From Bacteroidales bacterium (GTDB taxonomy: Bacteria > Bacteroidota > Bacteroidia > Bacteroidales > P3): a DNA stretch of 64,000 bases. Both the position numbers and the translations under genes were made by a program. Shown here in pieces: positions 1 through 64,000 of the stretch. Every line of letters starts with the position of its first letter. Within the stretch, counting starts at the first letter, position 1. The DNA lies in NCBI GenBank assembly GCA_017616895.1, contig JAFZXE010000011.1:82462-146461 (forward strand), given 5' to 3'. The notes beneath the pieces were generated by a model that did no database searches, was not told the DNA's origin, and saw only the letters and a list, made by a program, of their open reading frames with translations.

Positions 1-2
1 AC

Positions 3-356
3 GCCCGCCACGACCTGATAATAAGCGGGGTGGATAGCCTCACGAAAGCCTGCGAGGGAAAGCTGGACTTCCTGCTGGACGACTATACCCAGAAAATGAC
101 TCTCAAACTTACCGGCGCAAAAGAGGAGGAGATAAAAGAGGCCACGGACGCGATAAAGGACCTGCACGACAAACACAAGGAGATGCTCGACGGATATGTC
201 GAGAACAAGAAAAACCAGGTCGAGGAAGCCTACCAGCGCTGGCAGGAGAAACAGCAGGAGGGCGACGACCCGCAACAAGAGGAGGACAAGGCCGCCCACG
301 ACCCAGAGAAAGCCATGAAGATGAACCTGGACGACATGGAGGGAAATGTGTTTTAA
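3..356 (+). CDS. C-terminal part of an unidentified acidic helical protein (runs in from the left edge)
   Basis: The reading frame is open from the first complete codon of the window and ends at TAA 354-356, so only about 117 C-terminal residues are visible. A GTG at 30 could be a start, but nothing supports it over read-through from outside the window. The visible part is strongly charged and probably helical or coiled coil, with many Lys, Glu and Gln residues. It ends in an acidic, Gln/Glu-rich tail and the residues GNVF. There is no signal peptide or known motif in the visible part. It lies 60 nt upstream of the E1-like gene on the same strand, so it may be another component of the secretion/conjugation operon. 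I do not recognise the family. Confidence 0.6.
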   Translation, partial: ARHDLIISGVDSLTKACEGKLDFLLDDYTQKMTLKLTGAKEEEIKEATDAIKDLHDKHKEMLDGYVENKKNQVEEAYQRWQEKQQEGDDPQQEEDKAAHDPEKAMKMNLDDMEGNVF

Positions 357-416
357 GTATTAAGTTTTGAGCTTTAAGTTTTAAGTTTTTAGTTTTTTGT
401 TTTAAAGTTTCTAGTT
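357..416. repeat. T-rich spacer of AAGTTTT-type short repeats
   Basis: The spacer consists of repeated units close to TTTAAGTTTT or TTTTTAGTTT. Closely related repeats occur in the spacer after tssK (3718-3768) and in the hydrogenase operon spacer (17084-17110). It separates the partial first gene from the E1-like gene. No ribosome binding site is visible in it. Confidence 0.7.
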
Positions 417-1637
417 TTGGTGATTCCGCAACATAATAATTCACAACCTTGGGGCGACGACGTTTACTCTAAACTGTCGTGGTTCAGGCGCGAGCGAGTA
501 GGGTCAGCCAAAGTGATGGTGGTGGGATGCGGCGCGTTGGGCAACGAGGTGCTGAAGAATCTGGTGCTTTTCGGCGTGGAGCACCTTGTGGTCGTGGATT
601 TTGACCATGTGGAAGCTAGCAATCTGACACGTTCGATACTCTTCACACAAAAGGACGCGGAACAAGGCCGCACGAAGGTAGAGACGGTGGCGGAAAGGCT
701 GCGGGGGATAAATCCCGCTGTCGAGATTCGGCCCATCTTCGGCGATATAGCATACGACGTGGGGCTCGGGCTGCTGAGACGTATGGATGTGGTGATTGGA
801 TGTGTAGATAGCCGCTGGGGGCGATTCTGCATCAACCGCCTGTGTATGCGGGCAGGCGTGCCTTGGGTTGACGGCGGCATTGACGGGTTGGACGGCACTG
901 TGAGAGTCTTTGTGCCTGGAAGAAACTGCTACGCCTGCAACCTCGGAACGGAAGGTTTGAGAGAAATGTCGCAACGCATGTCGTGTACGGGCATTGTGCG
1001 CAGAAACGAAACGGCCGGAAGGGCTGCGACCACTCCCGTTATTGCCTCGATAATCGGGGCGGTGCAAGTGCAGGAGGCTATGAAACTGATACACAAAGAA
1101 GAATTGGAGCAAGGCCATCTAACGTCGCTCTGCGGCAAAGTGTTCCACTATGAAGGCGAGCACATGACCACCCAGACGGCCAACTTCGAGGCCTACGATG
1201 AAGACTGTCCGGAACATGAGCGCTGGGAGCCAATTCAGCAGTCGGCTGTCAGCAGTCAGCAGTCAGTGGAGGAAGCGTTGGAGATACTGGAGAATGAACT
1301 GGGTGGCGACAACGTGACCATACTGTTGCGGAACGACTGCTTTGTCGATTATGTGGAATACAGCACGACGGGAGAACAGCAGAGGGTGATGTGCCAGGGA
1401 CGTATGGTGGCGGACAAGTTGGGAGGAAAGAATGAGTCAGAAAAAATATACCAGCATGAATACAATAGTGTAGATAAGAACTTCCCCTATATAAATTTGA
1501 CCTTGCGACAGTTAGGTCTGCCCGACAACGACGTGATACATGTAAGAACCGAAAATGAAGACAAATACCTGGAACTAAAAAGAATGTGTTATTGTGTTAT
1601 TGCGTTATTGTGTTATTGCGTTAATGCGTTAATGTAG
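417..1637 (+). CDS. E1-like ubiquitin-activating enzyme (ThiF/MoeB/UBA fold)
   Basis: Likely adenylates the C-terminus of the small ubiquitin-like protein encoded downstream and passes it to the E2-like enzyme. Numbering is from the TTG at 417. The nucleotide loop GCGALG is at 37-42, an acidic residue at D61, the NLTR arginine at R72, a lysine at K87 and the aspartate of CVDSR at D131. Likely zinc ligands are C171/C174 (CYAC) and C264/H267 (CPEH). C190 in the MSCTG motif, just before the crossover segment ending in GAVQVQEAMKL, is the best thioester-cysteine candidate. Residues about 285-390 follow a Gln/Ser linker and could form a C-terminal ubiquitin-fold (UFD) domain for E2 docking; this is inferred from the pattern around 359-378. 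The start is TTG 417 or GTG 420; no ATG fits. The last 16 residues are encoded by an intergenic-type repeat. A MoeB/ThiF cofactor role is less likely given the E2 and RING neighbours. Confidence 0.85.
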   Translation: MVIPQHNNSQPWGDDVYSKLSWFRRERVGSAKVMVVGCGALGNEVLKNLVLFGVEHLVVVDFDHVEASNLTRSILFTQKDAEQGRTKVETVAERLRGINPAVEIRPIFGDIAYDVGLGLLRRMDVVIGCVDSRWGRFCINRLCMRAGVPWVDGGIDGLDGTVRVFVPGRNCYACNLGTEGLREMSQRMSCTGIVRRNETAGRAATTPVIASIIGAVQVQEAMKLIHKEELEQGHLTSLCGKVFHYEGEHMTTQTANFEAYDEDCPEHERWEPIQQSAVSSQQSVEEALEILENELGGDNVTILLRNDCFVDYVEYSTTGEQQRVMCQGRMVADKLGGKNESEKIYQHEYNSVDKNFPYINLTLRQLGLPDNDVIHVRTENEDKYLELKRMCYCVIALLCYCVNALM

Positions 1638-1643
1638 GAATGC
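1583..1643. repeat. TGTGTTATTGCGTTATTG-type short tandem repeat overlapping the E1 3' end
   Basis: Repeats of about 9-10 bp built from GTGTTATT and GCGTTAAT cover the last 16 codons of the E1-like gene and its stop. The same repeat family forms the thyA-manC spacer at 31068-31134. The codons give a Cys/Val/Leu/Ala-rich tail that is probably not functional. Confidence 0.7.
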
Positions 1644-1683
1644 GTGAATAGTGATAATTTAAGTTTTCAATTCAACAAATACC

Positions 1684-2463
1684 TTGAAACAATACGAAAT
1701 AAATGAAATCGGAGCGGAGATGCTGCTCAACCGGCTCTATCCAGAAATGGAAGACAAGTGGATAGCGCGGTGCGAGGGCACTTTCTACCGGAACTATATG
1801 GGCGACCATATCTCAGTGTATGATGAAAGCGACGAGGTGGTACTTTCGCGTGACGGCTTTATCAGTCTGCTGCCCGACGGACTTCTTTCTGGCGAAGAAG
1901 ACCTGAGAGGCGGCAACTTCGCCGACAAATACAAGAAGCTGACCCAGCGGATGAAACTTTACAAGGAAGCATTTCTGCCAATAGACACCTTTGCATTCCG
2001 CCAAAGGCTTCATATTGAACGGATGACCTCCGCACTGCTGGAAAACAAGCTCGCCTACCTTCTGAAATCCATCTGGAACTACGACATCGAGGCCGAAACG
2101 AACCCTTACGTACGCGAAGTGGCCGTCATGCTGCCCTATATCAGCAAGATGAGAGCCGATTTGCGCAGTATTGCCAAATTGCTCGGCTCTCTCTTTAACT
2201 GTCGCGCCATGATGAAGACGGGACGCTATAGCCACGAGGACAGCACTAGATATTGGATACCCAGCGTGGAATACCAACTGCTCATTCCCGACCTCAGCGC
2301 CGAACAATACAAAAAACTCAAGGCCGACATCGAGCCTTTGCAGGCTTTCCTGTCCGAATGGCTCATCCCCGCCGAGATGAGATGCGAGATAACCATAAAA
2401 CACCACCGCCAACCGCAAAAGGTCGGTGATGGGTTGATGCTGGATTATAATAGTGAATTGTGA
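1684..2463 (+). CDS. Probable T6SS baseplate protein, TssG-like
   Basis: A 259-residue cytoplasmic-looking protein without signal peptide or membrane segments. It sits between the E1-like gene and tssK in a run that also contains tssE and tssF, where the missing baseplate subunit would be TssG. The segment at about 100-170 (rich in Leu, Arg and Tyr) and a C-terminal part of short beta-like stretches are compatible with TssG, but I see no diagnostic motif, so the call rests mainly on context. The start codon is TTG at 1684; an in-frame stop lies at 1660-1662 and the first in-frame ATG would remove about 12 residues. The last codons run into the GTGAATT repeat array, so the natural C-terminus may have been slightly altered. 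TssG would form the wedge with TssE and TssF. Confidence 0.45.
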   Translation: MKQYEINEIGAEMLLNRLYPEMEDKWIARCEGTFYRNYMGDHISVYDESDEVVLSRDGFISLLPDGLLSGEEDLRGGNFADKYKKLTQRMKLYKEAFLPIDTFAFRQRLHIERMTSALLENKLAYLLKSIWNYDIEAETNPYVREVAVMLPYISKMRADLRSIAKLLGSLFNCRAMMKTGRYSHEDSTRYWIPSVEYQLLIPDLSAEQYKKLKADIEPLQAFLSEWLIPAEMRCEITIKHHRQPQKVGDGLMLDYNSEL

Positions 2464-2542
2464 ATTGTGAATTGTGAATAGTGAAAGTGTGAATTGTGAA
2501 TTGTGAAATAGTGAATTGTGAAATTGTGAAATTGTGAAATTG
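2452..2542. repeat. GTGAATT/GTGAAATT heptamer-octamer repeat array
   Basis: About twelve head-to-tail copies of GTGAATT, some as GTGAAATT or GTGAATA, fill the spacer between the TssG-like gene and tssK and include the final codons of the former. A short related stretch in the opposite orientation (ATTCACA) lies at 45111-45135. No promoter or terminator is visible within it. Confidence 0.85.
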
Positions 2543-2565
2543 ACAAGAATACAAACAAACACAAA

Positions 2566-3717
2566 ATGGATATAAATTCGAGAATCAACTGGAGCTCCGG
2601 AATGGAACTCACCACCGAGACCTTTGCCGGGATGGACCAACACATCGATTTCCAGCAACGCGTCGCCATTCAGGCCGCTTTGGGGGGACAACGCGTAGGC
2701 ATATTGCCCGAAGTGCCCTTCAATAACAGCGGGGTCTTTGTGAAGAACTGTTTCGAGATGGAACATTTCAGGTGCATGGCTCTTCTTGCGTCGGGCAGGA
2801 TTGTGGATGTGGACGAACCTGTGACTGTGACTATTCCGAGGCTCTTTGGCGACTGCTACTATCTTACCGTCGGCTTCGGTGAAGGACAGGCTGAGTATGA
2901 ACGGGAGGGTGTTCCTTACAAAAGGCCCAACTACCGATTCACTCTGAACACCATGGAGGAGATTGAGAACAACGACCTGCTGCCGGTGGTGCGTTTCAAG
3001 GCAAACGAGGGCGTTTTCTCGGTCGATACAGACTTCATCCCCCCCACGTTGCAACTTGTCTGCGACCAACGATTCAAGCCATACATAGACCGCTATGTTG
3101 AACAGATGACCAGCATTGCGACACACGAGCACCTGACCGACGAGTTCGGCAAACGAGCCATGCTACACTACCTTTTCATCCTGAAGAGCTACAGCATGAG
3201 TATGGCCACTACCAATTTCATCCTTTTCACTCAGGAGCTTGCACAGGCAATAAACTATTACATACACTCACTCAATCCACAAAGCGGGCTGACAGCCGAA
3301 ATACCCGAGCCCAACCAGTATGACATTGAAAAGTGGTTGAAATGGCTCGAAGAGTACATGAACAGCGCTGTTTCGGTACTCGACAACGTGGAGCCCAAGG
3401 ACGACACGATTGACTATGAACTGCTGAAAGCACAGATAAAGGCGGAGCTGTATGAGACGATAAAACCCGAACTGCACGACCAAATGCTACCAGAAATTAA
3501 GGAACAATTGAGTCAGGAACTGGAGCAGAAACTGGCCGAGACGCTGAAGGAAAAACTAGAATACACTCTGAAGCCTCAACTGTACAGCCAACTGCGTCAG
3601 GAACTGTCAGACGACCTCTTCCAGCAGTTGTTCGACACCCTTTACGAAGCTCTATACAAAGCCTTGTTTGTACCGGTGGAAAAAGAGGAAGAAAACGAAT
3701 TCGTACCAATGATATGA
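2566..3717 (+). CDS. tssK: T6SS baseplate protein TssK
   Basis: TssK links the T6SS baseplate wedge to the envelope complex. The protein is 383 residues, somewhat shorter than typical proteobacterial TssK of about 440. The N-terminus has the family signature of a tryptophan followed by a GM motif and a phenylalanine/glutamine block: W9, GM at 12-13, and DFQQR at about 28-32. This recalls the W..GM...PQHFQ pattern of TssK. The middle is a mixed beta/helical domain and the last 100 residues (from about 275) are a Gln/Glu/Leu-rich helical stretch with a repeated QLxxEL pattern, probably coiled coil, ending EFVPMI. The ATG at 2566 is the first in frame. tssE follows after 56 nt. TssK is not found in extracellular contractile injection particles, which favours a T6SS over those systems. 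Divergence is expected for the Bacteroidota-type T6SS. Confidence 0.62.
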   Translation: MDINSRINWSSGMELTTETFAGMDQHIDFQQRVAIQAALGGQRVGILPEVPFNNSGVFVKNCFEMEHFRCMALLASGRIVDVDEPVTVTIPRLFGDCYYLTVGFGEGQAEYEREGVPYKRPNYRFTLNTMEEIENNDLLPVVRFKANEGVFSVDTDFIPPTLQLVCDQRFKPYIDRYVEQMTSIATHEHLTDEFGKRAMLHYLFILKSYSMSMATTNFILFTQELAQAINYYIHSLNPQSGLTAEIPEPNQYDIEKWLKWLEEYMNSAVSVLDNVEPKDDTIDYELLKAQIKAELYETIKPELHDQMLPEIKEQLSQELEQKLAETLKEKLEYTLKPQLYSQLRQELSDDLFQQLFDTLYEALYKALFVPVEKEEENEFVPMI

Positions 3718-3768
3718 AGATTAGTTCCAAGTTCTAAGTTTTTAGTTTCAAGTTTTTAGTATCAATTC
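3718..3768. repeat. AAGTTTTTAGTTTC-type short repeat spacer
   Basis: The tssK-tssE spacer contains three imperfect copies of an approximately 12-14 bp unit (AAGTTCTAAGTTTTTAGTTTC and variants). It is the same T-rich family as the spacer at 357-416. Confidence 0.65.
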
Positions 3769-3773
3769 TACCG

Positions 3774-4244
3774 ATGATATCAATTCCTCTACAGATAACA
3801 CCCAAAGGATTTCTTCGTGACGAAACAGTCGAGGATAGTATCGGCCACTCGATAGAGCTTCTGATGCAGACGCCGCTGTATGGATGCAAGGCCGACCCAC
3901 ATTATGGGTTTGTGTTCAAGAACCTGAGATTCGAGATATTCAACGAGAACGAAGGTACAGTCAACGACGGATTGGCGCCAAACACCGAACAAATACAGGC
4001 TATCAAAAACAGCGGCGGCAAAGATCTTTACAAGATAAAGGTTTCGGGCACGTCAAAGAACATCAACACTTTCGCCACCGAACTACAAAAAGCAATAATC
4101 AAGTATGAACCACGGCTCGGCAACATAAGCGTGAGCCTCTCGTACGTGAGAGAAGAGAAAATGATATATGTGAGCGTGAAAGGTTCTATAATAGAAAGCA
4201 ACACTCCTTACAAATATGAAACGACGATAAAGATATGGAATTGA
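3774..4244 (+). CDS. tssE: T6SS baseplate wedge protein TssE (gp25/GPW family)
   Basis: A 156-residue member of the phage gp25/TssE lysozyme-like family, which initiates sheath polymerisation at the baseplate. The signature is in the first 60 residues: a DSIxxSIELLMxTP segment (about 23-38) followed by a GFVFKNLRFEIFN segment (about 49-61). These match the family pattern in which an initial helix with conserved Ser/Ile is followed by a G-x-(3)-x-L-x-F-E/D block. The remainder is alternating strands and helices, ending in a basic strand. Length fits the family (about 130-170). It starts at ATG 3774, 56 nt after tssK, and tssF follows after 55 nt. gp25 proteins also occur in phage tails and extracellular contractile systems; the neighbouring TssK and TssF make T6SS the better reading. 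Confidence 0.75.
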   Translation: MISIPLQITPKGFLRDETVEDSIGHSIELLMQTPLYGCKADPHYGFVFKNLRFEIFNENEGTVNDGLAPNTEQIQAIKNSGGKDLYKIKVSGTSKNINTFATELQKAIIKYEPRLGNISVSLSYVREEKMIYVSVKGSIIESNTPYKYETTIKIWN

Positions 4245-4299
4245 GTCCTTTCTTTTAGTTTCACTTTTCGTTTCAACATTCAACTTTCAATGCAATAAA

Positions 4300-6000
4300 A
4301 TGAATATTTTTGAGACAAGGCAACGTGCACAAGAGCTGCTAAGCGATGCAATAAAGATTTGGCGGCAAAGTCCGCAAAACGAAGCCCTGGAAGGGATGGA
4401 AAACGATGCTGTCATGAATCTGCTGATGACAGCCCTTGCCTTCCAGATGAACGATGCCGACAACGAGATAGAACGCCTGAAGGAGGAAGTGGTGTCCGAG
4501 TATATGCGGATGCTGACTCCATACGAGATGGGGCACGCTGTGCCAGCTTCGGCTGTGGTGGAGGTCTCGTTAAACCGAAATATACCCGAATGGGATGTGG
4601 ATACAGGCAGCATCTTCAAAATGTCGGGTACGCAATACGAGTTTATGCCAATTCTGCACACGCGTGTTATTGGCGGTTACGTCAAGTCGGTTACCCGGTT
4701 AGACGGCAGACGCTGGAACGTGACATTGGCGTTCAATTCGCCGGTTCGTAATCTTTCGGGCTTCTCATTCGCCGTGAAAAATATGTTATTCCATGACCTA
4801 AAGGTTTCCTACAAAGGGGTATATCTGCCTTTGGTCCGGCCATGGGACTATGCCCAACTGCCACTTTCCAAGTGTTTCTCGCTCGACACATCGCTCTATA
4901 ACGACTCTCGGGTTTATGACGCATCTATGGTTGCTATGGACATTTTTGCCAAGCAAAACGTCAGGATGTACTGTGTGAAGAACCACGATGCATCGCGCTA
5001 TATGCCCGACGAAATGGATGAAGTGAACCTTGTGTTTGAGTTTGCTGGTCTCGCAAAGAATTTCATATTCGACAAGAAACAGTTGTCTATCAACAGTGTT
5101 CTTTTGGCCGAAGCACAACTGAACCTCACCACGCTTTCGAGTGAATATCCAATGACCCGAGTTGCCGGAAGCGATATGGATGCCGGCTGTCAGTTTTTAC
5201 ACTTGGTGCGCCCATCGGAAGAGCAAATTTACACGAAGGAACGGGTGGAAGTGAGACGCGTTATGGGAGACCGCTTCAATCAGGGTAGCCTGTTACGCCT
5301 GCTTTCGAGCCTTATAAACAAATACAACACCGATTTCTACGCTTTTCAGAGCAACAAAGCCCTGTCTGACGACGGCACTATACACACATTGCAAGATATT
5401 CTATCGAGACTTATGAGCGTCTGTCAGAGTGACAAGCAGCAAAGTCTTGAAGGTGTGTATCTGTTGCTACACAGCGACACCATCGGTTCGGGCAGCAAAC
5501 TCTCAACGGAGGTACGCTACCTTACCACACACGGCGCTGCCGTCAACAGCTTGCTTTCGACAAGCTCGTCGTTCGAGATTCCTGCTCCGTTTGACGGCAC
5601 AAGTGTACGTCCAATAACCGACCCGATGCCAGGTCTTGATGAAATCGGCGACAAGGCGTGTGAAGAAAGCTTGATGCGCTACCACGTCATCACTAACGAC
5701 CGCATTGTTACGCCGGCCGACATAAAGACTTTTTGCTACAACGAGTTAATGACACGATACAGCATCGACCGCACGATGGTGAAAAGTCTAGATGTAAGCC
5801 GACGTATTCAGCAGGACCCTCACGGGTGCGGTTACGAGATAGTTGCCGAAATAGTGCTCGCCGCCACTTCCACTGTGAAACGCAGTTTCGAAGAGAAAAT
5901 ACCATACGTTGAACAGTTGCTTCAGAAGATGATGGAGGTGAGAAGTTCGGGCGTTTATCCAATTATGGTCAATATCGTGGTCGAGGGAAGTAATCAATAG
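4300..6000 (+). CDS. tssF: T6SS baseplate protein TssF
   Basis: A 566-residue baseplate wedge subunit that, with TssG and TssE, forms the T6SS baseplate. The N-terminal 90 residues are helical and acidic, ending in a YMRMLTPYEMGHAVPA segment that matches the TssF pattern of a conserved proline-rich turn following the first helices. Beta-rich domains follow. Near the C-terminus the segment NDRIVTPADIKTFCYNELMT (about 464-483) is the family's conserved Arg-x-Val-Thr-x-x-Asp motif, shared with baseplate J-type proteins. Length agrees with TssF (about 580-620). There is no signal peptide. It begins at ATG 4300 and is followed after 59 nt by the ubiquitin-like gene, so baseplate and conjugation genes are directly adjacent. 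Confidence 0.75.
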   Translation: MNIFETRQRAQELLSDAIKIWRQSPQNEALEGMENDAVMNLLMTALAFQMNDADNEIERLKEEVVSEYMRMLTPYEMGHAVPASAVVEVSLNRNIPEWDVDTGSIFKMSGTQYEFMPILHTRVIGGYVKSVTRLDGRRWNVTLAFNSPVRNLSGFSFAVKNMLFHDLKVSYKGVYLPLVRPWDYAQLPLSKCFSLDTSLYNDSRVYDASMVAMDIFAKQNVRMYCVKNHDASRYMPDEMDEVNLVFEFAGLAKNFIFDKKQLSINSVLLAEAQLNLTTLSSEYPMTRVAGSDMDAGCQFLHLVRPSEEQIYTKERVEVRRVMGDRFNQGSLLRLLSSLINKYNTDFYAFQSNKALSDDGTIHTLQDILSRLMSVCQSDKQQSLEGVYLLLHSDTIGSGSKLSTEVRYLTTHGAAVNSLLSTSSSFEIPAPFDGTSVRPITDPMPGLDEIGDKACEESLMRYHVITNDRIVTPADIKTFCYNELMTRYSIDRTMVKSLDVSRRIQQDPHGCGYEIVAEIVLAATSTVKRSFEEKIPYVEQLLQKMMEVRSSGVYPIMVNIVVEGSNQ

Positions 6001-6059
6001 CAACAAATTAATGTTTGAAGATTGTACCAAAAGATAACAACATCACAATATAACACAAT

Positions 6060-6377
6060 ATGGAAGATTTCTTTCTGAACATCGTTTACAAGAACAAGAC
6101 AGTGAAATTCCGCGTAGCCAATCCCGAGGCGCCGTTGGGGACGCTGCTAACAAACTTGCGTCACGCAATCGGCAACGATGGCAAACTCATTTTCGACTTT
6201 CCGTCGATAGACTCGACAGGAGCCCCTCTTGACTATTTCTTCGCAAAAGAGGACTCTGCAGTGCATGAGTTGCGTGTTATGCGCCCCCGCATCGGCAATG
6301 CCGAACAGACCTTGGCTGACTACAATGTCCAAAACGGAGATACGGTTTCATTAATTCCAGATCCGTTTCCGGGTTGA
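6060..6377 (+). CDS. Ubiquitin-like protein (beta-grasp, YukD-like) ending in glycine
   Basis: A 105-residue protein that is probably the modifier conjugated by the neighbouring E1 and E2. It opens with a strand, FFLNIVYKNKTVKFRV, followed by a helix around a conserved-looking LGTLLTNLRHAIG segment and further strands. It closes with LADYNVQNGDTVSLIPDPFPG, where the phrase around NGDTVSLI is typical of ubiquitin/YukD-type beta-grasp domains. The C-terminus is a single glycine directly before TGA at 6375-6377, so no tail needs removing before adenylation. It lacks the usual double glycine; the sequence is Pro-Gly. An insertion around residues 45-75 makes it longer than ubiquitin. It lies between tssF (59 nt) and the E2-like gene (70 nt). 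The fold call is by pattern only. Confidence 0.72.
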   Translation: MEDFFLNIVYKNKTVKFRVANPEAPLGTLLTNLRHAIGNDGKLIFDFPSIDSTGAPLDYFFAKEDSAVHELRVMRPRIGNAEQTLADYNVQNGDTVSLIPDPFPG

Positions 6378-6447
6378 TGCCACAGATGGTGGCCATAGAT
6401 ACACAGGAGGTCAGGATAGTTTAGTAAAAGATATTTTATAATAACTA

Positions 6448-7017
6448 ATGCAAATCAAGGATTTCGATATAACCAAGTTCACCGGTCGCAACCGACGGCT
6501 GCTCTACGAGTGGCAGAAGTTGGAGTATGCCTGCCAAAACCGTGATTTCAAAATCGAAATTATTGACACGAACACCTTCGGTTTGCCAACAAGTTATCTT
6601 GTAGTTTATAATATTCACAGCATCTGCGGTGTCACCAACATCGACCAGCTTAACCAGGCCGGGGTTGTGAATGAACCGATTTTCGCCGACAGTTTCAGTA
6701 TGCGAATCGACCTCCCCGAAAACTACCCGTGTGTGGATGGCAGTCCCCAGTTCCGTTTCCTAACTACTGATGCTAATGGCAATGCACTAGAGCATCCTTG
6801 GCATCCGAATATCCGTTGGGCTGGCAGTTTCGCAGGACGTGTATGTGTCAATATGGCAGACACCTATACTGATTTAGTCTGGGGGGTTGAGCGTGTTGCC
6901 GGCTACCTGAGGTATGAGTGCTATCATGCACTTCCTGAACCTCCATACCCAGAGGACCAGTCGGTTGCAGCTTGGGTAATCAGACAGGCCGAACCAAACG
7001 GATGGATACCCTTTTGA
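6448..7017 (+). CDS. E2-like ubiquitin-conjugating enzyme (UBC fold)
   Basis: A 189-residue UBC-fold enzyme predicted to take the ubiquitin-like protein from the E1 and deliver it to targets. The layout follows the fold: an N-terminal helix (about 14-30) with basic and aromatic residues, strands through 35-60 and 80-106, and the H119-P120-N121 motif. C133 in GRVCVN lies 12 residues after N121 and is the expected thioester cysteine; N121 would be the oxyanion-hole asparagine. After it comes a tryptophan region (W145) and helices with Y153/L154, then a PYPED turn and a final helix with AAWV, matching the post-catalytic part of E2-like proteins. These features distinguish it from non-catalytic UBC relatives. 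It starts at ATG 6448. An eukaryotic-type W-P at the usual place is missing. It is among the firmest calls in the conjugation set. Confidence 0.85.
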   Translation: MQIKDFDITKFTGRNRRLLYEWQKLEYACQNRDFKIEIIDTNTFGLPTSYLVVYNIHSICGVTNIDQLNQAGVVNEPIFADSFSMRIDLPENYPCVDGSPQFRFLTTDANGNALEHPWHPNIRWAGSFAGRVCVNMADTYTDLVWGVERVAGYLRYECYHALPEPPYPEDQSVAAWVIRQAEPNGWIPF

Positions 7018-7084
7018 GTCTTTTGTTTCAAGTTTTTAGCCCATTGAAAATAATACATACTTTAATGTACGTCTGTCAAGAAAA

Positions 7085-8248
7085 ATGAAACGCATGAAAA
7101 TATTCAATTTAACCGTTGCAATTATGGTTTCGTTACTGAACGTCTCAATGATGCAAGCACAAACCACCAAAAACATCTCCGTATCAGATAATGAATCATA
7201 CACGGACCATATTGCCTTGAGTAACGACACTAAGGATATGGACTTGATGGTTAAGTTTGTGTTTAACGAAGAAAAAAACACTCTAACCGTCAGTCTTATT
7301 TCGTACAGGACACTTTTTGTTTTCTGGGACAACGCAAGATACAAGAAAGCGATAAAACACCGTCGCATAAAACCAGATAATCTGCCATACGTGGTGAGCA
7401 GCAATCCTGGCGACCAGTTCAGAGTTACCCGAACATTCCGCAAGACCATTCCCAAACCCCGCCGAAAACAAATTCTCAAAAAGTGGATAGAAGTGAGCGG
7501 ACTTCAACCTATCGATAAAGAATTGATGATGGTGAACGACTTTATCGAACAGACGTTTGACATACAGGGAAAACTCGGCGTAGTAACTGTTCGGTTGCGC
7601 GATGTTATGCTCCTCGACGAGGTTAAGAAAAAATCTTCGTCAAGCCGCTATGACATAACATACGGAAGAGACCTGAACATAACCTACAAGGTGTCCCTAC
7701 AGCGTAACCCATGCTTCGGTCTTGACGAAGAGATTGCGTCTTCAGCCAACTCACTTGAAGCAATAAGTAAGAGTTATGCCACACTGCGTAAAACGGCAGA
7801 TAAAGTATCAAACGATGAGAGCCACAAGGTTTTTATTGATATGAAGGCGACACTGATAGAACAGTTCCCCAAGAATACCACTGCAAGCCGATGCGCTGAT
7901 ATCCAACAGTCTCGTGACAAGTACAACCAAATAGTTGACTCCATACAGGCACTTGATACAAAAATTGACGCTGTGGCGGCATCCGGTGCGGCTGGGCCAA
8001 TGGTCGATGGTGGAGGATTAAATGCCAGGGAAATACTATCCAATGCCCGTATATTGGACAATACTGTCTCGCGGTGGCTTGCCAGCCGTGATCCCGCCGA
8101 GCGTGCCGACTTGGTGGCTCAGGGTCGCAGTATCATAAAGGACATAAACACTCTGATAAGCGGCAGATATGGACAGACCAGCGAAGAAAAAAATGCAATT
8201 ACGGTTTTCCGCAAGGCTGAAAAATATTTCAACAAAGTATGCAAATAA
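7085..8248 (+). CDS. Exported protein of unknown family in the T6SS/ubiquitin-like operon
   Basis: A 387-residue protein with a Sec signal peptide (MKRMKIFN start, hydrophobic core to about residue 24, cleavage near MQA-QTT). The first part of the mature chain (about 30-215) looks beta-rich with a basic patch (TFRKTIPKPRRKQILKK), and the second part (about 220-387) is helical with Gln/Asp/Ser-rich segments and a glycine/alanine-rich break (AASGAAGPMVDGGG) near 300. Two ATGs (7085 and 7097) would each give a signal peptide. It starts 67 nt after the E2-like gene and its last codons overlap the next gene. I do not recognise the family. Bacteroidota T6SSs lack TssJLM and use other envelope proteins, so a role as a periplasmic component is a reasonable inference, not shown by the sequence. 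Confidence 0.7.
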   Translation: MKRMKIFNLTVAIMVSLLNVSMMQAQTTKNISVSDNESYTDHIALSNDTKDMDLMVKFVFNEEKNTLTVSLISYRTLFVFWDNARYKKAIKHRRIKPDNLPYVVSSNPGDQFRVTRTFRKTIPKPRRKQILKKWIEVSGLQPIDKELMMVNDFIEQTFDIQGKLGVVTVRLRDVMLLDEVKKKSSSSRYDITYGRDLNITYKVSLQRNPCFGLDEEIASSANSLEAISKSYATLRKTADKVSNDESHKVFIDMKATLIEQFPKNTTASRCADIQQSRDKYNQIVDSIQALDTKIDAVAASGAAGPMVDGGGLNAREILSNARILDNTVSRWLASRDPAERADLVAQGRSIIKDINTLISGRYGQTSEEKNAITVFRKAEKYFNKVCK

Positions 8249-9156
8249 GATATAAAAAGCATGGGCTCTTGATGGTCAGGTTGAAACTGGTGGTGGTTTT
8301 TATCATCTCCCTGTTTTTTAATATTCAATCAGACACCGTTTCTGCTCAGGATGAATCTATGATAGATCCGTTCCGCGAGCAGCAGTTGTCAGGTCGTATG
8401 ATTCAATTCATCGACGATTTCAATCGCCTATACACTTCCGATGGTATGCGTTTTGGCCGTGCCATGTCCGATTTTGAATCAGCGACCCATGTTCAGGTTG
8501 TCGGACAGAAGATACGAATGTTGAATAATAGTTTTCAGTCACTTGATTTCAGGTGGAATGCATTTGTACAGTCCGAGCAAGTCGAAATCGCCGAGAGTGA
8601 AGAACTTATGGATTTGATGACAAAGGTTCAGCAGCTTAAACAGGCTGTTGGCGACAGTATAGCGGCTCAGCAGAACAAGTGCGACGCAGTGGCTGACTTT
8701 ATTGAAGCTGAGCGCTATCTTGCCTCTCAGGACACCATATACAAGGAGCTCTATAAGAAGGCGCGGAATCTTTCTTTAGTTAAACAGTTGGCCCCTCAGC
8801 TGGAAAAAGTAAAAAATGAGGAAAAATCGGCATTTGAGAAGATAGAAACAAGCTATGGCAAATCAAGAGAGGCTGCGCAGCTCATACCGCAACTGAATAC
8901 TCGCGCTGACTGTTTAGAAGAGCGGTACTTGGCACTAAAGTCTATTTCCGGCAAAATCCAGGCAATGGAGTACAAGCCTTTAATAGAACGAGCCAAGGAC
9001 TACCTGATGGGATTGGCATGTGTGTCGGTGATTCTCATATTTTTCAATATGATCGTAACAAAAATTAAAGCAGCAAAAAAAGCCCGCGAGATGCTGAAAA
9101 AACAGAAAGAGCTGCTCTCAAGAAACAACAATAACAGTGAATATCCCACGATATAA
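8239..9156 (+). CDS. Exported coiled-coil protein with a C-terminal membrane anchor, unknown family
   Basis: A 305-residue protein with an N-terminal hydrophobic segment reading as a signal peptide (RLKLVVVFIISLFFNIQ, end near SAQ), a long helical ectodomain (about 40-250) full of Gln, Glu and Ala heptad-like stretches, one membrane segment (MGLACVSVILIFFNMIV, about 258-274) and a short very basic cytoplasmic tail (KAAKKAREMLKKQKELL). The predicted topology is periplasmic ectodomain and cytoplasmic tail. ATG 8239 overlaps the preceding gene by 10 nt; ATG 8272 gives a more usual signal-peptide length and may be the true start. The overlap suggests translational coupling. No known motif was found. 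It may bridge the periplasm and the inner membrane in the secretion machine; that is inference from topology and neighbours. Confidence 0.7.
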   Translation: MQIRYKKHGLLMVRLKLVVVFIISLFFNIQSDTVSAQDESMIDPFREQQLSGRMIQFIDDFNRLYTSDGMRFGRAMSDFESATHVQVVGQKIRMLNNSFQSLDFRWNAFVQSEQVEIAESEELMDLMTKVQQLKQAVGDSIAAQQNKCDAVADFIEAERYLASQDTIYKELYKKARNLSLVKQLAPQLEKVKNEEKSAFEKIETSYGKSREAAQLIPQLNTRADCLEERYLALKSISGKIQAMEYKPLIERAKDYLMGLACVSVILIFFNMIVTKIKAAKKAREMLKKQKELLSRNNNNSEYPTI

Positions 9157-9229
9157 TAATATGGTGAAGGATTCCTTAATCACAGGAAATTCAATTGACA
9201 ACTAATTCTGACAATCAAACAATAACGCA

Positions 9230-11578
9230 ATGTCAATACGAATCTTACTATCCAGAATCGCAATAGTATTCAGTTTGGTCTGTGTCACAGCGTGTGGCAA
9301 GTTCGACAAAACTTTGGACGACAACGTTGATCCCGATATTCTTTCTCATCTGTTTGAAAAAAAGGATGAGAAAATCAAAGTTGTGGACGTTGAATTTGCG
9401 ACCGACTATAAAACATTCACAGTCTCCACTGATGTCGAGCATGATGTAGGCTATCACGAACTCAAGGATTCAACAAAAGTCCGTGTGGAGGTCAAGGAAA
9501 CCATTGAAGGTGTTGGAATGGCCAGATTCACAACCCCTCGTTTAAAAGAAATAAAAAACATTGAGGCAGAAAGTGTTTCTCAACTGGGTATAAAAATGCT
9601 GGTTTTAATAGACCGTACACTTCCTCAATCAAATCTTGATGCACTACGGTCTCTTGTATTGGAGATGAAAACCACCTTTACTGGAGACAATTTGTATGTC
9701 GCCTTTATGGATAGCAATAGCGTATCCGAATCTATGTTGGCTTCCGATTATGTGCTTGACAATTATTTTGTCAAGTCTCGCTCTAATCATGTGTGCCTAT
9801 ACAGGTCGATACTCCAGAAGAGCCAAGAAATGTTGCAGAGAGATAATTGTTGGATGGATGCCACAAAACTGGTTTTGCTCACTTTCTCAAATGAAAAAGT
9901 CTATCAAGACGGCAGTGACGAACCTCTTGATCCGAACCATTTCCTGTTCCAAGAGCAACTGACAGACAGGGATTTTGAACTTGACGACACGTCGTTTGTC
10001 GCCTACTACGCCAGTATGAACACCTTGCAAAACGGAGATGACGATTATGCAAAAAACATTCTGCGCATTTTTTGTACAAACACAGGTGGTCAATATATCG
10101 ACAATTTCAACTGGGTGTCATTTAAACGTGACATGTACCGAACCCTGAATATTATCACCCCAGACAATGAGTTTCTATTTGAGAACCCAGACAACAAAGT
10201 CTATCGAGGCGACAATAAACGGCTGATGGTCAGCTTCTATGATATTAAAGCCGACACCCTTATGGCATCGTTCACGGCTTCTATCAACAAAGGAGAGATG
10301 TTCGATCCGATAATAGTCAACGAACAACCATTTCACCATATCATCATTCAAGGCATCATACTTGGAATATTCCTTATAGCTTTAGTTTATCTTGCTATAC
10401 AAATAATAGTTCCATTCGTCTCGTATTGCATTTTTCGCCGCAGGTATGTCGTAAAATACACTGGACGTGGCATGTGTTTTGACAGCAAGCCTGTTGGAGA
10501 GTGCTGTTATCTATGCAAAGCACCTTTTGAAAAAGGCGATGATATTGTTGTCAAGTGTGAGCACACTACACACAAAACTTGTTGGGATGAAAACTCGTAC
10601 CACTGCCCTGAATACAGCGACCGCTGCAAACATGGCTCGCACTACTACAATGTTCACAAAATCCATGACCCACGGAATGCCCCTTATTACCTGAAATGGC
10701 TTTTGGTTGCCATCGCAGCATCGGTATTTTCTTGGCTGATTTTCCTTATGTATGTGCATTTTGACTACTATTCAAACCTTTACCCCTTCGCTCATTCTTC
10801 AGTCACCCAGCCCCCATTCCTCGGTCTTTCCATTGCTTTTTTCCTTACGTTAGGGCTCTCGGCCCTTGCATTGCGTCGCAGGACAAACATTCGTGCTGCG
10901 CTTTCTGTGACTCTTCGCGCTGTTATCGCTGCCGTAGGATGCTATCTTTCGTTCATGGTCATCAACTTGATTATCTTCATTTTCAACATCAATAATTATA
11001 CTTTTCTAATCAATTGGATACCTTGGACTTTGTCGGGATTTATTATTGCTGCATGCACCACCTTCGCCACAAGCATACGTCACAGCCGTTGGATTCTTCT
11101 GGCAAGCGTATTGGTCGGATTTCTGTCCATGTATGCCTGGAACACTCTTTTCTGCTTCTTCGAACTTGACTTCAGGCTCTTCACTCTTCTAAGTTTTGTC
11201 ATATACTGTATAGGTCTTGCCCTGGCCATCGCCGTTGCTGCCCCTCGTTCCGAACGCTATTTCTTAAAGGTTCAAGGGGCTGTCAAAACTATGGATATCG
11301 CCCTCTACAAATGGTTCCGCAACAATCCAGACCGTGTTGTGACGATAGGCAAATCTGTTGATTGCTCTCTGCAGCTTTCGTGGGACCTACAAGGCGAAGT
11401 CGCTCCTGTGCAGGCCGAGATACGTATGCGCAAACGTTCTCCATACCTCATCCCTATTGAGCCCGGTGTATATATGCGCGGCAAAAAACTCCGTGTAAAC
11501 AAAAAATACCGTCTCTTCCACGGACGTACCTTCACTATCGGCCAAACAAATTTCACCTACGTTGAAAAAGACCGTTAA
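9230..11578 (+). CDS. Membrane RING-finger-like protein with lipobox, VWA-like and FHA-like domains (candidate E3)
   Basis: A 782-residue multidomain protein. The N-terminus has a lipobox VTAC (C22) after a hydrophobic segment. A VWA-like domain spans about 120-310: strand IKMLVLID with D128, and a later TKLVLLTFS strand, but a poor metal motif. The first membrane segment lies at about 372-400 and is followed by FRRRYVVKY, placing the next part in the cytoplasm. The zinc motif there is C426-x2-C429-x13-C443-x-H445-x2-H448-x2-C451-x7-C459-x6-C466, a RING-H2 pattern with an irregular last pair. About six membrane segments follow (488-670), returning the C-terminus to the cytoplasm, where 700-778 resembles an FHA domain (IGKSVDCSLQL) without the usual Arg/Ser/His pocket. 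Together with E1, E2 and Ubl genes it is a candidate membrane-bound E3 or scaffold. It ends the operon. Confidence 0.8.
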   Translation: MSIRILLSRIAIVFSLVCVTACGKFDKTLDDNVDPDILSHLFEKKDEKIKVVDVEFATDYKTFTVSTDVEHDVGYHELKDSTKVRVEVKETIEGVGMARFTTPRLKEIKNIEAESVSQLGIKMLVLIDRTLPQSNLDALRSLVLEMKTTFTGDNLYVAFMDSNSVSESMLASDYVLDNYFVKSRSNHVCLYRSILQKSQEMLQRDNCWMDATKLVLLTFSNEKVYQDGSDEPLDPNHFLFQEQLTDRDFELDDTSFVAYYASMNTLQNGDDDYAKNILRIFCTNTGGQYIDNFNWVSFKRDMYRTLNIITPDNEFLFENPDNKVYRGDNKRLMVSFYDIKADTLMASFTASINKGEMFDPIIVNEQPFHHIIIQGIILGIFLIALVYLAIQIIVPFVSYCIFRRRYVVKYTGRGMCFDSKPVGECCYLCKAPFEKGDDIVVKCEHTTHKTCWDENSYHCPEYSDRCKHGSHYYNVHKIHDPRNAPYYLKWLLVAIAASVFSWLIFLMYVHFDYYSNLYPFAHSSVTQPPFLGLSIAFFLTLGLSALALRRRTNIRAALSVTLRAVIAAVGCYLSFMVINLIIFIFNINNYTFLINWIPWTLSGFIIAACTTFATSIRHSRWILLASVLVGFLSMYAWNTLFCFFELDFRLFTLLSFVIYCIGLALAIAVAAPRSERYFLKVQGAVKTMDIALYKWFRNNPDRVVTIGKSVDCSLQLSWDLQGEVAPVQAEIRMRKRSPYLIPIEPGVYMRGKKLRVNKKYRLFHGRTFTIGQTNFTYVEKDR

Positions 11579-11668
11579 CTTTGTTCGATGATTAGTAAAT
11601 CAATGTATGACTGATATCGTTAAAGTATAATGTCAGATATGCAGACATACGGGTTACCCTATTGATAA
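11579..11668. other. Probable island/core junction
   Basis: These 90 bases separate the end of the RING gene from the comM remnant. They are AT-rich and have no gene. Base composition changes from AT-leaning upstream to GC-rich and Cys/Pro-codon-rich downstream within about 150 bp. No direct repeat or tRNA end was recognised. Confidence 0.4.
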
Positions 11669-12328
11669 TCCACATCTTACAAACGGCACAAATTTATCCT
11701 CTTGGATGAACTACCTGAATTTAAGCGCACTGCGCTTGAAGTGCTGCGCCAACCCATGGAGGAACGCCACGTCACTATCAGCCGCGCCAAGACCACCATC
11801 GAATACCCAGCCTCCTTCATGCTCATCGCAGCCATGAACCCCTGCCCCTGCGGCTACTACAACCACCCCACCATCGCGTGCACCTGCCCTCCAGGCGCCG
11901 TCCACCGCTACCTCAACAAAGTCAGCGGCCCACTCATGGACCGCATCGACATCCACATCGAAGTAATACCCGTCCCCGTCGCCGAACTCGGCAAGGCTCT
12001 CCCCTCCGAACCCAGCGCCGTCATCCGCGAGCGAGTAATAGCCGCCCGAGCCATACAGACGGAGCGTTTCAAGAACACCCCAAACGTCCACTGCAATGCC
12101 CAGATGACCAGCAAGCTCACCCGCCAGTACTGCCAACTGTCCGACCAGTGCCGCACCATAATGGAAGCCGCCATGAACCGTCTAGGCCTCTCCGCAAGAG
12201 CCTACGACCGCATCCTAAGGGTAGCAAGAACCATAGCCGACCTCGAAGCCAACCCCCAAATAACCCCAACCCACCTCTCCGAAGCCATAACCTACCGCTC
12301 CCTCGACCGCGACTCCTGGGGCAAGTGA
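11669..12328 (+). pseudogene. comM: 5'-truncated ComM/YifB-like Mg-chelatase AAA+ ATPase
   Basis: The frame (open after TAA 11666-11668) gives the C-terminal part of the YifB/ComM family, a branch-migration helicase used in natural transformation. It begins just before the Walker B segment, LLDELPEFKR, and contains the CPCGYYNHP and C-x-C zinc-like cluster, the DRIDIHIEV sensor region and the C-terminal Mg_chelatase_C part (GLSARAYDRILRVARTIADLE). A full-length protein has about 500 residues; the first 290 or so, including the Lon-protease-like domain and the Walker A loop, are absent. The first usable start (TTG 11702) lies inside the Walker B motif, so a working ATPase cannot be made. The break is at the edge of the T6SS/ubiquitin-like run. 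It is either a recombination scar or, if this is an assembled metagenome, a chimeric join. Confidence 0.8.
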
Positions 12329-12366
12329 CATTATCTAATAATATCCAAAGACAAGAAAGGAGATGC

Positions 12367-12702
12367 TTAATGCATCTCCTTTAGTTTCTCGTCCAGTTTT
12401 TCGACCACCTGTTTGTGGATTAGTTCGTATTTGTCGGCGTGGCGCATGTAGTAGGCCATACTCTCGTCGAACTGCTGTTGCGTGACTCCGTGCTTTGCGA
12501 AGATGCTGTCGTAGGTGGCCACAATCACGGGGTCGGTAATTATGCTGTCCATGCCGCGTTCCACAGCGTAGAAACCTTCGAGCTGATAGGCGTCGGTGAG
12601 CAGCGCCACCATCTGAGGTTCCTCAATCAAGCACTTCGGCTTGCGATCACAGGCGGCACACAACAACAGGAATATTGCGGAAATGGCTATAATACGATTC
12701 AT
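12367..12702 (-). CDS. DUF4296-type lipoprotein
   Basis: A 111-residue lipoprotein with an N-terminal signal and lipobox LLCAAC (cysteine at about 18), so it is probably anchored in the outer or inner membrane. The mature part matches the small Bacteroidota family DUF4296: an MVALLTDAYQLEG helix, a short acidic stretch, a DSIFAKHGVTQQQFDESMAYYMRH helix and a lysine-rich tail. Function is unknown for the family. It lies downstream of the hydrogenase operon on the same strand but beyond a strong terminator (12777-12814), and a TAnnTTTG-like box stands before it, so it is probably transcribed alone. Confidence 0.75.
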   Translation of the reverse strand: MNRIIAISAIFLLLCAACDRKPKCLIEEPQMVALLTDAYQLEGFYAVERGMDSIITDPVIVATYDSIFAKHGVTQQQFDESMAYYMRHADKYELIHKQVVEKLDEKLKEMH

Positions 12703-12734
12703 TTGCGACAGGATTTGTTATACTTTACGGTTGG

Positions 12735-12742
12735 CAAAGTTA
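12735..12742 (-). promoter_or_regulatory. Possible Bacteroidota -7 element before the DUF4296 gene
   Basis: The + strand reads CAAAGTTA, that is TAACTTTG on the minus strand, an exact TAnnTTTG box 33 nt upstream of the start codon. No clear -33 TTTG element is present at 19-21 nt spacing, so the call is tentative. Confidence 0.4.
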
Positions 12743-12776
12743 CGACTTTTTGCAAGATTGGTAACGTTTGCGGCGT

Positions 12777-12814
12777 AAAAAAATCGTGCCACGCTTTGCA
12801 GCATGGCACGATTT
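12777..12814 (-). terminator. Intrinsic terminator of the hydrogenase operon
   Basis: On the minus strand an 11-bp perfect stem (AAATCGTGCCA pairing with TGGCACGATTT) with additional inner GC pairs is followed by a run of seven T. It lies 20 nt after the hydC stop codon. Confidence 0.85.
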
Positions 12815-12834
12815 CATTAACGAATCTGCTCGTC

Positions 12835-13311
12835 TTATTTGTACTCGGCGATGATGCCAGGTACCTGATCGGGGGTGAGACGGCCATAGACCTTGCCACC
12901 GATCATGGCGACAGGAGCAAGACCGCAGGCGCCGACGCAACGGAGGGTGTTCAGAGAGAACTTACCGTCGGGGGTGCATTTTCCAACCGGGATGTTGAGC
13001 TCGCGTGAGAAAGCGTCGAGCACTTTCTCAGCACCGCGCACGTAGCAAGCGGTACCGAGGCAGATGTCGATGGGGTGTTCGCCCTTGGGCTCCATGGTGA
13101 AGAAGCTGTAGAAAGAGACGATACCATAGACTTTGGCCACCGGCATTTTCAGCTCGTGAGCAATGACTTCCTGTACTTCAGCGGGGAGATAGCCGAACTT
13201 GCCCTGCACCTGGTGCAGCACGTTGATGACCTCACCCGACTTGTTACCAAAGTTCTTGCAGACTTCTTTGATAAAATTGACTTTATCTTCGGATATTTTG
13301 ATGTTTGCCAT
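12835..13311 (-). CDS. hydC: NAD-dependent [FeFe] hydrogenase, NuoE-like subunit HydC/HndA
   Basis: A 158-residue thioredoxin-like [2Fe-2S] protein of the NuoE family. In bifurcating hydrogenases it works with the NuoF-like subunit in NAD(P)(H) electron exchange. Visible features are the N-terminal helical part ending GKFGYLPAEVQEV, the first cysteine pair in CLGTACYVRG and the second in LRCVGACGLAP, giving the four ligands of the cluster, and a closing GRLTPDQVPGIIAEYK segment. Length fits the family (about 150-165). It is the last gene of the operon and has its own terminator. The gap to hydA contains GTGACC-type repeats. Confidence 0.9.
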   Translation of the reverse strand: MANIKISEDKVNFIKEVCKNFGNKSGEVINVLHQVQGKFGYLPAEVQEVIAHELKMPVAKVYGIVSFYSFFTMEPKGEHPIDICLGTACYVRGAEKVLDAFSRELNIPVGKCTPDGKFSLNTLRCVGACGLAPVAMIGGKVYGRLTPDQVPGIIAEYK

Positions 13312-13325
13312 TTTCTTTATTTTTT

Positions 13326-13398
13326 TGTGACCCGTGACCCGTGACCTGTGATACGAATGATTTCATCTCACTGGTCACTGGTCACTCATCACTGGTTA
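13326..13398. repeat. GTGACCCGTGACC / CACTGGTCACTGG short repeats
   Basis: The hydA-hydC spacer has three copies of a GTGACCCGTGACCTGTGA unit followed by an inverted set of CACTGGTCACTGGTCACTCATCACTGG. A shorter GTGACTTGTGACCTGTGACC copy lies at 55422-55446 before aroE. Confidence 0.75.
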
Positions 13399-13399
13399 C

Positions 13400-15193
13400 T
13401 TATTTTGTTGCCTCGATTTTATCGGATTTGTCGAAATAGTGGGTGTGCAGCTGCTCGTGGCTGAGGTGGCCGCAAGGTTCACCGTAGTATTCCTTGTAAA
13501 TGGCGATGATGTCGGGGTTCTCGTGGCTCTTACGGATGGGCTTGCCAGCGTCCTCACGGTAGATGGCATCCATACGTTTCTTGATGATGTCGCTGTGGCC
13601 GTGGTGGTAGGGCTGACCAGCGCCGCCGATGCAACCACCGGGGCATGCCATAACTTCGACGAAGTGGTAGCCGTTGGGGTTGCCAGCGCGAACCTCTTCC
13701 ATAAGTTTGCGAGCGTTGCCGAGACCGTAGCAGATGGCGACCTTCACGGGCAGACCGTCGAAGTCAACGGTAGCCTCGCGGATGGATTCACCGAAAATAC
13801 CGCGGCACTCCTCGAAGTCGATTCTCGGCAGAGTCTTGCCAGTGTGGACTTCGTAAGCGGTACGAATGGCAGCTTCCATCACACCGCCGGTAGCGCCGAA
13901 GATGACGGCGGCACCAGTCGATGAGCCGAGCGGGCTGTCGAAGTCTTCCTCAGGCAGAGCGTTGAGGTCGATGTTGCACTGTTTGAGCATGTGAGCCAGC
14001 TCGCGGGTAGTCAGCGAGAAGTTCACATCGGGATCGCCGTTGACTTTGAACTCGTCGCGGGCCACCTCGCTCTTCTTAGCCAAGCACGGCATGATGGAGA
14101 CGCAGACGATGTCTTCGCGTTTCACACCAATCTTGTTGGCGAAGTAGTTCTTGGTGACAGCGCCGAACATCTGCTGAGGCGATTTGGCTGTCGAAGGATA
14201 TTCGAGCAGGTCGGGGAAGTTCTTCTCGTAGAAGGTGACCCAACCCGGGCAGCAGCTGGTGAACTGAGGCAGCTTGACGTTCTTGTCGCCGCCGAGGAAA
14301 GCCTTCACGCGGTTAAGCAGCTCGGTGCCTTCTTCCATGATGGTGAGGTCAGCACTCCAGTCGGTATCGAAGACATAGTCGAATCCGAGACGACGGAGAG
14401 CAGCGGCCATCTTGCCGGTGACGATGGTGCCGGGTTCCATGCCGAACTCTTCGCCGAGGGCGACGCGGACGGCGGGAGCGGTCTGGACAACCACTTTCTT
14501 GGTAGGATCGGCGATGGCTTTGAGCACGTCGCTGATGTTGTCAACGAGGGTGAGAGCACCCACGGGGCAGACCTGTACGCACTGGCCGCAGTTGACGCAG
14601 CTGGTGTCGCCAAGGGGCTGCTCGAAGGCGGGCGAAACCACCGACGGGAAACCACGGTTCACGCCGCTGAGGGCGCCAACGCTCTGGAATTTGTTACACA
14701 TCTCTTCGCAACGACGGCAATAGACGCATTTGTCCATGTCGCGATAGACGCTGAGGGTGTGGTCTTTCTTGTAGGTTGACTGAGCGCCCTTGAAGGGGAT
14801 TTCGCGGATACCCATGCGTGCAGCGAGAGACTGGAGTTCGCAGTCGCCGCTCTTCTCGCACTGGAGGCAGTCGTTCGGGTGGTCGCTGAGGATAAGCTCA
14901 ACGACGGTTTTGCGGGCGTTTAAAGCGCGCGGTGAGGCGGTGAGAACCTCCATACCCTCTACGCAGTCGGTAGCGCAAGCGGGGGCGAGGTTGCGGCGCG
15001 GCTTGCCGTTGAAGTCCTTCACGACCTCAACCATGCAGACGCGGCATCCGCCGGGTTTGTTTTCAAATTTCATTCCGTCGAGCTCGAAGTAGCAGAGCGT
15101 AGGAATATCGATACCGGCCATACGGGCAGCTTTCAGAATAGTGGTGCCTTCGGGGACCTGAATCGCTTTATGATCTATGGTTACGTTTATCAT
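13400..15193 (-). CDS. hydA: Electron-bifurcating [FeFe] hydrogenase catalytic subunit HydA/HndD
   Basis: A 597-residue group A3-type [FeFe] hydrogenase producing or consuming H2 with ferredoxin and NAD(P). The N-terminal NuoG-like [2Fe-2S] domain contains CRVC, then the His-Cys3 cluster HPNDCLQCEKSGDC, then two [4Fe-4S] motifs CVYCRRCEEMC and CVNCGQCVQVC. The H-cluster motifs are all present: TSCCPGW (about 313), MPCLAKKSE (about 368) and ACPGGCIGGAGQP (about 518). A small C-terminal SSU-like segment with GEPCGHLSHEQLH closes the chain. The [FeFe] maturases HydEFG are not in this window and must be elsewhere if the enzyme is active. The order of genes here (thioredoxin-like Fd, NuoF-like, HydA, NuoE-like) matches the Hnd-type arrangement with HndA placed last. 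Confidence 0.95.
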   Translation of the reverse strand: MINVTIDHKAIQVPEGTTILKAARMAGIDIPTLCYFELDGMKFENKPGGCRVCMVEVVKDFNGKPRRNLAPACATDCVEGMEVLTASPRALNARKTVVELILSDHPNDCLQCEKSGDCELQSLAARMGIREIPFKGAQSTYKKDHTLSVYRDMDKCVYCRRCEEMCNKFQSVGALSGVNRGFPSVVSPAFEQPLGDTSCVNCGQCVQVCPVGALTLVDNISDVLKAIADPTKKVVVQTAPAVRVALGEEFGMEPGTIVTGKMAAALRRLGFDYVFDTDWSADLTIMEEGTELLNRVKAFLGGDKNVKLPQFTSCCPGWVTFYEKNFPDLLEYPSTAKSPQQMFGAVTKNYFANKIGVKREDIVCVSIMPCLAKKSEVARDEFKVNGDPDVNFSLTTRELAHMLKQCNIDLNALPEEDFDSPLGSSTGAAVIFGATGGVMEAAIRTAYEVHTGKTLPRIDFEECRGIFGESIREATVDFDGLPVKVAICYGLGNARKLMEEVRAGNPNGYHFVEVMACPGGCIGGAGQPYHHGHSDIIKKRMDAIYREDAGKPIRKSHENPDIIAIYKEYYGEPCGHLSHEQLHTHYFDKSDKIEATK

Positions 15194-15214
15194 TGTTTCT
15201 TATTGTTTTTATGT

Positions 15215-15245
15215 CGGACTAGTCAGACTAGTCAGACTGGTCGGA
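15215..15245. repeat. GACTAGTCA tandem repeat in the hydB-hydA spacer
   Basis: Three imperfect copies of a 10-bp unit (GGACTAGTCA, GACTAGTCAGACTGGTC) fill the short hydB-hydA spacer. The unit is palindromic, so it could form small hairpins. It is not followed by a T run. Confidence 0.7.
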
Positions 15246-15250
15246 CAATT

Positions 15251-17065
15251 TTATTTAATTGAGATGGCACCGAATTTGCAGTTGTTGATGCAGGCACCGC
15301 ACTTGATGCACTTGTTGGCGTCGATGGCCATGGAAGCGAGCTTGTGGCCGGGGGCGGTGTAGTCGGTACGGCTGATAGCCTCGACCGGGCAGCCCTTGGC
15401 GCACTTGCCGCAGCCGATGCACTTCTCGGCGTCGATGACATACTGCATGAGTTTCTTGCAGACGCCAGCGCGGCATTTCTTGTCAACCACGTGCTCAACA
15501 TATTCATCCCAGAAGTTGTCGAGAGTCGAGAGGACGGGGTTCGGCGAGGTCTGACCGAGGCCGCAGAGAGCGCTGTCCTTGATAACGGCAGCGAGGTTGC
15601 GCAGAGCCTGGAGGTCTTCCATGGTGCCGCGACCGTCGGTGATCTTCTCAAGCAGCTCGCAGAGACGCTTGTTACCAACACGGCAGGGGGTGCACTTACC
15701 GCAGCTCTCCTCGCAGGTGAACTCGAGGTAGAACTTAGCGATAGCGGGCATACAGCTGGTTTCGTCCATGACGACCATACCGCCGGAGCCCATCATCGAG
15801 CCAGCAGCCACGAGGCTGTCGTAGTCAATCTCGGTGTCGAGGTGCTTGGCTGTCAAGCATCCGCCCGAAGGACCACCGGTCTGAACGGCTTTGAACTGCT
15901 TGCCGTCCTTGATGCCGCCGCCGATTTCGTAGATGATCTCACGCAGGGTGATGCCCATGGGAACCTCGATAAGACCCACGTTGTTGATCTGGCCGGCGAG
16001 AGCGAACACCTTGGTTCCGGGAGATTTCTCGGTACCGATGGTGCGGAACCAGTCGGCACCCTTGGTGATGATGATAGGAATGTTGGCGAAAGTCTCGACG
16101 TTGTTCACGTTCGAAGGCATGCCCATGTAACCCTTGACAGCCGGGAACGGGGGTTTCAGGGTAGGCTCACCGCGCATACCTTCCATGGAGTGGATAAGAG
16201 CGGTTTCCTCGCCGCAGACGAATGCGCCGGCACCGTAGCGGAGCTCGATGTCGAAGTTGAAGCCGCTGCCGAGGATGTCCTCACCGAGGAGGCCGTATTC
16301 GCGAGCCTGACGGATAGCGATTTTCAGACGCTCGATTGCGAGCGGGTATTCAGCGCGGATATAGATAAGACCCTTGGTGGCACCGATGGCGTAGCCGCCG
16401 ATAGCCATAGCCTCAACGATGCAGTTGGGGTCGCCTTCGAGGATGGAACGGTCCATGAATGCACCGGGGTCGCCCTCGTCAGCATTGCAGATGATATATT
16501 TCTGTTCGGCTTTGTTCTTAGCGCAGAGGCCCCACTTCACGCCGGTGGGGAATCCAGCGCCGCCACGACCGCGGAGGCCCGACTTGGTTATCACATCGAC
16601 AACCTGTTCGGGAGTCATCTCGGTCAAGCACTTGGCCAAAGCCTCGTAGCCGCCGCGAGCGATGCACTCGTCGATGTTTTCAGGATCCACGAAGCCGCAG
16701 TTGCGGAGGGCGATACGAATTTGTTTGCGATAGAAGTCCATGTGTTTCGAGTCGCTCACATGCTCCTTGTTTTCGGGGTTGGTGTAGAGCAGCTCGGGCA
16801 CCTTACGACCTTTGATGATGTGTTCCTCAACGATGCGGAGCACGTTTTCGGGTTTCACCTGGGTGTAGAAGGTGTTGTCGGGCATAATCTTCACGATGGG
16901 GCCCTTCTCGCAGAAGCCGAAGCAGCCAGTTTTGATTACCTGCACTTCTTCGGAGAGTTTTTTCTCAGCGAGAACTTTGCGGAATTCTTCAATAATCTCG
17001 AGGCTATTGGACGATTTGCATCCAGTGCCGCCGCAGATTAAAACATGCATTTTATATTTTGCCAT
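15251..17065 (-). CDS. hydB: NuoF-like flavin/FeS subunit of the bifurcating hydrogenase, HydB/HndC
   Basis: A 604-residue NADH-oxidising/reducing subunit with FMN, thought to be the bifurcation site. The N-terminal thioredoxin-like ferredoxin has C11, C16, C48 and C52. The central NuoF part has the FMN/NAD loop RGRGGAGFPTG (about 165-175) and the 4Fe-4S binding ESCGKCTPCRVG motif. The C-terminus carries two [4Fe-4S] clusters, CIGCGKCAKGCP and CIKCGACINNC. This three-part domain set is characteristic of HydB/HndC rather than respiratory NuoF, which lacks the terminal ferredoxin. Start ATG at 17065. Confidence 0.93.
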   Translation of the reverse strand: MAKYKMHVLICGGTGCKSSNSLEIIEEFRKVLAEKKLSEEVQVIKTGCFGFCEKGPIVKIMPDNTFYTQVKPENVLRIVEEHIIKGRKVPELLYTNPENKEHVSDSKHMDFYRKQIRIALRNCGFVDPENIDECIARGGYEALAKCLTEMTPEQVVDVITKSGLRGRGGAGFPTGVKWGLCAKNKAEQKYIICNADEGDPGAFMDRSILEGDPNCIVEAMAIGGYAIGATKGLIYIRAEYPLAIERLKIAIRQAREYGLLGEDILGSGFNFDIELRYGAGAFVCGEETALIHSMEGMRGEPTLKPPFPAVKGYMGMPSNVNNVETFANIPIIITKGADWFRTIGTEKSPGTKVFALAGQINNVGLIEVPMGITLREIIYEIGGGIKDGKQFKAVQTGGPSGGCLTAKHLDTEIDYDSLVAAGSMMGSGGMVVMDETSCMPAIAKFYLEFTCEESCGKCTPCRVGNKRLCELLEKITDGRGTMEDLQALRNLAAVIKDSALCGLGQTSPNPVLSTLDNFWDEYVEHVVDKKCRAGVCKKLMQYVIDAEKCIGCGKCAKGCPVEAISRTDYTAPGHKLASMAIDANKCIKCGACINNCKFGAISIK

Positions 17066-17083
17066 AATTCTTTTTGTTAGTTT

Positions 17084-17165
17084 TAAGTTCTAAGTTTTAA
17101 GTTTTAAGTAGCTTGCGCAGGTTGTGTCGCAGAACACTTAACACTTACAACTTACAGCTTACAGC
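17084..17165. repeat. AAGTTTTAAG and ACTTACAGCTT short repeats in the hydD-hydB spacer
   Basis: The spacer between the ferredoxin-like gene and hydB holds AAGTTCTAAGTTTTAAG repeats followed by CTTACAACTTACAGCTTACAGC repeats. The second type recurs in the inverted-repeat locus near 47.6 kb. Confidence 0.7.
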
Positions 17166-17173
17166 TTTAAACT

Positions 17174-17569
17174 TTACTTGTCAATTGTTTCGTAGTTGAC
17201 GGGGATGATGCCCTCTACCAGTTCGCCGTTCTGGACATACTTGGTGAGGATCTCGTCGGCGCGGTTGTTGTCAACGTGGCCAAACACGATGGGGTCTTTG
17301 CCCGGAACCTTCACCTCGAGGGTGGGCTCGGCATGGCAATAGCCCATGCAACCGGTCTGAGTGAATACTGCGTTGATGTGAAGCTCTTCGGCTTTCTGCA
17401 TCATGTGTTCCATCACCTGTTTTGCACCGGCGGCGATACCGCAGGTAGCCATAGCAACCTTGATCTGTACAAGTGCATCGGGGTTCTCAGCCTTCTCTCT
17501 CACATCGAGAGTTGACTGGAGCTTTTCCCTCATGGCTTTCAGGTCTGCCAATGATTTTACTTTTGTCAT
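17174..17569 (-). CDS. Thioredoxin-like [2Fe-2S] ferredoxin subunit (HydD/HndB-like)
   Basis: A 131-residue protein at the head of the hydrogenase operon. It has a helical N-terminus followed by a thioredoxin-like [2Fe-2S] domain whose cysteines are visible in ATCGIAAGAK and TGCMGYCHAEP. It lacks the usual fourth ligand in the first pair (only one Cys in ATCGIAAG), so cluster ligation is not certain from sequence. Its relatives are the HndB subunit and stand-alone 2Fe-2S ferredoxins. The role is electron transfer with the NuoF-like subunit, inferred from operon position. Start ATG at 17569; an upstream promoter is at 17657-17687. Confidence 0.8.
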   Translation of the reverse strand: MTKVKSLADLKAMREKLQSTLDVREKAENPDALVQIKVAMATCGIAAGAKQVMEHMMQKAEELHINAVFTQTGCMGYCHAEPTLEVKVPGKDPIVFGHVDNNRADEILTKYVQNGELVEGIIPVNYETIDK

Positions 17570-17656
17570 GTGTAGTCTCCTTTTATTTGTGGATTAATAT
17601 AATAATTAGTTAATTGTAAATTAATTACGATTAAATCAAGTGTATTTCGACCATTG

Positions 17657-17687
17657 CAAACTTACTTATTTTCCGTCATTAATACAA
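17657..17687 (-). promoter_or_regulatory. Promoter of the hydrogenase operon
   Basis: On the minus strand a -33 TTG (17685-17687) and a -7 TAAGTTTG (17657-17664) are spaced by 20 nt, matching the Bacteroides consensus (TTTG, 19-21 nt, TAnnTTTG). Transcription would begin about 80 nt before the start codon at 17569. Confidence 0.65.
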
Positions 17688-18023
17688 CATTCCATGAAAA
17701 AATATTTTCAAACCCATAATAATTAGTCCTTTTCGTGGTTTTTGACGGCCCCAAAACTGCCCGCTGCCCGTAACCGCCAACCGCTAAACTAGCATCACGC
17801 CATAATCGGTCTAGAATTAGCGCAAAGCTGGCCCGGTATTGGTTCACTGCAAAGCCACTGCAAAGTCACTGCAAAGCCACTGCAAAGCCACTGAACCAAA
17901 ATAGGTGAAAAGTAAAACAAATATGACCACTCTCCCATTCGATTTTTTTCATAGAATTGTTCTCTCAACCATAGAGTTTTGAAAATGTTATGGCCTTCGC
18001 AAACGTGAATTTTTCTTAAAAAC
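17688..18023. other. Intergenic region between divergent operons, with no gene found
   Basis: No plausible gene was seen. A 96-codon minus-strand open frame here (17795-18085) is an artefact of the 11-bp repeat at 17844-17898. The rest is AT-rich and holds the start regions of the flanking promoters. Confidence 0.6.
17844..17898. repeat. 11-bp tandem repeat (TCACTGCAAAG), five units
   Basis: Five exact-length 11-bp units: TCACTGCAAAG, CCACTGCAAAG, TCACTGCAAAG, CCACTGCAAAG and CCACTGAACCA. The repeat lies in the spacer between hydrogenase and thioredoxin genes. The period matches arrays near 23.9, 48.1 and 57.4 kb that have unrelated unit sequences. Confidence 0.9.
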
Positions 18024-18054
18024 TTGTTTATGCCAAAAAAAACTCGTTTCTTTG
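18024..18054 (+). promoter_or_regulatory. Possible promoter for the small lipoprotein-thioredoxin pair
   Basis: TTG (18024-18026), 20 nt, then TTTCTTTG (18047-18054), one mismatch from TAnnTTTG. The start codon is at 18141, leaving an approximately 80-nt leader. Confidence 0.45.
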
Positions 18055-18140
18055 CGTTGTAAATCAAATGGAAACGAGAGGCCAAAATATTGCGTGAAGC
18101 GATTGTGCCTTAAATAGATACAAACCTAAAACAACGCATT

Positions 18141-18341
18141 ATGAAAAAGTTCATACGTATAATGACATCAGCTTTGGTCCTTGTCGGAATGGTTACGGTG
18201 TGCGGCACCACAACGTCATGCAAAACTTCGGAGGGTGAGGTAATGTACAAGACCCACCACGAGAACACCAAAACCATCAACAAGAACTACAGAGTGAAAG
18301 GTACAAACGAACGTAACAAACAAACCTATCGTTCGTACTGA
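18141..18341 (+). CDS. Small secreted or lipoprotein-like peptide, unknown function
   Basis: A 66-residue product with a basic start (MKKFIRIM), a hydrophobic core and a TTSC site that could be a lipobox (cysteine at about 27). The mature part is about 40 residues, hydrophilic and rich in Lys, Asn and Thr. It shares its last base with the start of the next gene (TGATG), so the two are probably translated together. Bacteroidota genomes often carry such short lipoproteins; none has a known role that I can assign here. Confidence 0.6.
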   Translation: MKKFIRIMTSALVLVGMVTVCGTTTSCKTSEGEVMYKTHHENTKTINKNYRVKGTNERNKQTYRSY

Positions 18342-19303
18342 TGCCAGTTGTCCGGGGAACGGATAAGTGTGAAAAGATAAAAAGGGGTGGCCGACACTTG
18401 CGGTCACTCCTTTTGTTGTGTCTTATGTTTATGCCCCTGATTGCTTGGGGGCAAGGGGCGTTTACCTTGACAGTCAAATGCCCGAAGTCGTTGGGGCGGA
18501 GTGCGACACTCACGGTGTTTGACGGCGACACCACGTCGCACCGATATGCGCACCGCATCAAGGATGGGGTCTCTACTTTCAGCGCACCGCTGGCGGGGCC
18601 ATGTGCCGCACAGCTCACGTTCTCGGGCAACCGCCATATACATCTGTATCTTGAGCCCACCGAGATGAGCCTTGAAGTCAACGCCGAGGAGCTGGAGCGC
18701 TCGCCGCTGTCGGGCTCGCGTTCGAACAGCCAATATCGCTACGCAATGGAAACCAGCGGTGACACGAAGTCGCTAACGGAATACATACGTGCCAACCGCA
18801 CCTCACCCATAGCCGCCTTTGTGCTGTTCAGACAGATGCGCGGCATGGAACTGCGCGAGGTGGAGAAGCTATACTCAATCCTCGACAGTGTCGAGGCACG
18901 CTGCTACCACTACCATGCAATAGAGAAATACCTTCGCGAGTCGGTGGCGTTGGCGGAAGGAATGCCGCTGCCCGACTTTGAATTCACGGAAGAGAAGCAG
19001 CGCTGCCGCCTCTCGGACTGCCTGGAGAGCGGCAAGCCGAGTGTGATATTATTTGGTGCGTCGTGGTGCGACATCTGCCGACGCGACCTAGCCACCGCCG
19101 AGAAGATATGCCGAGACAGCGTCACCGTCGTGGCTGTAGATATAGATGCCGACCGACGGGGATGGGATGCACCCTATATCGCGAAGCTAGACATAAGCCA
19201 TCTGCCCTACATCATAGTGCTAGACGGCGACGGGAAGATTGCTGGACGCGATGTGAGAATATGGGAGCTGGAGCGACGGCTCGCCTCCATAAAACGGCGA
19301 TAG
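18341..19303 (+). CDS. Exported TlpA/ResA-like thioredoxin with a DUF4369-like N-terminal part
   Basis: A 320-residue protein with a signal peptide (hydrophobic LLLLCLMFMPLIAWG ending near GQG) after an unusually long basic n-region, so a start further in is possible. Residues about 40-130 form a beta-rich part like the DUF4369 domain common in Bacteroidota thioredoxins. The C-terminal 120 residues hold a thioredoxin fold with the redox motif C-D-I-C in SWCDICRRD and the cis-proline region in SHLPYIIVLD. It is probably a periplasmic thiol-disulfide oxidoreductase acting on cytochrome maturation or envelope proteins. It overlaps the small lipoprotein gene by one base. Confidence 0.75.
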   Translation: MPVVRGTDKCEKIKRGGRHLRSLLLLCLMFMPLIAWGQGAFTLTVKCPKSLGRSATLTVFDGDTTSHRYAHRIKDGVSTFSAPLAGPCAAQLTFSGNRHIHLYLEPTEMSLEVNAEELERSPLSGSRSNSQYRYAMETSGDTKSLTEYIRANRTSPIAAFVLFRQMRGMELREVEKLYSILDSVEARCYHYHAIEKYLRESVALAEGMPLPDFEFTEEKQRCRLSDCLESGKPSVILFGASWCDICRRDLATAEKICRDSVTVVAVDIDADRRGWDAPYIAKLDISHLPYIIVLDGDGKIAGRDVRIWELERRLASIKRR

Positions 19304-19325
19304 AAGACAGTATTACGAACAGTTT

Positions 19326-19829
19326 CTAATCAATGGCTTTCTGACGCAGCACGCCTTTGTAGAGGCCGTGAGTGCAGTAGCCAGCCTCGGTGTAGCCGCG
19401 ACTGCCGTAGTAGCGGTTGAGGAAAGCGTTGTCAACGGCACAGTCGAGGCGGAAGAAGTCCTTGTGCATAGAGCGGGACAACTGCAGGCAGTGGTCGAGG
19501 AATATGTCACCCACCGGTTCGAGCCAACCTACGGCAGAGGCGAAGTTGTGGAGGTAGAGAGCCTTCTGCCCGTCGTCGGGCCAGCGGTCGTCTTCCTCTT
19601 TCAGAACGGCGGCGCACACCACCTTGCCGCTCTCGTCGTCAACGAGGACATAGAGCTGACCGATACGCTGATGCTCGACATAATAGTCCATCGGAAACCT
19701 AACGAGGTATTCGGTCACGTTCCACTGACGTATGCCTTTACGGTCCATCCATGCCATGCGGTCAACCACCAAGTTGTAGAGGACCGCAGCCTCGTCGGGG
19801 GTGCCTTTGCGGAAGGTATAGTTTCTCAT
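19326..19829 (-). CDS. GNAT-family N-acetyltransferase
   Basis: A 167-residue acetyltransferase of the GNAT superfamily. The start ATG at 19829 overlaps the miaA stop codon as ATGA, typical of translational coupling; a longer frame extends into miaA but is not needed. Visible features are a beta strand with VLVDDESGKVVCAAVL (the acceptor-side strands), a LYLHNFASAVGW segment with the expected central strand, and a C-terminal FLNRYYGSRGYTEAG that matches the helix-turn-strand before the last beta strand of GNATs. The acetyl-CoA pyrophosphate loop (Q/R-x-x-G-x-G/A) is not obvious. The substrate is unknown. Confidence 0.7.
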   Translation of the reverse strand: MRNYTFRKGTPDEAAVLYNLVVDRMAWMDRKGIRQWNVTEYLVRFPMDYYVEHQRIGQLYVLVDDESGKVVCAAVLKEEDDRWPDDGQKALYLHNFASAVGWLEPVGDIFLDHCLQLSRSMHKDFFRLDCAVDNAFLNRYYGSRGYTEAGYCTHGLYKGVLRQKAID

Positions 19830-20734
19830 AACAGTTTCAAAACCTGTTCGACCTTTGTTTCGAGCGGGAGCTGTCCATCGATCCAATGAATCCTCACGCC
19901 GTTGCGCTCCATGCGTCGGAACCAAGTCATCTGGCGCTTTGAGAAGCGCCGTATGTCGGTGAAGAGACCATCGAACATCTGCTCTTTGGTTATCTTGCCT
20001 TGCAGAAAGAGAGTAACATGGCGGTATTCGAGGCCATAGCGGAGCAGGCGCTCGGGAGGAACCCCTTGTTTAAGCAGAGTCGCCACCTCATCAACCATAC
20101 CGCCGTCGATGCGCTGGCGGAGTCGCGTCTCAATGCGCTTGACCAGCACGTCGCGAGGAAACAGAACACCGACAATCACGTGGTTTATGTCTGGCATGCG
20201 GGTGAACGAGTCGGGATGCTGCAGCTTGTATTCCTGGATTTCGAGAGCGCGGACGAGGCGGTCACGGGTCTCGGTATCGGTGTGGTTGTGGAGTTTTATC
20301 ATAGAGGCGAGCCGTGCGGTGAGCTCCTCGTCGCTCTTGTCGGCAATGCTGCGACGGAATTCCTCGTCAACGGGAGCGTCGGGCAGCTCGTACTGCCTTA
20401 CCACACCGTCAACATACATGCCAGTGCCGCCGCAGAGTATGGGACGGTGACCGCGTTGAAGGATGCCGTCGTAGGCACGACGGAAGTCGGTGAGGAACTG
20501 GTAGAGGTTGTATTCGTAGCCCGCATCGTGGATGTCGATTAAATGATATGGAATGTCAACACCGTGGATGTGGTAATCGTCAAGATCCTTGCCGCTGCCT
20601 ATGTCCATACCACGAAAAACCTGACGGGAGTCGGCGCTGATAATCTCGCCACCTATGCGGTAGGCCAGCTCGGCGGCGAGCTGAGTCTTGCCGCTGGCAG
20701 TGGTACCGGTGATTGTCAAGAGAGTGTTGTCCAT
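19826..20734 (-). CDS. miaA: tRNA dimethylallyltransferase MiaA
   Basis: A 302-residue enzyme that transfers dimethylallyl from DMAPP to A37 of tRNAs reading UNN codons. The P-loop GTTASGKT is at about 8-15, the DSRQVFRGMDIGSGK motif at about 34-48 and the LIDIHDAGYEYNLYQF segment further on; the catalytic GGTGMYVDGVV follows near 100. The usual GPTASGKT and DSxQxYRGMDIGTAK read GTTASGKT and FRGMDIGSGK here, a variant that I associate with one of the two MiaA copies of Bacteroidota. Start at ATG 20734; an upstream in-frame ATG would add a short unlikely tail. It is followed by the overlapping GNAT gene. Confidence 0.88.
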   Translation of the reverse strand: MDNTLLTITGTTASGKTQLAAELAYRIGGEIISADSRQVFRGMDIGSGKDLDDYHIHGVDIPYHLIDIHDAGYEYNLYQFLTDFRRAYDGILQRGHRPILCGGTGMYVDGVVRQYELPDAPVDEEFRRSIADKSDEELTARLASMIKLHNHTDTETRDRLVRALEIQEYKLQHPDSFTRMPDINHVIVGVLFPRDVLVKRIETRLRQRIDGGMVDEVATLLKQGVPPERLLRYGLEYRHVTLFLQGKITKEQMFDGLFTDIRRFSKRQMTWFRRMERNGVRIHWIDGQLPLETKVEQVLKLL

Positions 20735-20797
20735 CTTAAAAAACAAGGCGGGATAACGCCGACGCAATATCCCGCCTCATATCATTTAATTGACATA

Positions 20798-23473
20798 TCA
20801 ATCGTCGAAGTAGAGCTTGCCGCGCTGCTTGTCGAACTCATATTTGCCGAAACGGTTCAGGCCTTCCTTGTTGACGATGAACTTATAGTCCACGCCTTTC
20901 ACTACGACCACCTCGACGTTGCTGACCTTCTTCTCACCAATCTTCATCTCCTTGAAGATGATGGTTGATTTGTCGAGGATATTACCCTCGGGGTCGAAGG
21001 CATTGTCGCGGTCGGGGAAGTCCTCTTTAGTGATGCGACGCTGGTAGAGATAGTTCATAGCCTCTTCCCAAGAGATGGCAATCGGCTCAATATAACGCTC
21101 GTCGATCAACATAGGAACCTGCATGCCGTTGATGATGCAAGGTATCTCGCCCTTGGTGGAGTTAATCATAGTAGCCTGGATAGTGCCCTCGTCGTGGATG
21201 ATATTCGGCTCGGGGTTAGCCTCCTCAACAGGAGCGTTGACGAGGTCGATGACGTTGCCGTCGTCGGTATATTTCACCTGCGGAGTCTCGGACTGCATGT
21301 TGTCGATGAGACGTTTTGACACGAAGTCTGTACGGAGAACCATAAACTCAATGCGGCGGTTGAGCTGGTGAGCCGCCTCCTTGCGGTTTTCATCCTTTAT
21401 GGAGTTGACATAGTCACATTCGAGGACGGTACCCTTCGAGAAGCTGTAGGGTTTCTTGTTGACTTTGATGGTGATGTCGCGGTCGAGGGTGCGAGGCACA
21501 CGCTCGGCGTAGCCCTTTGCCACGAGACGCTCACGCTCGATGCCACGAGAGATGAGGTAGTCAACCACCGACTGTGCACGACGCTGAGAAAGGGTGTCGT
21601 TGGTAAGTCCTATGAATGGACGGCAGTCGGTATGAGCACGGATTTCAACAACTACGTTGGGGTTATTCACGAGAATGAGGTAGAGGTCCATGAGGGAATC
21701 CATGAACTCCTCTTTGAGGTCCCACTTTGCGAGGTCATAGCGAATTTCGGGCAGCACGACGGGCATCTTCGGAACAGGCTCGAGACGGAAGTCGTGGACG
21801 AGGTCTTTGCTGACGTTGTAACCTTTAGTGCTCTCGGAGCCCTCGGTGGTGAAGTAGTCAACCTTGGAGACATACATCTTATAGACCACGTTGCGCTTGA
21901 CTTTGTCAACATCGAAGCGGTAGAAGCCTTTCTTGTCGGTGTAGGTCTCGTACTCTTTGCCGTTTGAGCCCACGAGTTTGACCTTAGCCTTCTCGACAAG
22001 CTGCATAGACTTCTCGTCGCGGACGATACCCTGAATGCTGTAGAGCAGCGGCTCAAGCTCGAAGTAGAAGAGGTCGTCGTTGATGGGAGGAATCTTCTTG
22101 CCTTTCTTCTCGGTTTCCTTGTTATGCGGGTCGTCGAACGGACGGTTTGACGAGAAGTAACCGCGCTCCTCGTATTTGATGCTCTCTCCAGGGTAGAAGA
22201 TTATGGACATCTCGTCGTAGCAGGAGTTGATAGGCACTCCGAGGTTTTCAGGCTCGCTCCAGCGGCGTCCGTTCAGCTCGGTGCGGAAGAGGTCGTAACC
22301 ACCGACACCTGGGAGACCAGTGGAAGAGAAATACATGACGGAATCGGAACGGAGGACAGGGAAACCCTCGCGGCCGCCGGTGTTGACGCGGGAGCCGAGG
22401 TTGACGGGGTTGCCGAACTCGTCGCTGGTGGATTTACGAGTGACCATCCAGAGGTCATAGTCACCCTGGCCGCCGGGCATATCGGACGAGAAATACATGG
22501 TCAGACCGTCGCTAGTGACAGCCGGGTAGAGATAGTTGAAGGCGGTGTCGCCAAGGTCAACGCGCACAGCTTCGGACCATTCGCCGTTCATGGCAGCCTC
22601 GTCGGTCTGTTTTTTCTTGCCTTTTTTCTTATCGAGGGTGTTGCTGTTGCGGGTAGCAGTATAGATGTAGCAGCCTTCGGTCTTGTTTTTGCGGACGTCG
22701 CAGCGCGAGAACCAGACAGTCTTGCCGTCGGGCGAGAAGACGGCCTCACCTTCGTTGACGGGGGAGTTGATGTGGCCTTCAGTCTCGATGAGTTCGGGAG
22801 TCGGAGACCAGTTTCCCTTGCGGTCGCAGAAAACGTAGTAAATCTCAGAGAAAGCCTGCCCAGTCCAAGCGTCGGAGTTAGACGAGTTTGCCGTCTCACC
22901 GCTGCCGAAGCGAGAGGAGGAGAAGGTTATGGAGTTAGTGTCGTCGCCGAGGAAACGAGGAGCCCAGTCGTTCCACTGAGAGTTCCAGTTGTCGAGTTTC
23001 TTGATGACGTGGCGGGTGCGGTCGTGGACGAGCTGTTCGACATAGTCAAGCGATTCATAGCGAGACTTGGCCAGTTTGTCATCGGGGATGATTTCGAGGT
23101 AGTTCTCATAGTTTTTCTTAGCGTCATCGAAATTGTCGTTGAAGCGGCAAACCTCGGCGAGGTGGAAGTAGATGATAGGCTCGGTCTTGTAGTATTTGGA
23201 GCTTACGAGCTGCTTGTAAACCACTTCGGCCTTGTTGAAGTCGTGGATAAGTCGGTAGCACTCACCCATCTGGAAATAGACGCGGTTGCGCTCGGCCTTG
23301 TTGTCTTTAATTTTCTTGTAGGCTTCTTCGTATTTCTCGAGGGCTGCGCGATACTGCTTCTGCTCGAAGAGAGCGTCGGCCTTGTCGGCGTAACTCGACT
23401 GAGCCATCACGCCAGCCATCCCGAAAATACTGGCAAAAAAGAAAAATAGTGCTGCTTTTTTTAACGTTTTCAT
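20798..23473 (-). CDS. TPR/PD40/OmpA-family outer-membrane protein with an extra C-terminal domain
   Basis: An 891-residue exported protein (signal peptide MKTLKKAALFFFFASIFGMA, cleavage near MAQ). Residues about 28-130 read as TPR repeats, 160-460 as a PD40/WD40-like beta-propeller with TFSSSRFG and MYFSSDMPGG motifs, about 480-570 as a carboxypeptidase-regulatory-like domain, and 600-720 as an OmpA domain that would bind peptidoglycan (RAHTDCRPFIG, SQRRAQSVVDYLISRGI). This order is that of PorE-type proteins. A further 120 residues (about 770-891) follow the OmpA domain. They resemble the retropepsin-like fold (IPCIINGMQVPMLIDE, then NVEVVVVK and a final KYEFDKQRGKLYF) but have LIDE where DTG is expected, so are probably not proteolytic. 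Confidence 0.8.
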   Translation of the reverse strand: MKTLKKAALFFFFASIFGMAGVMAQSSYADKADALFEQKQYRAALEKYEEAYKKIKDNKAERNRVYFQMGECYRLIHDFNKAEVVYKQLVSSKYYKTEPIIYFHLAEVCRFNDNFDDAKKNYENYLEIIPDDKLAKSRYESLDYVEQLVHDRTRHVIKKLDNWNSQWNDWAPRFLGDDTNSITFSSSRFGSGETANSSNSDAWTGQAFSEIYYVFCDRKGNWSPTPELIETEGHINSPVNEGEAVFSPDGKTVWFSRCDVRKNKTEGCYIYTATRNSNTLDKKKGKKKQTDEAAMNGEWSEAVRVDLGDTAFNYLYPAVTSDGLTMYFSSDMPGGQGDYDLWMVTRKSTSDEFGNPVNLGSRVNTGGREGFPVLRSDSVMYFSSTGLPGVGGYDLFRTELNGRRWSEPENLGVPINSCYDEMSIIFYPGESIKYEERGYFSSNRPFDDPHNKETEKKGKKIPPINDDLFYFELEPLLYSIQGIVRDEKSMQLVEKAKVKLVGSNGKEYETYTDKKGFYRFDVDKVKRNVVYKMYVSKVDYFTTEGSESTKGYNVSKDLVHDFRLEPVPKMPVVLPEIRYDLAKWDLKEEFMDSLMDLYLILVNNPNVVVEIRAHTDCRPFIGLTNDTLSQRRAQSVVDYLISRGIERERLVAKGYAERVPRTLDRDITIKVNKKPYSFSKGTVLECDYVNSIKDENRKEAAHQLNRRIEFMVLRTDFVSKRLIDNMQSETPQVKYTDDGNVIDLVNAPVEEANPEPNIIHDEGTIQATMINSTKGEIPCIINGMQVPMLIDERYIEPIAISWEEAMNYLYQRRITKEDFPDRDNAFDPEGNILDKSTIIFKEMKIGEKKVSNVEVVVVKGVDYKFIVNKEGLNRFGKYEFDKQRGKLYFDD

Positions 23474-23775
23474 GCGTCAACGATTACTTATTAGATGTTG
23501 TATTTATTTTATAGCCAAACAATTGCAGCCGTTTAACGGATGTAATCAGCCACAATAACCAGACCACTAAAATACATATTTTCCTGCAAATAGCAATGTT
23601 TTTGATGATTTTTTTCGGTGTTGAGCAACAAAAGACAGAAGTAAGAGCTGGAATATGGCGTGATTTTTTCTGGAAGCTAAAGGCTTAACAATATGCAGAT
23701 TAGCTATTTTCAACGATACAAAAAATGGCAAAAATATGGCTTTTAACACTTTATAAAACAATGAAATAGAGTTAC

Positions 23776-23808
23776 AGGTTTTGCTCAGGTTTTGCTCAGG
23801 TTTTGATT
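23776..23808. repeat. 11-bp tandem repeat (AGGTTTTGCTC), three units
   Basis: AGGTTTTGCTC is repeated at 23776-23786 and 23787-23797, followed by AGGTTTTGATT at 23798-23808. It precedes the larger G-rich array by about 80 bp. Confidence 0.8.
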
Positions 23809-23891
23809 ACCTTCTCGGTTGAGCCATGGTAAAGAGCCTACAACGCCGAGGCATTGACGCTGTAGATTCGAGGACGGGGGGAGGATGGAGG

Positions 23892-24089
23892 GAACCTGGG
23901 CGAACGGTGGCGGGAACGAGGGCGGGCTGTGGTTAGGGCGAGAGCGGACTTTGGCAAGAACCTGGGGGAACATTGGCGGGAACGGGGGCGGACTTTGGCA
24001 AGAACCGCGGACGGGGATGGGGATGGCGGGGTGGGATGAGATAGGCGGGGAGGGGTGAGAACGGGTGGGGTAAGATTGATAGGAGGCAA
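23892..24089. repeat. G-rich degenerate 11-bp-period array, about 18 units
   Basis: Consecutive 11-mers begin GAACCTGGGCG, AACGGTGGCGG, GAACGAGGGCG, GGCTGTGGTTA, GGGCGAGAGCG, GACTTTGGCAA, and then GAACCTGGGGG, AACATTGGCGG, GAACGGGGGCG, GACTTTGGCAA. A six-unit (66-bp) block thus nearly repeats, and the phase of 11 is kept to about 24089 with decaying sequence. Confidence 0.8.
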
Positions 24090-24134
24090 TAAACGGAGGG
24101 GTGATACGTTTATATGTAAATAAACTTTGAGAAT

Positions 24135-27100
24135 ATGAAGAAGATACTGGTTATGGCGGCGGCGCTGCTGCTGGGAGTAAACATATATGCGCAGAAGAAA
24201 CCTGTGGCTGTGAACTTCACGTTTGAGAACCTGCCGGCAGAACTTTTGATGTACCTGGACCAGGCAACGAGCCAGGACGACCGCAAAAAAGCCAACGCTA
24301 AACTGATACAGACATTCGAGCCAATCTATAAGGGTTGGGACGAGAAGACACAGATAGAATACCGCGACATCTGCGTGACGATGCAGAAGCTGAGGGTGAA
24401 ACAGTTTCCCGACTTCGCACACTTCATAGAGGTCACGACGCTGATGAGCACGAAGGGTAAGGCGAACTTCGGAGCGTGGGTGAAGTGCCTGACATACCTG
24501 CAGGAGAGAAACAAGAAAGTGAAAGACTTCACGGACTTTGTGGATTTCACGGAACAGCTGGAGGCGGAGAGGACGCTGAACGGTGCGAAGACGTCGCTGT
24601 GGCAGGCGCAGGCAGGGGCGCAATACACGCTGAAGCTGGAGGGGAAGAACATCGTGGTGGAGTTTCCGAAGAAGATGGAGCTGTACTACAGTTCGGACAA
24701 GGACAACGGGACGATATACGGCACGACGGGCAAGTACTACTATTTTGACCACAAATGGTATGGTCACGGAGGCCGCCTAAACTGGGACAGAACGGGGCTG
24801 CCGACGACGGTGTGCTGGGCGGAGCTGAAGGACTACGAGGCGGTGACGAAATTCCCGAAGTTCAACGCAGACTCGGTACTTTTCACCAACACAAAATACT
24901 TCACCACGCCGATATACGGGCGTGTGGAAGAGGCGCTATCGGCACAGATGGAGCCTGAGAAATACACTTTCCCGAAGTTCCGTTCGTATCAGAAAGACTT
25001 CGAGATGAAGAACATCGTGGAGGGAGTAGATTACTCGGGCAGCTTTATGATGAACGGAGCAAAGTTCATCACGTCTGACACGAAGCACCCGGCGTCGCTG
25101 CTATTCCGTAGGAACGGGAAGGTGTTTGCGAAGGTGCAGTCGGTGAAGTTCACCATCACGAGCAAGCAGATAGCGTCGGAAAGGGCGTCGGTGAGGTTGT
25201 ATCTGGGAGAGGACTCGATATACAACGACGGAGTGCTGGTGAGGTATAGCGTAGGAGAACGGACTGTGACCTTTGTGAACGACTCGAAGCGAAACTTCTA
25301 CAGTCCCTACGGCGACAGCTACCACAACATGGACCTGTTCAGCGAGTCGATAGTATGGAAGATGGACAAGGACGAGTTGGAGTTCTCGATGATAAGCTCG
25401 GGAGGGCAGAACTTCTCGTCGTTTGAGTCGGCCAACTACTATTCGTATGCCCGCTACCGCCAGATACAGGGCATCGAGGAGATGAGCCCAGCCATGAGGG
25501 TCTATCGTTATATGAGAGACCACGGCATGACATACGAGTTCAAGATAGACGACTTCGCGAGGTCGATAAGCATGGATGTGAGCCAGGCGCGGCTGATGAT
25601 GCACACGCTGGCGAGGTACGGCCTTGTGACCTACAACGAGGCGCTTGACAGGACTTACGTGCAGGACAAGCTGGTCGATTACGCCAGGGCATACAGCAAA
25701 GACAAGAAGCACGACTATGACGCGCTGATGATGGAGTCGGCCACGAAGGGCAGCAACGCGACGCTGGACTTGAACACGTTCGACTTGAAGGTACGGGGAG
25801 TGGAGAAATTCGTGGTGAGCGACAGCCAGGCGGTGGCCATCTCGCCCAGAGGCGATGTGACGGTACACAAGAACAGAGACATCACCTTCTCGGGGAAGGT
25901 AAACATAGGGCGGTTTGTGATGTATGTGAGCGACGCCACGTTCTTCTACGAGAAGTTCAGTCTGGACCTGCCGAAGATAGACTCGCTGTACTTCTTCGTG
26001 ACCGATTTCAAAGACCCAGCGAAGGAGCATATAGTATATACGCCGCTGTACAAGCTGGTGGGAGAAATTCAGATAGACAAGCCCGACAACCACAACGGAT
26101 TGACGAAGAACAAGGAGTTCCCGATATTCGACAGCAAGGAGAAGAGCTATGTCTATTACGACCGCCCGTTCATAGAGAAGGGGGTGTATGACCGCAACAA
26201 GTTCTACTACACGCTGCGTCCATTCACACTAAGGAGCCTGTCGGACTTTCCGACGGACAGCCTGGTGCTGAACGGGTCGCTGACGTCGGCAGGTATATTC
26301 CCAGAGATAGACGAGCCACTGAAGGTGCAGCCCGACTACTCGCTGGGCTTCGTGATAAAGACCGGCAAGACAGGCATGCCGGCATACGGCGGCAAGGGGA
26401 CATACCACAACACTATAGACCTGAGCTACAAAGGACTGCGGGGACGCGGGCAGCTGGACTACCTGACGACGGTGACAAGGTCGAAGAACATAATGTTCCA
26501 CCCCGACTCGATGATGGCGGTGACGGACACTTTCTATGTGACCGAAGCAGGCGGATTCCCGGACATAAGGAACGGCAAGACCAACGAGCGGTGGTACCCC
26601 TACGGCGACTCGATGAGGGTGGCGCAGATAAAGAACGGCACCCAGTTCAGGATGTATCACGACGACGCAACGCTGGCCGGACATGTGACGATAAAGCCCA
26701 GCGGTGCGACTGGAGGCGGAGTGGCAACCATCAAGGAAGGCACGCTGGCATCGAACCGGTTTGAGCTGAAACCGATGGACATGAACTCACAGGTGACGGA
26801 ATTCACGTTGAGGTCGCTGAAGTACAACTCTATCGCATTCCATGCGCTGAACATGAAGTCGCATGTGGATTACAAGAAACGCACCGCCGAGTTTACGTCG
26901 AACTCGCCGATAGAACGGACAGAGCTGCCGGTGATGAACTACGCCGCATACGTCGATAGATTTACCTGGGGGATAGACCAGCAGCAGCTGGCGCTGTCGA
27001 ACAGCAAGAGCACCACATCGCAAGGCATGGAGAGCAAGCCGCTGCGCGACAGAGTGGATGTAGATGTGATGCCAGGAGCGACGTTTGTAAGCACAGGCAG

Positions 27101-28679
27101 CAAGCAAGACAGCTTGAAGTTCTGCGGTTTGAGAGCAAACTATATGTACGACATCGCCGACATGAAGATAGAGGGAGTGTATAGAGTCGATGTGGCCGAC
27201 GCATCCATTGCGCCAGGCGGCGACACGCTGCGAATAAGGAAAGGCGGTGCTATAGACCACCTGAAGAAGTCGCAGATACTGGCCTCGCGCGAAAACAAAT
27301 ACCATCTGGTGTATGACTCAGATGTGCAGATTGCCAGCGGAAAGCAGTACGCCGCCAAGGGTTACATAGACTATGTGGATGAGGACAAGAAGAAGCAGAA
27401 GATTTACCTGACCGAACTGGCACCGAACGCCAAGGGCATGACGGTGGGCAACGGATTCATAGGCGACGACGCCAACTTCACGCTGAGCAGCGCTTTCGGC
27501 TTTGCCGGCAAAGTGAGAGTTGAGGCCGACACGATGTTCTACCACTTCGACGGAGGAGTGCGGCTGCTGCACAACTGCAAGACCGACCACGAGGTGGGAC
27601 TGCTGGCCTACGCCGACTACACCGACCCGGAGGATATAAGGGTGAGCGTGCCCGAAGTGCCGACCGACTGGAAAGGCGAGCGCATAACGGCATCGATACT
27701 GATGCATCCAACCACGATGATGCCGTATCCGGCATTCCTGACGAAAGAGAGGGCGGCAGACAACGAACTGATGCACGCCTGGGGACAGCTGAGTTACGAC
27801 AACAAGGCGAAGACCTACATGATAGCCTCTTCGCGTAAGCAGGAAGAGCCTGAAGAGGTGGTCGATCGCTTCTTGAAACTGAACACCGAGAGCTGTCTTG
27901 TAACAGGCGAAGGGCCGGTGAACTTCAACATGAAGGAAGGGCTGACACATATCTTCGCCTACGGTGACGCAAGCGTAAACACATCCTCCACCAAGTTCAC
28001 GCTAAACACGGTGTTCGGCTACAGCTTCCCGATTGACGAGAAGGTGGTGGCTTCGATGACGCAGCAGATTATCGATGACCTGCGCCTGTCGGCTGCCAAC
28101 ACCGACAACGACATCTTGCGGCGTGCGTTGGTGTTCTATGAGGGCGACGAGAAGGGCACGGAACTCTACTCTGACTATGTGACCTCAGGGCAGATGGGCA
28201 AGATGCCCAAGTCGATAGAGAGCACACTGCTGTTCGGACATATCGACTGGCAGTATTCGCCGGTGCTGGGATACTACTACGACGGAGTGACCTCGCTGCT
28301 GGCGGTAGGCAAGACCCAGCTGAACCTTGCAACAAGGGTGAAGATGCAGCTGCAGACGCGCGGCGGCGTGACGAAGCTGACGATATACCTGCAGATAGCC
28401 GCCGACCACTGGTACTACTTCAGCTACGACAGCGGCAGCAAGCGTATGACCATACAGACGAGCGTGGGCACTTGGGCCGACCAGATAAAGACGATACCTG
28501 CCGACAAGCGCACTGTTGATGGCAAAGCCGGTTCGTTCAGCTACAAGATAGGGGCCTCGCGCAACGAGGTGCCGAACTTCCTGCTGAAATTCGGTTCGGA
28601 CGGCAATGCGAACGTCAGCGGAGGGTCGTTCAGCGACGAGGAGGAGGAAGAGGAAGATAGCAGTGAAGATGAAGAATAA
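24135..28679 (+). CDS. Very large exported protein of unknown family (1514 residues)
   Basis: The largest gene in the window. It has a clear Sec signal peptide (MKKILVMAAALLLGVNIYAQ) and no membrane segment after it. The rest is a long alternation of beta-rich stretches and Lys/Asp-rich loops, with tryptophan, tyrosine and glycine spread throughout. Around 440-520 there is a helical stretch (VYRYMRDHGMTYEF, DFARSISMDVSQARLMMHTLARYGLVTY) that looks like a helix-turn-helix-like bundle, odd in an exported protein. The last 20 residues are a run of Asp and Glu after SDEEEEEE. There is no T9SS sorting domain. It is followed after 36 nt by the flippase gene, so may belong to a surface-polymer or envelope operon, but I cannot assign a function. 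Confidence 0.75.
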   Translation: MKKILVMAAALLLGVNIYAQKKPVAVNFTFENLPAELLMYLDQATSQDDRKKANAKLIQTFEPIYKGWDEKTQIEYRDICVTMQKLRVKQFPDFAHFIEVTTLMSTKGKANFGAWVKCLTYLQERNKKVKDFTDFVDFTEQLEAERTLNGAKTSLWQAQAGAQYTLKLEGKNIVVEFPKKMELYYSSDKDNGTIYGTTGKYYYFDHKWYGHGGRLNWDRTGLPTTVCWAELKDYEAVTKFPKFNADSVLFTNTKYFTTPIYGRVEEALSAQMEPEKYTFPKFRSYQKDFEMKNIVEGVDYSGSFMMNGAKFITSDTKHPASLLFRRNGKVFAKVQSVKFTITSKQIASERASVRLYLGEDSIYNDGVLVRYSVGERTVTFVNDSKRNFYSPYGDSYHNMDLFSESIVWKMDKDELEFSMISSGGQNFSSFESANYYSYARYRQIQGIEEMSPAMRVYRYMRDHGMTYEFKIDDFARSISMDVSQARLMMHTLARYGLVTYNEALDRTYVQDKLVDYARAYSKDKKHDYDALMMESATKGSNATLDLNTFDLKVRGVEKFVVSDSQAVAISPRGDVTVHKNRDITFSGKVNIGRFVMYVSDATFFYEKFSLDLPKIDSLYFFVTDFKDPAKEHIVYTPLYKLVGEIQIDKPDNHNGLTKNKEFPIFDSKEKSYVYYDRPFIEKGVYDRNKFYYTLRPFTLRSLSDFPTDSLVLNGSLTSAGIFPEIDEPLKVQPDYSLGFVIKTGKTGMPAYGGKGTYHNTIDLSYKGLRGRGQLDYLTTVTRSKNIMFHPDSMMAVTDTFYVTEAGGFPDIRNGKTNERWYPYGDSMRVAQIKNGTQFRMYHDDATLAGHVTIKPSGATGGGVATIKEGTLASNRFELKPMDMNSQVTEFTLRSLKYNSIAFHALNMKSHVDYKKRTAEFTSNSPIERTELPVMNYAAYVDRFTWGIDQQQLALSNSKSTTSQGMESKPLRDRVDVDVMPGATFVSTGSKQDSLKFCGLRANYMYDIADMKIEGVYRVDVADASIAPGGDTLRIRKGGAIDHLKKSQILASRENKYHLVYDSDVQIASGKQYAAKGYIDYVDEDKKKQKIYLTELAPNAKGMTVGNGFIGDDANFTLSSAFGFAGKVRVEADTMFYHFDGGVRLLHNCKTDHEVGLLAYADYTDPEDIRVSVPEVPTDWKGERITASILMHPTTMMPYPAFLTKERAADNELMHAWGQLSYDNKAKTYMIASSRKQEEPEEVVDRFLKLNTESCLVTGEGPVNFNMKEGLTHIFAYGDASVNTSSTKFTLNTVFGYSFPIDEKVVASMTQQIIDDLRLSAANTDNDILRRALVFYEGDEKGTELYSDYVTSGQMGKMPKSIESTLLFGHIDWQYSPVLGYYYDGVTSLLAVGKTQLNLATRVKMQLQTRGGVTKLTIYLQIAADHWYYFSYDSGSKRMTIQTSVGTWADQIKTIPADKRTVDGKAGSFSYKIGASRNEVPNFLLKFGSDGNANVSGGSFSDEEEEEEDSSEDEE

Positions 28680-28715
28680 TGTGTTGATAAGAATAAAACA
28701 AACTAGTAGCCATTC

Positions 28716-30230
28716 ATGGGCATAGTAGCACGGCAGAGCATCAAGGGGTCGCTTGCCAATTATCTTGGCGTGGCCATAGGGTTCTTCACGACGTTTTTTG
28801 TTGTGACGAAGTGCCTGACGCAGGAGGAGATAGGCTTGACGAGGGTGTTGGTGGATGCGGCGACGCTGTTTGCGGCTTTTGCACAACTGGGCACCAACTC
28901 GTCGATAATAAAATTCTTCCCCTATTTCGCCGACGGCAAGCGAAACCGAGGGATATTCGGGTGGAGCGTGCTGCTGCCGCTGGTTGGGTTTACGCTGGTG
29001 GCTGCGGTGCTGCTGCTGTTCAGGGGCGAGATAACCGAGGTGTATAGCGAGCGGGCGCCGCTGATAAGGGAGTATTTCTACCTGTTGCTGCCGCTGACGT
29101 TTTTCATGCTGTACCTCACGGTGTTTGAGACGAACGCCAACGTGCTGATGCGGATAACGGTGCCGCGGCTTGTGAGAGAGGTGGGCATAAGGGTGATAAC
29201 GCTGGTATGTTATGTGCTGTACGGGTACAGGGTGATAGGGTTCGAGTTGTTTGTGGTGCTGTTTACGTGTGCATACGGGCTGGCGATGCTGCTGAACTTG
29301 TTTTACCTGCTAAAGCTCGGTCATGTGTCGTTCAGGATAGACTTGAAGTCGGTAGATAGGAGGGTGCTGAGCGACATGGTGAGGTATTCTCTATTTATGA
29401 CGGTGATAGTGTTGGCGAGCAACACGCACCTTGTAGGGAGCTTGTTCATAGGTGCGAAGGAGGGATTGGCGCTGACGGGAGTATATACGATAGCGTTTTT
29501 CATCGCGAACGTGGTGGATGTGCCGTACCGGTCGCTTGGAGCGATAAGCAGGCCGGTGGTGGCGGCGGCGGTGAAAGAGGATGACTGGGAGGGAGTCAGC
29601 ACGATAGCGAAGAAGGTGTCGCTGCACCAGTTTCTGGTAAGCACGGTGATACTGCTTCTGATATGGATAAACCTGGAGGCATTGTTTGAAGTGATACCGA
29701 ACGGGGAGGAGTACAAAGGCGGAAAATGGGTGGTGCTGATACTGGGATTGGCGCGAGTGGTGAACAGCACGTGCAGCATAAGCATAGACGTGCTGAACTA
29801 CTCGAAAAGATACAGGATGAGTTTGGTGTTTGTGCTGGTGCTCACGATCGGGATGGTGATGCTGAACTACTGGCTGGTGGGAGTGTGGAGCATCAACGGA
29901 GCAGCAGCTGCTGCGGTGTTTGCATACTTGGCGTATTACATTTGCCTGTTGAGCTACAACCAAATGAGGCTTGGGGTTTCGATATTTTCGGCGGGAGAGC
30001 TGAAGGTGGTGGTGGTGGTGGCATTAGGGCTTGCCCTCGGAATGGGCTGGAGCGCAGTGGTGACACCACTTCTGCCAGACGGCATAGTGTGGACATTGGC
30101 GGACGCTGCGATTAAGACGACGATTGTGGCGGTGGCGGTGGCGGTGACCGTTTACAAGATGAAAATCTCGGAGAACGTGAACGAGATAATGGACAAGGCG
30201 ATAGTCAAGCTGAGAGGGCGGAAGCAATAA
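28716..30230 (+). CDS. Polysaccharide/lipid flippase of the MOP superfamily (Wzx-like)
   Basis: A 504-residue membrane protein with about 14 hydrophobic segments, compatible with a Wzx/MurJ-like flippase that moves lipid-linked sugars across the inner membrane. The start is ATG 28716. Typical MOP features are the N-terminal GIVARQSIKGSLANYLGVAIGF helix and the repeated pairs of helices with Gly/Pro kinks. The C-terminal tail is basic (NEIMDKAIVKLRGRKQ). It lies between the large exported protein and thyA and is in the same direction. manC, a nucleotide-sugar gene, lies nearby, in keeping with a surface glycan role. Confidence 0.72.
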   Translation: MGIVARQSIKGSLANYLGVAIGFFTTFFVVTKCLTQEEIGLTRVLVDAATLFAAFAQLGTNSSIIKFFPYFADGKRNRGIFGWSVLLPLVGFTLVAAVLLLFRGEITEVYSERAPLIREYFYLLLPLTFFMLYLTVFETNANVLMRITVPRLVREVGIRVITLVCYVLYGYRVIGFELFVVLFTCAYGLAMLLNLFYLLKLGHVSFRIDLKSVDRRVLSDMVRYSLFMTVIVLASNTHLVGSLFIGAKEGLALTGVYTIAFFIANVVDVPYRSLGAISRPVVAAAVKEDDWEGVSTIAKKVSLHQFLVSTVILLLIWINLEALFEVIPNGEEYKGGKWVVLILGLARVVNSTCSISIDVLNYSKRYRMSLVFVLVLTIGMVMLNYWLVGVWSINGAAAAAVFAYLAYYICLLSYNQMRLGVSIFSAGELKVVVVVALGLALGMGWSAVVTPLLPDGIVWTLADAAIKTTIVAVAVAVTVYKMKISENVNEIMDKAIVKLRGRKQ

Positions 30231-30269
30231 AAGAGAGGATTACACGTTGTAAATAGTAGTTGTAATAGT

Positions 30270-31064
30270 ATGAAACAATATCTAGATTTACTTGAGCACG
30301 TATTGACCAACGGGACGGAGAAACACGACCGGACAGGGACAGGGACGAAAAGCGTATTTGGCTATCAGATGAGGTTTAACCTTGAGGAGGGGTTTCCGCT
30401 GCTGACGACCAAGAAGCTGCACCTGCGGTCGATAATATACGAGCTGCTGTGGTTTCTGCGCGGCGACACGAACGTGAAATACCTGCACGACAACAAGGTG
30501 ACGATATGGGACGAGTGGGCGAGAGAGGACGGGTCGTTGGGTCCGATATACGGGAAGCAGTGGAGGTCGTGGGGATGCGGCGACGGGAAAGAGGTGGATC
30601 AGATAGCCAACGTGATAGAGCAGATAAAGAGAAACCCCGACTCGCGGAGGCTGCTTGTGTCGGCCTGGAACGTGGGCGAGGTGGAAGCGATGGCACTGCC
30701 GCCATGCCACATCATCTTTCAGTTCTATGTGGCGGATGGACGACTCAGCTGCCAGCTGTACCAGCGGTCGGCGGACATCTTTCTCGGGGTGCCGTTCAAC
30801 ATAGCGAGCTACTCGCTGCTGACGATGATGATAGCGCAGGTGTGCGGCTTGAAGCCCGGGGACTTCGTACACACGCTTGGCGACGCACACATATACCTGA
30901 ACCACTTAGAGCAGTGCCGCCTACAACTTACGCGTGAGCCCAGGCCGTTGCCCACGATGAGAATCAACCCGGAGAGGAAAGAGATAAACGACTTTGTATT
31001 CGAGGACTTTACCTTGGAGAACTATAACCCGCATCCGCATATAAAGGGAGAGGTGAGCGTGTGA
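30270..31064 (+). CDS. thyA: Thymidylate synthase
   Basis: A 264-residue ThyA that methylates dUMP to dTMP with methylene-tetrahydrofolate. The catalytic cysteine is in [13 protein letters not shown] (about 146); the substrate-binding [16 protein letters not shown] and the [11 protein letters not shown] motif are intact. The N-terminal part has the [11 protein letters not shown] loop with the phosphate-binding arginine. Length is normal. The gene is followed by a repeat spacer (31068-31134) and manC. Confidence 0.96.
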
Positions 31065-31067
31065 GAA

Positions 31068-31134
31068 TGCGTTAATGTGTGATTGCGTTAGTGCGTTAGT
31101 GTGTTAATGTGTTATTGCGTTAGTGTGTTCTTAA
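31068..31134. repeat. GCGTTAGTGTGTTAATG-type short repeats in the thyA-manC spacer
   Basis: Tandem approximately 9-bp units of GCGTTAGTG, TGTGTTAAT and GTTATTGCG fill the spacer between thyA and manC. The family is shared with the E1-gene tail at 1583-1643. Confidence 0.75.
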
Positions 31135-31153
31135 ACAAACAATCAAATATTCA

Positions 31154-32287
31154 ATGATACAAGTGGAGAAATCCAACAATTATTGCATCATCATGGCCGG
31201 CGGAACGGGAAGCCGCTTTTGGCCTATAGCCTCGGCGGAACGTCCCAAGCAGTTTATCGACATCATGGGAACCGGGGAATCTATGCTGCAGATGACTTTC
31301 AAACGAGTGGAGCGTATCTGTCCGAGGGAGAACATCATAATCGTGACATCGCGCAACGGAGTCGAGGAAGTGAGGAAACAAATTACAGGACTTGAGGACT
31401 ATCAAGTGTTGGGCGAGCCCATAAGACGCGGTACTGCACCCTGTATAGCATACGCAGCCACTGTGATAGCGGAACGCTGTCCGACGGCAAATATCGTAGT
31501 GACCCCTTCAGACCATGCGGTATTCGGGATTGAAAACTATGAGAGAAACATAAATCAGGCCATAGGTATAGCCCAAAAGAACGACTGGATAATAACCATA
31601 GGCGTACAGCCCACTAACCCTAATACAAAATACGGTTACATACAATACTCTGAAGAGCCATCGCTGACAGACGCACACGACCTGCACAAAGTCGTAACCT
31701 TCACAGAGAAGCCCCCAATAGAGATGGCACGCAAGTTTGTCATGAGCGGAGAATTCATGTGGAATGCGGGTATCTTCATCTGGCGACTTGACATACTGAT
31801 GTCTGCCTACAGGAGTTTTCTTCCCAATGTGGCCAACCTTTTCTTCGGCGACAAAGAAGGCGGACGACCCAGGATAGGGAGTTCGGCATCGGCGGAGACA
31901 GTGGAGCAAGCCTACTCAATGTGTGAATCAATCTCGACGGACTTTGGAATACTGGAAAAGGCAGACAACGTACACGTGATGGCAGCATCGTTCGGATGGA
32001 GCGACGTAGAGACCTGGGACTCGCTGTACGACACCTGCGAAAAAAACCAGGACAGCAACGTGATACTTGGAGGCAATGTCTTTACGTATGACGTCAAGAA
32101 CTCCATAATACACATGCCGGACACCGACCACACAGTGGTGGTGCAGGGACTGGACGGCTACATCGTGGCCGCAGACGAGCAGACACTGATGATATGCCGC
32201 AGGGACCAAGAAGAGCAGGCAGTGAAATTCCGTGCCGACGTGGCATTCAGCAAACTGCGCGGCACACCAGAATCAGACAACAACTAA
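31154..32287 (+). CDS. manC: Mannose-1-phosphate guanylyltransferase
   Basis: A 377-residue nucleotidyltransferase that makes GDP-mannose from GTP and mannose 1-phosphate for surface glycans. The signature loop GGTGSRFWP is at about 17-25 and the FTEKP lysine motif is near 181-185; the region around the WNAGIFIW segment (about 199-206) matches ManC. There is no C-terminal isomerase domain, so it is the single-function type. Start ATG 31154; the asnS gene follows after 18 nt. Confidence 0.9.
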   Translation: MIQVEKSNNYCIIMAGGTGSRFWPIASAERPKQFIDIMGTGESMLQMTFKRVERICPRENIIIVTSRNGVEEVRKQITGLEDYQVLGEPIRRGTAPCIAYAATVIAERCPTANIVVTPSDHAVFGIENYERNINQAIGIAQKNDWIITIGVQPTNPNTKYGYIQYSEEPSLTDAHDLHKVVTFTEKPPIEMARKFVMSGEFMWNAGIFIWRLDILMSAYRSFLPNVANLFFGDKEGGRPRIGSSASAETVEQAYSMCESISTDFGILEKADNVHVMAASFGWSDVETWDSLYDTCEKNQDSNVILGGNVFTYDVKNSIIHMPDTDHTVVVQGLDGYIVAADEQTLMICRRDQEEQAVKFRADVAFSKLRGTPESDNN

Positions 32288-32305
32288 ACAAGAATAATAT
32301 CAGAT

Positions 32306-33709
32306 ATGAAACGTTACGAAATCAAGTATCTCTTAAAAGAGGATGTAAGCGCCCTGATGGGCACTACTATATGTGTCAAAGGATGGGTGCGCACCAAACG
32401 CGGGAACAAGAACGTGGCATTTATCGCCATCAACGACGGATCGATAATACACAACATACAGGTGGTTGCCGACCCTGCGAAGTTTGAGGAAGAGCTGAAA
32501 CGCATCACCACCGGCGCCTGCATAGGAGTGGATGGCAAGCTGGTGGAGAGTCAGGGCAGCGGTCAGGCCGTAGAGCTGCAGGCCGAGAAGATAGTGGTTT
32601 ACGGCGAGGCCGACCCGAACACCTACCCCTTGCAGAAGAAAGGGCACTCGATGGAGTTCCTGCGCGAGATAGGTCACCTGCGCCTGCGCACCAACACCTT
32701 CGGAGCCGTGATGCGTCTGCGCCACAACATGGCTATGGCCATCCATACCTTCTTCCACGAGAGAGGATTCTTCTATTTCCACACGCCACTCATCACCGCC
32801 TCCGACTGCGAGGGAGCAGGCGAGATGTTCCATGTGAGCACCCTCGACCCCGACAACCCGCCACGCAAAGACGACGGCTCCATCGACTGGGAGCAGGACT
32901 TCTTCGGCAAGTTCACCGCCCTCACCGTCAGCGGCCAGCTGGAAGGCGAGCTGGGAGCCACGTCGTTAGGCAAGATATACACCTTCGGCCCCACGTTCCG
33001 TGCGGAGAACAGCAACACGCCGCGCCACCTCGCCGAGTTCTGGATGATTGAGCCCGAGATGGCGTTCTACGACCTCGACAGCCTCACAGAGCTCGAAGAG
33101 GAATTTATAAAATACCTTGTGAAATGGGCACTCGACCACTGCATGGACGACCTCGAGTTCCTCAACAAGATGATTGACAACGGACTCATCGAGCGCCTCC
33201 AGAGCGTCATAGACACCGACTTTGTGCGCCTGCCATACACCGAGGGCATCAAGATACTCGAAGAAGCCGTCGCCAAAGGCCACAAGTTTGAATTCCCCGT
33301 CAGCTGGGGAGTGGATTTGGCATCGGAGCATGAGCGCTACCTCGTTGAGCACCACTTCAAGAAACCGGTCATCATGGTCGATTACCCGAAGGAAATCAAA
33401 GCTTTCTATATGAAGCAGAACGAGGACGGCAAGACCGTGCAGGGCACCGACGTGCTGTTCCCGCAGATAGGCGAGATTATCGGCGGCTCCGTCCGCGAGG
33501 AAAGCTACGACAAACTGATGAACCGCATCAACGAACTCGGCATCCCCATGAAAGACATGTGGTGGTATCTCGACACCCGCCGCTACGGCACCTGCCCACA
33601 CGCCGGTTTCGGTCTTGGATTCGAGCGCCTGATGCTTTTCGTTACCGGCATGGCGAACATACGCGATGTCATCCCGTTCCCAAGGACGCCCAAAACCGCC
33701 GAGTTTTAA
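32306..33709 (+). CDS. asnS: Asparaginyl-tRNA synthetase
   Basis: A 467-residue class IIb aminoacyl-tRNA synthetase charging tRNA-Asn. The N-terminal OB-fold anticodon-binding domain (about 15-115) includes [11 protein letters not shown]. The catalytic domain shows motif 2 around [25 protein letters not shown] and motif 3 [14 protein letters not shown] with the final arginine region FPRTP. The choice of AsnRS over AspRS follows from the family look of the motif 2 region. It overlaps nothing; ribD begins 14 nt after the stop, so the two may be cotranscribed. Confidence 0.95.
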
Positions 33710-33723
33710 GCCATCTCAAAGAG

Positions 33724-34668
33724 ATGTCTCAAGACGAGCATTATATGCAGCGATGCCTCCAGCTCGCCTCCAACGGACTGGGTCGAGTGCGGCCCAACCC
33801 ATTGGTGGGTTGTGTTGTTGTGAAAGACGGGGTTGTTGTCAGCGAAGGATTCCATCAGAAATATGGGGAGAACCATGCCGAGCGGAACGCGCTGCTGAGA
33901 CTGGACGACGAGACCGCACGCGGAGCCACCCTGTATGTCAACCTCGAGCCCTGCAGCCACTACGGGCATACGCCACCCTGCGCCGACCTTGTGATAGAAA
34001 AGGGAATAGCGAAAGTCGTCTGCTGCAACGACGACCCGAACCCCCAGGTCGCCGGACGAGGATTCGAGAAGCTGCAGAACGCCGGGATAGAGGTGGTGAG
34101 GCATGTGATGGCGGAGGAAGGGCGACGGCTCAACCGACGGTTTTTCACGTTCATGGAGAAGCGACGTCCATATATAATATTGAAATGGGCCGAATCGGCA
34201 GACGGATATATGGCACCCGACTACAAACCCTACTGGATAAGCACGAAGGAGGAGCGACGCCTATCGCATAAATGGCGGACAGAGGAAGCTGCGATACTTG
34301 TGGGCTCGCAGACATACCTGGACGACAAGCCGCAGCTTACGGCACGGCTTTGGAGCGGTGAGAACCCCGTCCCGATAGTTCTTGACCGGCGGCGACGGCT
34401 AAACGAACTGCCCGAGGGCTGGATGCGCCTCCGAAGCGAAACGGTCGGCGAAGCGGTGGAGGAGATATACAGAGCCGGGCTGCAGTCGGTGATTGTCGAG
34501 GGCGGACGGAAGATACTCGACGCCTTCATAGAGGCAGGCCTATATGACGAAGTACGAGTATTCCACGGAAAGGAGAAATTCGGAACAGGGTTGAAGGCGC
34601 CAATGGTGCCAGTAGATAATGTACAAGTAACGACGAAGGAAATAGTTTTTTTTCGGGGAAAAGACTAA
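33724..34668 (+). CDS. ribD: Riboflavin biosynthesis protein RibD (deaminase/reductase)
   Basis: A 314-residue bifunctional enzyme of flavin synthesis. The N-terminal CDA-like deaminase has the zinc site HAERNAL and PCSHYGHTPPCADLV, and the C-terminal domain has the reductase signature with KWAESADGYMAP and VIVEGGRKILDAF. The ATG at 33724 is preferred over longer in-frame extensions into asnS, because it gives MSQDEHYMQRCLQLA, the normal RibD start. Length is typical (about 320-370, at the short side). The stop is followed by a hairpin (34683-34714). Confidence 0.92.
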   Translation: MSQDEHYMQRCLQLASNGLGRVRPNPLVGCVVVKDGVVVSEGFHQKYGENHAERNALLRLDDETARGATLYVNLEPCSHYGHTPPCADLVIEKGIAKVVCCNDDPNPQVAGRGFEKLQNAGIEVVRHVMAEEGRRLNRRFFTFMEKRRPYIILKWAESADGYMAPDYKPYWISTKEERRLSHKWRTEEAAILVGSQTYLDDKPQLTARLWSGENPVPIVLDRRRRLNELPEGWMRLRSETVGEAVEEIYRAGLQSVIVEGGRKILDAFIEAGLYDEVRVFHGKEKFGTGLKAPMVPVDNVQVTTKEIVFFRGKD

Positions 34669-34682
34669 AGCCTAAAGGTAGC

Positions 34683-34714
34683 CCGACAAATGACTTAAGT
34701 AATTGATTTGTCGG
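34683..34714. other. Hairpin after ribD (9-bp perfect stem)
   Basis: CCGACAAAT (34683-34691) pairs with ATTTGTCGG (34706-34714), loop of 14 nt, AT-rich. It lacks a T run, so whether it ends transcription is unclear. Confidence 0.45.
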
Positions 34715-34777
34715 AGGGAGAAGTATAATCAAATCCAAAAAAAACTAAAAAAACTTCTCCAATCAAAATAATTGTTT

Positions 34778-34785
34778 TATATTTG
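34778..34785 (+). promoter_or_regulatory. Bacteroidota -7 element before the 980-residue T9SS cargo gene
   Basis: TATATTTG (34778-34785) matches TAnnTTTG. The start codon is at 34898, giving a leader of about 105 nt. A -33 TTTG at 19-21 nt spacing is not obvious. Confidence 0.5.
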
Positions 34786-34897
34786 CGACTAAATCAAAAA
34801 AAGCACACAACCCCGTATTGTGCCCATATCTTGCACTCTATGAGAGGGTTGAAATTATTAAACAGGCAATTATTTATTCACCAAAAAACAAACACAC

Positions 34898-37840
34898 ATG
34901 AAAAAACTTGTAATGGTTATGTGTTTCGCGTTATGCGCCTCGCTCGCATTCGCGCAACCGAAGAGTGCTCCGCACCGCGTGAGCAACCCTCATCAGATCA
35001 AGGCTATGAAGTCTGGCAGCACAGAGGTACAGCATGCCAAGAAAGACTACAAAGCCTCGATTTTTGGCAGCAAAGCCGGCGGAGATGTTATCCACCACTG
35101 GCAATTTGCAGAAACCTCCAACGACTACACGACTGGCACAATATCAACATCCGGTCAGACGGTCATCAACGAGAGTGGTAGCCAACAGACCCTTCTGCAG
35201 CACACGAACACTGCTTCGTATGCACACTGGAACCGTATCCCCGACTACAGCGATGCCACAATAGCCTACTATGAGGGCCTCACTGTTGAGCAGGGCGGTT
35301 ATCCCGCATACTTCTATGCTTTCGGCAACACCATGCCTTTCAGCCTTATGGAAGACGCCGAGACCGGTGACAACGGCTGGATGCTGATGTCGATGATTGA
35401 CAACTACACCACCTGGGGCGGTGATGGTGCAACCGGAAACTTCGATGCATACATCGCTTTGAACCCGATTTCGACCGAGGGAATAGGTCTTCTTTATCTG
35501 AATTTCTTCCAGCTGTACAGAGCTTTCTACGATGAGTGCTACATTGACTACAGCTCCAATGGCACAACATGGTACACAATGGAAATCAATGTAAAGGGTG
35601 TTGACATCAACGTTAACGCCAACACTTTTGGTGAAAAGGTAAACCTTCTGCCGGCCAGCTGCGGCAATCAGGCCAACCTGTCGCTCCGTATCCGTTACGA
35701 ATCGACCGGCGCTTCAGGCGGCTACTTCTGGTGGATTGACGACGCGAAGGCTGTCGAAGCAGACGAAAACGTATTGAACCACTTGACATCTAGCTACTAT
35801 TATGGATACTACCATCAGGTACCCGAGGGATTTGAAGTGCCTGTTGCATGGTTTGCTTCTATCCAGAATGGAGGCTCACACAACCAGCCGCAAGTTACGA
35901 TGTCTCTGAACCACCTCAATTCCGACCAGAGTGTATCCTCGCAGTTTGCATCTCTGACCTACGGTCCACTGAACTCAGGTTACAAAAAAGACACTATGAT
36001 TAGCAGCCTTGGTATCAGTTTTACTGGTGTTGACAACTGGATTTTCTGTGTAGGCGACAGCCTCGCAGCCAATACTCCAGCCGCAAAACTCCCCTCCACC
36101 ACCGTTGGTGACAACTACATTTATCCTGGCTACGAAGCCACGAACGTTAGCACCAAATATGGTGACACAATTCTCTATATGGTCAACTCACTTCAGGCCG
36201 CGCCCGACGGCAACGGCCAGGTGGCAGTGTGGGCACAGGACAACGGAATCCTGACTCCGTATGCCTATTGTGTTGACGGTCTTATTGAGAGTAATGGCAC
36301 ATGGTACCTTTCGACTGGTATCGGCGATGACAACCCGAGCTACACAAAGCCTGGTTATGACATGTGGAACCGCTTCGTGACCGGAGCCAACGTGCCTGAC
36401 GGTTGGGCAATCCGCGGAGTGCAGCTTGTCGCTGCCACCCAGTACAGCGCAACCGACCCAAGCAGCAACATTTCACTTATGCCTGGTGCAAAAATCACCG
36501 CTTCTCTGTATATGGACAGTATTGACGGATTCTTCGATACAGGAATTGAAACTGGTGCCGCCACATACGAGACCACTGTTGCCGACTACAACTATTTCGA
36601 GGGCGACGATATGAGCCGTGTTACCCGTACCAGTGCAGGCGATAACTACAAAGAGTATATGATGCCCGGCGAATATGCCGTAATCAACATGATGTTCCCC
36701 GAGCAGCCCGACCTGCTTCCGAACACCTCCTATAAACTGGGTTATGAGCTGATTGAGGGTTACTTCGCAGTAGCCAGCCAATCAACCCGCTATGTTCACC
36801 ACTACGAGGGCGACCCCGACACCACACTGTACTGGGTGTATTACAGCAGCGACACTCTGAAGGACGGCAGCCCCAACGTGCTCCGCAAATACGGTCGCTA
36901 CTTTGGCGACGGCAACCAGCAGAACCACTGGTCATACGATCCTGACCATGGTACCGCAAGAGACGTCACCGGCCGCGTTCCTATGATTCGTATGCTTGTT
37001 GGTCCTAAGTTCCAGTATCCTACTTTCAACGTCAGCGTGACCTGCGAAGGCAACGGTGTTGACCTGGCCGATCTGCTTGGTTCTGGAGTATTCTACCTCA
37101 GCGGTGGCAACACGTCAGTCTGCGGTGAGACCGTGGAGATGACCCAGGGAAGTACCGGTAGCTACACTGTTAGCGAGGCCGAGCCTGGATATATGATTGA
37201 CGAAGTTTGGGTTAACGACGTGATGGTTTACAAACATGGTGGTACTATGGACGACAACGTGTCCCGTCGTGTTACAACCGAGGGCTACGAGTTGGTCTAT
37301 TACGATTTCTCGAGCTATACGACCGATGCTACCATTAAGTACATCTTCGCAGTTGACGATGGTCCTGTAACATATACCATCACAGCCAACTCTAACAACC
37401 CAGCTTGGGGTACTGTATCTGGAGGCGACGAGTATGAAGAAGGCGCTATTGCAACCCTGAGAGCTAACCCGAATGCTGGCTACTGCTTCGTACAGTGGCA
37501 GGATGGCAACACTGACAACCCGCGTTCGTTCACCGTCACTAGCAACGCCACCTACACCGCAACCTTCGAGCCTTGCACCGGCATCAACGAGGCCAGCTCG
37601 AATGTCAGCATGAGCCTGTACCCGAACCCGGCTAACAACAGCGTGAAGCTGAACATCGCCGGCGTGAGCGGCAATGTGACCTGCACCGTACTCGACATGA
37701 GCGGCCGCGTGGTTTACAGCAAGACCATCAACGCTGAAGAGGCTACCACCATCAACGTTTCGAACTTCGCTAAGGGCGCTTACTTCGTACGCGTGACCAA
37801 CAACGAGTTCACCAAGGTTGAGAAACTGGTTGTCCGCTAA
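34898..37840 (+). CDS. Large T9SS-exported protein with a C-terminal sorting domain
   Basis: A 980-residue secreted protein. The signal peptide is MKKLVMVMCFALCASLAFAQ. The body is rich in Asn, Gly, Tyr and Thr and beta-rich throughout, with a repeat-like bacterial 'InlB/Flg_new-type' segment (about 825-900; YTITANSNNPAWGTVSGG, then FVQWQDGNTDN, TYTATFEP). The last 75 residues are a type A T9SS sorting domain: SLYPNPANNSVKLNI, then VTCTVLDMSGRVVYS, NVSNFAKGAYFVRVTNN and the final KVEKLVVR. It would be sent across the outer membrane and attached to the cell surface or released. Function unknown. A strong terminator follows. Confidence 0.82.
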   Translation: MKKLVMVMCFALCASLAFAQPKSAPHRVSNPHQIKAMKSGSTEVQHAKKDYKASIFGSKAGGDVIHHWQFAETSNDYTTGTISTSGQTVINESGSQQTLLQHTNTASYAHWNRIPDYSDATIAYYEGLTVEQGGYPAYFYAFGNTMPFSLMEDAETGDNGWMLMSMIDNYTTWGGDGATGNFDAYIALNPISTEGIGLLYLNFFQLYRAFYDECYIDYSSNGTTWYTMEINVKGVDINVNANTFGEKVNLLPASCGNQANLSLRIRYESTGASGGYFWWIDDAKAVEADENVLNHLTSSYYYGYYHQVPEGFEVPVAWFASIQNGGSHNQPQVTMSLNHLNSDQSVSSQFASLTYGPLNSGYKKDTMISSLGISFTGVDNWIFCVGDSLAANTPAAKLPSTTVGDNYIYPGYEATNVSTKYGDTILYMVNSLQAAPDGNGQVAVWAQDNGILTPYAYCVDGLIESNGTWYLSTGIGDDNPSYTKPGYDMWNRFVTGANVPDGWAIRGVQLVAATQYSATDPSSNISLMPGAKITASLYMDSIDGFFDTGIETGAATYETTVADYNYFEGDDMSRVTRTSAGDNYKEYMMPGEYAVINMMFPEQPDLLPNTSYKLGYELIEGYFAVASQSTRYVHHYEGDPDTTLYWVYYSSDTLKDGSPNVLRKYGRYFGDGNQQNHWSYDPDHGTARDVTGRVPMIRMLVGPKFQYPTFNVSVTCEGNGVDLADLLGSGVFYLSGGNTSVCGETVEMTQGSTGSYTVSEAEPGYMIDEVWVNDVMVYKHGGTMDDNVSRRVTTEGYELVYYDFSSYTTDATIKYIFAVDDGPVTYTITANSNNPAWGTVSGGDEYEEGAIATLRANPNAGYCFVQWQDGNTDNPRSFTVTSNATYTATFEPCTGINEASSNVSMSLYPNPANNSVKLNIAGVSGNVTCTVLDMSGRVVYSKTINAEEATTINVSNFAKGAYFVRVTNNEFTKVEKLVVR

Positions 37841-37877
37841 GCGAACATAAGTATAGATAAGCTATACTGACAGAAAG

Positions 37878-37907
37878 GCGGGGCGTCCGAACGGATGCCC
37901 CGCTTTT
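37878..37907 (+). terminator. Intrinsic terminator after the T9SS cargo gene
   Basis: GCGGGGCGTCC (37878-37888), loop GAAC, GGATGCCCCGC (37893-37903) then TTTTGTTGT. The 11-bp stem has one G-U pair. Confidence 0.9.
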
Positions 37908-38013
37908 GTTGTGAGAGGTAGTGATATGTTTGTTATGGGAGGTAGTGATATCGTAATTCCCATATATAATAAGATTGTTGAAAAAGATATTAGTTATTAT
38001 AAATTATTTTGAG

Positions 38014-38021
38014 TATCTTTG
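38014..38021 (+). promoter_or_regulatory. Bacteroidota -7 element upstream of ackA
   Basis: TATCTTTG at 38014-38021 is an exact TAnnTTTG box. No TTTG at the right spacing is clear upstream. The ackA start is at 38092, giving a leader of about 65-70 nt. Confidence 0.55.
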
Positions 38022-38091
38022 ACACTTGCGAAGAAATGGATTTTTACGCCTTTTTAATATTGAAATAATTATTAATCAAATTTATACAACT

Positions 38092-39303
38092 ATGAAGATA
38101 TTAGTCTTAAACTGCGGAAGTTCTTCAATCAAGTATCAACTTATCGACATGGCCAACAACGCCAACGTGATGGCGAAGGGTTTGCTGGAAAGAATTGGAC
38201 TTGAAATGGGCGAATTTACCCACAAGTACAACGGCGAAAAACACTATGAGCAGCTGCCGATACCTGACCACACGGCCGGCATCAAGCTTGTGCTCAATGC
38301 GCTGCTTGACCCGAAGATTGGTGTTATTAAGGACATCACTGAGATTGGCGCCGTCGGTAACCGCGTTGCTCACGGTGGCGAGCTGTTCAAAGACAGCTGC
38401 TTGGTCAGCGACGCCGTGATTGAGCAGATCAAGTCGCTCACCGACCTCGCTCCTCTCCACACTCCTGGCAACCTCGCCGGTATATACGCTATGAAGGAAG
38501 TGCTGCCCAATGTGCCGCAGGCCGTCGTGTTTGACACCGCCTTCCACAGCACTTTGCCGCCGAAGGCTTATCTCTATGGCCTTCCCTACGACTACTACAA
38601 GAAATATGGCATCCGCCGCTACGGATTCCACGGCACCAGCCACAAGTTCGTTGCCGAGAAGGCCGCCAAGATGGTGGGCAAAGACTGGCACGACCTGAAA
38701 ATCATCAGCTGCCATCTGGGAAGCGGTGCGTCAATCGCTGCTATAGATCATGGCAAGTCGGTCGATACCTCGATGGGTATGACTCCGCTCGAGGGCTTGA
38801 TTATGGGTTCGCGTCCCGGCGACGTCGATCCCGGCGCTCTGCAGTTCCTCTTCGAGAAAGAGATGGCTGAAGGCAAGACTTGGAAAGACATCGTGAAGAT
38901 GCTGAACAAGCAGTGCGGCTTGGTGGGCATCAGCGGCGGCAAGCAGGACATGCGCGACATCCGTGCTGGCCGCGATGCTGGCGACGAGCGCTGCACCTAT
39001 GCTTTCGACATGTTTGCCACACGAGTGAAGAAATACATCGGTGCCTATATGGCCGAGATGGGCGGCTGCGACATCCTCCTCTTCACCGGCGGAATCGGCG
39101 AGAACGCTTGGTTCATGCGTCACCCCATATTGGAGAACATGGAGTGCCTCGGCATCAAGGTCGATATGAAACTCAACGACGAGACAGCCGGCACCGACGG
39201 CGTCATCTCAACACCCGACTCGAAGGTTACCACCATCGTGGTCACCACCGACGAGGAGTTCGTGATAGCCAGCGACACCTACCGTTTGGTTAACGGCAAA
39301 TAA
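38092..39303 (+). CDS. ackA: Acetate kinase
   Basis: A 403-residue enzyme of fermentation that makes ATP from acetyl phosphate. It starts MKILVLNCGSSSIKYQL, the standard AckA opening; a longer upstream frame has no support. Signature segments include FGFHGTSH-like YGFHGTSHKFVA, the LGSGASIAAI loop and the GGIGENAW loop. Length is normal. phosphotransacetylase is not adjacent in this window. A hairpin terminator with T6 follows directly. Confidence 0.96.
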   Translation: MKILVLNCGSSSIKYQLIDMANNANVMAKGLLERIGLEMGEFTHKYNGEKHYEQLPIPDHTAGIKLVLNALLDPKIGVIKDITEIGAVGNRVAHGGELFKDSCLVSDAVIEQIKSLTDLAPLHTPGNLAGIYAMKEVLPNVPQAVVFDTAFHSTLPPKAYLYGLPYDYYKKYGIRRYGFHGTSHKFVAEKAAKMVGKDWHDLKIISCHLGSGASIAAIDHGKSVDTSMGMTPLEGLIMGSRPGDVDPGALQFLFEKEMAEGKTWKDIVKMLNKQCGLVGISGGKQDMRDIRAGRDAGDERCTYAFDMFATRVKKYIGAYMAEMGGCDILLFTGGIGENAWFMRHPILENMECLGIKVDMKLNDETAGTDGVISTPDSKVTTIVVTTDEEFVIASDTYRLVNGK

Positions 39304-39314
39304 ATTTTTCTTGA

Positions 39315-39355
39315 ACGGAGACGATGTGGACATTTCCACACGTCTCCGTTTTTTC
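39315..39355 (+). terminator. Intrinsic terminator after ackA
   Basis: ACGGAGACGATGTGGA (39315-39330) pairs with TCCACACGTCTCCGT (39335-39349), leaving one bulged A and a 4-nt loop, then TTTTTT. The porE-like gene starts 13 nt past it, so it may also act as an attenuator. Confidence 0.88.
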
Positions 39356-39367
39356 AACTACCCTAAA

Positions 39368-41305
39368 ATGAGATATACCAAACTCGTTGTCTTGATGGTG
39401 CTTGCGATGCTGTCGGTAACGGCGGCAAATGCGCAGAAGAAAGCCTATTCATCGTCGAACAAGAAGGCTGTGGGGCTGTATGAGAAGGGCATGCAGTGCA
39501 TGTATCGTTCCGATTTGCCAAGTGCGGAGAACCACTTCAAGCAGGCGGCAAACGCCGATCCGAACTTTGCGGAACCGAACATCATGCTGGGCGAGATGTA
39601 TGAGGACAAACATCTGGATTCAATAGCATGTATCTATTACAACGCAGCCGTAAAGGCTAATCCGACATTCTACACGATGGCTTGGTTTCGCATCGGAGAG
39701 TTGGAATTGCGCCAGCAGCACTACGATGCCGCAGTTGAGGCGTACAAACAATTTTTGGCACTCGACAAGAAAAACACGAACAAGCACGCCGAAGTCGAAA
39801 AGAAGATGAAGACTGTGGCGTTCAGACAGAAGGCATACGCCAACCCTGTGCCGTTCAATCCGCAGAATATGGGTGCGGCGGTGAACTCGACCAACGACGA
39901 GTACCTGCCAGCTCTGACAGCCGACGGGCAGACGCTGGTTTTCACACGGAGGTTCCCGAGAACCGGTAGGACCACCGCCAATTCGCCGATGGAGGAAGAC
40001 TTCTATGTGAGCGTGAAGAAAAACGGAGTGTGGACGAAAGCTGTGCGTATGTCGGAGCCGGTGAACACATACGACAACGAGGGAGCGCAGTGCATTTCGC
40101 AGGACGGACGTATGATGATATTCACTGGCTGCAATCGTAAGGACGGAGCTGGACGTTGCGACCTGTATATTTGCCACCGCGAAGGCGACCAATGGTCGAA
40201 GCCCGAGAATCTGGGGATGCCGATAAACACGTCTGCATGGGAGGCTCAGCCAACATTCTCGGTTGACGGCAAGACTCTCTATTTTGTCAGCAACCGCAAA
40301 GGCGGACTCGGCGGGATGGATATCTGGACAAGCGAACTTGTTGACGGAGAATGGTCGGAGCCCAAAAACCTGGGAGCACCGGTGAACACGCCAGGCGACG
40401 AGAAGACCCCGTTCATACATTTTGACGACCACTCACTATATTTCGCCAGCGACGGCCATGTGGGAATGGGTGGTCTGGACCTCTTTATGAGCAAACTGCA
40501 AGACGACGGTAGCTGGAGCGAGCCAGTAAACGTGGGGTATCCAATAAACACCGAGGGCGACGAGTCGAACATGATAGTGAGCGCCGACGGCAGAACTGCC
40601 ATATACTCGTCCGACCAGTTGGGAGGCTACGGAAAAGAAGATTTGTATATGTTCGAGTTGCCCGAGGCGGTGAGGCCGCAGGCGACGACCTACATCAAAG
40701 GCATAGTGTATGACAAGAAGACACAGAAGAGGCTCTCTGCCGACTTCACTATAGTTGACCTCACCACCAAGAGCGAGGTCGTAAGTGCCTCTTCCGACCC
40801 GGTTGATGGCAGCTTCCTGCTGACTATGCCGGGATTGCACCAATATGCGCTATCGGTAACGAAAGAGGGGTATCTGTTTTACTCGAAGAACTTTGAGATG
40901 ACAGCGGCTTCGATAGATGATCCGTTTATGCTCGACATACCGCTCGAACCGATAGAGGTGGGGTCGAGTATCACGCTTCGCAACGTCTTCTTCGAGACGG
41001 CCAAATGGGATTTGAAAGAGGAATCGACGGTCGAGCTTGACAAACTTGTCATGCTGATGGGCGAGAACCCCAAGATGAGGGTGTTGCTCGAGGGCCATAC
41101 CGACGACGTCGGTTCGGACGCCGCCAACCAGAAACTGTCGGAAAACCGTGCGAAAGCGGTGTATGACTATTTGGTAAAGAACGGCGTCGAGGCGGCGCGT
41201 CTGCAGTATAAAGGCTATGGTGAAAGCAAACCTATCGCCGACAACACCACCGAAGAAGGCCGCGCACAGAACAGGCGCACGGTATTCACGGTGGTGGAAA
41301 AATAG
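39368..41305 (+). CDS. PorE-like T9SS-associated OmpA protein (TPR-PD40-CRD-OmpA)
   Basis: A 645-residue outer-membrane/periplasmic protein whose domain order matches PorE of the type IX secretion system. ATG 39368 gives a signal peptide (MRYTKLVVLMVLAMLSVTAANA-QK); a longer frame begins inside the ackA terminator. TPR-like helices span about 30-150, then PD40 beta-propeller repeats with LFVTRRFP-, MMIFTGCNRK- and IYSSDQLGGYG-type motifs (about 170-450), a carboxypeptidase-regulatory-like domain (about 460-550) and an OmpA peptidoglycan-binding domain at the end (LLEGHTDDVGSDAANQKLSENRA). PorE is thought to tie the T9SS to peptidoglycan. The other PD40/OmpA gene at 20.8-23.5 kb is a longer relative. 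Confidence 0.75.
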   Translation: MRYTKLVVLMVLAMLSVTAANAQKKAYSSSNKKAVGLYEKGMQCMYRSDLPSAENHFKQAANADPNFAEPNIMLGEMYEDKHLDSIACIYYNAAVKANPTFYTMAWFRIGELELRQQHYDAAVEAYKQFLALDKKNTNKHAEVEKKMKTVAFRQKAYANPVPFNPQNMGAAVNSTNDEYLPALTADGQTLVFTRRFPRTGRTTANSPMEEDFYVSVKKNGVWTKAVRMSEPVNTYDNEGAQCISQDGRMMIFTGCNRKDGAGRCDLYICHREGDQWSKPENLGMPINTSAWEAQPTFSVDGKTLYFVSNRKGGLGGMDIWTSELVDGEWSEPKNLGAPVNTPGDEKTPFIHFDDHSLYFASDGHVGMGGLDLFMSKLQDDGSWSEPVNVGYPINTEGDESNMIVSADGRTAIYSSDQLGGYGKEDLYMFELPEAVRPQATTYIKGIVYDKKTQKRLSADFTIVDLTTKSEVVSASSDPVDGSFLLTMPGLHQYALSVTKEGYLFYSKNFEMTAASIDDPFMLDIPLEPIEVGSSITLRNVFFETAKWDLKEESTVELDKLVMLMGENPKMRVLLEGHTDDVGSDAANQKLSENRAKAVYDYLVKNGVEAARLQYKGYGESKPIADNTTEEGRAQNRRTVFTVVEK

Positions 41306-41352
41306 GTGCGTGCCCGCACAGGGCGATTAGCAGTCAGCAGTTAGTAAAGAAT

Positions 41353-42036
41353 ATGAAGAAAGTAGTTATATTGACCGGGGCGGGAATCAGTGCGGAGAGC
41401 GGCATCAAGACGTTTCGCGATAGCGACGGGTTGTGGGAGGAATACCGTGTGGAGGATGTGGCAACCTACGACGCCTACGTGCGAGACCCAAAGCTGGTGC
41501 TCGATTTCTATAACGCCCGCCGCAGAGAGGTGTTCAAGGCAAAACCCAACGAAGGTCACCGCCAGCTGGTGAGACTTGAAGAGAAATACGACGTGCGCAT
41601 CATAACACAGAACATCGACAACCTGCATGAGCAGGCGGGTTCAACGAATGTGCTGCACCTGCACGGCGAGCTGACCAAAGCGCGAAGCGACCGGGACGAC
41701 AACCTAATCATAGACATCGGCGACCGCGAGATACACTTGGGCGACAAAGCTCCCGACGGGGCACAGCTGAGACCGCACATTGTTTGGTTTGGCGAAGCGG
41801 TGCCGAACATCGAGCTGGCTGCGGCATTGTGCGAAGAAGCCGACTACTTCGTAGTCATAGGCACATCGATGAACGTCTATCCTGCGGCGGGTTTGATACA
41901 CTATGTGCCACGCACCTCGCCCTGCTGGCTTGTTGACCCGAAGGCGGTGCCTATCAGCCGTCCTATCAAGATATACCAAGAGAAAGCCGGCACTGGGGTG
42001 AAGAAAGTGGTCGATGAACTACTGAGTATGGCATAA
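41353..42036 (+). CDS. cobB: Sirtuin-type NAD-dependent deacylase without zinc cysteines
   Basis: A 227-residue Sir2-family deacylase acting on acyl-lysines. The NAD loop GAGISAESGI is at 9-18, the TQNIDNLHEQAG segment carries the catalytic-site Asn and Asp, and the HLHGEL histidine is the base. The structural zinc site expected after HGEL is absent: the region reads KARSDRDDN with no C-x2-C. This zinc-less look is one that I recall from Bacteroidota sirtuins. The GDKAPDGAQLRPHIVWFGE segment is otherwise normal. Start ATG 41353. It sits between the porE-like gene and a T9SS cargo gene. Confidence 0.85.
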   Translation: MKKVVILTGAGISAESGIKTFRDSDGLWEEYRVEDVATYDAYVRDPKLVLDFYNARRREVFKAKPNEGHRQLVRLEEKYDVRIITQNIDNLHEQAGSTNVLHLHGELTKARSDRDDNLIIDIGDREIHLGDKAPDGAQLRPHIVWFGEAVPNIELAAALCEEADYFVVIGTSMNVYPAAGLIHYVPRTSPCWLVDPKAVPISRPIKIYQEKAGTGVKKVVDELLSMA

Positions 42037-42080
42037 TGAAATATAAACAATAGAATTACAAACCTCAAAAATACATAATC

Positions 42081-42794
42081 ATGAAGAAATTATTATCAAT
42101 CATCAGTTTAGTTGCGGTTGCATTGATTGCCAACGCACAGTTCTCATTGACCTATAATGGTTCCGAAGTCACGGAGGGGTCAACCATCCAGATGACCTCC
42201 ACGACCTCGGGAAATATGCTTTTTGGCGACGCCGACCTCCAGTTGATGTTGAACAACACAGGCATCGGCACCGGTCACTGGACAGCCAAGATAAACACAG
42301 ATGGGCACAATTTCTCGGTGGTTCAAATGTGTGGCGACCAATGTGGACAAAACATTTCTGAAGTGGCTGTCACCGTGGATCCCGAAGCAAGCAAGCTCAT
42401 CGAAATACACATTGGTATTCCAGAAAACACAGCAGTTGGCGCTAGCGAAACCTTTGCTATGGAACTCTACAACAATGACAGAGGGGCAAACGACCTGACC
42501 TTCAATTTTGTGTTGACCTACAATCCCAACGCCGGCATAACCGAGGCCTTCGCATCCACCCTCAAAAACGCCTACCCCAACCCCGCTGTTTCGAACACTA
42601 CCATTGAGTATGCCATTGAAGGCAGCGCCCAGTTTGTCGTCACCGACATAGCCGGTCGTCAGGTTATGGAGCAGACCATCGCCGGCAACGGTTCGTTCAA
42701 CCTCAACGTCGAAAACTTCCACCGCGGCGTATATCTCTACGGCATCCGTCAGGGCAACAAGACCTCCGCGATGAAAAAACTCGTCGTCCGCTAA
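42081..42794 (+). CDS. Small T9SS-exported protein
   Basis: A 237-residue secreted protein with a signal peptide (MKKLLSIISLVAVALIANAQF). The middle is beta-rich with GTGHW- and DPEASKLIE-type stretches and no recognised catalytic motif. The last 75 residues are a T9SS sorting domain (NAYPNPAVSNTTIEYAI, then FVVTDIAGRQVM, FHRGVYLYGIRQG and a final SAMKKLVVR). It is likely delivered to the cell surface; function unknown. Confidence 0.75.
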   Translation: MKKLLSIISLVAVALIANAQFSLTYNGSEVTEGSTIQMTSTTSGNMLFGDADLQLMLNNTGIGTGHWTAKINTDGHNFSVVQMCGDQCGQNISEVAVTVDPEASKLIEIHIGIPENTAVGASETFAMELYNNDRGANDLTFNFVLTYNPNAGITEAFASTLKNAYPNPAVSNTTIEYAIEGSAQFVVTDIAGRQVMEQTIAGNGSFNLNVENFHRGVYLYGIRQGNKTSAMKKLVVR

Positions 42795-42861
42795 CCTCCG
42801 AGCCGCCAACGCTCTGCGTCCACGACGCAGAGGGCTATTTGAAAAAAAGTTCAACTCCGAT

Positions 42862-43764
42862 ATGCTGCAAGTAGAACACGTAACCAAGACCTATGGCGAT
42901 TTCTATGCGCTCCGCGACGTCTCCGCCGAGGTGACCACCGGGCACATCTTTGGCTTGCTGGGACCCAACGGCGCCGGCAAATCGACGCTCATACGCATCG
43001 TCAACCAAATCCTCCAAGCCGACGAGGGTACGATTGTCTTCGACGGCCACCCCATACGTCAGTCGGACGTCGAGAACATCGGCTATCTGCCCGAGGAACG
43101 GGGCCTTTATAAGAAGATGAAAGTGGGCGAGCAGGCGATGTATCTTGCCAGGTTGAAAGGCCTCTCGCAGAGCGAAGCCGAGAAACGCCTGCATTGGTGG
43201 TTCCGACACCTCGAAATCGACACCTGGTGGAACCGCAAGGTCGAGGAGCTTTCTAAAGGCATGCAGCAGAAGGTGCAGTTCGTCACCACCGTGCTGCACA
43301 ACCCCAAACTGCTTATCTTCGACGAGCCTTTCAGCGGCTTCGACCCAGTCAACGCCACCCTGCTGAAAAAAGAGATACTGCGGTTGCGCGACGAGGGTGC
43401 GACGGTCATTTTCTCCACCCACAACATGTCGTCGGTCGAGGAGATATGCGACGACATAGCGCTCATCAACCACGCCGAGGTGGTGCTCAGCGGCAACGTG
43501 AAAGAGATACGCCAGTCGTATCGCAAAAACCTCTACCACATCGAGGCACGTCACTCCGACGACAATTCCATAGCCCTCCCGTCCGGTTTCGAGGTGAAAA
43601 ACGCCAACGACGAGAAAGGTCTATATGTCGCCGACGTGAGCCTTCCTTCCTCAGCCTCCTCCAACGACCTGCTTTCGGCGCTGATGCCGCAGGGTCAGGT
43701 GACAGCGCTGCAGGAGATTCTTCCATCCATGAACGATATATTTATTGAAGCCGTAAGTCAATGA
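42862..43764 (+). CDS. ABC transporter ATP-binding protein (export, ABC-2 type)
   Basis: A 300-residue ATPase with Walker A GPNGAGKST (about 36-44), the signature VEELSKGMQQK, the Walker B LLIFDEPFSGFDP and the switch histidine in STHNMSSVE. The C-terminal approximately 80 residues form an extra domain typical of NatA-like exporters. It overlaps the permease gene by four bases (ATGA), so the two make one transporter. The substrate cannot be told from sequence. Confidence 0.9.
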   Translation: MLQVEHVTKTYGDFYALRDVSAEVTTGHIFGLLGPNGAGKSTLIRIVNQILQADEGTIVFDGHPIRQSDVENIGYLPEERGLYKKMKVGEQAMYLARLKGLSQSEAEKRLHWWFRHLEIDTWWNRKVEELSKGMQQKVQFVTTVLHNPKLLIFDEPFSGFDPVNATLLKKEILRLRDEGATVIFSTHNMSSVEEICDDIALINHAEVVLSGNVKEIRQSYRKNLYHIEARHSDDNSIALPSGFEVKNANDEKGLYVADVSLPSSASSNDLLSALMPQGQVTALQEILPSMNDIFIEAVSQ

Positions 43765-45089
43765 GAAAGATACTTTTGATAATAAGCCGCGAATATCTTT
43801 CGCGAGTCAAGAAAAAATCGTTCTGGATACTCACCATCGTGGTGCCATTGTTGTTGGCCGGCCTTTATGCCGTCCCTATCTATCTGGCGCTGCGCCCGCA
43901 CGAGAAGACCACCGTGCTGGTCGTTGACGACACCAAGCTCTTCGACGGCGCCTTCAAGTCGTCCAAGGAGATTTCCTACCAGTATGCCGGCAGCGTCGAT
44001 TACGCCCAGCGGCGCCTGGAAGAGGAAGACTCGGTGACCGCCGTCCTCTACATTCCCGCTCGTGAGACCACCATCCCCGGCGACGCCTTCCTCTACTACA
44101 AAGGCAAGGTACCCCCGGCCGACCTTCAGAGCGACGTCTCCGAGCAACTCCAGAGCCACATCCGCACCATCATCCTGCAAGACGTTCACGGCATAACCCA
44201 GGAGGAATTCGACCAAGTCAACGCCACCAAGATAAAGGTCCACACCAAAGACCTCGAAACCGGCAAGGACGGCTTCCTCGAGGTCAAGATGGCTATAGGC
44301 CTTGTGTTGGGCCTCATCATCTTCTTCGTGGTGCTTATGTTTGGTGGTCAGGTGATGACCGGCGTCTCCGAGGAGAAGACCTCGCGCATCGTCGAGGTGA
44401 TTGTGTCGAGCGTCAAACCCTTCCAGCTCATGATGGGCAAGGTGATAGGCATCGGCCTTGTAGGATTGACCCAGTTCGCCTTGTGGATCATACTCTCTAT
44501 GGTGGGTCTCGTGGGCATACAGGCCGCCAACCCCGAACTCTTCGAGGCCGCCAAAGCGCGTCAGAACATGACCGAGATTGCCACCAAAGGCACCGATGCC
44601 GTCGAGCAGATGCAGGCCTTGAACGACGCTCCCGTGGTGACCGAGCTCATACAGGGCTTGACCGCCATCAACTTCCCGCTGATAATAGCGATGTTCCTCA
44701 TCTATTTCGTCCTCGGCTATTTCTTCTACGCCACCCTCTTCGCCGGCGTGGGCGCGCTCGTCGATAGCGACACCAACGCTCAGCAGTTCTCCCTGCCTGT
44801 CACCATACCGCTTATGTTGGTGATGATCATGATGCCGGCCATAATCAACGAACCCACCGGTTCGCTCTCCACCTGGCTCTCGTTCATCCCCTTCACCTCG
44901 CCCGTGGCCATGATGATTCGCATACCCTTCGGCGTCCCCGCCTGGCAGGCGGCCGTCTCCATCGCACTCCTGCTGCTCTTCGTGCCGCTCAACACCTGGA
45001 TTGCCGGACGCATCTACAAACGCGGCATACTCCTCTACGGCAAGAAAATTACCTACCGCGACATCTTCTCCTGGTTCAAGAAGAAATAG
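43761..45089 (+). CDS. ABC-2 type permease (NatB-like)
   Basis: A 442-residue membrane protein with one N-terminal membrane segment (about 22-40), a large extracytoplasmic loop (about 55-175) and several C-terminal membrane segments (about 178-420), the ABC-2 layout of NatB-type permeases. The conserved GVSEEKTSRIVEVIVSSVKP segment, typical of these proteins, precedes the C-terminal segments. It starts within the stop of the ATPase gene. It is probably a sodium, peptide or drug exporter. Confidence 0.85.
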   Translation: MRKILLIISREYLSRVKKKSFWILTIVVPLLLAGLYAVPIYLALRPHEKTTVLVVDDTKLFDGAFKSSKEISYQYAGSVDYAQRRLEEEDSVTAVLYIPARETTIPGDAFLYYKGKVPPADLQSDVSEQLQSHIRTIILQDVHGITQEEFDQVNATKIKVHTKDLETGKDGFLEVKMAIGLVLGLIIFFVVLMFGGQVMTGVSEEKTSRIVEVIVSSVKPFQLMMGKVIGIGLVGLTQFALWIILSMVGLVGIQAANPELFEAAKARQNMTEIATKGTDAVEQMQALNDAPVVTELIQGLTAINFPLIIAMFLIYFVLGYFFYATLFAGVGALVDSDTNAQQFSLPVTIPLMLVMIMMPAIINEPTGSLSTWLSFIPFTSPVAMMIRIPFGVPAWQAAVSIALLLLFVPLNTWIAGRIYKRGILLYGKKITYRDIFSWFKKK

Positions 45090-45161
45090 ACAGCAGTCAG
45101 CAATTTGTATTGTCAATTCACAATTCACAAATACAACAAAAACAAAAATAAACTTACACCA

Positions 45162-47333
45162 ATGAAAAAACTCTTTATTACAGCACTTCTGGCACTCGTT
45201 TGTGCGATGCCGAGAATGTATGCCGACGAAGGCATGTGGCTGCTCTCGCTCGTCGGAAAAAGCTATGCCGACATGCAGAAAGCCGGTTTCAAACTCTCTC
45301 CCGAGGACATCTACAGCGTCAACAAGAGCTGTCTCAAAGACGCCATCGTGGGCCTCGGCAACGACGGTCGCCCCTTCTGGCACTTCTGCACCGGCGAGAT
45401 TATCTCCGACCAGGGCCTCGTCTCCACCAACCACCACTGCGGCTACGGCAAACTCCAGGAGCACTCCACCGTTCAGCACGACTACCTCCGCGACGGCTTC
45501 TGGGCCTACACCAAAGAAGAAGAGCTCCCCAACCCGGGCCTTACCGCTTCGATTCTCGTCCGCATGGACGACGTCACCAAGCAAATTCTTGAAGCTCTCT
45601 CCGACGACATGAGCGAAGGCGACCGCGCACAGGCGGTGGCTCGCCTCTCCAAGGATATCGCCGACAAAGCCAAGAAGGAAAACCCCGGCTGCGAAGCTAT
45701 GGTGAAACCCATGTTCAACGGCAACCAGTATTTCCTCTTCATCCACAAAATCTACAAGGACGTGCGCCTCGTCGGTGCTCCACCCTCGTCCATGGGTAAG
45801 TTCGGCGGCGACACCGACAACTGGTCCTGGCCGCGCCACACCTGCGACTTCTCCCTCTTCCGCATCTACACCGCCCCCGACGGCACCCCCGCCCCCTATA
45901 GCAAGAACAACGTGCCCCTCAAACCCAAGCACCACCTGCCCGTGAGTATAAAAAATCTCAACGACGGCGACTACGCTATGGTCATGGGCTTCCCCGGCAC
46001 CACCAACCGCTTCCTCACCTCCTACGGCCTCGAAGAGACTATGGACATCACCAACAAGCTACGCTACGAGATTCGCACCGTCAAAATCAACATCCTCCGC
46101 GAAGAGATGGCCGCCAGCCAGAAAACACGCATCCAGTATGCCTCCAAATACGCCTCCTGCTCCAACTACTGGAAATACAGCAACGAGCAGAACAAAGCCC
46201 TCCGCCAGCTCAACACCATGAGGGTCAAACGCGAAACCGAGCAGCAGTACTCCAAGTGGGCTCAAGGCCAGCTCCCCAAATACCAGCAGGCCCTCCAGCT
46301 CATCAGCGAAGGCTACAAAGACCGCCGTCCCTACCGCGCCGCTATGATGTATCTTGACGAAGGCCTCCTCGAAGGTCCCGAAATCATCTGGCAAGCCGTC
46401 GGCACAGGCACCTCCCTCCAGGAAATCCTCGACCTCGAAGACCGCTACGCCCGCGACGAAGCCATCGACCAGCTCCGCAAGAAAGCCGCCGAGTTCTACA
46501 AAGACTACAACCAACCCACCGAGATGAAAGTCTTCGCCGCCATGACCAAATACGTCTTCCTTCAGATGGAGTCCCGCTACTGCCCCGACTTCCTCAAACA
46601 GGCCGACAAAAAATACAAGGGCGACTTCACCAAATACACCCAGGAACTCTTCGCCAAGAGCATCTTCGCCAACGAGGACGCCTTCAACAAGTTCCTCGAC
46701 AAGCCCAGCCGCAAGGCCCTCGACAAAGACCCCATCTTCGTCGCCGCTATGGAGACCTACACCAAATACCGCGAAGTCTATTCCCGCATACCCAAAGAGT
46801 CGGCCGAAGGCCTTACCCGCGGCACACGCGACTTCGTTGACGGCATCCTCCAAATCAACGACGGCAAACACCTCCTCTCACCCGACGCCAACTCCACCAT
46901 CCGCTTCACCTACGGCAACGTGATGGCCTACAGCCCCAAGGACGCTGTCTCCTACAGCCACTACACCACCCTCGACGGCGTCATCCAGAAAGAAGGCCCC
47001 AAAGGCGGTGAGTTCGAAGTGCCCGCTCGTCTCAAAGAGCTCTACTACGCACACGATTTCGGCCAGTACGCCAACAGCAAAGACCAGCTGCCCACCTGCT
47101 TCATAACCAACAACGACATCACCGGTGGCAACTCCGGCTCGCCCGTCATCGACGCCCACGGCAACCTCATCGGACTTGCCTTCGACGGCAACAGCGAAGC
47201 CATGAGTGGCGACATCGACTTCGAAGAGAACCTCCAGCGCTGCATCTGCCTCGACTCACGCTACATGCTCTGGGTCATCGACAAATACGCCGGCGCCAAG
47301 AACCTCATCGACGAAATCGACATCGTGAAATAA
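45162..47333 (+). CDS. S46-family dipeptidyl-peptidase (DPP7-like)
   Basis: A 723-residue periplasmic serine exopeptidase that removes dipeptides from N-termini of oligopeptides. The signal peptide ends near MYADEG. The catalytic histidine block TNHHCGY is at about 89-95; the aspartate lies near the DTDNWSWPRH segment; the serine is in GNSGSPV (about 656-662). A glycine in LAFDGNSEAMSGD (about 676) lies where DPP7 has Gly and DPP11 has Arg, which favours DPP7 and cleavage after hydrophobic residues. The protein starts at ATG 45162. It fits asaccharolytic Bacteroidota growing on peptides. Confidence 0.88.
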   Translation: MKKLFITALLALVCAMPRMYADEGMWLLSLVGKSYADMQKAGFKLSPEDIYSVNKSCLKDAIVGLGNDGRPFWHFCTGEIISDQGLVSTNHHCGYGKLQEHSTVQHDYLRDGFWAYTKEEELPNPGLTASILVRMDDVTKQILEALSDDMSEGDRAQAVARLSKDIADKAKKENPGCEAMVKPMFNGNQYFLFIHKIYKDVRLVGAPPSSMGKFGGDTDNWSWPRHTCDFSLFRIYTAPDGTPAPYSKNNVPLKPKHHLPVSIKNLNDGDYAMVMGFPGTTNRFLTSYGLEETMDITNKLRYEIRTVKINILREEMAASQKTRIQYASKYASCSNYWKYSNEQNKALRQLNTMRVKRETEQQYSKWAQGQLPKYQQALQLISEGYKDRRPYRAAMMYLDEGLLEGPEIIWQAVGTGTSLQEILDLEDRYARDEAIDQLRKKAAEFYKDYNQPTEMKVFAAMTKYVFLQMESRYCPDFLKQADKKYKGDFTKYTQELFAKSIFANEDAFNKFLDKPSRKALDKDPIFVAAMETYTKYREVYSRIPKESAEGLTRGTRDFVDGILQINDGKHLLSPDANSTIRFTYGNVMAYSPKDAVSYSHYTTLDGVIQKEGPKGGEFEVPARLKELYYAHDFGQYANSKDQLPTCFITNNDITGGNSGSPVIDAHGNLIGLAFDGNSEAMSGDIDFEENLQRCICLDSRYMLWVIDKYAGAKNLIDEIDIVK

Positions 47334-47362
47334 TCCGACCTCCAATCGAAGGTCACCTCCCA

Positions 47363-47396
47363 AGCACCTCGTCCCAAAAGGACGAGGTGCTTTTTC
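47363..47396 (+). terminator. Intrinsic terminator after the S46 peptidase gene
   Basis: AGCACCTCGTCC (47363-47374), loop of five, GGACGAGGTGCT (47380-47391), then TTTTTC. It has a perfect 12-bp stem. Confidence 0.92.
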
Positions 47397-47592
47397 GTTA
47401 TCGTTAGCCGAAGACTGCTGCCAACCCCAACCGCTAGCCGAGTTCGGCTGCCAGCCCCAACCATTCCCATCACTCCCATAGTTCCCATCATTCCCACACG
47501 CAACCTTACATCTTAGAGCCCACAAGGTCGAACAGATGATCGCTAGCCGCGTAGCGAAAAAGAACTCTAAAAAGTAATTAACCCAACCCAAT
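47397..47592. other. Intergenic region without gene, with short CCCAACC- and TCCCAT-type repeats
   Basis: No gene is seen. CTGCCAACCCCAACCGCTAGCCG is nearly repeated and is followed by TCCCATCACTCCCATAGTTCCCATCATTCCCA, about 10-bp units. Confidence 0.6.
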
Positions 47593-47753
47593 TTCTTACA
47601 GTCTTACAATCTTACAGTCAAAAAATGGATTACACTTACCTCTCTTTATATTATATAACTAATTAATAATTAATAATATATATAGAATAATAAGAGTAAG
47701 CACACCCTCAAAAAATCAACTGTAAGACTGTAAGACTGTAAGATTTTAAGAAT
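47593..47753. repeat. Long-range inverted repeat of CTTACAGT/ACTGTAAG units around an AT-rich core
   Basis: The left arm (47593-47619) reads TTCTTACAGTCTTACAATCTTACAGT-like; the right arm (47720-47753) reads CTGTAAGACTGTAAGACTG-like and ends TTAAGAA. The arms are about 27 and 34 nt with about 100 bp of very AT-rich DNA between them. Similar CTTACAG units occur at 17138-17165. The arms are themselves tandem repeats. No coding sequence lies within. Confidence 0.75.
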
Positions 47754-47781
47754 TATTTTTCACCTAAAAAGCAAAAACACA

Positions 47782-48045
47782 ATGAAATACGACATCACTA
47801 AACAGTCGGCACCGAAGATGCCGAACCTCGGAAAAGGCACCGAATGTATCAAAATTCTCCTTTCCCAGACCTCGAAAGACATGCACCAACCCCTAGTTCC
47901 GATGCTCTTCCCTGTACTTGGCGCTCACATCAGCGGCGCAGAATTTCAGTACCCGGACCTCAGTTGGAAGGAACCGTGTGGCCAAATGGCCAACCTCGTG
48001 GCCGAAAGTGGGGGAGACAAGGGCCAATTTAGATGCCTCACCTAA
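47782..48045 (+). pseudogene. N-terminal fragment of a mobile-element primase/DUF3987-like protein
   Basis: An 87-residue open frame starting MKYDITKQSAPK. It resembles the N-terminal part of the primase/DUF3987-type proteins of Bacteroidota mobile elements: an LFPVLGAHISGAEFQYPDLSW segment followed by EPCGQMANLVAESG and a GDKGQ, where a GxGKGQ-like nucleotide loop would be. The frame then ends in RCLT, within the tandem repeat that follows, so the rest of the gene is lost. The family call is from pattern memory and is tentative. Confidence 0.5.
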
Positions 48046-48149
48046 CACTCACCTAACACCCACCTAACACCCACCTAACACCCGACCAACTCCCAACCAA
48101 CTCCCAACCAACTCCCAACTAGCTCCCAATAAACTCCCAATAAACTCTA
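48040..48149. repeat. 11-bp tandem repeat (ACCTAACACCC to CAACTCCC series), ten units
   Basis: Ten contiguous 11-mers: ACCTAACACTC, three of ACCTAACACCC, GACCAACTCCC, two of AACCAACTCCC, AACTAGCTCCC, AATAAACTCCC and AATAAACTCTA. The sequence drifts along the array but the length is exact. It follows the remnant gene and lies upstream of the phosphate transporter gene. Confidence 0.92.
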
Positions 48150-48267
48150 CATCTCAAACCCGACAGTTTCTCTCATTTTAAATAGCTAACTATTAGTTTT
48201 TTACCGACAATCGACTGATAGTTGAAAAGTGGTTATAACTTTTTCTTTACTATCAAAGTATAAAATA

Positions 48268-48275
48268 TACTTTTG
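48268..48275 (+). promoter_or_regulatory. Bacteroidota -7 element before the Na/Pi transporter gene
   Basis: TACTTTTG (48268-48275) is an exact TAnnTTTG match. The start codon is at 48328. The -33 element is weak. Confidence 0.5.
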
Positions 48276-48327
48276 CATACGTTGAGAAGAAGTTTTTTAT
48301 CGATAATATATTCAATATCATCATTCT

Positions 48328-50034
48328 ATGTTTGGAAGTATTGCCATCACCCTCTTGAAACTCGCCGGCGCCTTGACGATTTTCCTCTTCGCCTTGAAGC
48401 TGATGAGTGAGGGTCTTCAGAAGTTTGCGGGATCGAAACTGCGCCACATCCTCACCAAAATCACGGGCAAGCCCATCAGCGGCATCCTCGCCGGCACGGG
48501 CGTCACAGCCATCATCCAAAGCTCCACCGCCACCACGGTTATGACCGTGGGCTTCGCGGGTGCGGGCCTCCTGACTCTCGCGGGCGCCATCGCCGTCGTG
48601 ATGGGTGCCAATATCGGCACCACCGTGACGGCGTGGATCATCACCATCTTCGGCCTCGGCGGCAGCGGCGGCGAGGACAAGGTGCCTCTGATGCCTATGA
48701 TTATCGCGGCCATTAGCCTGTTCTTCATCTTCAGCAAGAAGAACAAGATGCAATACCTCGGACAAACCATCATCGGCCTCGCCCTGCTCATTCTCGGCCT
48801 CGGGCTGATGGGCGACTCGGTGCCGCCGCTCGACGAGGATGTGGCTCACAAGATCGCCTCGTGGGGACAATGGGGCTACTGGTCGATACTGCTTTTCATC
48901 GTCGTGGGCGCCATACTCTGCATCATCCTGCAGACCTCCTCGGCCATGACCGCCGTCATACTGCTTATGGCCAACCAGGGTTGGATAAACTTTGAAACCG
49001 CAATGGCTCTCGTCATCGGTCAGAACCTCGGCACCACGCTGACGGCTCAGGTCGTCGCCATGACCACCGGCACCACCGGCAAACGCACCGCACGAGCGCA
49101 TCTGGTGTTCAACGTGGCGGGCGCGCTCATTTTCATCATCCCCTTCTATCCCATCTGCCACGCCGTGATGTTCGTAAGCGAAAAGCTCGACAGCGTCTTC
49201 CCGGCCATACCGCTCCTGCCGCTCGCCATCACCGTCTTCCACACCCTCTTCAACGTCATTACCACCGTCATCCTCGCCTTCTTCATACCGCAGCTGGTGA
49301 AGCTGGTCACCTGGATGGTGCCCGACAAGAAGAGCGAGGGCGAGGAGGAGTTCCGCCTCACCTATCTCGAACCTACGCTGCTCTCCACCGCCGAGCTTAA
49401 CCTGCAGAGCGCCAAGGGCGAAATCGAAGAGTTCTCGAAACGCGTGCTGCGTATGTACACCTTCCTGCCGGGCTTGCGCACCGCCAAGAACGAGGAGGAA
49501 TTCGACGCCGTGCTGGCTCGTATCTCCAAGTACGAAGGCATCACCGACCGCATGGAGATGGAGATATCGAAGTTCCTCACCCGCGTCGGTTCGGGCGATG
49601 TGAGCCACCACGCCTCCGAGCGCATAAGCTCGATGCTGCGCATCATAGACAACCTCGAGAGCATCGGCGACGCCGTATATCAGATTGGTGTGACGCGCAA
49701 GAACAAGCGTGAGGACGCCGTTCACTTCGACGAAGGGCTCAACGCCAACCTCGACCACATGACCGAGCTGGTGCAGAAAGCTCTCGACGTGATGGACGCC
49801 AACCTGCACGACTACGACCACGCCGACCTCGACGCCGCCTACGCCGCCGAAAAAGCGATAAACCTCTACCGCGACGAGCTCCGCGCCAAACACCTCGACG
49901 CACTCAAGCAAGGCACCTACGACTACTCCATAGGCAACGCCTACAGCGGCCTCTACGCCCTCTACGAGAAACTCGGTGACTACGTAATCAACGTCTCCGA
50001 AGCCATAGTGGGAACAAAACGCGAGGAGGTGTGA
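48328..50034 (+). CDS. Na/Pi cotransporter family protein with a PhoU-like domain
   Basis: A 568-residue inner-membrane transporter. The two inverted Na_Pi_cotrans repeats are visible by the paired QSSTATTVMTVGFAGAG / NIGTTVTAW and QTSSAMTAVILL / NLGTTLTAQ segments (about 68-110 and 205-245). The C-terminal half (about 355-568) is helical and cytoplasmic, matching the PhoU-like domain of NptA/YjbB relatives. Length is typical. It should move phosphate coupled to sodium; direction (import or export) is not certain from sequence. Confidence 0.88.
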   Translation: MFGSIAITLLKLAGALTIFLFALKLMSEGLQKFAGSKLRHILTKITGKPISGILAGTGVTAIIQSSTATTVMTVGFAGAGLLTLAGAIAVVMGANIGTTVTAWIITIFGLGGSGGEDKVPLMPMIIAAISLFFIFSKKNKMQYLGQTIIGLALLILGLGLMGDSVPPLDEDVAHKIASWGQWGYWSILLFIVVGAILCIILQTSSAMTAVILLMANQGWINFETAMALVIGQNLGTTLTAQVVAMTTGTTGKRTARAHLVFNVAGALIFIIPFYPICHAVMFVSEKLDSVFPAIPLLPLAITVFHTLFNVITTVILAFFIPQLVKLVTWMVPDKKSEGEEEFRLTYLEPTLLSTAELNLQSAKGEIEEFSKRVLRMYTFLPGLRTAKNEEEFDAVLARISKYEGITDRMEMEISKFLTRVGSGDVSHHASERISSMLRIIDNLESIGDAVYQIGVTRKNKREDAVHFDEGLNANLDHMTELVQKALDVMDANLHDYDHADLDAAYAAEKAINLYRDELRAKHLDALKQGTYDYSIGNAYSGLYALYEKLGDYVINVSEAIVGTKREEV

Positions 50035-50126
50035 ACCAACTTGCTCAGACCTCTCGTGGTCCTTTCCGACAGCAGACGCTGAGGATTCCGGCAAGGCAGT
50101 AATATCATCAAACGAAAACGAATAAC

Positions 50127-51653
50127 ATGAAACGATTCGGACTCCTGTTTTTGCTGATATGGATTGGTGTGGTGGAGGTGTTTGCCCAAAGCTACACGGT
50201 GCGGTTCAGAGGGATTGACAGAAACAACGAGACGTATCGGCTCGACAGCGTAGAGATAACAGACTTGACACAGGGGTGGAGCATGGTGATGGTAAGTCCT
50301 GATACGGTGCTGCAGCTTACTGTTGAAACGGGAAGCATCGCTGTTGTGGAGAGAGAACACGCAGTTGTTGGCATACCATACCCCAATCCCGGCGAAGAGG
50401 CTGTGAGATGCGACATCGCGGTCAGAGACAACACCAAGGCGAAGATAAGGCTGTACGGGAGCGATGGAATACTGAGAGCGGAGACGGATGCGACACTGAA
50501 CAAAGGGACAAACACCATAGAAGCTAGAGCAGACAGGTGCGGGATGTATTGGCTGGCGGTGGAAGCAGACGGGCAAAAGAGCGTGGCAAAGTTTGCCATA
50601 ACGAAAGGGAGCGGAGGATGCGGAATAAGCCTGTCGTACAGTGGAAAGGACACCAAGGGAGAGAATAGCGAGACATTCATGGCCGGCGACATGATGCAAT
50701 TCAAAGGATATGCGACCTTCAAGGGCTCGCCGGTGAGCAGCGCGGAACGAGTGGAACAGGTGACCGGGGATTGCGAGATAACGCTGGCGCTGCCGATAAT
50801 GTACGACGACACGACGGTGACAGTTACACTAACTGGACGATTCTCGGTGGGCAACGGACGGCAGATCTGTTTCTCCCAAGGGAACCTGCAGTATAGCACA
50901 GCGGGGAGCCACCAGACAGCCGATGGAACGACGGCAACCGGCACATGGCGTTTCGCAGCGACACAATATGAATATATCGGAGAGGAGAACGCGATGATTG
51001 GAGAGGGATATAACGGATATATAGACCTTTTCGGATGGGGAACAAGCGGATGGAACAGTGGCGCGACGGCTTACATGCCCTATAGCGTGAACGAAGATAA
51101 CAGCGACTACACGCCAGGATGTGACTGGCAGATGGGGCTGACGGGAAGCACGGCAAACGCCGACTGGGGAGTGTATAATGCCATAAGCAACGGTGGAGAT
51201 AGGCCGACGCAGTGGCGGACGCTGACGACCGAAGAATGGCAGTATCTGACCGACGAGGGCAACGAAAGCCGGACGGGCAAGAAAGCACAAGCCACGATTA
51301 GCGTTGGCGATGTGGATTATAACGGGATGCTACTGCTGCCCGACACCTTTGAGCTGCCCGACGGCTGCCAATATACGGCAGGCTTCGGCAACGGATATCT
51401 TACGAACCAATACGACTCGGAACAGTGGGCGGCTATGGAGGAGGCTGGCGCAGTATTTATCACGACTTCAGGACGGAGAAACGGCACAACGGTGACGCAC
51501 GTCAACGCCAGAGGTATATACTGGAGCAGCAGCCCTATGGACGAGAGCAATGCGCACACGCTGTTCTTCGTTACAGGGACAATGCAAAGCAACGCTGCAG
51601 AGGCCAGAAGAATAGGCGCGGCAGTTAGGCTTGTAAGAGATGTAGAAGAATAG
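50127..51653 (+). CDS. Exported protein with T9SS-CTD-like and CLEC/paralogous-domain-like parts
   Basis: A 508-residue secreted protein with a signal peptide (MKRFGLLFLLIWIGVVEVFA). Residues about 80-165 (IPYPNPGEEAVRC, AKIRLYGSDGILRAE, DRCGMYWLAVEAD, SVAKFAI) look like a T9SS type A sorting domain, but this domain lies inside the chain rather than at its end. The C-terminal half (about 240-505) has the repeated-family features FSVGNGRQICFSQGNLQYS, WRFAATQYEYIG, DLFGWGTSGWN, DWGVYNAISNGG, WRTLTTEEWQYL and GIYWSSS, as in the Bacteroidota/Fibrobacter major-paralogous or C-type-lectin-like domains. Function is unknown. No neighbour suggests one. Confidence 0.65.
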   Translation: MKRFGLLFLLIWIGVVEVFAQSYTVRFRGIDRNNETYRLDSVEITDLTQGWSMVMVSPDTVLQLTVETGSIAVVEREHAVVGIPYPNPGEEAVRCDIAVRDNTKAKIRLYGSDGILRAETDATLNKGTNTIEARADRCGMYWLAVEADGQKSVAKFAITKGSGGCGISLSYSGKDTKGENSETFMAGDMMQFKGYATFKGSPVSSAERVEQVTGDCEITLALPIMYDDTTVTVTLTGRFSVGNGRQICFSQGNLQYSTAGSHQTADGTTATGTWRFAATQYEYIGEENAMIGEGYNGYIDLFGWGTSGWNSGATAYMPYSVNEDNSDYTPGCDWQMGLTGSTANADWGVYNAISNGGDRPTQWRTLTTEEWQYLTDEGNESRTGKKAQATISVGDVDYNGMLLLPDTFELPDGCQYTAGFGNGYLTNQYDSEQWAAMEEAGAVFITTSGRRNGTTVTHVNARGIYWSSSPMDESNAHTLFFVTGTMQSNAAEARRIGAAVRLVRDVEE

Positions 51654-51660
51654 GAAACAG

Positions 51661-52530
51661 TCAGAGGATATTACCTAGCTGCTCCTTGATTTTCTCAAGC
51701 TCGTCTTTCATTTCGACCACCAGACGCTGTATGTCAACATGGTTGGCTTTGGAACCTGTGGTGTTGATTTCGCGTCCCATCTCCTGAGCTACAAAGGCAA
51801 GCTTTTTGCCACAGTCCTCCTCGTTGCGCATAGTGTCGCGGAAGAAGGCGATATGCTTGGCTAGACGGACTTTTTCCTCGGTGATGTCGAGTTTCTCAAG
51901 ATAATAGATGAGTTCCTGCTCAAAACGAACCGGGTCAACCTCCTTCACGGCGAAGTCGGCAAAGTAACGCTTGATGCGGTCGCGGGCGGTTTCGATACGC
52001 TCGCCCTCATACTGCGGGATGAGGTTGAGGCGCTGCTCGATAGCATCGACATGTTTGACAAAATCCTGTTCAAGGACAGAACCCTCATGGGCACGGAAGG
52101 CGTCAACATCGTCAATGGCGGCGTTGATGCAGGCAGAGACGACGGCCCAGTCGGCATCGGATATTTCATCGACAGAGCCAGAAACCCAGAGGTCTGACTG
52201 ACGGACAAGAGAGGTAATCAGTTCCCCATCGGAAACAGCCACACCCATCTCCTTTGTGGCGGCTGCAAGCTCGGAAAAACGAGCCTTCAGCAGGTCTCGG
52301 TTGAGTTGGGCATCCTCGGCGGTGGTGAGAATTTCGCTCAGGATGAAGTCTATCTTGCCACGATTGAAGCGCGAAAGCATGGAACGCACCTCAAGGTCGT
52401 GCGAACGGTAGCGCTGAGGCATTTTGACACCGAGGTCAAGCTGTTTGCTGTTGAGGGTTTTTATTTCGACTGTAACTGTCATGCCGCCGGCGACACACTG
52501 CCGTTTGGCAAAGCCTGTCATGGATTTCAT
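51661..52530 (-). CDS. YicC-family endoribonuclease-like protein
   Basis: A 289-residue YicC-like protein. The N-terminus MKSMTGFAKRQ is the family's conserved start and the C-terminus carries the helical DUF1732 part with EMGREINTTGSKAN. In Escherichia coli YicC relatives act as ribonucleases with stress functions. The start ATG 52530 is supported by the conserved N-terminus. apbE lies next in the same direction, with about 40 nt between. Confidence 0.85.
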   Translation of the reverse strand: MKSMTGFAKRQCVAGGMTVTVEIKTLNSKQLDLGVKMPQRYRSHDLEVRSMLSRFNRGKIDFILSEILTTAEDAQLNRDLLKARFSELAAATKEMGVAVSDGELITSLVRQSDLWVSGSVDEISDADWAVVSACINAAIDDVDAFRAHEGSVLEQDFVKHVDAIEQRLNLIPQYEGERIETARDRIKRYFADFAVKEVDPVRFEQELIYYLEKLDITEEKVRLAKHIAFFRDTMRNEEDCGKKLAFVAQEMGREINTTGSKANHVDIQRLVVEMKDELEKIKEQLGNIL

Positions 52531-52571
52531 ACGAATTGAACTTGAGAGTTTATTATTGAAAACGATTATAT

Positions 52572-53588
52572 CTATTGCTGCCTGTTAAGAATCTTATTGA
52601 AAGAGTCGGTGGCGTAGGTCTTGTATCGTCCACCGTCGTCGTAGATGAAATAAACCGAAGATATTTCGGGATGAGAATTTATGAATGATAGCGAGCTATC
52701 CAACCCCATAACCATGAAAGCAGTGGCTAGGGCGTCGGCACGCCATGCGGTGCTGTCAACAACAGTTACACTGAGGAGTGAATGGTTGACTGGATAGCCG
52801 GTCTTGGGATCGATAGTGTGCGAATAGCGTACACCGTCCTTTTCATAATACTTGCGGTAGTTTCCAGAGGTCACCAAAGCTGCGTTGCGGAGCTCGACGG
52901 CTTGCATGACTTCGGGCTCACTGAAGCGGTTGTCGGCAGGTTTTTCTATGCCCACTACCCATGGGTGGCCGCCTTTCTTGAAACCGCGGGCAATGACCTC
53001 GCCGCCGACATCGATAAGATAGTCGGTGATGCCGAGAGAGTCAAGGTAGTATGCAAGGAGGTCAACGGAATAGCCCTGGGCAATAGCATTGAAGTCAATC
53101 TCGGTGCGAGCATCGTCGCGCCAAAATATTTTAGAACCGTTGTCACCCATACGCATACCCACATCAGAGCGACAGATGAGGAGAAGGCTGTCGATGGTGG
53201 AAGAGTCGGGGGAAGTGCCATTCTTTGCACCGAAGCCCCACGCATTGACGAGAGTGCCAACACGACAGTCGAAAGCGCCACCGGTGAGATGATTGACATA
53301 AAGAGATTTCTCAAGGATATCGGCGGTAATAGGAAACAGAATGCTGTCGTCGCCGCAGTTGAGACGGTTGAGGTTGGACGAATCAACCCAAAGAGATACT
53401 GCTCGGTCAAAGTCGAGGAGGATGGAATCAATCTGACGCTGCAGGGACCGATGCTGAGGGTCGAAATACTGAACGCTATAAAAGGTTCCCTGAGCGCGCC
53501 CGTCGAACTTGAAGAAGTCGGACTTGTGTCCGCACGAAGAACAGAGAAGCAGGATGAGCGACAAGTAAATGAGCGTTTTTCTCAGCAT
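52572..53588 (-). CDS. apbE: FAD:protein FMN transferase ApbE (lipoprotein)
   Basis: A 338-residue flavin transferase that attaches FMN to threonines of electron-transport proteins such as NqrC/RnfG. The signal peptide carries a lipobox (LLLCSSC, cysteine near 19). Family motifs are GRAQGTFYSVQYFD at the start of the mature part, DFNAIAQGYSVDLLAYYLDS, YLIDVGGEV, and the YSHTIDPKTGYPV segment near the C-terminus with the following conserved Thr/Asp region. Length fits. No Nqr or Rnf genes lie in the window. Confidence 0.9.
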   Translation of the reverse strand: MLRKTLIYLSLILLLCSSCGHKSDFFKFDGRAQGTFYSVQYFDPQHRSLQRQIDSILLDFDRAVSLWVDSSNLNRLNCGDDSILFPITADILEKSLYVNHLTGGAFDCRVGTLVNAWGFGAKNGTSPDSSTIDSLLLICRSDVGMRMGDNGSKIFWRDDARTEIDFNAIAQGYSVDLLAYYLDSLGITDYLIDVGGEVIARGFKKGGHPWVVGIEKPADNRFSEPEVMQAVELRNAALVTSGNYRKYYEKDGVRYSHTIDPKTGYPVNHSLLSVTVVDSTAWRADALATAFMVMGLDSSLSFINSHPEISSVYFIYDDGGRYKTYATDSFNKILNRQQ

Positions 53589-53667
53589 AGGGATGCGGTA
53601 TGAATTGAAAAAGCGTCCGGCACACTGATACGTTTACCGAACGCTTTTTGACAAAAACAAGCGATTG

Positions 53668-55167
53668 TTATTTCTTAACTGCAATCTTCTGGTTGACGAC
53701 GGAGCCGTCGGTCATACGCAAAGAGAGCATGTAGATGCCGTTGTTGTAGCGGGAGAGGTCGAGTGAAAGCTGTTCGCCAACAGTTTGGAAAGACTCAATC
53801 TTCTGGCCAGCCATATTGTAAAGGACTACCGACTCTACAGCCTTGGGGCTGTTGATGTTGATGATAGCGGAAGTCGGGTTGGGGAAGATGCGCACATCGG
53901 CTTCGGCAACATCGTCGATGCCAGCGACGTATGGGCTGACCATGACGGTGACGTAAGCGGTGCGCGAGCAGTTCTGGTCGGCTGAGGTTGCGGTGAGAGC
54001 CACGTCGGTGTTCTCCTGAAGGTTGGAGAGTGTGATAGAGGGCTCGTTGGAGGTCTGTCCTTCGTAGCTCCAGGTGAGAGTAGCATCGTCGTGGTCGCAA
54101 ATACCCGTGAGGGTAGTGCCTTCACCAGGCAGGAGGTCGAGTTTACCGCTTATGCGAACCGAAAGATCCTCGTAAACAGTAAGGTTGAGTATGAGATTGC
54201 TGTCGCATCCAGCGGCAGAGGTGCCAACCTTGAAGGTGTCGATTTTGCTTTCGTCGTAGGTATAGCTGCCCAAGACGAAAGTGCCACAGGAAGTGGTGTC
54301 AAGGGTAGTATAAACGGCGGAGTTGATTATCATGTGGATATTCAATCGGTTCTCGATGCACTGACCACCAGTTGTGATGAGGGTGAGACGGTTGGTGTCG
54401 ATGGTCTCGTATGTGCGGATAATGTTGCTGCCGCTACCGAAAGAGACATAGCCGCAACCCTTGACGGTGGTGTCGGAAACGGTACCTTCGGTCGGTGTGG
54501 TGATATGAATGGTAACGTCGAAGATAGAGTCGCACTTGGTGGCGGCTGTATAGGTGACGGTATCCTTGAAGTTGGATTCGGTGGTGTAGGTGACGCCGTG
54601 CCATGTTATGCGTTTGCAGACGGTTGTGTCAATGTCGGCGCCAACGCCATACCTGTTGACGGTAAGGTTGAGGGTGTGGAGCTCAGCACAAGTGCCTGCC
54701 TGCGGGTCAGCATAGACAGTGTCGATGAAGACGGTGTCGGTGGTGAAGGTGTAGCCACGCCAAACGAGTTTCTTGCAGACGATGGTGTCGAGGGTTGTGC
54801 GACCCGTATCCTCGAGGGTGAGGGTCAGGGTGACAGTGCTGTCACAACCGAAACGGTCGGTAAAGGTGTGGTTGTAGGTACCGTCGGTGGTATAGGTCTC
54901 ACCGCCCCACTCGTATTTGCATCCAGCGGTTACGCTAGCGGTGTAGCTGCCAGCGTGGTGAACCTCGAGGTCAAGGACATAGAGAGTGTCGTTACGCATC
55001 AGGAAGGTAACGGTGTCGCTGGTGTAGGTGACGCCATTGATCCATGTGAAGCTTTCGCAAGCGACTTCTGACTGAATCTCATAATTGGCTGCAGTTTTTG
55101 TCTGGGCGCTGGCAATCATGGGGAACATGAGAGCCACTACGGTCAAAACAAATAGTACTTTCTTCAT
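53668..55167 (-). CDS. T9SS-exported repeat protein
   Basis: A 499-residue secreted protein with a signal peptide (MKKVLFVLTVVALMFPMIASAQ). The start ATG 55167 is chosen over an upstream extension that lacks a signal. The body has repeats of about 60-70 residues, each with a C-x-x-x-x-W-x-G-x-x-Y-T-T-like core and a GCDS/KCDS-I or L-x-L-T-V finish, common in cell-surface proteins of this phylum. The last 80 residues are a T9SS sorting domain (RIFPNPTSAIININS, then VVLYNMAGQKIES, LSRYNNGIYMLSLRM and VVNQKIAVKK). Function is unknown, likely surface-exposed. Confidence 0.8.
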   Translation of the reverse strand: MKKVLFVLTVVALMFPMIASAQTKTAANYEIQSEVACESFTWINGVTYTSDTVTFLMRNDTLYVLDLEVHHAGSYTASVTAGCKYEWGGETYTTDGTYNHTFTDRFGCDSTVTLTLTLEDTGRTTLDTIVCKKLVWRGYTFTTDTVFIDTVYADPQAGTCAELHTLNLTVNRYGVGADIDTTVCKRITWHGVTYTTESNFKDTVTYTAATKCDSIFDVTIHITTPTEGTVSDTTVKGCGYVSFGSGSNIIRTYETIDTNRLTLITTGGQCIENRLNIHMIINSAVYTTLDTTSCGTFVLGSYTYDESKIDTFKVGTSAAGCDSNLILNLTVYEDLSVRISGKLDLLPGEGTTLTGICDHDDATLTWSYEGQTSNEPSITLSNLQENTDVALTATSADQNCSRTAYVTVMVSPYVAGIDDVAEADVRIFPNPTSAIININSPKAVESVVLYNMAGQKIESFQTVGEQLSLDLSRYNNGIYMLSLRMTDGSVVNQKIAVKK

Positions 55168-55472
55168 ATTGATTGAATGATTTTTGTTTACCAATGAAGT
55201 ATTAATAACTAATTTCCAACATACTACGACATACGTACGCAGAGTGGGGTATTTTTTCAACAATGTGCAAAGATAGGATTTTTTTTATATAAAAAAGAAA
55301 TTATGGAAAAAATGTTTGGTTTATGGATGAAAATGGGGTGAGTGGATAGAGGTTCGACAGCGTTTGCAGAGTATTTTTTGAAAGGAAGCATAATTTTTTT
55401 CTAATGGCGGGGTTATTTTTTAGTGACTTGTGACCTGTGACCTGTGGGCGGGTCGGATTGAAAAAACACAAA
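55168..55472. other. Intergenic region between the T9SS gene and aroE
   Basis: No gene found. On the minus strand TATCTTTG (plus-strand CAAAGATA at 55268-55275) gives a possible -7 element for the T9SS cargo gene, with no clear -33 partner. GTGACTTGTGACCTGTGACC repeats at 55422-55446 precede aroE. Confidence 0.5.
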
Positions 55473-56183
55473 ATGGCTTTGTTTGGACTTATCGGACACC
55501 CTGTGGAACATTCGTTTTCGAAAGAACTGTTTGACAGCAGGTTCGATGGACAGCATAAATATGAGTTGATTGATCTAGAAAAGGTTGACGAACTGCGGAA
55601 ATTGGTGACGGAGCTAGGGCTTTCGGGGTTCAACGTTACAATACCACACAAAAAGGCCGTAGTGGGCGTGGTTGACAGGTTGACAGATGTGGCGGAGAAA
55701 ATCGGAGCGGTGAACTGCGTGAGGGTTGAGACGGACGGAAGCCTGACTGGCCACAATACCGATGCAGAGGCATTTTGCCGCGAACTTGCAGCAGTCGGCG
55801 AAAGACATACCGCATTGATACTGGGGACCGGCGGAGCCGCACATGCCGTAGGATATGCCCTGAAACGGATGGGCGTAAGATACAAGATGGTGAGCCGATA
55901 TCCGAGATGCGGGACAATATCGTATGAAGAAGCCTACGCGACGACGGATGAGGTGGACTTGATTGTGAACGCTACGCCGGTGGGTATGTGGCCAAATGTG
56001 GAAAACACCCCATGGGATAAGCCCGAAATCCTGACAGGGAAACATTTTGTTTACGACCTAGTATATAATCCATCTCCCACACGACTGATGCGTGAGGCAT
56101 CCGCCTATGGAGCCCAAGTGAAAGACGGGTTGGGGATGTTGAGTAGGCAGGCAGAGCTGTCGTGGAGTTTTTGGGGGATTTAG
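55473..56183 (+). CDS. aroE: Shikimate dehydrogenase
   Basis: A 236-residue short-type AroE that reduces 3-dehydroshikimate to shikimate. The start MALFGLIGHPVEHSFSK is the standard N-terminus; the frame upstream of 55473 is not needed. The catalytic lysine is in NVTIPHKKAVV and the NADP loop in ILGTGGAAHAVGYAL. The C-terminal end has VYDLVYNPSPTRLM and GLGMLSRQAELSW. At about 236 residues it is shorter than typical AroE (about 270). mnmA lies immediately downstream on the other strand. Confidence 0.9.
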   Translation: MALFGLIGHPVEHSFSKELFDSRFDGQHKYELIDLEKVDELRKLVTELGLSGFNVTIPHKKAVVGVVDRLTDVAEKIGAVNCVRVETDGSLTGHNTDAEAFCRELAAVGERHTALILGTGGAAHAVGYALKRMGVRYKMVSRYPRCGTISYEEAYATTDEVDLIVNATPVGMWPNVENTPWDKPEILTGKHFVYDLVYNPSPTRLMREASAYGAQVKDGLGMLSRQAELSWSFWGI

Positions 56184-56186
56184 CGG

Positions 56187-57257
56187 TCAGTGTCCGCTTG
56201 TTATTTCGCCTGAGGCAACCACAAGGTGAGCTTTTTCGTCGTAGATTGTAGCGTACTGTCCGGCGGCGATTCCCTGGATGCGGGAGTCGGATACGAGTCG
56301 CACATTGTCGCCATCGCGCCTCAGAATGGCATCGGCAATGTCTGGAGTATGACGAATCTTAAACTTGACGCGGCGAGAAGAAAAGTCGCCCCAAATGTCT
56401 TTGCTTAGGTAATGAAAGCCTGTCAGGTCGATGACATTGCCGTACTGAGTGGAAGGGTCGTAGCCCTGCGAGACATAAAGAATGTTGTTGGGTATATCCT
56501 TCTTTACGACAAACCAAGGTCCACCGCTCAGGAAAAGACCTTTGCGCTGCCCAATGGTGTGGAACCAATAGCCTTTGTGGGTTCCCAACTTGCGTCCAGT
56601 TTCAAGTTCGACAATGTCGCCCTCGTGCTCGCCAAGGTATCGGCGGAGGAAGTCGTTGTAGTTTATTTTCCCGAGGAAGCAGATGCCCTGAGAGTCCTTG
56701 CGTTCGGCACTGGGAAGGTGGGCGGAGCGTGCGATATCGCGCACCTCCGACTTCATCAACCCTCCTATCGGAAACATGAGTTTCGATATCTGATGATGGT
56801 CAAGCTGCGAGAGAAAATCGGTCTGGTCTTTCAGCGGGTCTTTGGCTGTGGCGAGAAACTGGACGCCGTCGATGATGTCGGTAGTGGCGTAATGTCCTGT
56901 GGCGATGCGGTCGTACTGGTAGCCGCAACGCTCCTCGAAAGCGCCGAACTTGATGAGCTTGTTGCACATAACGTCTGGGTTGGGAGTCAACCCTTTGCGG
57001 ACGGTTTCGATAGTGTAGGAGACGACGCGGTCCCAATATTCGCGATGGAGGTCGATGACTTCGAAATGGCAGCCGTATTTCTGTGCGAGCCAGGTGACTA
57101 TCTCAATATCCTCCTCGGCTGGGCAGTCGGTGTAGCCATCCTCTTCCTCTTTGCCGATGCGGATGTAGAAGATATCGGGTTGGAGGCCTTGCTCTTTGAG
57201 CAGGTGAACGACCACGGAGCTGTCAACTCCGCCGGAAACAAGTGCGGCGACCTTCAT
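56187..57257 (-). CDS. mnmA: tRNA-specific 2-thiouridylase MnmA
   Basis: A 356-residue enzyme that makes 2-thiouridine at position 34. The PP-loop SGGVDSSV is at 8-15, the nucleophile cysteine C98 in [12 protein letters not shown] and the second cysteine in QGICFLG. The start [10 protein letters not shown] at ATG 57257 is preferred over an upstream extension. The terminal part has the beta-barrel region with GQYATIYDE. Convergent with aroE, three bases between stops. Confidence 0.93.
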
Positions 57258-57688
57258 AAACCTAATTTCAAACTTGGAGTGTTTTTGGGAGTAACGTGAA
57301 TGTGTGGAGAAATATTGCATAGAGGTTCGTCCCAGGTTTGTCTCAAGTTCGTCCCATGTGTGGGCTTTCGGGCTCCTGGTTGTTGTTTGGATTTGTCTTG
57401 GTTGGCTACTACATTTCTCTTACATGTGCCTTACTTTTTTCTTACGTTGGCCTTACTTTTGTCTTACTTGAATCTTAGTTTTGTAGTACTTGTTATGCAC
57501 ATTTGTAGGAGGTAGAGAGAGGGTAGAAAGCAGGTAGAAAGCACCTTGCGCCTACATTTCTCTCAGTGTGAATCTGGCAAAGGACACGGGAATGTGCCGA
57601 ACGAGGGAGGAGATTGATTCTATAGTGTTGACTAATTGAATATTATACGCAATATCTGGCGGATTTTTGTAAAAATATATAGTAAATG
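57258..57688. other. Intergenic region without a gene; mostly the 11-bp-period array
   Basis: No credible gene is present; the 71-codon frame at 57300-57515 follows from the repeats. The 11-bp array at 57323-57575 covers most of it. The remaining 110 bases lead to the rimP promoter. Confidence 0.7.
57323..57575. repeat. Degenerate 11-bp-period array, about 23 units
   Basis: Contiguous 11-mers begin AGGTTCGTCCC, AGGTTTGTCTC, AAGTTCGTCCC; then ACATTTCTCTT, ACATGTGCCTT, ACTTTTTTCTT, ACGTTGGCCTT, ACTTTTGTCTT, ACTTGAATCTT; and finally AGGTAGAGAGA, GGGTAGAAAGC, AGGTAGAAAGC. The pattern is a purine-rich start and a pyrimidine-rich end of each unit. The frame of 11 holds for all 23 units although unit sequences drift. 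Confidence 0.88.
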
Positions 57689-57719
57689 TTTGCTAATTGG
57701 GAAAATATCAGTACTTTTG
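57689..57719 (+). promoter_or_regulatory. Promoter of rimP-nusA-infB
   Basis: TTTG (57689-57692), 19 nt, TACTTTTG (57712-57719), an exact Bacteroides-type -33/-7 pair. The rimP start is at 57773, giving a leader of about 45 nt. Confidence 0.82.
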
Positions 57720-57733
57720 CAGCGAATTTCGAG

Positions 57734-57751
57734 AGGGGACTTGGGTCCCCT
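57734..57751 (+). promoter_or_regulatory. Hairpin in the rimP leader
   Basis: AGGGGAC (57734-57740), loop TTGG, GTCCCCT (57745-57751): a 7-bp GC-rich stem in the leader between promoter and start. It is followed by TAACTTTTG, a weak T run. It may regulate the operon or attenuate it. It resembles leader hairpins before rimP in this phylum, from memory. Confidence 0.6.
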
Positions 57752-57772
57752 TAACTTTTGTATGTAAGCGAT

Positions 57773-58213
57773 ATGATAGACAAACTGAAAGTGATGGAAG
57801 TGGTGAAGGAAACCCTTGAGGGAGGCCCGCTGTTTCTAGTTGGAATGAAGATAACCCCTGACAACAGGATATTCATAGACATTGACGGTGACGAGGGAGT
57901 GACGATAGACGACTGCATCGAGTTGAGTCGTAAGGTTGAAAACAGCCTGAATAGGGACGATGAGGATTTCGAACTGAACGTGTCGTCGGCAGGTGCGGAT
58001 TCGCCACTGAAGATGCCGAGACAATACAAGAGACATGTGGGAAGAGAGTTGTCGGTGACAACAAACGAAGGCGAAAAAAACGAGGGAGTTCTGACAGAGG
58101 CCGACGAGCAAGGAATCACTCTGAAGACAAGAGGCACAAAGAAGCAGGCCGGCGAAGAGCTGCACTACAAATACAGCGAGATTAAAACAGCCAAAGTGGT
58201 TATAAAATTCTGA
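57773..58213 (+). CDS. rimP: Ribosome maturation factor RimP
   Basis: A 146-residue protein assisting 30S assembly. The ATG at 57773 (MIDKLKVMEVVKETL) is chosen over a TTG 15 nt upstream. The N-terminal domain has the VTIDDCIELSRKVE segment, then the family's VSSAGADSPLKMPRQYKRHVGR motif at about 73-94. Length is typical for Bacteroidota. nusA follows after 26 nt. Confidence 0.92.
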   Translation: MIDKLKVMEVVKETLEGGPLFLVGMKITPDNRIFIDIDGDEGVTIDDCIELSRKVENSLNRDDEDFELNVSSAGADSPLKMPRQYKRHVGRELSVTTNEGEKNEGVLTEADEQGITLKTRGTKKQAGEELHYKYSEIKTAKVVIKF

Positions 58214-58239
58214 ATATAAACAATTACAAGATAAACAAG

Positions 58240-59478
58240 ATGAAGACGCAAGATCTGATTGAATCGTTTTCCGAATTCAAAGAGTTTAAGAACATCGACA
58301 GAGAGCGACTGATGCGCATACTGGAAGAGGTTTTCAGAGCAGCTCTGGCGAAGCGTTTCGGAACGGACGACAACTTCAACATTATCGTAAACATCGACAA
58401 GGGTGAGCTTGAGATATTCCGCAACCGCCTTATCGTCGAGGACGACGAACTGAAAGACCCGAAGAGAGAGATTGCTTACAGCGAGGCAGTGAAGATAGAA
58501 AGCGACTTCGAGGTGGGCGAAGAGGTGTCAGAGCCGATATACATGAGCGAGTTCGGCAGAAGAGAGATTCTCACCATCCGCCAGAACCTGGTGTCGAAGG
58601 TGCAGGACTACGAGAAGTCGCTGGTGTTCCAGAAATACAAGGAAAGAGTGGGCGAGGTAATCGTGGGCGAAGTGTATCAGCCGTGGAACAAGGAAATCAT
58701 CGTGCTGGACGAGGACAAGATAGAACTGGTGCTGCCTAAGAGCGAGCAGATTCCGTCCGACCACTACCATAAAGGTGACACCGTGAGGGCCGTTGTGCTA
58801 AAGGTGGAAATGAGAAACAACGCACCCGTGATTATTCTTTCTAGAACGTCGCCGATATTCCTTGAAAGACTTATGGAAGCCGAAGTGCCCGAGATTTACG
58901 ACGGCCTTATCACTATAAAGAACATTGTGCGCGTACCCGGCGAGAGAGCCAAGATTGCAGTGGAGAGCTATGACGACAGAATCGACCCCGTGGGAAGCTG
59001 CGTGGGCGTAAAGGGCAGCCGAATACACGGCATTGTGCGTGAACTGCACAACGAGAGCATCGACGTGCTGAACTATACGCCTAGAATCGACATCATGATA
59101 CAGCGTGCCCTGAGTCCTGCAAGAGTGTCGAACATCAAGATTGACGAGGAAAACAAAAAAGCAAAAGTGTTCATGGAGCCCGACCAGGTGTCGCTTGCAA
59201 TAGGTAAAGGCGGCCACAACATCAAGTTGGCTGGCAAACTTGTGGGTTACGAGATTGAGGTCTATAGAGATTCCGACGAGGACTACGACGATGTGGATCT
59301 GCAAGAGTTCAACGACGAAATCGACCAGTGGATTATCGATGTGCTGGTCGGCATCGGATGCGACACCGCTAAGAGCGTGCTGAACATATCGAAAGAAGAC
59401 CTGCTGAAGCGCACAGACCTGGAGGAGGAGACCATAGACCACGTGCTGGAAGTGCTGCGTGCCGAGTTTGAGGAATAA
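58240..59478 (+). CDS. nusA: Transcription termination/antitermination factor NusA
   Basis: A 412-residue protein with the N-terminal RNA-polymerase-binding domain (about 1-125), an S1 domain (about 130-200) and two KH domains (the GSCVGVKGSRIHGIVRELHNE and LAIGKGGHNIKLAGKLVG GxxG loops). A helix-hairpin-helix-like tail (IDVLVGIGCDTAKSVLNIS) closes it. Usual order rimP-nusA-infB. The infB start is 57 nt downstream. Confidence 0.95.
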   Translation: MKTQDLIESFSEFKEFKNIDRERLMRILEEVFRAALAKRFGTDDNFNIIVNIDKGELEIFRNRLIVEDDELKDPKREIAYSEAVKIESDFEVGEEVSEPIYMSEFGRREILTIRQNLVSKVQDYEKSLVFQKYKERVGEVIVGEVYQPWNKEIIVLDEDKIELVLPKSEQIPSDHYHKGDTVRAVVLKVEMRNNAPVIILSRTSPIFLERLMEAEVPEIYDGLITIKNIVRVPGERAKIAVESYDDRIDPVGSCVGVKGSRIHGIVRELHNESIDVLNYTPRIDIMIQRALSPARVSNIKIDEENKKAKVFMEPDQVSLAIGKGGHNIKLAGKLVGYEIEVYRDSDEDYDDVDLQEFNDEIDQWIIDVLVGIGCDTAKSVLNISKEDLLKRTDLEEETIDHVLEVLRAEFEE

Positions 59479-59535
59479 TGCAAGCAACGGACAAAGGTCA
59501 ATAACTAGAAACAACAAATCTATTCTCTTTTTTTG

Positions 59536-62466
59536 ATGGCTGACGAACCGAAAAATATAAGACTTAGTAAGGCTGCGAAAGAATTCAACGTAAGCGTACA
59601 AACCCTTGTGGAATATCTCGAAACCAAGGGACAGAAAGTTGACTCGAACCCGAACGTGAAGTTGACGCCGGAACAGTATGACTTGGTGTCAGAAAAGTTC
59701 CACACCGAGCGCGAAGTTCGCGAACAAGCAGACAAGATAGAAATGCCTGTGAACGGCGAGACGGTGTCGATAGCAGCAGACGAGCCGAACAAGGCGCAAG
59801 AGAAAGATGCATCGGAAGAGGTGGTCATCATAAAGAACGCCTTCGCCGGTAAAGAGGAGCCTGCAGTAGAGAAACCTGCAAAACGCAGCAAAAAAGCCGA
59901 ACCCGAAAAGGCTGAAGAGAAAACCGAGAAAAAAGCAGCCAAACCCAAAGCAACCAAAAAAGAGAAGAGCGAGGACAAGCCCGCCGAGGAACCTATTGAG
60001 AATACCACAAGCGAAACCACTGAGAACGCCGACGTCAAGAATGACAAGAAAGAAGAAACCACAATAGGCCTCAAGATACTGGACAAGATCGACCTGGATT
60101 CAATACCGTCGTCGTCGCCAGCCAAAAAGAGTAAAAAGAGCAAATCGACAAAAGAGTCGAAAGACACCAAAAGCGAGACTCCTGCCAAAGAAACCGCCAA
60201 GAGCCAGAAGAAAGCCGAAGAACCTAAACCAAAAGCAGAGCCAACCCCGGAACCGCAGCAACCCGCTCCAGTTCCCGAGAAAGAGGAAAAGAAGGTGGAA
60301 TTCATTCCCACCGAGTACCAGAAACTGGAAGGCCCCAAAGTGCTGGACAAAATCGACCTTTCTCAGATTGAAAAATCGCGTCCCGAAGGCGAGAAAAAAC
60401 GTCGCAAACGCATACGCAAAGACGGCGTGAAAGTCGATAGCAACGGAATAGCGGCATCTCTTGCAGCTGCTGAACCGAAGAAGGACAAACCGTCCGGCAA
60501 AGACAAGAAAAGCGAAAAACAGGGCAAGAAGAAAGGTTCTGACAAGAAGAAAGTAGAGATCGACGAGAACGAGATCGAGAAACAGATACGCGACACACTC
60601 GCCCGCTTGGGCAGCAAGGGCAAGTCGCAGACCTCCAAACACAACCGCGAGAAACGCCAGAAAGTGCACGCTCAGATGGAGGAGGAGATGCTCCACGAAA
60701 TGGAGAGTCAGAAGGTGCTGCAGGTCACCGAATTCGTCACCGCCAACGAGCTGGCCACCATGATGAACGTGCCTGTGACCAAAATCATCGCCACCTGCAT
60801 GTCGGTCGGTATCTTCGTCAACATCAACCAGCGTCTGGACGCTGAAACCATAAAACTCATCACTGACGAATTCGGCTTCGAGGTGAACTTCGCCGACGAG
60901 GATGTGGTAAACACCATCCATCAGATTGAAGAGGAAGACCGTCCCGAGGACCTCGTACCCCGCAACCCGATCATCACCGTCATGGGTCATGTTGACCACG
61001 GTAAGACTTCGCTGCTCGACTATATCCGCAAGACCAACGTCATCGCAGGCGAGGCAGGCGGCATCACTCAGCATATCGGTGCTTACGAGGTGCAGACGGC
61101 TGACGGCCGTAAAATCACTTTCCTCGACACTCCTGGTCACGAGGCTTTCACCGCTATGCGTGCCCGTGGTGCCAAGATGACCGACATCGCCATCATCGTC
61201 ATTGCCGCCGACGACAAAATCATGCCGCAGACGGTCGAAGCAATCAACCACGCTCAGACGGCTGGTGTGCCTATCGTCTTCGCCATAAATAAAATAGATA
61301 AACCTGGTGCCGACCCCGACCGAATCAAGACCGAGCTGGCAAACATGAACCTCTTGGTCGAGGAATGGGGTGGTAAATACCAAAGCCAGGATATCAGCGC
61401 CAAGAAGGGTATCGGCGTCGAGGAACTGCTAGAGAAAGTTATCCTGCAGGCCGACATCATGGAACTGAAAGGCAACCCCAACAAACGCGCCAAAGGTGTG
61501 GTCATCGAGAGCTCTCTCGACAAAGGCCGTGGCTATGTAGCCAAACTGCTTGTGCAGGAAGGCACCATCCGCAAGAGCGATCCCATAGTCGCCGGCGCCA
61601 TATATGGCCGTGTCCGCGCCATGTACAACGAGCGCAACCAGGAGGTTATGTCTGCAGGTCCTTCGCAACCCGTGCTCCTGCTTGGTCTTACAGGCGCTTG
61701 TCAGGCAGGTGATACCTTCAACGTCACCGAGAACGAAAAAGAGGCCAAAGACATCGCCAACCGCCGCACCCAGCTCAGCCGCGAACTCGGTCTCCGCACT
61801 CAGAAGCATCTCACTCTCGAGGAGATTGGTCGCCGTCGCGCACTCGGCAACTTCAAGGAACTCAATATCATCGTCAAGGGCGATGTGGACGGCTCTGTCG
61901 AAGCTCTCAGCGACTCGCTGCTCAAACTCTCTACCGAAGAAGTCCAGGTTAACGTCATCCACAAGGCTGTGGGACAAATTTCGGAAACAGATGTCAACCT
62001 GGCCGCCACAGCCGATGCTATCATCATCGGATTCCAGGTGCGTCCCTCTGTCGGTGCACGCAAGATGGCCGAAACCGAGAATATCGACATCCGCCTCTAC
62101 AGCATCATCTACGACGCCATCAACGAGCTCAAGGATGCCATCGAGGGTATGCTCGCACCTGAGACACAGGAGAAGATTGTAGCGAACCTCGAAATTCGCG
62201 AAACCTTCAAGATTTCCAAAGTCGGCACCATCGCTGGATGTATGTGCCTCGACGGAAAGATACAGCGCAACCACAACGTGCGCGTCATCCGCGACGGTAT
62301 TGTGGTTTATACTGGAAAACTCGCCTCACTCAAACGTTTCAAAGACGACGTCAAAGAGGTGGTCAGCGGACAGGACTGCGGCTTGAACATAGAAAACTTC
62401 AACGACATCAAAGTCGGCGATATAGTCGAAGCCTACGAGATAATAGAAATCAAACGCAAGTTATAA
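59536..62466 (+). CDS. infB: Translation initiation factor IF-2
   Basis: A 976-residue GTPase delivering fMet-tRNA to the 30S subunit. ATG 59536 is preferred over the preceding TTG. The N-terminal 470 residues contain a short IF2_N helix bundle and a Lys/Glu/Pro-rich low-complexity region. The G domain holds GHVDHGKTS (G1), DTPGHEAF (G3) and NKIDKPG (G4). The EF-Tu-like and C-terminal domains follow, ending EIKRKL. Length is typical of Bacteroidota IF-2 (about 950-1000). Confidence 0.96.
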
Positions 62467-62479
62467 CGCATTCCCCCTC

Positions 62480-62551
62480 GCCTCCTTAGTTCAACGGATA
62501 GAACGGAAGTTTCCTAAACTTTAAATGAGGGTTCGATTCCCCCAGGAGGTA
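62480..62551 (+). tRNA. tRNA-Arg (anticodon CCU)
   Basis: A 72-nt cloverleaf: acceptor GCCTCCT with AGGAGGT (first pair G-U), D stem GTTC/GAAC, anticodon stem GAAGT/ACTTT with loop TTCCTAA (anticodon CCT at 62513-62515), and T arm with loop TTCGATT. The second T-stem pair is A-C, a mismatch. The 3' CCA is not encoded, as is common in Bacteroidota. Confidence 0.88.
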
Positions 62552-62583
62552 CAAACGAATAAAATAAATAAAACATAAACACA

Positions 62584-64000
62584 ATGAAAATCTATCAGAC
62601 TTCTGACCTTCGCAACATCGCCCTCGTGGGCGGTGCCAAATCGGGCAAGACCACTATGGCCGAGGCTATGGCCTTCTGTGGCGGCCTTATCAACCGTCGC
62701 GGAACCGTTGACGGAAAAAACACCATCAGCGACTATCGCGACATCGAGCTTGACCGCAAATACAGCGTCGAGACCACCCTCATGTACACCGAGTTCGGTG
62801 GCAAGAAGGTGAACATCCTCGATGTTCCTGGTTTCGCCGACTACCAGGGTGAGCTTGTGAGCGCCCTCAACGTGGTCGAGGCAGCCGTCGTGGTCGTCAA
62901 CGCCCAGAGCGGTGTCGAGGTCGGCACCGAAGTGGCCAACCGCTACGCCAACAAGATTGGCACTCCCATGATTTTCGTGGTTAACCACCTCGATGCTGAG
63001 AAAGCCAACTTCGACGACAGCGTCAACCAGCTGAAAGACTTCTTCGGTGGCAAGTGCACCGTGCTTCAGTTCCCCACCAACGCAGGCCTCGGATTCAACC
63101 AAGTCGTTGACATCGTCAGCAACAAGATGTACACCTTCAAGGACGGCAAAGCCACCGAGGAGGACATCCCCGCCGCTTTCGCCGACAAAGCCGCCGAGAT
63201 GCGCATGGCCCTCGTCGAGGAAGCCGCCGCTGCCGACGACGCCCTGATGGAAAAATACTTTGAGAACGGCGACCTCACAGCCGAGGAACTCACCAAAGCC
63301 CTCAAACTCGCCATCGACAAGCGCGACCTTTTCCCCATCCTCTGCAGCAGCGCCAAAGAGAATATGGGTGTCGCACGTCTCCTCGAGTTCATCTGCCAGA
63401 ACGTACCAGCCCCCAACGAGGTTGCCAACGTCAAAAAGACCAAAGCAGGCAAAGAACTCAAATGCAACAACACCAACCCCACAGTCGCTTTCGCTTTCAA
63501 GAGCGCCAAGGACAAGAACCTCGGTGAAATCACCTACCTCCGCATCTACGACGGCGAACTCGCCGAAGCTCAGGATGTGGTCAACGCCTGCAACCAGAGC
63601 AAGGAGCGCGTCAGCCAGGTGCTCGTATGCAGCGGCAAGGATCGTCAGCGTGTTGAGAAAGCCTGCGCCGGCGACATCGTCTGCACCATCAAACTCAAAG
63701 ACGTAAAAATCAACCATACTCTCACCACTTCCAAGAACACCGACGACGCAGTCGAGGAAATCCAGTTCCCGACACCTATCTACACCGTCGCTGTGAAGGC
63801 CGCCAACAGCAACGACGACGAGAAAGTCGGTGCTGCGCTGAAAGACCTCGTTACCTACGACCGCAGCCTCTCGCTCGAGAATAGCCGCGAGCTGCGCCAG
63901 GTCATCCTCGGCTGTCAGGGTGAGCTCCACCTCAACACCGTGAAGTGGTACTTCGAGAACCAGTACAAACTCGCCGTCAACTTCACCGCCCCCAACATCC
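62584..64000 (+). CDS. EF-G-like translational GTPase, 5' part (continues beyond the window)
   Basis: The frame opens at ATG 62584 and stays open to the end of the window (472 residues seen). The G domain has GGAKSGKTT (G1, about 16-24), DVPGFADYQGE (G3) and VNHLD in place of NKxD (G4), then the domain II beta-barrel and part of domain III with LRQVILGCQGELHLNTVKW, an EF-G III/IV junction feature. The loop variants (VNHLD, AKSGKT) mark it as an EF-G paralogue, not the main translocase FusA. It follows the tRNA on the same strand. The end is outside the window. Confidence 0.88.
   Translation, partial: MKIYQTSDLRNIALVGGAKSGKTTMAEAMAFCGGLINRRGTVDGKNTISDYRDIELDRKYSVETTLMYTEFGGKKVNILDVPGFADYQGELVSALNVVEAAVVVVNAQSGVEVGTEVANRYANKIGTPMIFVVNHLDAEKANFDDSVNQLKDFFGGKCTVLQFPTNAGLGFNQVVDIVSNKMYTFKDGKATEEDIPAAFADKAAEMRMALVEEAAAADDALMEKYFENGDLTAEELTKALKLAIDKRDLFPILCSSAKENMGVARLLEFICQNVPAPNEVANVKKTKAGKELKCNNTNPTVAFAFKSAKDKNLGEITYLRIYDGELAEAQDVVNACNQSKERVSQVLVCSGKDRQRVEKACAGDIVCTIKLKDVKINHTLTTSKNTDDAVEEIQFPTPIYTVAVKAANSNDDEKVGAALKDLVTYDRSLSLENSRELRQVILGCQGELHLNTVKWYFENQYKLAVNFTAPNI

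Follow-up and report, generated by a model that had tools for sequence, protein, structure and literature searches.

Type VI secretion systems of subtype iii (T6SSiii) have a TssNQOPR membrane complex, in which TssN joins a transmembrane bundle to a cytoplasmic domain of ubiquitin fold, interacts with TssK, and contacts the baseplate (PMC10781749). The tssN gene is systematically located between tssK and tssG, and TssR is absent or unidentifiable in 31% of the known T6SSiii systems (PMC10781749). Ubiquitin-like (Ubl) proteins also occur in bacterial operons with E1, E2, and JAB genes; section 14 of Iyer et al. 2006 (PMC1779556) describes five types of such operons, nearly all with a JAB gene, and names no secretion or tail genes among them. 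The tail assembly genes of phages lambda and T1, as covered in part of that source, include a Ub-like protein with a C-terminal glycine (TAPI) and a JAB protein (TAPK), and E1, E2, and RING proteins are not named there. BilABCD, in the portion of PMC11354881 considered here, includes an E1, an E2, and BilA with two Ubl domains. In the literature examined, bacterial E1-E2-Ubl systems appeared mainly in the context of defence against phages or as forerunners of eukaryotic ubiquitin. A literature search retrieved no publication on a Ubl cascade within a T6SS operon; Burroughs 2011, on RING families, or a 2024 Nature paper on bacterial ubiquitination may cover parts of it.

The window is a 64,000-nt stretch of a Bacteroidales contig (JAFZXE010000011.1). 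Together with the region upstream, its gene cluster resembles T6SSiii loci in its TssF, TssG, TssK, and TssE homologs, ClpB/ClpV-type ATPase, VgrG, and PAAR-like genes, as well as in its TssC and Hcp. In contrast to T6SSiii, TssG and TssK are adjacent with no TssN between them, neither TssN nor TssR was detected by profile, and the baseplate operon contains an E1, a Ubl, an E2, and a RING/VWA/FHA protein. The operons of section 14 share the C-terminal-glycine Ubl, the E1, the E2, and the RING-type protein, and JAB in divergent relatives, but no JAB was found in 11 of the loci studied here, and the genes interleave with those of a T6SS baseplate. The E1, E2, and Ubl, and the JAB of relatives, likewise recall BilABCD, the setting of which is different, whereas the lambda and T1 genes belong to a phage tail rather than a secretion system. 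A marker of extracellular contractile injection systems (eCIS) of the PVC/AFP type shares a contig with relatives of the module in six genomes; in contrast, the machine of the window has TssK, PF17541 TssC, and PF17642 Hcp, and Pvc16_N had 0 matches in the window genome. The locus is predicted to encode a T6SSiii-like system with no detectable TssN or TssR that carries the parts of a conjugation cascade in its baseplate operon, and it is almost certainly a real, integrated system. Some gut bacteria possess a T6SS operon with ubiquitin-like tagging parts and without a usual membrane-anchor gene, and a tagging step akin to eukaryotic ubiquitin may assist in the assembly, docking, or firing of this weapon.

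Organization of the Operon

Ten ORFs, from the E1 to the RING protein, lie on the plus strand at the coordinates proposed in the first-pass annotation. They are preceded by the 3' end of u242 (1..356, plus strand), which encodes 242 aa, starts 370 nt before the window begins (L004:9631), and has homologs in L022 and L025-L029; VgrG/PAAR-like genes lie beside it in relatives. The E1-like adenylating enzyme (417..1637, 406 aa), with TTG 417 and GTG 420 equally possible as start, is followed by the baseplate genes tssG (1684..2463), tssK (2566..3717), gp25-like tssE (3774..4244), and tssF (4300..6000). Downstream are the 105-aa YukD/ubiquitin-like Ubl (6060..6377), the E2-like conjugating enzyme (6448..7017), two predicted exported proteins, X387 (7085..8248) and X305 (8239..9156), and a 782-aa RING/FHA membrane protein (9230..11578).

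The earlier proposal that E1, baseplate genes, and Ubl/E2 form one interleaved operon was borne out by a survey of other genomes, which yielded nine complete loci with the same order (gaps of -83 to +102 nt). Two neighboring operons are ruled out by this common order, and misassembly is unlikely because the order recurs in all nine. The E1/TssG junction is a 4-nt overlap in five of the nine loci, with ORF starts assigned mechanically. Distances among E1, Ubl, E2, and RING proteins followed those among TssG, TssK, TssE, and TssF (Mantel r 0.85-0.97; eight loci, L026 dropped as a near-duplicate), and judged from these distances the enzymes and the baseplate genes are co-inherited. One locus belongs to a cultured isolate, Parabacteroides distasonis An897, which makes the system testable.

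E1, E2, and Ubl Proteins

The E1 matched PF00899 (2.9e-53), and its C190, presumably the catalytic cysteine by analogy with MoeB/UbaA-type E1s, was invariant in 19/19 rows of alignment A13 (L023 and L030 have no E1). The E2 reached 21.9 bits against UQ_con (1.4e-4), below the cut-off of 27; its family profile matched eukaryotic E2s in the PDB (best 7.3e-7), and the cysteine of the HPNI...GRVC motif, C133, was invariant in all 21 rows of alignment A7 (window plus L019-L038). The window Ubl alone matched ubiquitin (0.052) and YukD (0.068) weakly, and at E<=0.1 ubiquitin was matched by 15 of the 20 family members (best 1.8e-5) and YukD by 12/20 (best 2.8e-9). The Ubl terminates in an exposed Pro-Gly, and G105 was invariant throughout the 20 rows of alignment A11, from which the near-duplicate L026 was omitted and in which L020 was trimmed of an upstream ORF extension. 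The carriers G649 and G619 are in none of these three alignments. Sequence comparison indicates that an E1 fold with its cysteine, an E2 fold with an active cysteine, and a Ubl with a C-terminal glycine are present.

The best NCBIfam matches of the E1 were ThiF/MoeB, which favors a sulfur-carrier pair of E1 and Ubl; such a pair, or a purely structural Ubl with vestigial enzymes, is hardly credible against the invariant cysteines of E2 (21/21) and E1 (19/19) and the invariant Ubl glycine (20/20). Carriage of the module by phages, plasmids, or viral contigs was ruled out by the E2 and E1 searches: the E2 was unmatched in plasmids, and viral contigs yielded no confirmed relative of it; of the 20 phage records that the E1 hit, none reached 80% coverage in one place, and the best 10 of the 20 scored at most 84 bits and were ThiF/MoeB or hypothetical where annotated.

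T6SS Cluster and the Missing TssN

The proteins fared unequally in the profile searches: E1 and TssE matched their families, the FHA domain scored over its cut-off, E2, TssK, and RING fell below theirs, and TssF and TssG had no supporting match alone. TssE matched PF04965 (GPW_gp25, 5.7e-9). TssK scored 1.9e-8 against TIGR03353 (33.9 bits, cut-off 100) and 98.6% over residues 6-235 in hhalign; the canonical match stops near residue 235 and is followed by a helical-looking tail that ends in EFVPMI. Neither Pfam nor NCBIfam supported TssF or TssG, and their profiles retrieved nothing among PDB chains; the profiles recognized TssF-like ORFs (best 2.4e-25) and TssG-like ORFs (best 1.1e-22) in 7/8 ordinary T6SSiii loci each, with E-values computed over the ORFs of these eight loci only.

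Sheath, Hcp, VgrG, ClpV, and JAB genes had been suggested as genes to look for upstream. The 30 kb upstream supply the rest of a T6SSiii-like cluster, but neither search nor JAMM pattern revealed JAB in the 94-kb region of the window. The phage-like core of TssB, C, D, E, F, G, H, I, and K is present in the window and upstream region, including TssC (PF17541), Hcp (PF17642), a TssB that has no Pfam match and was called by its size, its position, and its homology to ORFs in the TssB position, an ATPase that scored ClpB models above ClpV and was called ClpV by position, and a second VgrG called by similarity to the first. Further exported ORFs of the cluster, PEGA-domain and lipoprotein-like, could be parts of a membrane complex.

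TssN (PF17555) was found in 0/13 module-bearing Bacteroidales genomes and in 0/12 of those with TssC, which was single-copy in 12 of the 13 and was not found in the thirteenth. As a control, a 395-genome sample contained 24 further TssC-positive genomes, and TssN exceeded the cut-off in 22 of these (0/12 vs. 22/24, Fisher 7e-8, relatedness uncorrected), and a single-sequence E2 query matched none of the 24. One TssC-negative genome (G280) had a TssN match over the cut-off. Genome G540 harbored a T6SS with neither TssN nor E2. TssR (PF17643) was likewise found in 0/13 module-bearing Bacteroidales genomes. In a scan of 20 proteins from the window and the upstream region, TssO, TssP, and TssQ gave no match over the cut-off, and they may be present in forms too diverged for profiles; X305 weakly matched one 156-aa ORF in L065 (1.5e-5). 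Alignment of the Ubl with TssN by hhalign was co-linear yet weak (E 0.03, probability 1.7%). The module marks a T6SS subtype and bears on the reason for the ubiquitin fold of TssN.

Relatives of the Module and Neighboring Injection Systems

Outside Bacteroidales, eight relatives of the module were found, all with JAB. An eCIS marker is on the same contig in six of them; in the seventh, Chitinophagales L033, a TssN-containing T6SS is located ~12 kb away from the module, and the remaining contig is too short to show a neighboring injection system. Because of the TssN of L033 and the six eCIS-associated relatives, replacement of TssN cannot be the general role of the module. A cascade that is fixed in a secretion operon and has stayed close to injection systems in several lineages of Bacteroidota would imply a role in building or triggering the nanomachine, and the module probably acts on the injection machine. 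Its action specifically at docking or firing is a more tentative suggestion. Both readings are weakened because in Bacteroidales G619 the E1, Ubl, E2, JAB, and RING genes lie on a 43-kb contig on the whole of which no T6SS or eCIS gene was recognized, and because in G649, also a carrier, TssK matches canonical TssK (189 bits) without the P-x-I end.

The setting of G619, away from recognized injection genes, would also suit an anti-phage Ubl system, Bil-type or otherwise, that lies in a T6SS locus by chance. Bil acts on phage tails, and the window E1 matched PADLOC E1-E2 models (best 2e-17) and BilD (6.8e-7), the latter being a weak match (26.3 bits). This explanation is nevertheless very improbable in view of the interleaving and co-inheritance across nine loci; furthermore, the window Ubl, E2, and RING proteins and the JAB of G057 match no PADLOC model, and CD-NTase was absent among the 20 proteins scanned.

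Several neighborhoods point to the tip of the machine. The module of Portibacter marinus, in divergent orientation, adjoins PAAR, a 1766-aa ORF, and an eCIS, PAAR-like or toxin-like ORFs occur within 10 kb in four of the eight non-Bacteroidales loci (L031, L035, L036, and L037), and u242 and E1 of the window come after VgrG and PAAR-like genes. The Ubl could accordingly be placed on tip or cargo proteins (VgrG, PAAR, and PAAR-linked effectors) and control tip loading or assembly, rather than the docking face, in T6SS and eCIS alike. We regard this as somewhat less likely than a docking role, since the Bacteroidales enzymes are interleaved with baseplate genes and the E3-like protein, which has a VWA-like domain, is anchored in the membrane. 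In L034, a ClpB/ClpV-type ATPase, scoring higher as ClpB than as ClpV like that of the window, adjoins E1, which is consistent with a cascade that flags wrongly assembled or used-up parts of the machine for disposal, and an FHA domain would permit a phospho-switch in such quality control. This is improbable: a Ubl-recognizing protease was not recognized among the operon ORFs, and quality control would need no dedicated module in just a few T6SSs.

A JAB gene does occur in those relatives that are more divergent. The window genome had 0 matches to PF14464, a weak model for this JAB family, and the JAB proteins of relatives match PF01398 instead. Residues beyond the Ubl glycine were found in 7/12 JAB-bearing loci vs. 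0/11 without JAB (Fisher 0.0046), a count over related loci that includes the fragments L023 and L030 and takes L034 as JAB-bearing by homology of a truncated gene; a tie between the Ubl extension and JAB is suggestive only.

Membrane Proteins and Proposed Working

The last gene, first read as encoding a RING-like membrane protein, was found to encode VWA-like and FHA domains as well. From the N-terminus, it comprises a signal, a VWA-like domain, a TM segment, the RING, a multi-helix TM bundle, and the FHA domain (1.5e-5, over the cut-off); Foldseek recovered FHA and VWA from the AF2 model (pLDDT 77.9). The RING matched Prok-RING_1 (PF14446) at 0.0013 and 19.1 bits (curated cut-off 29.1), and at E<=0.01 5/18 family members matched Prok-RING_1 and 7/18 zf-RING_2. 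X387, with a signal read from its sequence, was modeled as a beta and a helical domain (AF2 pLDDT 84.0) with no match to PDB folds at E<=0.001. X305 shows a signal, a coiled-coil-like region, and a C-terminal TM segment with a short tail ending in EYPTI. Physical links among X305, the RING protein, and TssK are suggested because X305 is fused to the RING protein in L027 and because TssK and X305 share a P-x-I C-terminus.

We tentatively propose that contractile injection systems make use of Ubl conjugation and that in Bacteroidales it became an integral part of the machine, perhaps acting when the baseplate docks or the machine fires. The E1 would adenylate the Ubl at its exposed C-terminal glycine and hand it to the E2 cysteine, and the RING/VWA/FHA protein would be the E3 at the assembly site, doubling with X305 and X387 as the membrane complex. 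The Ubl would be attached to a part of the machine that faces the cytoplasm, such as the tail of TssK or X305 or the RING protein itself, and would provide the ubiquitin-fold contact given by the fixed TssN domain in other T6SSiii, so that docking or firing would hinge on conjugation; in relatives, JAB would mature the Ubl or take it off. A stricter version, in which conjugation is obligatory for assembly or firing, a free, conjugatable Ubl put in place by a membrane-bound RING ligase replaced the TssN docking domain, and an ancestral form of the module controls eCIS particles, is doubtful.

Some RING zinc ligands are absent in two aligned Portibacter relatives. In favor of a membrane complex of X387, X305, and the RING protein, these three alone have an evident N-terminal signal by eye in the compact P. 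distasonis cluster from ClpV to the operon end; against it, a possible signal is also seen in an 850-aa ORF that precedes ClpV there.

Composition of the Cluster and Its Proteins

The conjugation and baseplate operon forms the latter half of a T6SSiii-like cluster, because the remaining T6SS genes were found on the same strand in the 30 kb upstream of the window (G000:C23:82462-146461). This upstream stretch contained, on the + strand, a ClpB/ClpV-type ATPase (L003:7862-10084), a lipoprotein-like ORF (261 aa), a TssB-sized ORF (154 aa) without a Pfam match, TssC (PF17541, 3.8e-102), three members of the Hcp family, of which two were scanned (PF17642, 1.1e-31 and 2.2e-6), a pair of VgrGs (1411 and 1450 aa; the former was scanned, and the latter was assigned by likeness to it), two mutually similar ORFs of about 597 aa with no convincing family match, a PAAR-like protein (DUF4280, 7e-34), a PEGA-domain protein, and u242, a 242-aa protein that extends into the window. 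The sheath, Hcp, VgrG, and ClpV genes proposed for checking in the first-pass annotation were thus recovered, and the ten ORFs that it described are present on the + strand at 417-11578; a JAB gene, also on its list, was not found in the window region by its JAMM pattern. Short tandem-like intergenic repeats occur in the window at 1586-1640 (tgttattgcgtt...) and 2460-2545 (gtgaattgtgaatt...), and they extend into the E1 C-terminus, giving a tail not seen in relatives.

HMM searches upheld the earlier assignments of E1, E2, and Ubl. E1 belonged to the ThiF family (2.9e-53). The window E2 alone gave a weak family match under the cut-off (1.4e-4), and the family profile picked up eukaryotic E2s (best 7.3e-7); the cysteine downstream of HPNI was invariant in 21/21 alignment rows. 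The window Ubl was likewise weak alone, and family members matched ubiquitin (15/20) and YukD (12/20) at E<=0.1. Window-family baseplate profiles were run against 20-kb stretches of eight ordinary T6SSiii loci, and matching ORFs were detected for TssF (7/8, best 2.4e-25), TssG (7/8, 1.1e-22), TssK (8/8, 5.1e-12), and TssE (7/8, 1.2e-9), with E-values that cover those ORFs only. The alignment of window-family TssK to canonical TssK ended near residue 235.

Members of the RING protein family matched FHA (12/18), zf-RING_2 (7/18), and VWA (6/18) at E<=0.01. The AlphaFold model (pLDDT 77.9, pTM 0.58) comprised a VWA-like region, one long helix, a RING region, six further long helices, and an FHA region; Foldseek placed the archaeal ArnA/ArnB complex on top with a low TM-score, followed by FHA domains, one of them from the T3SS protein YscD, along with VWA domains. 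The exported protein X387 was modeled as a beta domain plus a helical domain (pLDDT 84.0, pTM 0.57), with zero PDB fold matches at E<=0.001. TssK (window 2566-3717) and the exported protein X305 (8239-9156) end in F-x-P-x-I and [YIL]-P-[TS]-I, respectively, a shared C-terminal peptide also seen in L020-L030. The C-terminal P-x-I was found in 9/10 TssKs and 10/11 X305s and in 0/8 canonical TssKs; it ended 18/403 ORFs of 18 regions, 15 of these 18 being TssK or X305, in a census from which the window TssK itself was dropped by an overlap filter. Judged from sequence, P-x-I looks like a common docking tail.

Distribution and Gene Order

Named genomes were scanned once with the E2 alignment, which yielded 20 loci (L019-L038). 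By title and context, 12 were Bacteroidales, mostly MAGs (record titles mention yak rumen, sheep omasum, horse faeces, and the caecum of water buffalo) and including one isolate, P. distasonis An897; the other eight were titled Saprospiraceae, Lewinella, Portibacter, Chitinophagales, or Bacteroidetes bacterium. The full order E1-TssG-TssK-TssE-TssF-Ubl-E2-X387-X305-RING occurred in nine loci (window, L021, L022, L024-L029), with gaps of -83 to +102 nt based on mechanical ORF starts. This survey agrees with the earlier reading of one interleaved operon rather than a neighboring pair. In L027, X305 and RING form a single 1074-aa ORF (L027:11736-14960), either a true fusion or a stop-codon loss in the MAG. 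The contig fragments L023 and L030 had the same order over what they cover, except that L023 has a PEGA-like ORF after TssF and before Ubl. L019 and L020 harbored JAB in another order, Ubl-E2-(weakly X387-/X305-like)-JAB-RING-OMP-like-E1-TssG-TssK, followed in the L019 genome by TssE-TssF. Across eight loci, pairwise distances of E1, Ubl, E2, and RING correlated with those of TssG, TssK, TssE, and TssF (r 0.85-0.97, permutation p <=0.002).

The module is rare. Counting the window's genome each time, carriers numbered 3/190 in the family and 3/395 in the phylum sample (single-sequence query), and 3/139 in the order (profile). The two additional order-level carriers were G649 and G619. G649, from another family, contained ClpV-TssB-TssC-Hcp-VgrG, an ORF, and Ubl-E2-ORF-JAB-RING-OMP-like-E1-TssG-TssK-TssE-TssF in one run; its TssK was near the canonical kind (189 bits) and lacked P-x-I, and no TssN was recognized across the 40 kb examined. 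G619 carried E1-Ubl-E2-JAB-RING, accompanied by additional ORFs resembling Ubl and JAB. Neither T6SS nor eCIS genes were recognized over its entire 43-kb contig, which makes G619 the single clear exception to the injection-system linkage. On this contig (G619:C685, L086-L088), the Ubl-like ORFs number at least two, a second ORF resembling JAB lies at 24939-25793, and E1-Ubl-E2-JAB-RING is followed by a series of ORFs that look repeated.

Absence of TssN and TssR

TssN consists of a TM bundle and a ubiquitin-fold cytoplasmic domain, partners TssK, and is encoded systematically between tssK and tssG, according to the portions of PMC10781749 consulted. Among 13 module-bearing Bacteroidales genomes, TssC (PF17541) was present as one copy in 12 (window, L019-L029) and not found in the L030 genome, while TssN (PF17555) and TssR (PF17643) were detected in 0/13. 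As a control, the 395-genome phylum sample held 25 TssC-positive genomes including the window's; 22 of the other 24 had TssN over the cut-off, and none of the 24 had an E2 by single-sequence query. The two without TssN were G212 (weak TssC) and G540, where TssG adjoins TssK and no E2 matched. G540:C1:334152-357800 (L058, L059) holds a further type of T6SS in which TssN was not detected; ORFs that look kinase-like and FHA-like by eye lie upstream of its ClpV-type gene. G280 was TssC-negative, yet had a TssN match over the cut-off.

Association With Other Injection Systems

In Portibacter marinus (L035, G253), nSTAND-E1-Ubl-E2-JAB-RING was divergent from PAAR, a 1766-aa ORF, and eCIS genes (gp25, spike, CIS_tube, gp19 tube, sheath, and Pvc16). 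Pvc16_N occurred in 7/8 non-Bacteroidales module genomes vs. 76/395 in the phylum sample (Fisher 7e-5, two Portibacter removed from the sample and kinship ignored). It lay on the module's own contig in six genomes, 12-53 kb away, with contig identity established by length and the remaining eCIS genes checked in P. marinus only. In L033 (Chitinophagales), roughly 12 kb separated the module from a TssN-containing T6SS, whose ClpV end faces it; in L034, the module contig was too short, and TssC, TssN, and Pvc16_N were on other contigs. Given the eCIS contigs and the L033 neighborhood, the module mostly accompanies two kinds of contractile injection system, and its most integrated form is the Bacteroidales one.

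TssR (PF17643) was detected in 5/8 non-Bacteroidales module genomes. In G253, L055:3472-5994 encodes a TssR homolog (PF17643 and PF20782 over the cut-off, PF20780 just under); this genome has an eCIS, but PF17541 TssC is absent. The abstract of PMC10781749 reports no detected homologs of the membrane complex outside T6SS loci. A 447-479-aa ORF (L015:909-2348, - strand; G598:C4:120089-121432; also in L032 and L036) occurred both in the eCIS region of Portibacter and in the T6SS linked to L033 (261 bits) and is perhaps a common accessory protein. A channel-like membrane ORF (297-324 aa) followed RING in L032 and L035-L038 (e.g., L035:15363-16268; cut short in L038), accompanied in the Portibacter pair by two extra membrane ORFs.

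Possible Function and Ubl Maturation

Both parts of the system have precedents, the enzymes belonging to a known general type and the machine being related to a known type. What looks new is the integration of conjugation genes into a T6SS, and open-literature text searches returned no description of a T6SS or contractile injection system with ubiquitin-like conjugation among the matches listed.

In ubiquitin-type cascades, transfer proceeds through E1, E2, and RING. The parts and conserved residues suggest that Ubl would likewise pass from E1 to E2, with RING-assisted transfer following. The interleaving, TssN loss, altered TssK tail, X305-RING fusion, and common P-x-I point to a target that would lie on the baseplate-facing side of the machine. 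The module probably acts on the injection machine, and it may, more tentatively, act at docking or firing; that Ubl conjugation instead serves tip loading is somewhat less likely than docking or firing. The eCIS, L033, G649, and G619 cases argue against a pure TssN-replacement role, and it is unlikely that conjugation is obligatory for assembly or firing, with Ubl in TssN's docking role and the ancestral module controlling eCIS. The G619 contig and the G649 TssK lowered our estimates for docking, for the machine link, and, slightly, for obligatory conjugation, and slightly strengthened the reading of the module as a defence system, which is still improbable.

The JAMM pattern (HxHP...S..D) was present in L019, L020, L031-L033, L035-L038, L085 (G649), and L086 (G619), and absent from the window region, L021-L030, and truncated L034, which was counted as JAB-bearing by homology. 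Ubl ended exactly at glycine in 11/11 JAB-less loci, and 7/12 JAB loci encoded residues beyond it (GAK, GFNA, GID, GTH, GGK, GK, and GYLVV), a pattern that, among related loci, would fit loss of the maturation protease once the Ubl tail was no longer encoded.

What the first reader, a model, noticed from the sequence alone, without database searches (positions are those of the whole stretch)
417..11578. Ubiquitin-like conjugation genes interleaved with T6SS baseplate genes in one operon
E1-like, probable TssG, TssK, TssE, TssF, a ubiquitin-like protein, E2-like, two exported proteins and a RING-like membrane protein lie in this order on one strand with gaps of about 45-100 nt and one overlap. 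The E1 is separated from its Ubl and E2 by the baseplate genes, so this is not two neighbouring operons but one interleaved set. Bacterial E1/E2/Ubl operons with RING proteins were described by comparative genomics (Iyer, Burroughs, Aravind), and Bil-type systems act in phage defence, but I do not recall one embedded in a T6SS baseplate locus. The inference is that a baseplate, sheath, effector or membrane protein is a conjugation target, or that conjugation gates assembly or firing of the machine.
Basis: partly seen in the sequence, partly recalled or inferred. Interest (0 to 1): 0.96.

Follow-up and report, generated by a model that had tools for sequence, protein, structure and literature searches.

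The report
Ubiquitin-like tagging system inside T6SS
A family of bacterial needle-like weapons (type VI secretion systems) in gut and rumen bacteria carries a complete ubiquitin-like protein-tagging pathway inside its own operon, apparently in place of the usual membrane anchor, which suggests that these weapons are built or triggered by protein tagging of a kind best known from our own cells.

Summary
Window 417-11578 encodes E1, TssG, TssK, TssE, TssF, a ubiquitin-like protein (Ubl), E2, two exported/membrane proteins (X8, X9) and a vWA-RING-FHA membrane protein; ClpV, sheath, Hcp, VgrG and PAAR-like genes lie directly upstream. The ten-gene order is complete in 71 of 81 loci; 7 are cut by contig ends and 3 have X9 fused to RING. 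Catalytic residues do not vary: Ubl C-terminal Gly 81/81, E2 HPN and Cys 86/86, E1 Cys 81/81. Divergent Bacteroidales keep the same partners in another gene order. Of 8 TssC-positive genomes in an order-wide sample, 4 had this E2, 3 TssN, 1 neither, none both. Of 48 E2 genomes, one has TssN over the cut-off, with a second TssC of canonical type. Related cassettes with a membrane JAMM protease lie beside an extracellular contractile injection system and beside SrfBC genes. I read this as a T6SS-iii variant in which a membrane-tethered Ubl cascade stands where the TssN-TssR complex is not detected, probably controlling docking or firing. The substrate is unknown. Ten paper searches showed no report.

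The parts
3..356 (+). 3' end of a conserved gene 'g19631' without predicted TM (starts upstream, L001:19631), usually just upstream of E1 or divergent from it
   Evidence: homologs in 55 of 81 loci
417..1637 (+). E1-like activating enzyme: ThiF fold, catalytic Cys190, C171/C174 + C264/H267 metal site, extra C-terminal domain (UFD-like by inference only, not tested). The last ~15 residues look like repeat-derived tail.
   Evidence: PF00899 2.9e-53; PDB sequence search: UBA7 2.1e-25, UBA2 5.9e-21, MoeB 5.9e-19, but NCBIfam ThiF/MoeB models outscore Ube1; Cys190 in 81 of 81 rows that have the position, G057 counted twice
1684..2463 (+). TssG-like baseplate protein
   Evidence: family profile vs canonical TssG of G288 prob 98.8, of G208 prob 38.4; no significant Pfam hit
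2566..3717 (+). TssK baseplate protein with charged C-terminal coil
   Evidence: TIGR03353 1.9e-8, below cut-off; PF05936 3.6e-4, below cut-off; hhalign 97.8 and 99.6
3774..4244 (+). TssE (gp25-like)
   Evidence: PF04965 5.7e-9, over cut-off
4300..6000 (+). TssF
   Evidence: hhalign prob 99.2 to canonical TssF; no Pfam hit
6060..6377 (+). Ubiquitin-like protein, beta-grasp, 105 aa, ends in ...DPFPG with no tail
6448..7017 (+). E2-like conjugating enzyme with HPN motif and catalytic Cys133
   Evidence: UQ_con 1.4e-4, below cut-off; profile vs PDB best UBE2K 4e-5; H, P, N, C in 86 of 86
7085..8248 (+). X8: exported (signal peptide) two-domain protein, beta-rich N-half, helical C-half
   Evidence: 80 of 81 loci; AF2 pLDDT 92.3; no convincing PDB match
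8239..9156 (+). X9: signal peptide, periplasmic coiled region, one TM, short cytosolic tail; position of the membrane JAMM protein in three divergent T6SS-type loci
   Evidence: in 3 of 81 loci X9 and RING form one polypeptide; JAMM protein between E2 and RING in G366, G057, G235
9230..11578 (+). Candidate E3 hub: signal/lipobox (by eye), periplasmic vWA, TM, cytosolic RING-like Zn site, about six further TMs (inferred), cytosolic FHA
   Evidence: FHA 1.5e-5, Prok-RING_1 0.0013 below cut-off; vWA in homologs; 8 Zn ligands in 80-81 of 82 rows, one row a C-terminal fragment; hydropathy and charge

Best explanation
This is a variant of the Bacteroidota T6SS (T6SS-iii) in which a complete E1-E2-Ubl cascade with a membrane-bound RING-like protein is a core part of the machine. 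It stands where the known TssN-TssQ-TssO-TssP-TssR membrane complex is not detected. Proposed mechanism: (1) E1 adenylates the C-terminal glycine of the Ubl and loads its own cysteine; (2) it passes the Ubl to the E2 cysteine; (3) the vWA-RING-FHA protein in the inner membrane senses a periplasmic or envelope cue through vWA and a phosphorylated partner through FHA, recruits E2~Ubl through its cytosolic RING, and directs the Ubl onto a neighbouring T6SS protein, most likely a baseplate subunit (TssK, TssF or TssG) or itself; (4) the attached Ubl docks the baseplate to the membrane hub, or licenses assembly and firing; (5) in divergent relatives a membrane-anchored cytosolic JAMM protease trims the Ubl tail and can remove the tag, whereas in the window lineage that protease is not found and the Ubl is made ready-ended. 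Shown by sequence: the parts, their intact catalytic residues, the operon linkage, the non-detection of TssN, and the JAMM/tail pattern. Inferred: covalent conjugation, the substrate, and steps 3 to 5.
For: Order E1-TssG-TssK-TssE-TssF-Ubl-E2-X8-X9-RING complete in 71 of 81 loci, 7 more cut by contig ends, 3 with an X9-RING fusion; 704 of 708 core gaps (overlaps included) are at most 100 nt. G235, G366 and G057 have another order (ClpV-TssB-TssC-Hcp-Hcp-VgrG-...-Ubl-E2-...-RING-...-E1-TssG-TssK-TssE-TssF) with the same partners. Catalytic residues invariant. In 247 Bacteroidales genomes TssC is in 8, E2 in 5, TssN over cut-off in 3; within the 8 TssC genomes 4 have E2 only, 3 TssN only, 1 neither, 0 both. 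Of 48 E2 genomes tested (from 48 of the 80 loci), TssC is in 46 and TssN over cut-off in 1, which has two TssC genes, one canonical-type. X8, X9, RING and three upstream proteins show no profile similarity to canonical TssN/O/P/Q/R, while TssG/K/F/E do match (Pfam control on the canonical locus). Canonical TssN carries a ubiquitin-like domain thought to dock the baseplate and TssR a vWA domain (PMC10781749, passages and section 11 read), so the same fold types recur here in different molecules. JAMM motif in 0 of 80 window-type loci; all 81 window-type Ubls end in Gly without a tail; the 7 tailed Ubls seen all lie in loci with a JAMM protein.
Against: No conjugate has been observed. The RING has a C-x6-C last pair and scores below the Pfam cut-off, and in two relatives (G545, G639) the Zn ligands are largely lost, so the RING is not essential to every cassette. 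NCBIfam ThiF and MoeB models score higher on the E1 (131 and 107 bits) than the Ube1 model (54 bits), so a sulfur-carrier-type ancestry is not excluded by E1 alone. No deconjugase is seen at the window-type loci or in the own genome (88% complete). Absence of TssN-TssR rests on profile searches: TssN genome-wide, the other four only on proteins of the locus; very diverged homologs cannot be excluded. Two of the 48 genomes give sub-threshold TssN matches, and one coiled upstream protein gives a chance-level TssO match (E 0.09). The cassette also exists without a T6SS (G205 with SrfBC) and in several genomes with no injection system in the stretch fetched, so the Ubl pathway is not specific to T6SS parts.
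Confidence: 0.5

Rival explanations
1. Recycling tag: the Ubl marks contracted or misassembled T6SS parts at the membrane for disassembly or proteolysis (for example by the ClpV/Clp machinery), so the cascade acts after firing and not before.
For: A ClpV-like ATPase is in the same gene cluster; quality control is a classic use of Ubl tags (established knowledge).
Against: No protease or Ubl-receptor domain was seen among the cluster proteins scanned; no JAMM is found in the window type, which fits a recyclable tag less well; it gives no reason why TssN-TssR should be missing.
Confidence: 0.17
2. The cascade modifies cargo: effectors, Hcp or the very long VgrG proteins receive the Ubl, which marks or loads them for delivery.
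For: An extended Hcp (318 aa) and two 1411/1450 aa VgrGs lie in the same cluster; related cassettes lie beside genes with eCIS_core domains.
Against: Ubl, E1 and E2 genes are interleaved with baseplate genes and not with cargo genes; the VgrG/Hcp side is the variable part between loci.
Confidence: 0.13
3. No protein conjugation: the Ubl is a non-covalent scaffold or a thiocarboxylate carrier, and E1/E2 do something else.
For: Bacterial ThiF/Ubl pairs often act in sulfur transfer (established knowledge); ThiF and MoeB are the best NCBIfam models for the E1; YukD-like Ubls can be structural (recalled).
Against: HPN plus catalytic Cys in 86 of 86 E2s and the E1 Cys in 81 of 81 would have no use without transthiolation; by PDB sequence search single-domain scores are slightly higher for SUMO E1 UBA2 and UBA1 (about 78 bits) than for MoeB (71 bits).
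Confidence: 0.08
4. An anti-phage Ubl cassette (Bil/CBASS/6E type) that happens to lie in a T6SS island.
For: E1 matches PADLOC E1-E2 models (2e-17) and BilD weakly (6.8e-7).
Against: Ubl, E2 and RING match no PADLOC model at E 0.01; E1 is followed by TssG in all 77 loci where E1 was found and TssF by Ubl in 81 of 81; the partnership persists under another gene order; the E2 has no hit in the phage or plasmid collections.
Confidence: 0.03

Closest known systems
Canonical Bacteroidota T6SS-iii (TssB-TssC, Hcp, VgrG, ClpV, TssE/F/G/K plus TssN-TssQ-TssO-TssP-TssR; PMC10781749)
   Same: TssC of the Bacteroidota family PF17541, TssD-type Hcp PF17642, TssE/F/G/K, VgrG, ClpV-like ATPase
   Different: No TssN-TssR detected; E1, E2, Ubl and a vWA-RING-FHA membrane protein instead. 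In a TssC tree the Ubl type is separated from the canonical rows by long branches, except that the G235 TssC (Ubl type) sits at the base of the canonical side.
Bacterial Ubl conjugation operons (Bil, Bub, 6E/CBASS types; Iyer, Burroughs, Aravind 2006, PMC1779556, passages seen)
   Same: E1 + E2 + Ubl, and in divergent relatives a JAMM protease
   Different: Separate E1 and E2 genes, a membrane vWA-RING-FHA protein, embedded in a secretion machine. The passages of the 2006 paper that I saw (12 of 18 places) describe no such operon.
Eukaryotic ubiquitin cascade
   Same: E1 sequence matches UBA7, UBA1, UBA2 in the PDB; E2 profile best match UBE2K, with HPN and Cys
   Different: Ubl ends in PG or AG and not GG; at most 22% identity in the structural rows listed; one-piece E1 of about 400 aa
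Extracellular contractile injection system (eCIS) with a neighbouring E1-Ubl-E2-JAMM-vWA/FHA cassette (found here)
   Same: Homologous cassette in a similar gene order
   Different: eCIS in place of T6SS; JAMM kept; RING ligands degraded in G545 and G639. eCIS sheath, tube and Pvc16_N shown in G545 only; G639 and G1006 have eCIS-type neighbours and G1022 a Pvc16 relative about 7 kb away.

Membership tests
T6SS-iii (Bacteroidota) | Sheath TssC of PF17541 and TssD-type Hcp PF17642 | tested here: met
   3.8e-102 and 1.1e-31 in the upstream locus
T6SS-iii (Bacteroidota) | Baseplate TssE, TssF, TssG, TssK | tested here: met
   TssE over Pfam cut-off; TssK by TIGR03353 below cut-off; TssF and TssG by profile comparison only
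T6SS-iii (Bacteroidota) | ClpV-type AAA+ ATPase, VgrG, PAAR-like tip | tested here: met
   AAA_2 1.5e-58 with ClpB_D2-small 4.4e-15; Phage_base_V 2.2e-17 and DUF4280 7e-34; that DUF4280 is PAAR-like is recalled
T6SS-iii (Bacteroidota) | TssN-TssQ-TssO-TssP-TssR membrane complex | tested here: not met
   TssN no match in G000 and none over cut-off in 47 of 48 E2 genomes, two of these with sub-threshold matches; X8, X9, RING, PEGA, g19631 and the lipoprotein give hhalign probability 0.3 or less to TssN/O/P/Q/R. TssO/P/Q/R were not searched genome-wide; strong divergence not excluded. I therefore call it a variant lacking this feature.
Ubl conjugation cascade | E1 with ThiF fold and catalytic Cys | tested here: met
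   best NCBIfam models are ThiF/MoeB
Ubl conjugation cascade | E2 with UBC fold, HPN and Cys | tested here: met
   Pfam score below cut-off in the window copy
Ubl conjugation cascade | Beta-grasp Ubl with exposed C-terminal Gly | tested here: met
   no Foldseek E-value at or below 0.001
Ubl conjugation cascade | RING E3 | tested here: inconclusive
   Eight conserved Cys/His ligands in 80-81 of 82 rows, Prok-RING_1 below cut-off
Ubl conjugation cascade | Covalent Ubl-substrate conjugates | not testable with these tools
   needs biochemistry
Bil / CBASS / other Ubl phage-defence systems | Family-specific E2, Ubl and DUB models | tested here: not met
   Ubl, E2 and RING match no PADLOC model at E 0.01; only E1 matches
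T6SS-i membrane complex TssJ-TssL-TssM | TssJ, TssL, TssM | not tested
   No Pfam match to them among the proteins scanned, but no genome-wide search was made

The most novel reading that the evidence does not exclude
A new class of contractile injection machine in which covalent Ubl tagging is a core assembly step: the ubiquitin-like docking domain that canonical TssN carries built in is here supplied in trans, as a free Ubl attached by E1/E2 and a membrane E3, so that docking of the baseplate to the envelope becomes a switchable covalent reaction. The E1-Ubl-E2-JAMM-vWA/FHA cassette is a general regulator that has been combined separately with T6SS, eCIS and SrfBC systems.
Probability: 0.35. 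Interest if true: 0.97.

Novelty: new variant of a known kind. Interest (0 to 1): 0.92.

Why it matters
Bacterial ubiquitin-like pathways with known roles act mainly in phage defence or sulfur chemistry (established knowledge). A full E1-E2-RING-type cascade built into a secretion machine would be a different biological role, in common rumen and gut Bacteroidales. It would make testable how a T6SS without any recognised membrane complex is anchored and triggered, and it gives a simple prokaryotic system, with invariant catalytic residues and candidate substrates in one operon, for studying how ubiquitin signalling began.

Tried and rejected

Papers: ten searches were answered. No listed title or abstract start described a T6SS or contractile system with an E1/E2/Ubl cascade; five lists were cut (20 of 23, 20 of 65, 20 of 496, 20 of 13,671 and 15 of 31 papers). 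Passages were seen of PMC1779556, PMC3482391, PMC4714493, PMC8213781, PMC11354881 and PMC10781749 (of the last also section 11). Subscription papers are not held; in particular Burroughs and colleagues' work on prokaryotic RING fingers (recalled, not seen) may touch related gene neighbourhoods.
Full report
WHAT IS THERE. The ten ORFs of the finding exist at 417-11578, all on the + strand, with gaps of 46 to 102 nt and one overlap of 10 nt. E1 is a ThiF-fold protein (2.9e-53). TssK matches TIGR03353 (1.9e-8) and TssE matches PF04965 (5.7e-9). E2 matches UQ_con (1.4e-4). The last protein has an FHA domain (1.5e-5) and a Prok-RING_1-like site (0.0013). TssK, E2 and RING are below the curated cut-offs, Pfam gives nothing significant for TssG and TssF, and the Ubl only reaches E 0.05. 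I therefore tested them further.

THE REST OF THE MACHINE. The window begins inside a T6SS cluster. Directly upstream on the same strand lie a ClpV-like ATPase (AAA_2 1.5e-58), a lipoprotein, a TssB-like protein (named by place and by homology to the TssB of related loci; no Pfam hit), TssC (PF17541 3.8e-102), three Hcp-type proteins (PF17642), two very long VgrGs, two coiled proteins, a DUF4280 protein (7e-34; PAAR-like by recall) and a PEGA protein. So E1, Ubl, E2 and the RING protein sit inside one T6SS gene set.

CONSERVATION OF THE ORDER. An alignment of 20 E2 homologs found 117 relatives in the one-genome-per-species collection, of which 80 loci were kept (two of them, L066 and L082, are contigs of one MAG). 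They include isolates named Xylanibacter ruminicola, Prevotella sp., Bacteroides mediterraneensis, Mediterranea massiliensis, Millionella massiliensis, Caecibacteroides pullorum and Parabacteroides distasonis. With the window that makes 81 loci. The complete order E1-TssG-TssK-TssE-TssF-Ubl-E2-X8-X9-RING is present in 71 of 81; 7 are cut by contig ends and show the part that is left; 3 have X9 and RING in one polypeptide. 704 of 708 gaps between core genes are at most 100 nt, overlaps included. In 13 loci the recognised genes next upstream of E1 are divergent, so there the operon starts at E1. Misassembly or chance is not a plausible explanation.

A SECOND GENE ORDER. More divergent Bacteroidales (G235, G366, G057) have ClpV-TssB-TssC-Hcp-Hcp-VgrG, then Ubl-E2-...-RING, then E1-TssG-TssK-TssE-TssF; G429 shows the part from ClpV to just beyond E2, where its contig ends. 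The order differs but the partners are the same, which argues for a functional link over a frozen arrangement.

WHAT IS NOT DETECTED. In 247 Bacteroidales genomes, TssC occurs in 8, this E2 in 5 and TssN over its cut-off in 3 (7 at E 0.001 or better; the other 4 are sub-threshold hits in genomes without TssC). Among the 8 TssC genomes, 4 have E2 without TssN, 3 have TssN without E2, none has both, and 1 (G426, on a 5.4 kb contig) has neither. From the 80 loci I gave 48 genomes to a TssN search: 1 is over the cut-off (G471), 2 more are sub-threshold; G471 has two TssC genes on two contigs, one of canonical type; TssC is in 46 of 48. Profile comparison finds canonical TssG, TssK, TssF and TssE but no TssN, TssO, TssP, TssQ or TssR among X8, X9, RING, PEGA, g19631 or the lipoprotein (probability 0.3 or less). 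One coiled upstream protein gives a chance-level TssO match (E 0.09, below cut-off). As a control, Pfam recognises TssN, TssO and TssR in the canonical locus of G208; TssP and TssQ were assigned there by place. TssO to TssR were not searched genome-wide. PMC10781749 (section 11 read) states that the membrane complex or part of it is found in all T6SS-iii that it surveyed; this type therefore lies outside its description.

THE JAMM PROTEASE. T6SS-type loci of G366, G057 and G235 have, between E2 and RING, a protein with an outer domain, one TM and a cytosolic JAMM domain. It was not found in G429, whose contig ends two genes further. None of the 80 window-type loci has the motif in the flanks held (up to 10 kb each side), and PF01398 has no match in the own genome (88% complete). 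Ubl tails beyond the glycine occur in G057, G205, G639, G1006, G1022, G1085 and G959, all with a JAMM protein nearby, and in none of the 81 window-type Ubls; G366, G235, G545 and G940 have a JAMM protein without a tail. The simple reading is that the protease trims and removes the Ubl, and that trimming became dispensable once the Ubl was encoded ready-ended. X9 of the window has the same topology without the protease domain.

OTHER PARTNERS. In G205 the cassette E1-Ubl-E2-JAMM-vWA/RING lies with SrfB (1e-213) and SrfC-type genes and no TssC was found. In another order, a search of 248 genomes gave matches in 12, 8 of them strong; the 4 weak ones were not followed. In G545 the cassette lies on one contig with an eCIS: tube 1.4e-28, sheath 1.8e-10, Pvc16_N 3.9e-25, and a PAAR gene next door. 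G639 has the same neighbours by eye as far as the PAAR-like gene; its sheath side was not fetched. G1006 has PAAR, M23 and eCIS_core relatives next door but no sheath or tube in the stretch fetched, and G1022 has a Pvc16 relative about 7 kb away; in G1085, G940, G959 and G974 no sheath or tube gene was found in the stretch fetched. So the cassette is broader than T6SS, with injection machines as repeated but not obligatory partners. In G545 and G639 the RING ligands are largely lost while vWA and FHA remain in G545 by Pfam.

MECHANISM. From topology the RING protein would place vWA in the periplasm and RING and FHA in the cytosol, next to the baseplate. Canonical TssN has a ubiquitin-like domain thought to dock the baseplate, and TssR has a vWA domain (PMC10781749). 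I propose that in this variant the docking or licensing step is a covalent one: E1 and E2 charge the Ubl, and the membrane RING protein, responding to an envelope signal through vWA and to phosphorylation through FHA, attaches it to a baseplate or hub protein. Known by sequence: parts, active sites, linkage, TssN not detected. Inferred: conjugation, substrate, and direction of control. Rivals are a recycling tag, cargo modification, or no conjugation at all.

LIMITS. Distribution is patchy: 3 of 190 genomes of the window's family, 5 of 247 in the order sample, 3 of 395 in the phylum sample, the other two being G545 and G639; the own genome is included in each count. The TssC tree has long branches, and the G235 TssC sits at the base of the canonical side, so whether the Ubl type is ancestral or derived is open. 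Ten literature searches showed no description, but several lists were cut and subscription papers are not held.

Noticed in passing
window 11702-12328 and L002:8110-9669: The T6SS region (~42 kb) is flanked by a full-length comM-like gene (named by eye) and, at its other end, a 3' fragment of the same gene (629 bp, 94% identical), the mark of an island inserted at comM. No integrase search was made.
   Followed up: partly
L106/L112 (G205): Ubl cassette with JAMM protease beside SrfB and SrfC-type genes and a subtilase, plus a second, tandem-Ubl protein of 357 aa as read from the stretch held (L112:18811-19884): a possible Ubl link for the poorly understood SrfABC system.
   Followed up: partly
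L150, L152, L151, L167, L168: Homologous E1-Ubl-E2-JAMM-vWA/FHA cassettes beside or near genes of extracellular contractile injection systems (full set shown in G545 only), with degraded RING ligands in two of them.
   Followed up: partly
L068 genome (G471, Bacteroides mediterraneensis): One genome carries both T6SS types: TssN and a canonical-type TssC, and the Ubl type; a natural place to compare them.
   Followed up: no
L010, L017, L027: X9 and the RING protein are fused into one 1066-1109 aa polypeptide, suggesting that they work as one unit.
   Followed up: yes
L001:5225-9460, 11384-15736 with 9474-11264, 15792-17585: Duplicated pair of a very long VgrG (1411/1450 aa) and a coiled ~597 aa protein of unknown role; relatives of the coiled protein occur in 50 of 81 loci.
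   Followed up: no
window 1585-1640 and 2455-2545: Spacers and the end of the E1 ORF contain short repeated units (TGTTATTGCG..., GTGAATTGTGAATT...); the last ~15 E1 residues look like read-through of such a repeat.
   Followed up: no
window 12835-15193 (-): A NuoE-like gene and an [FeFe]-hydrogenase-like gene next to the island (named by eye from the translation, no search made).
   Followed up: no
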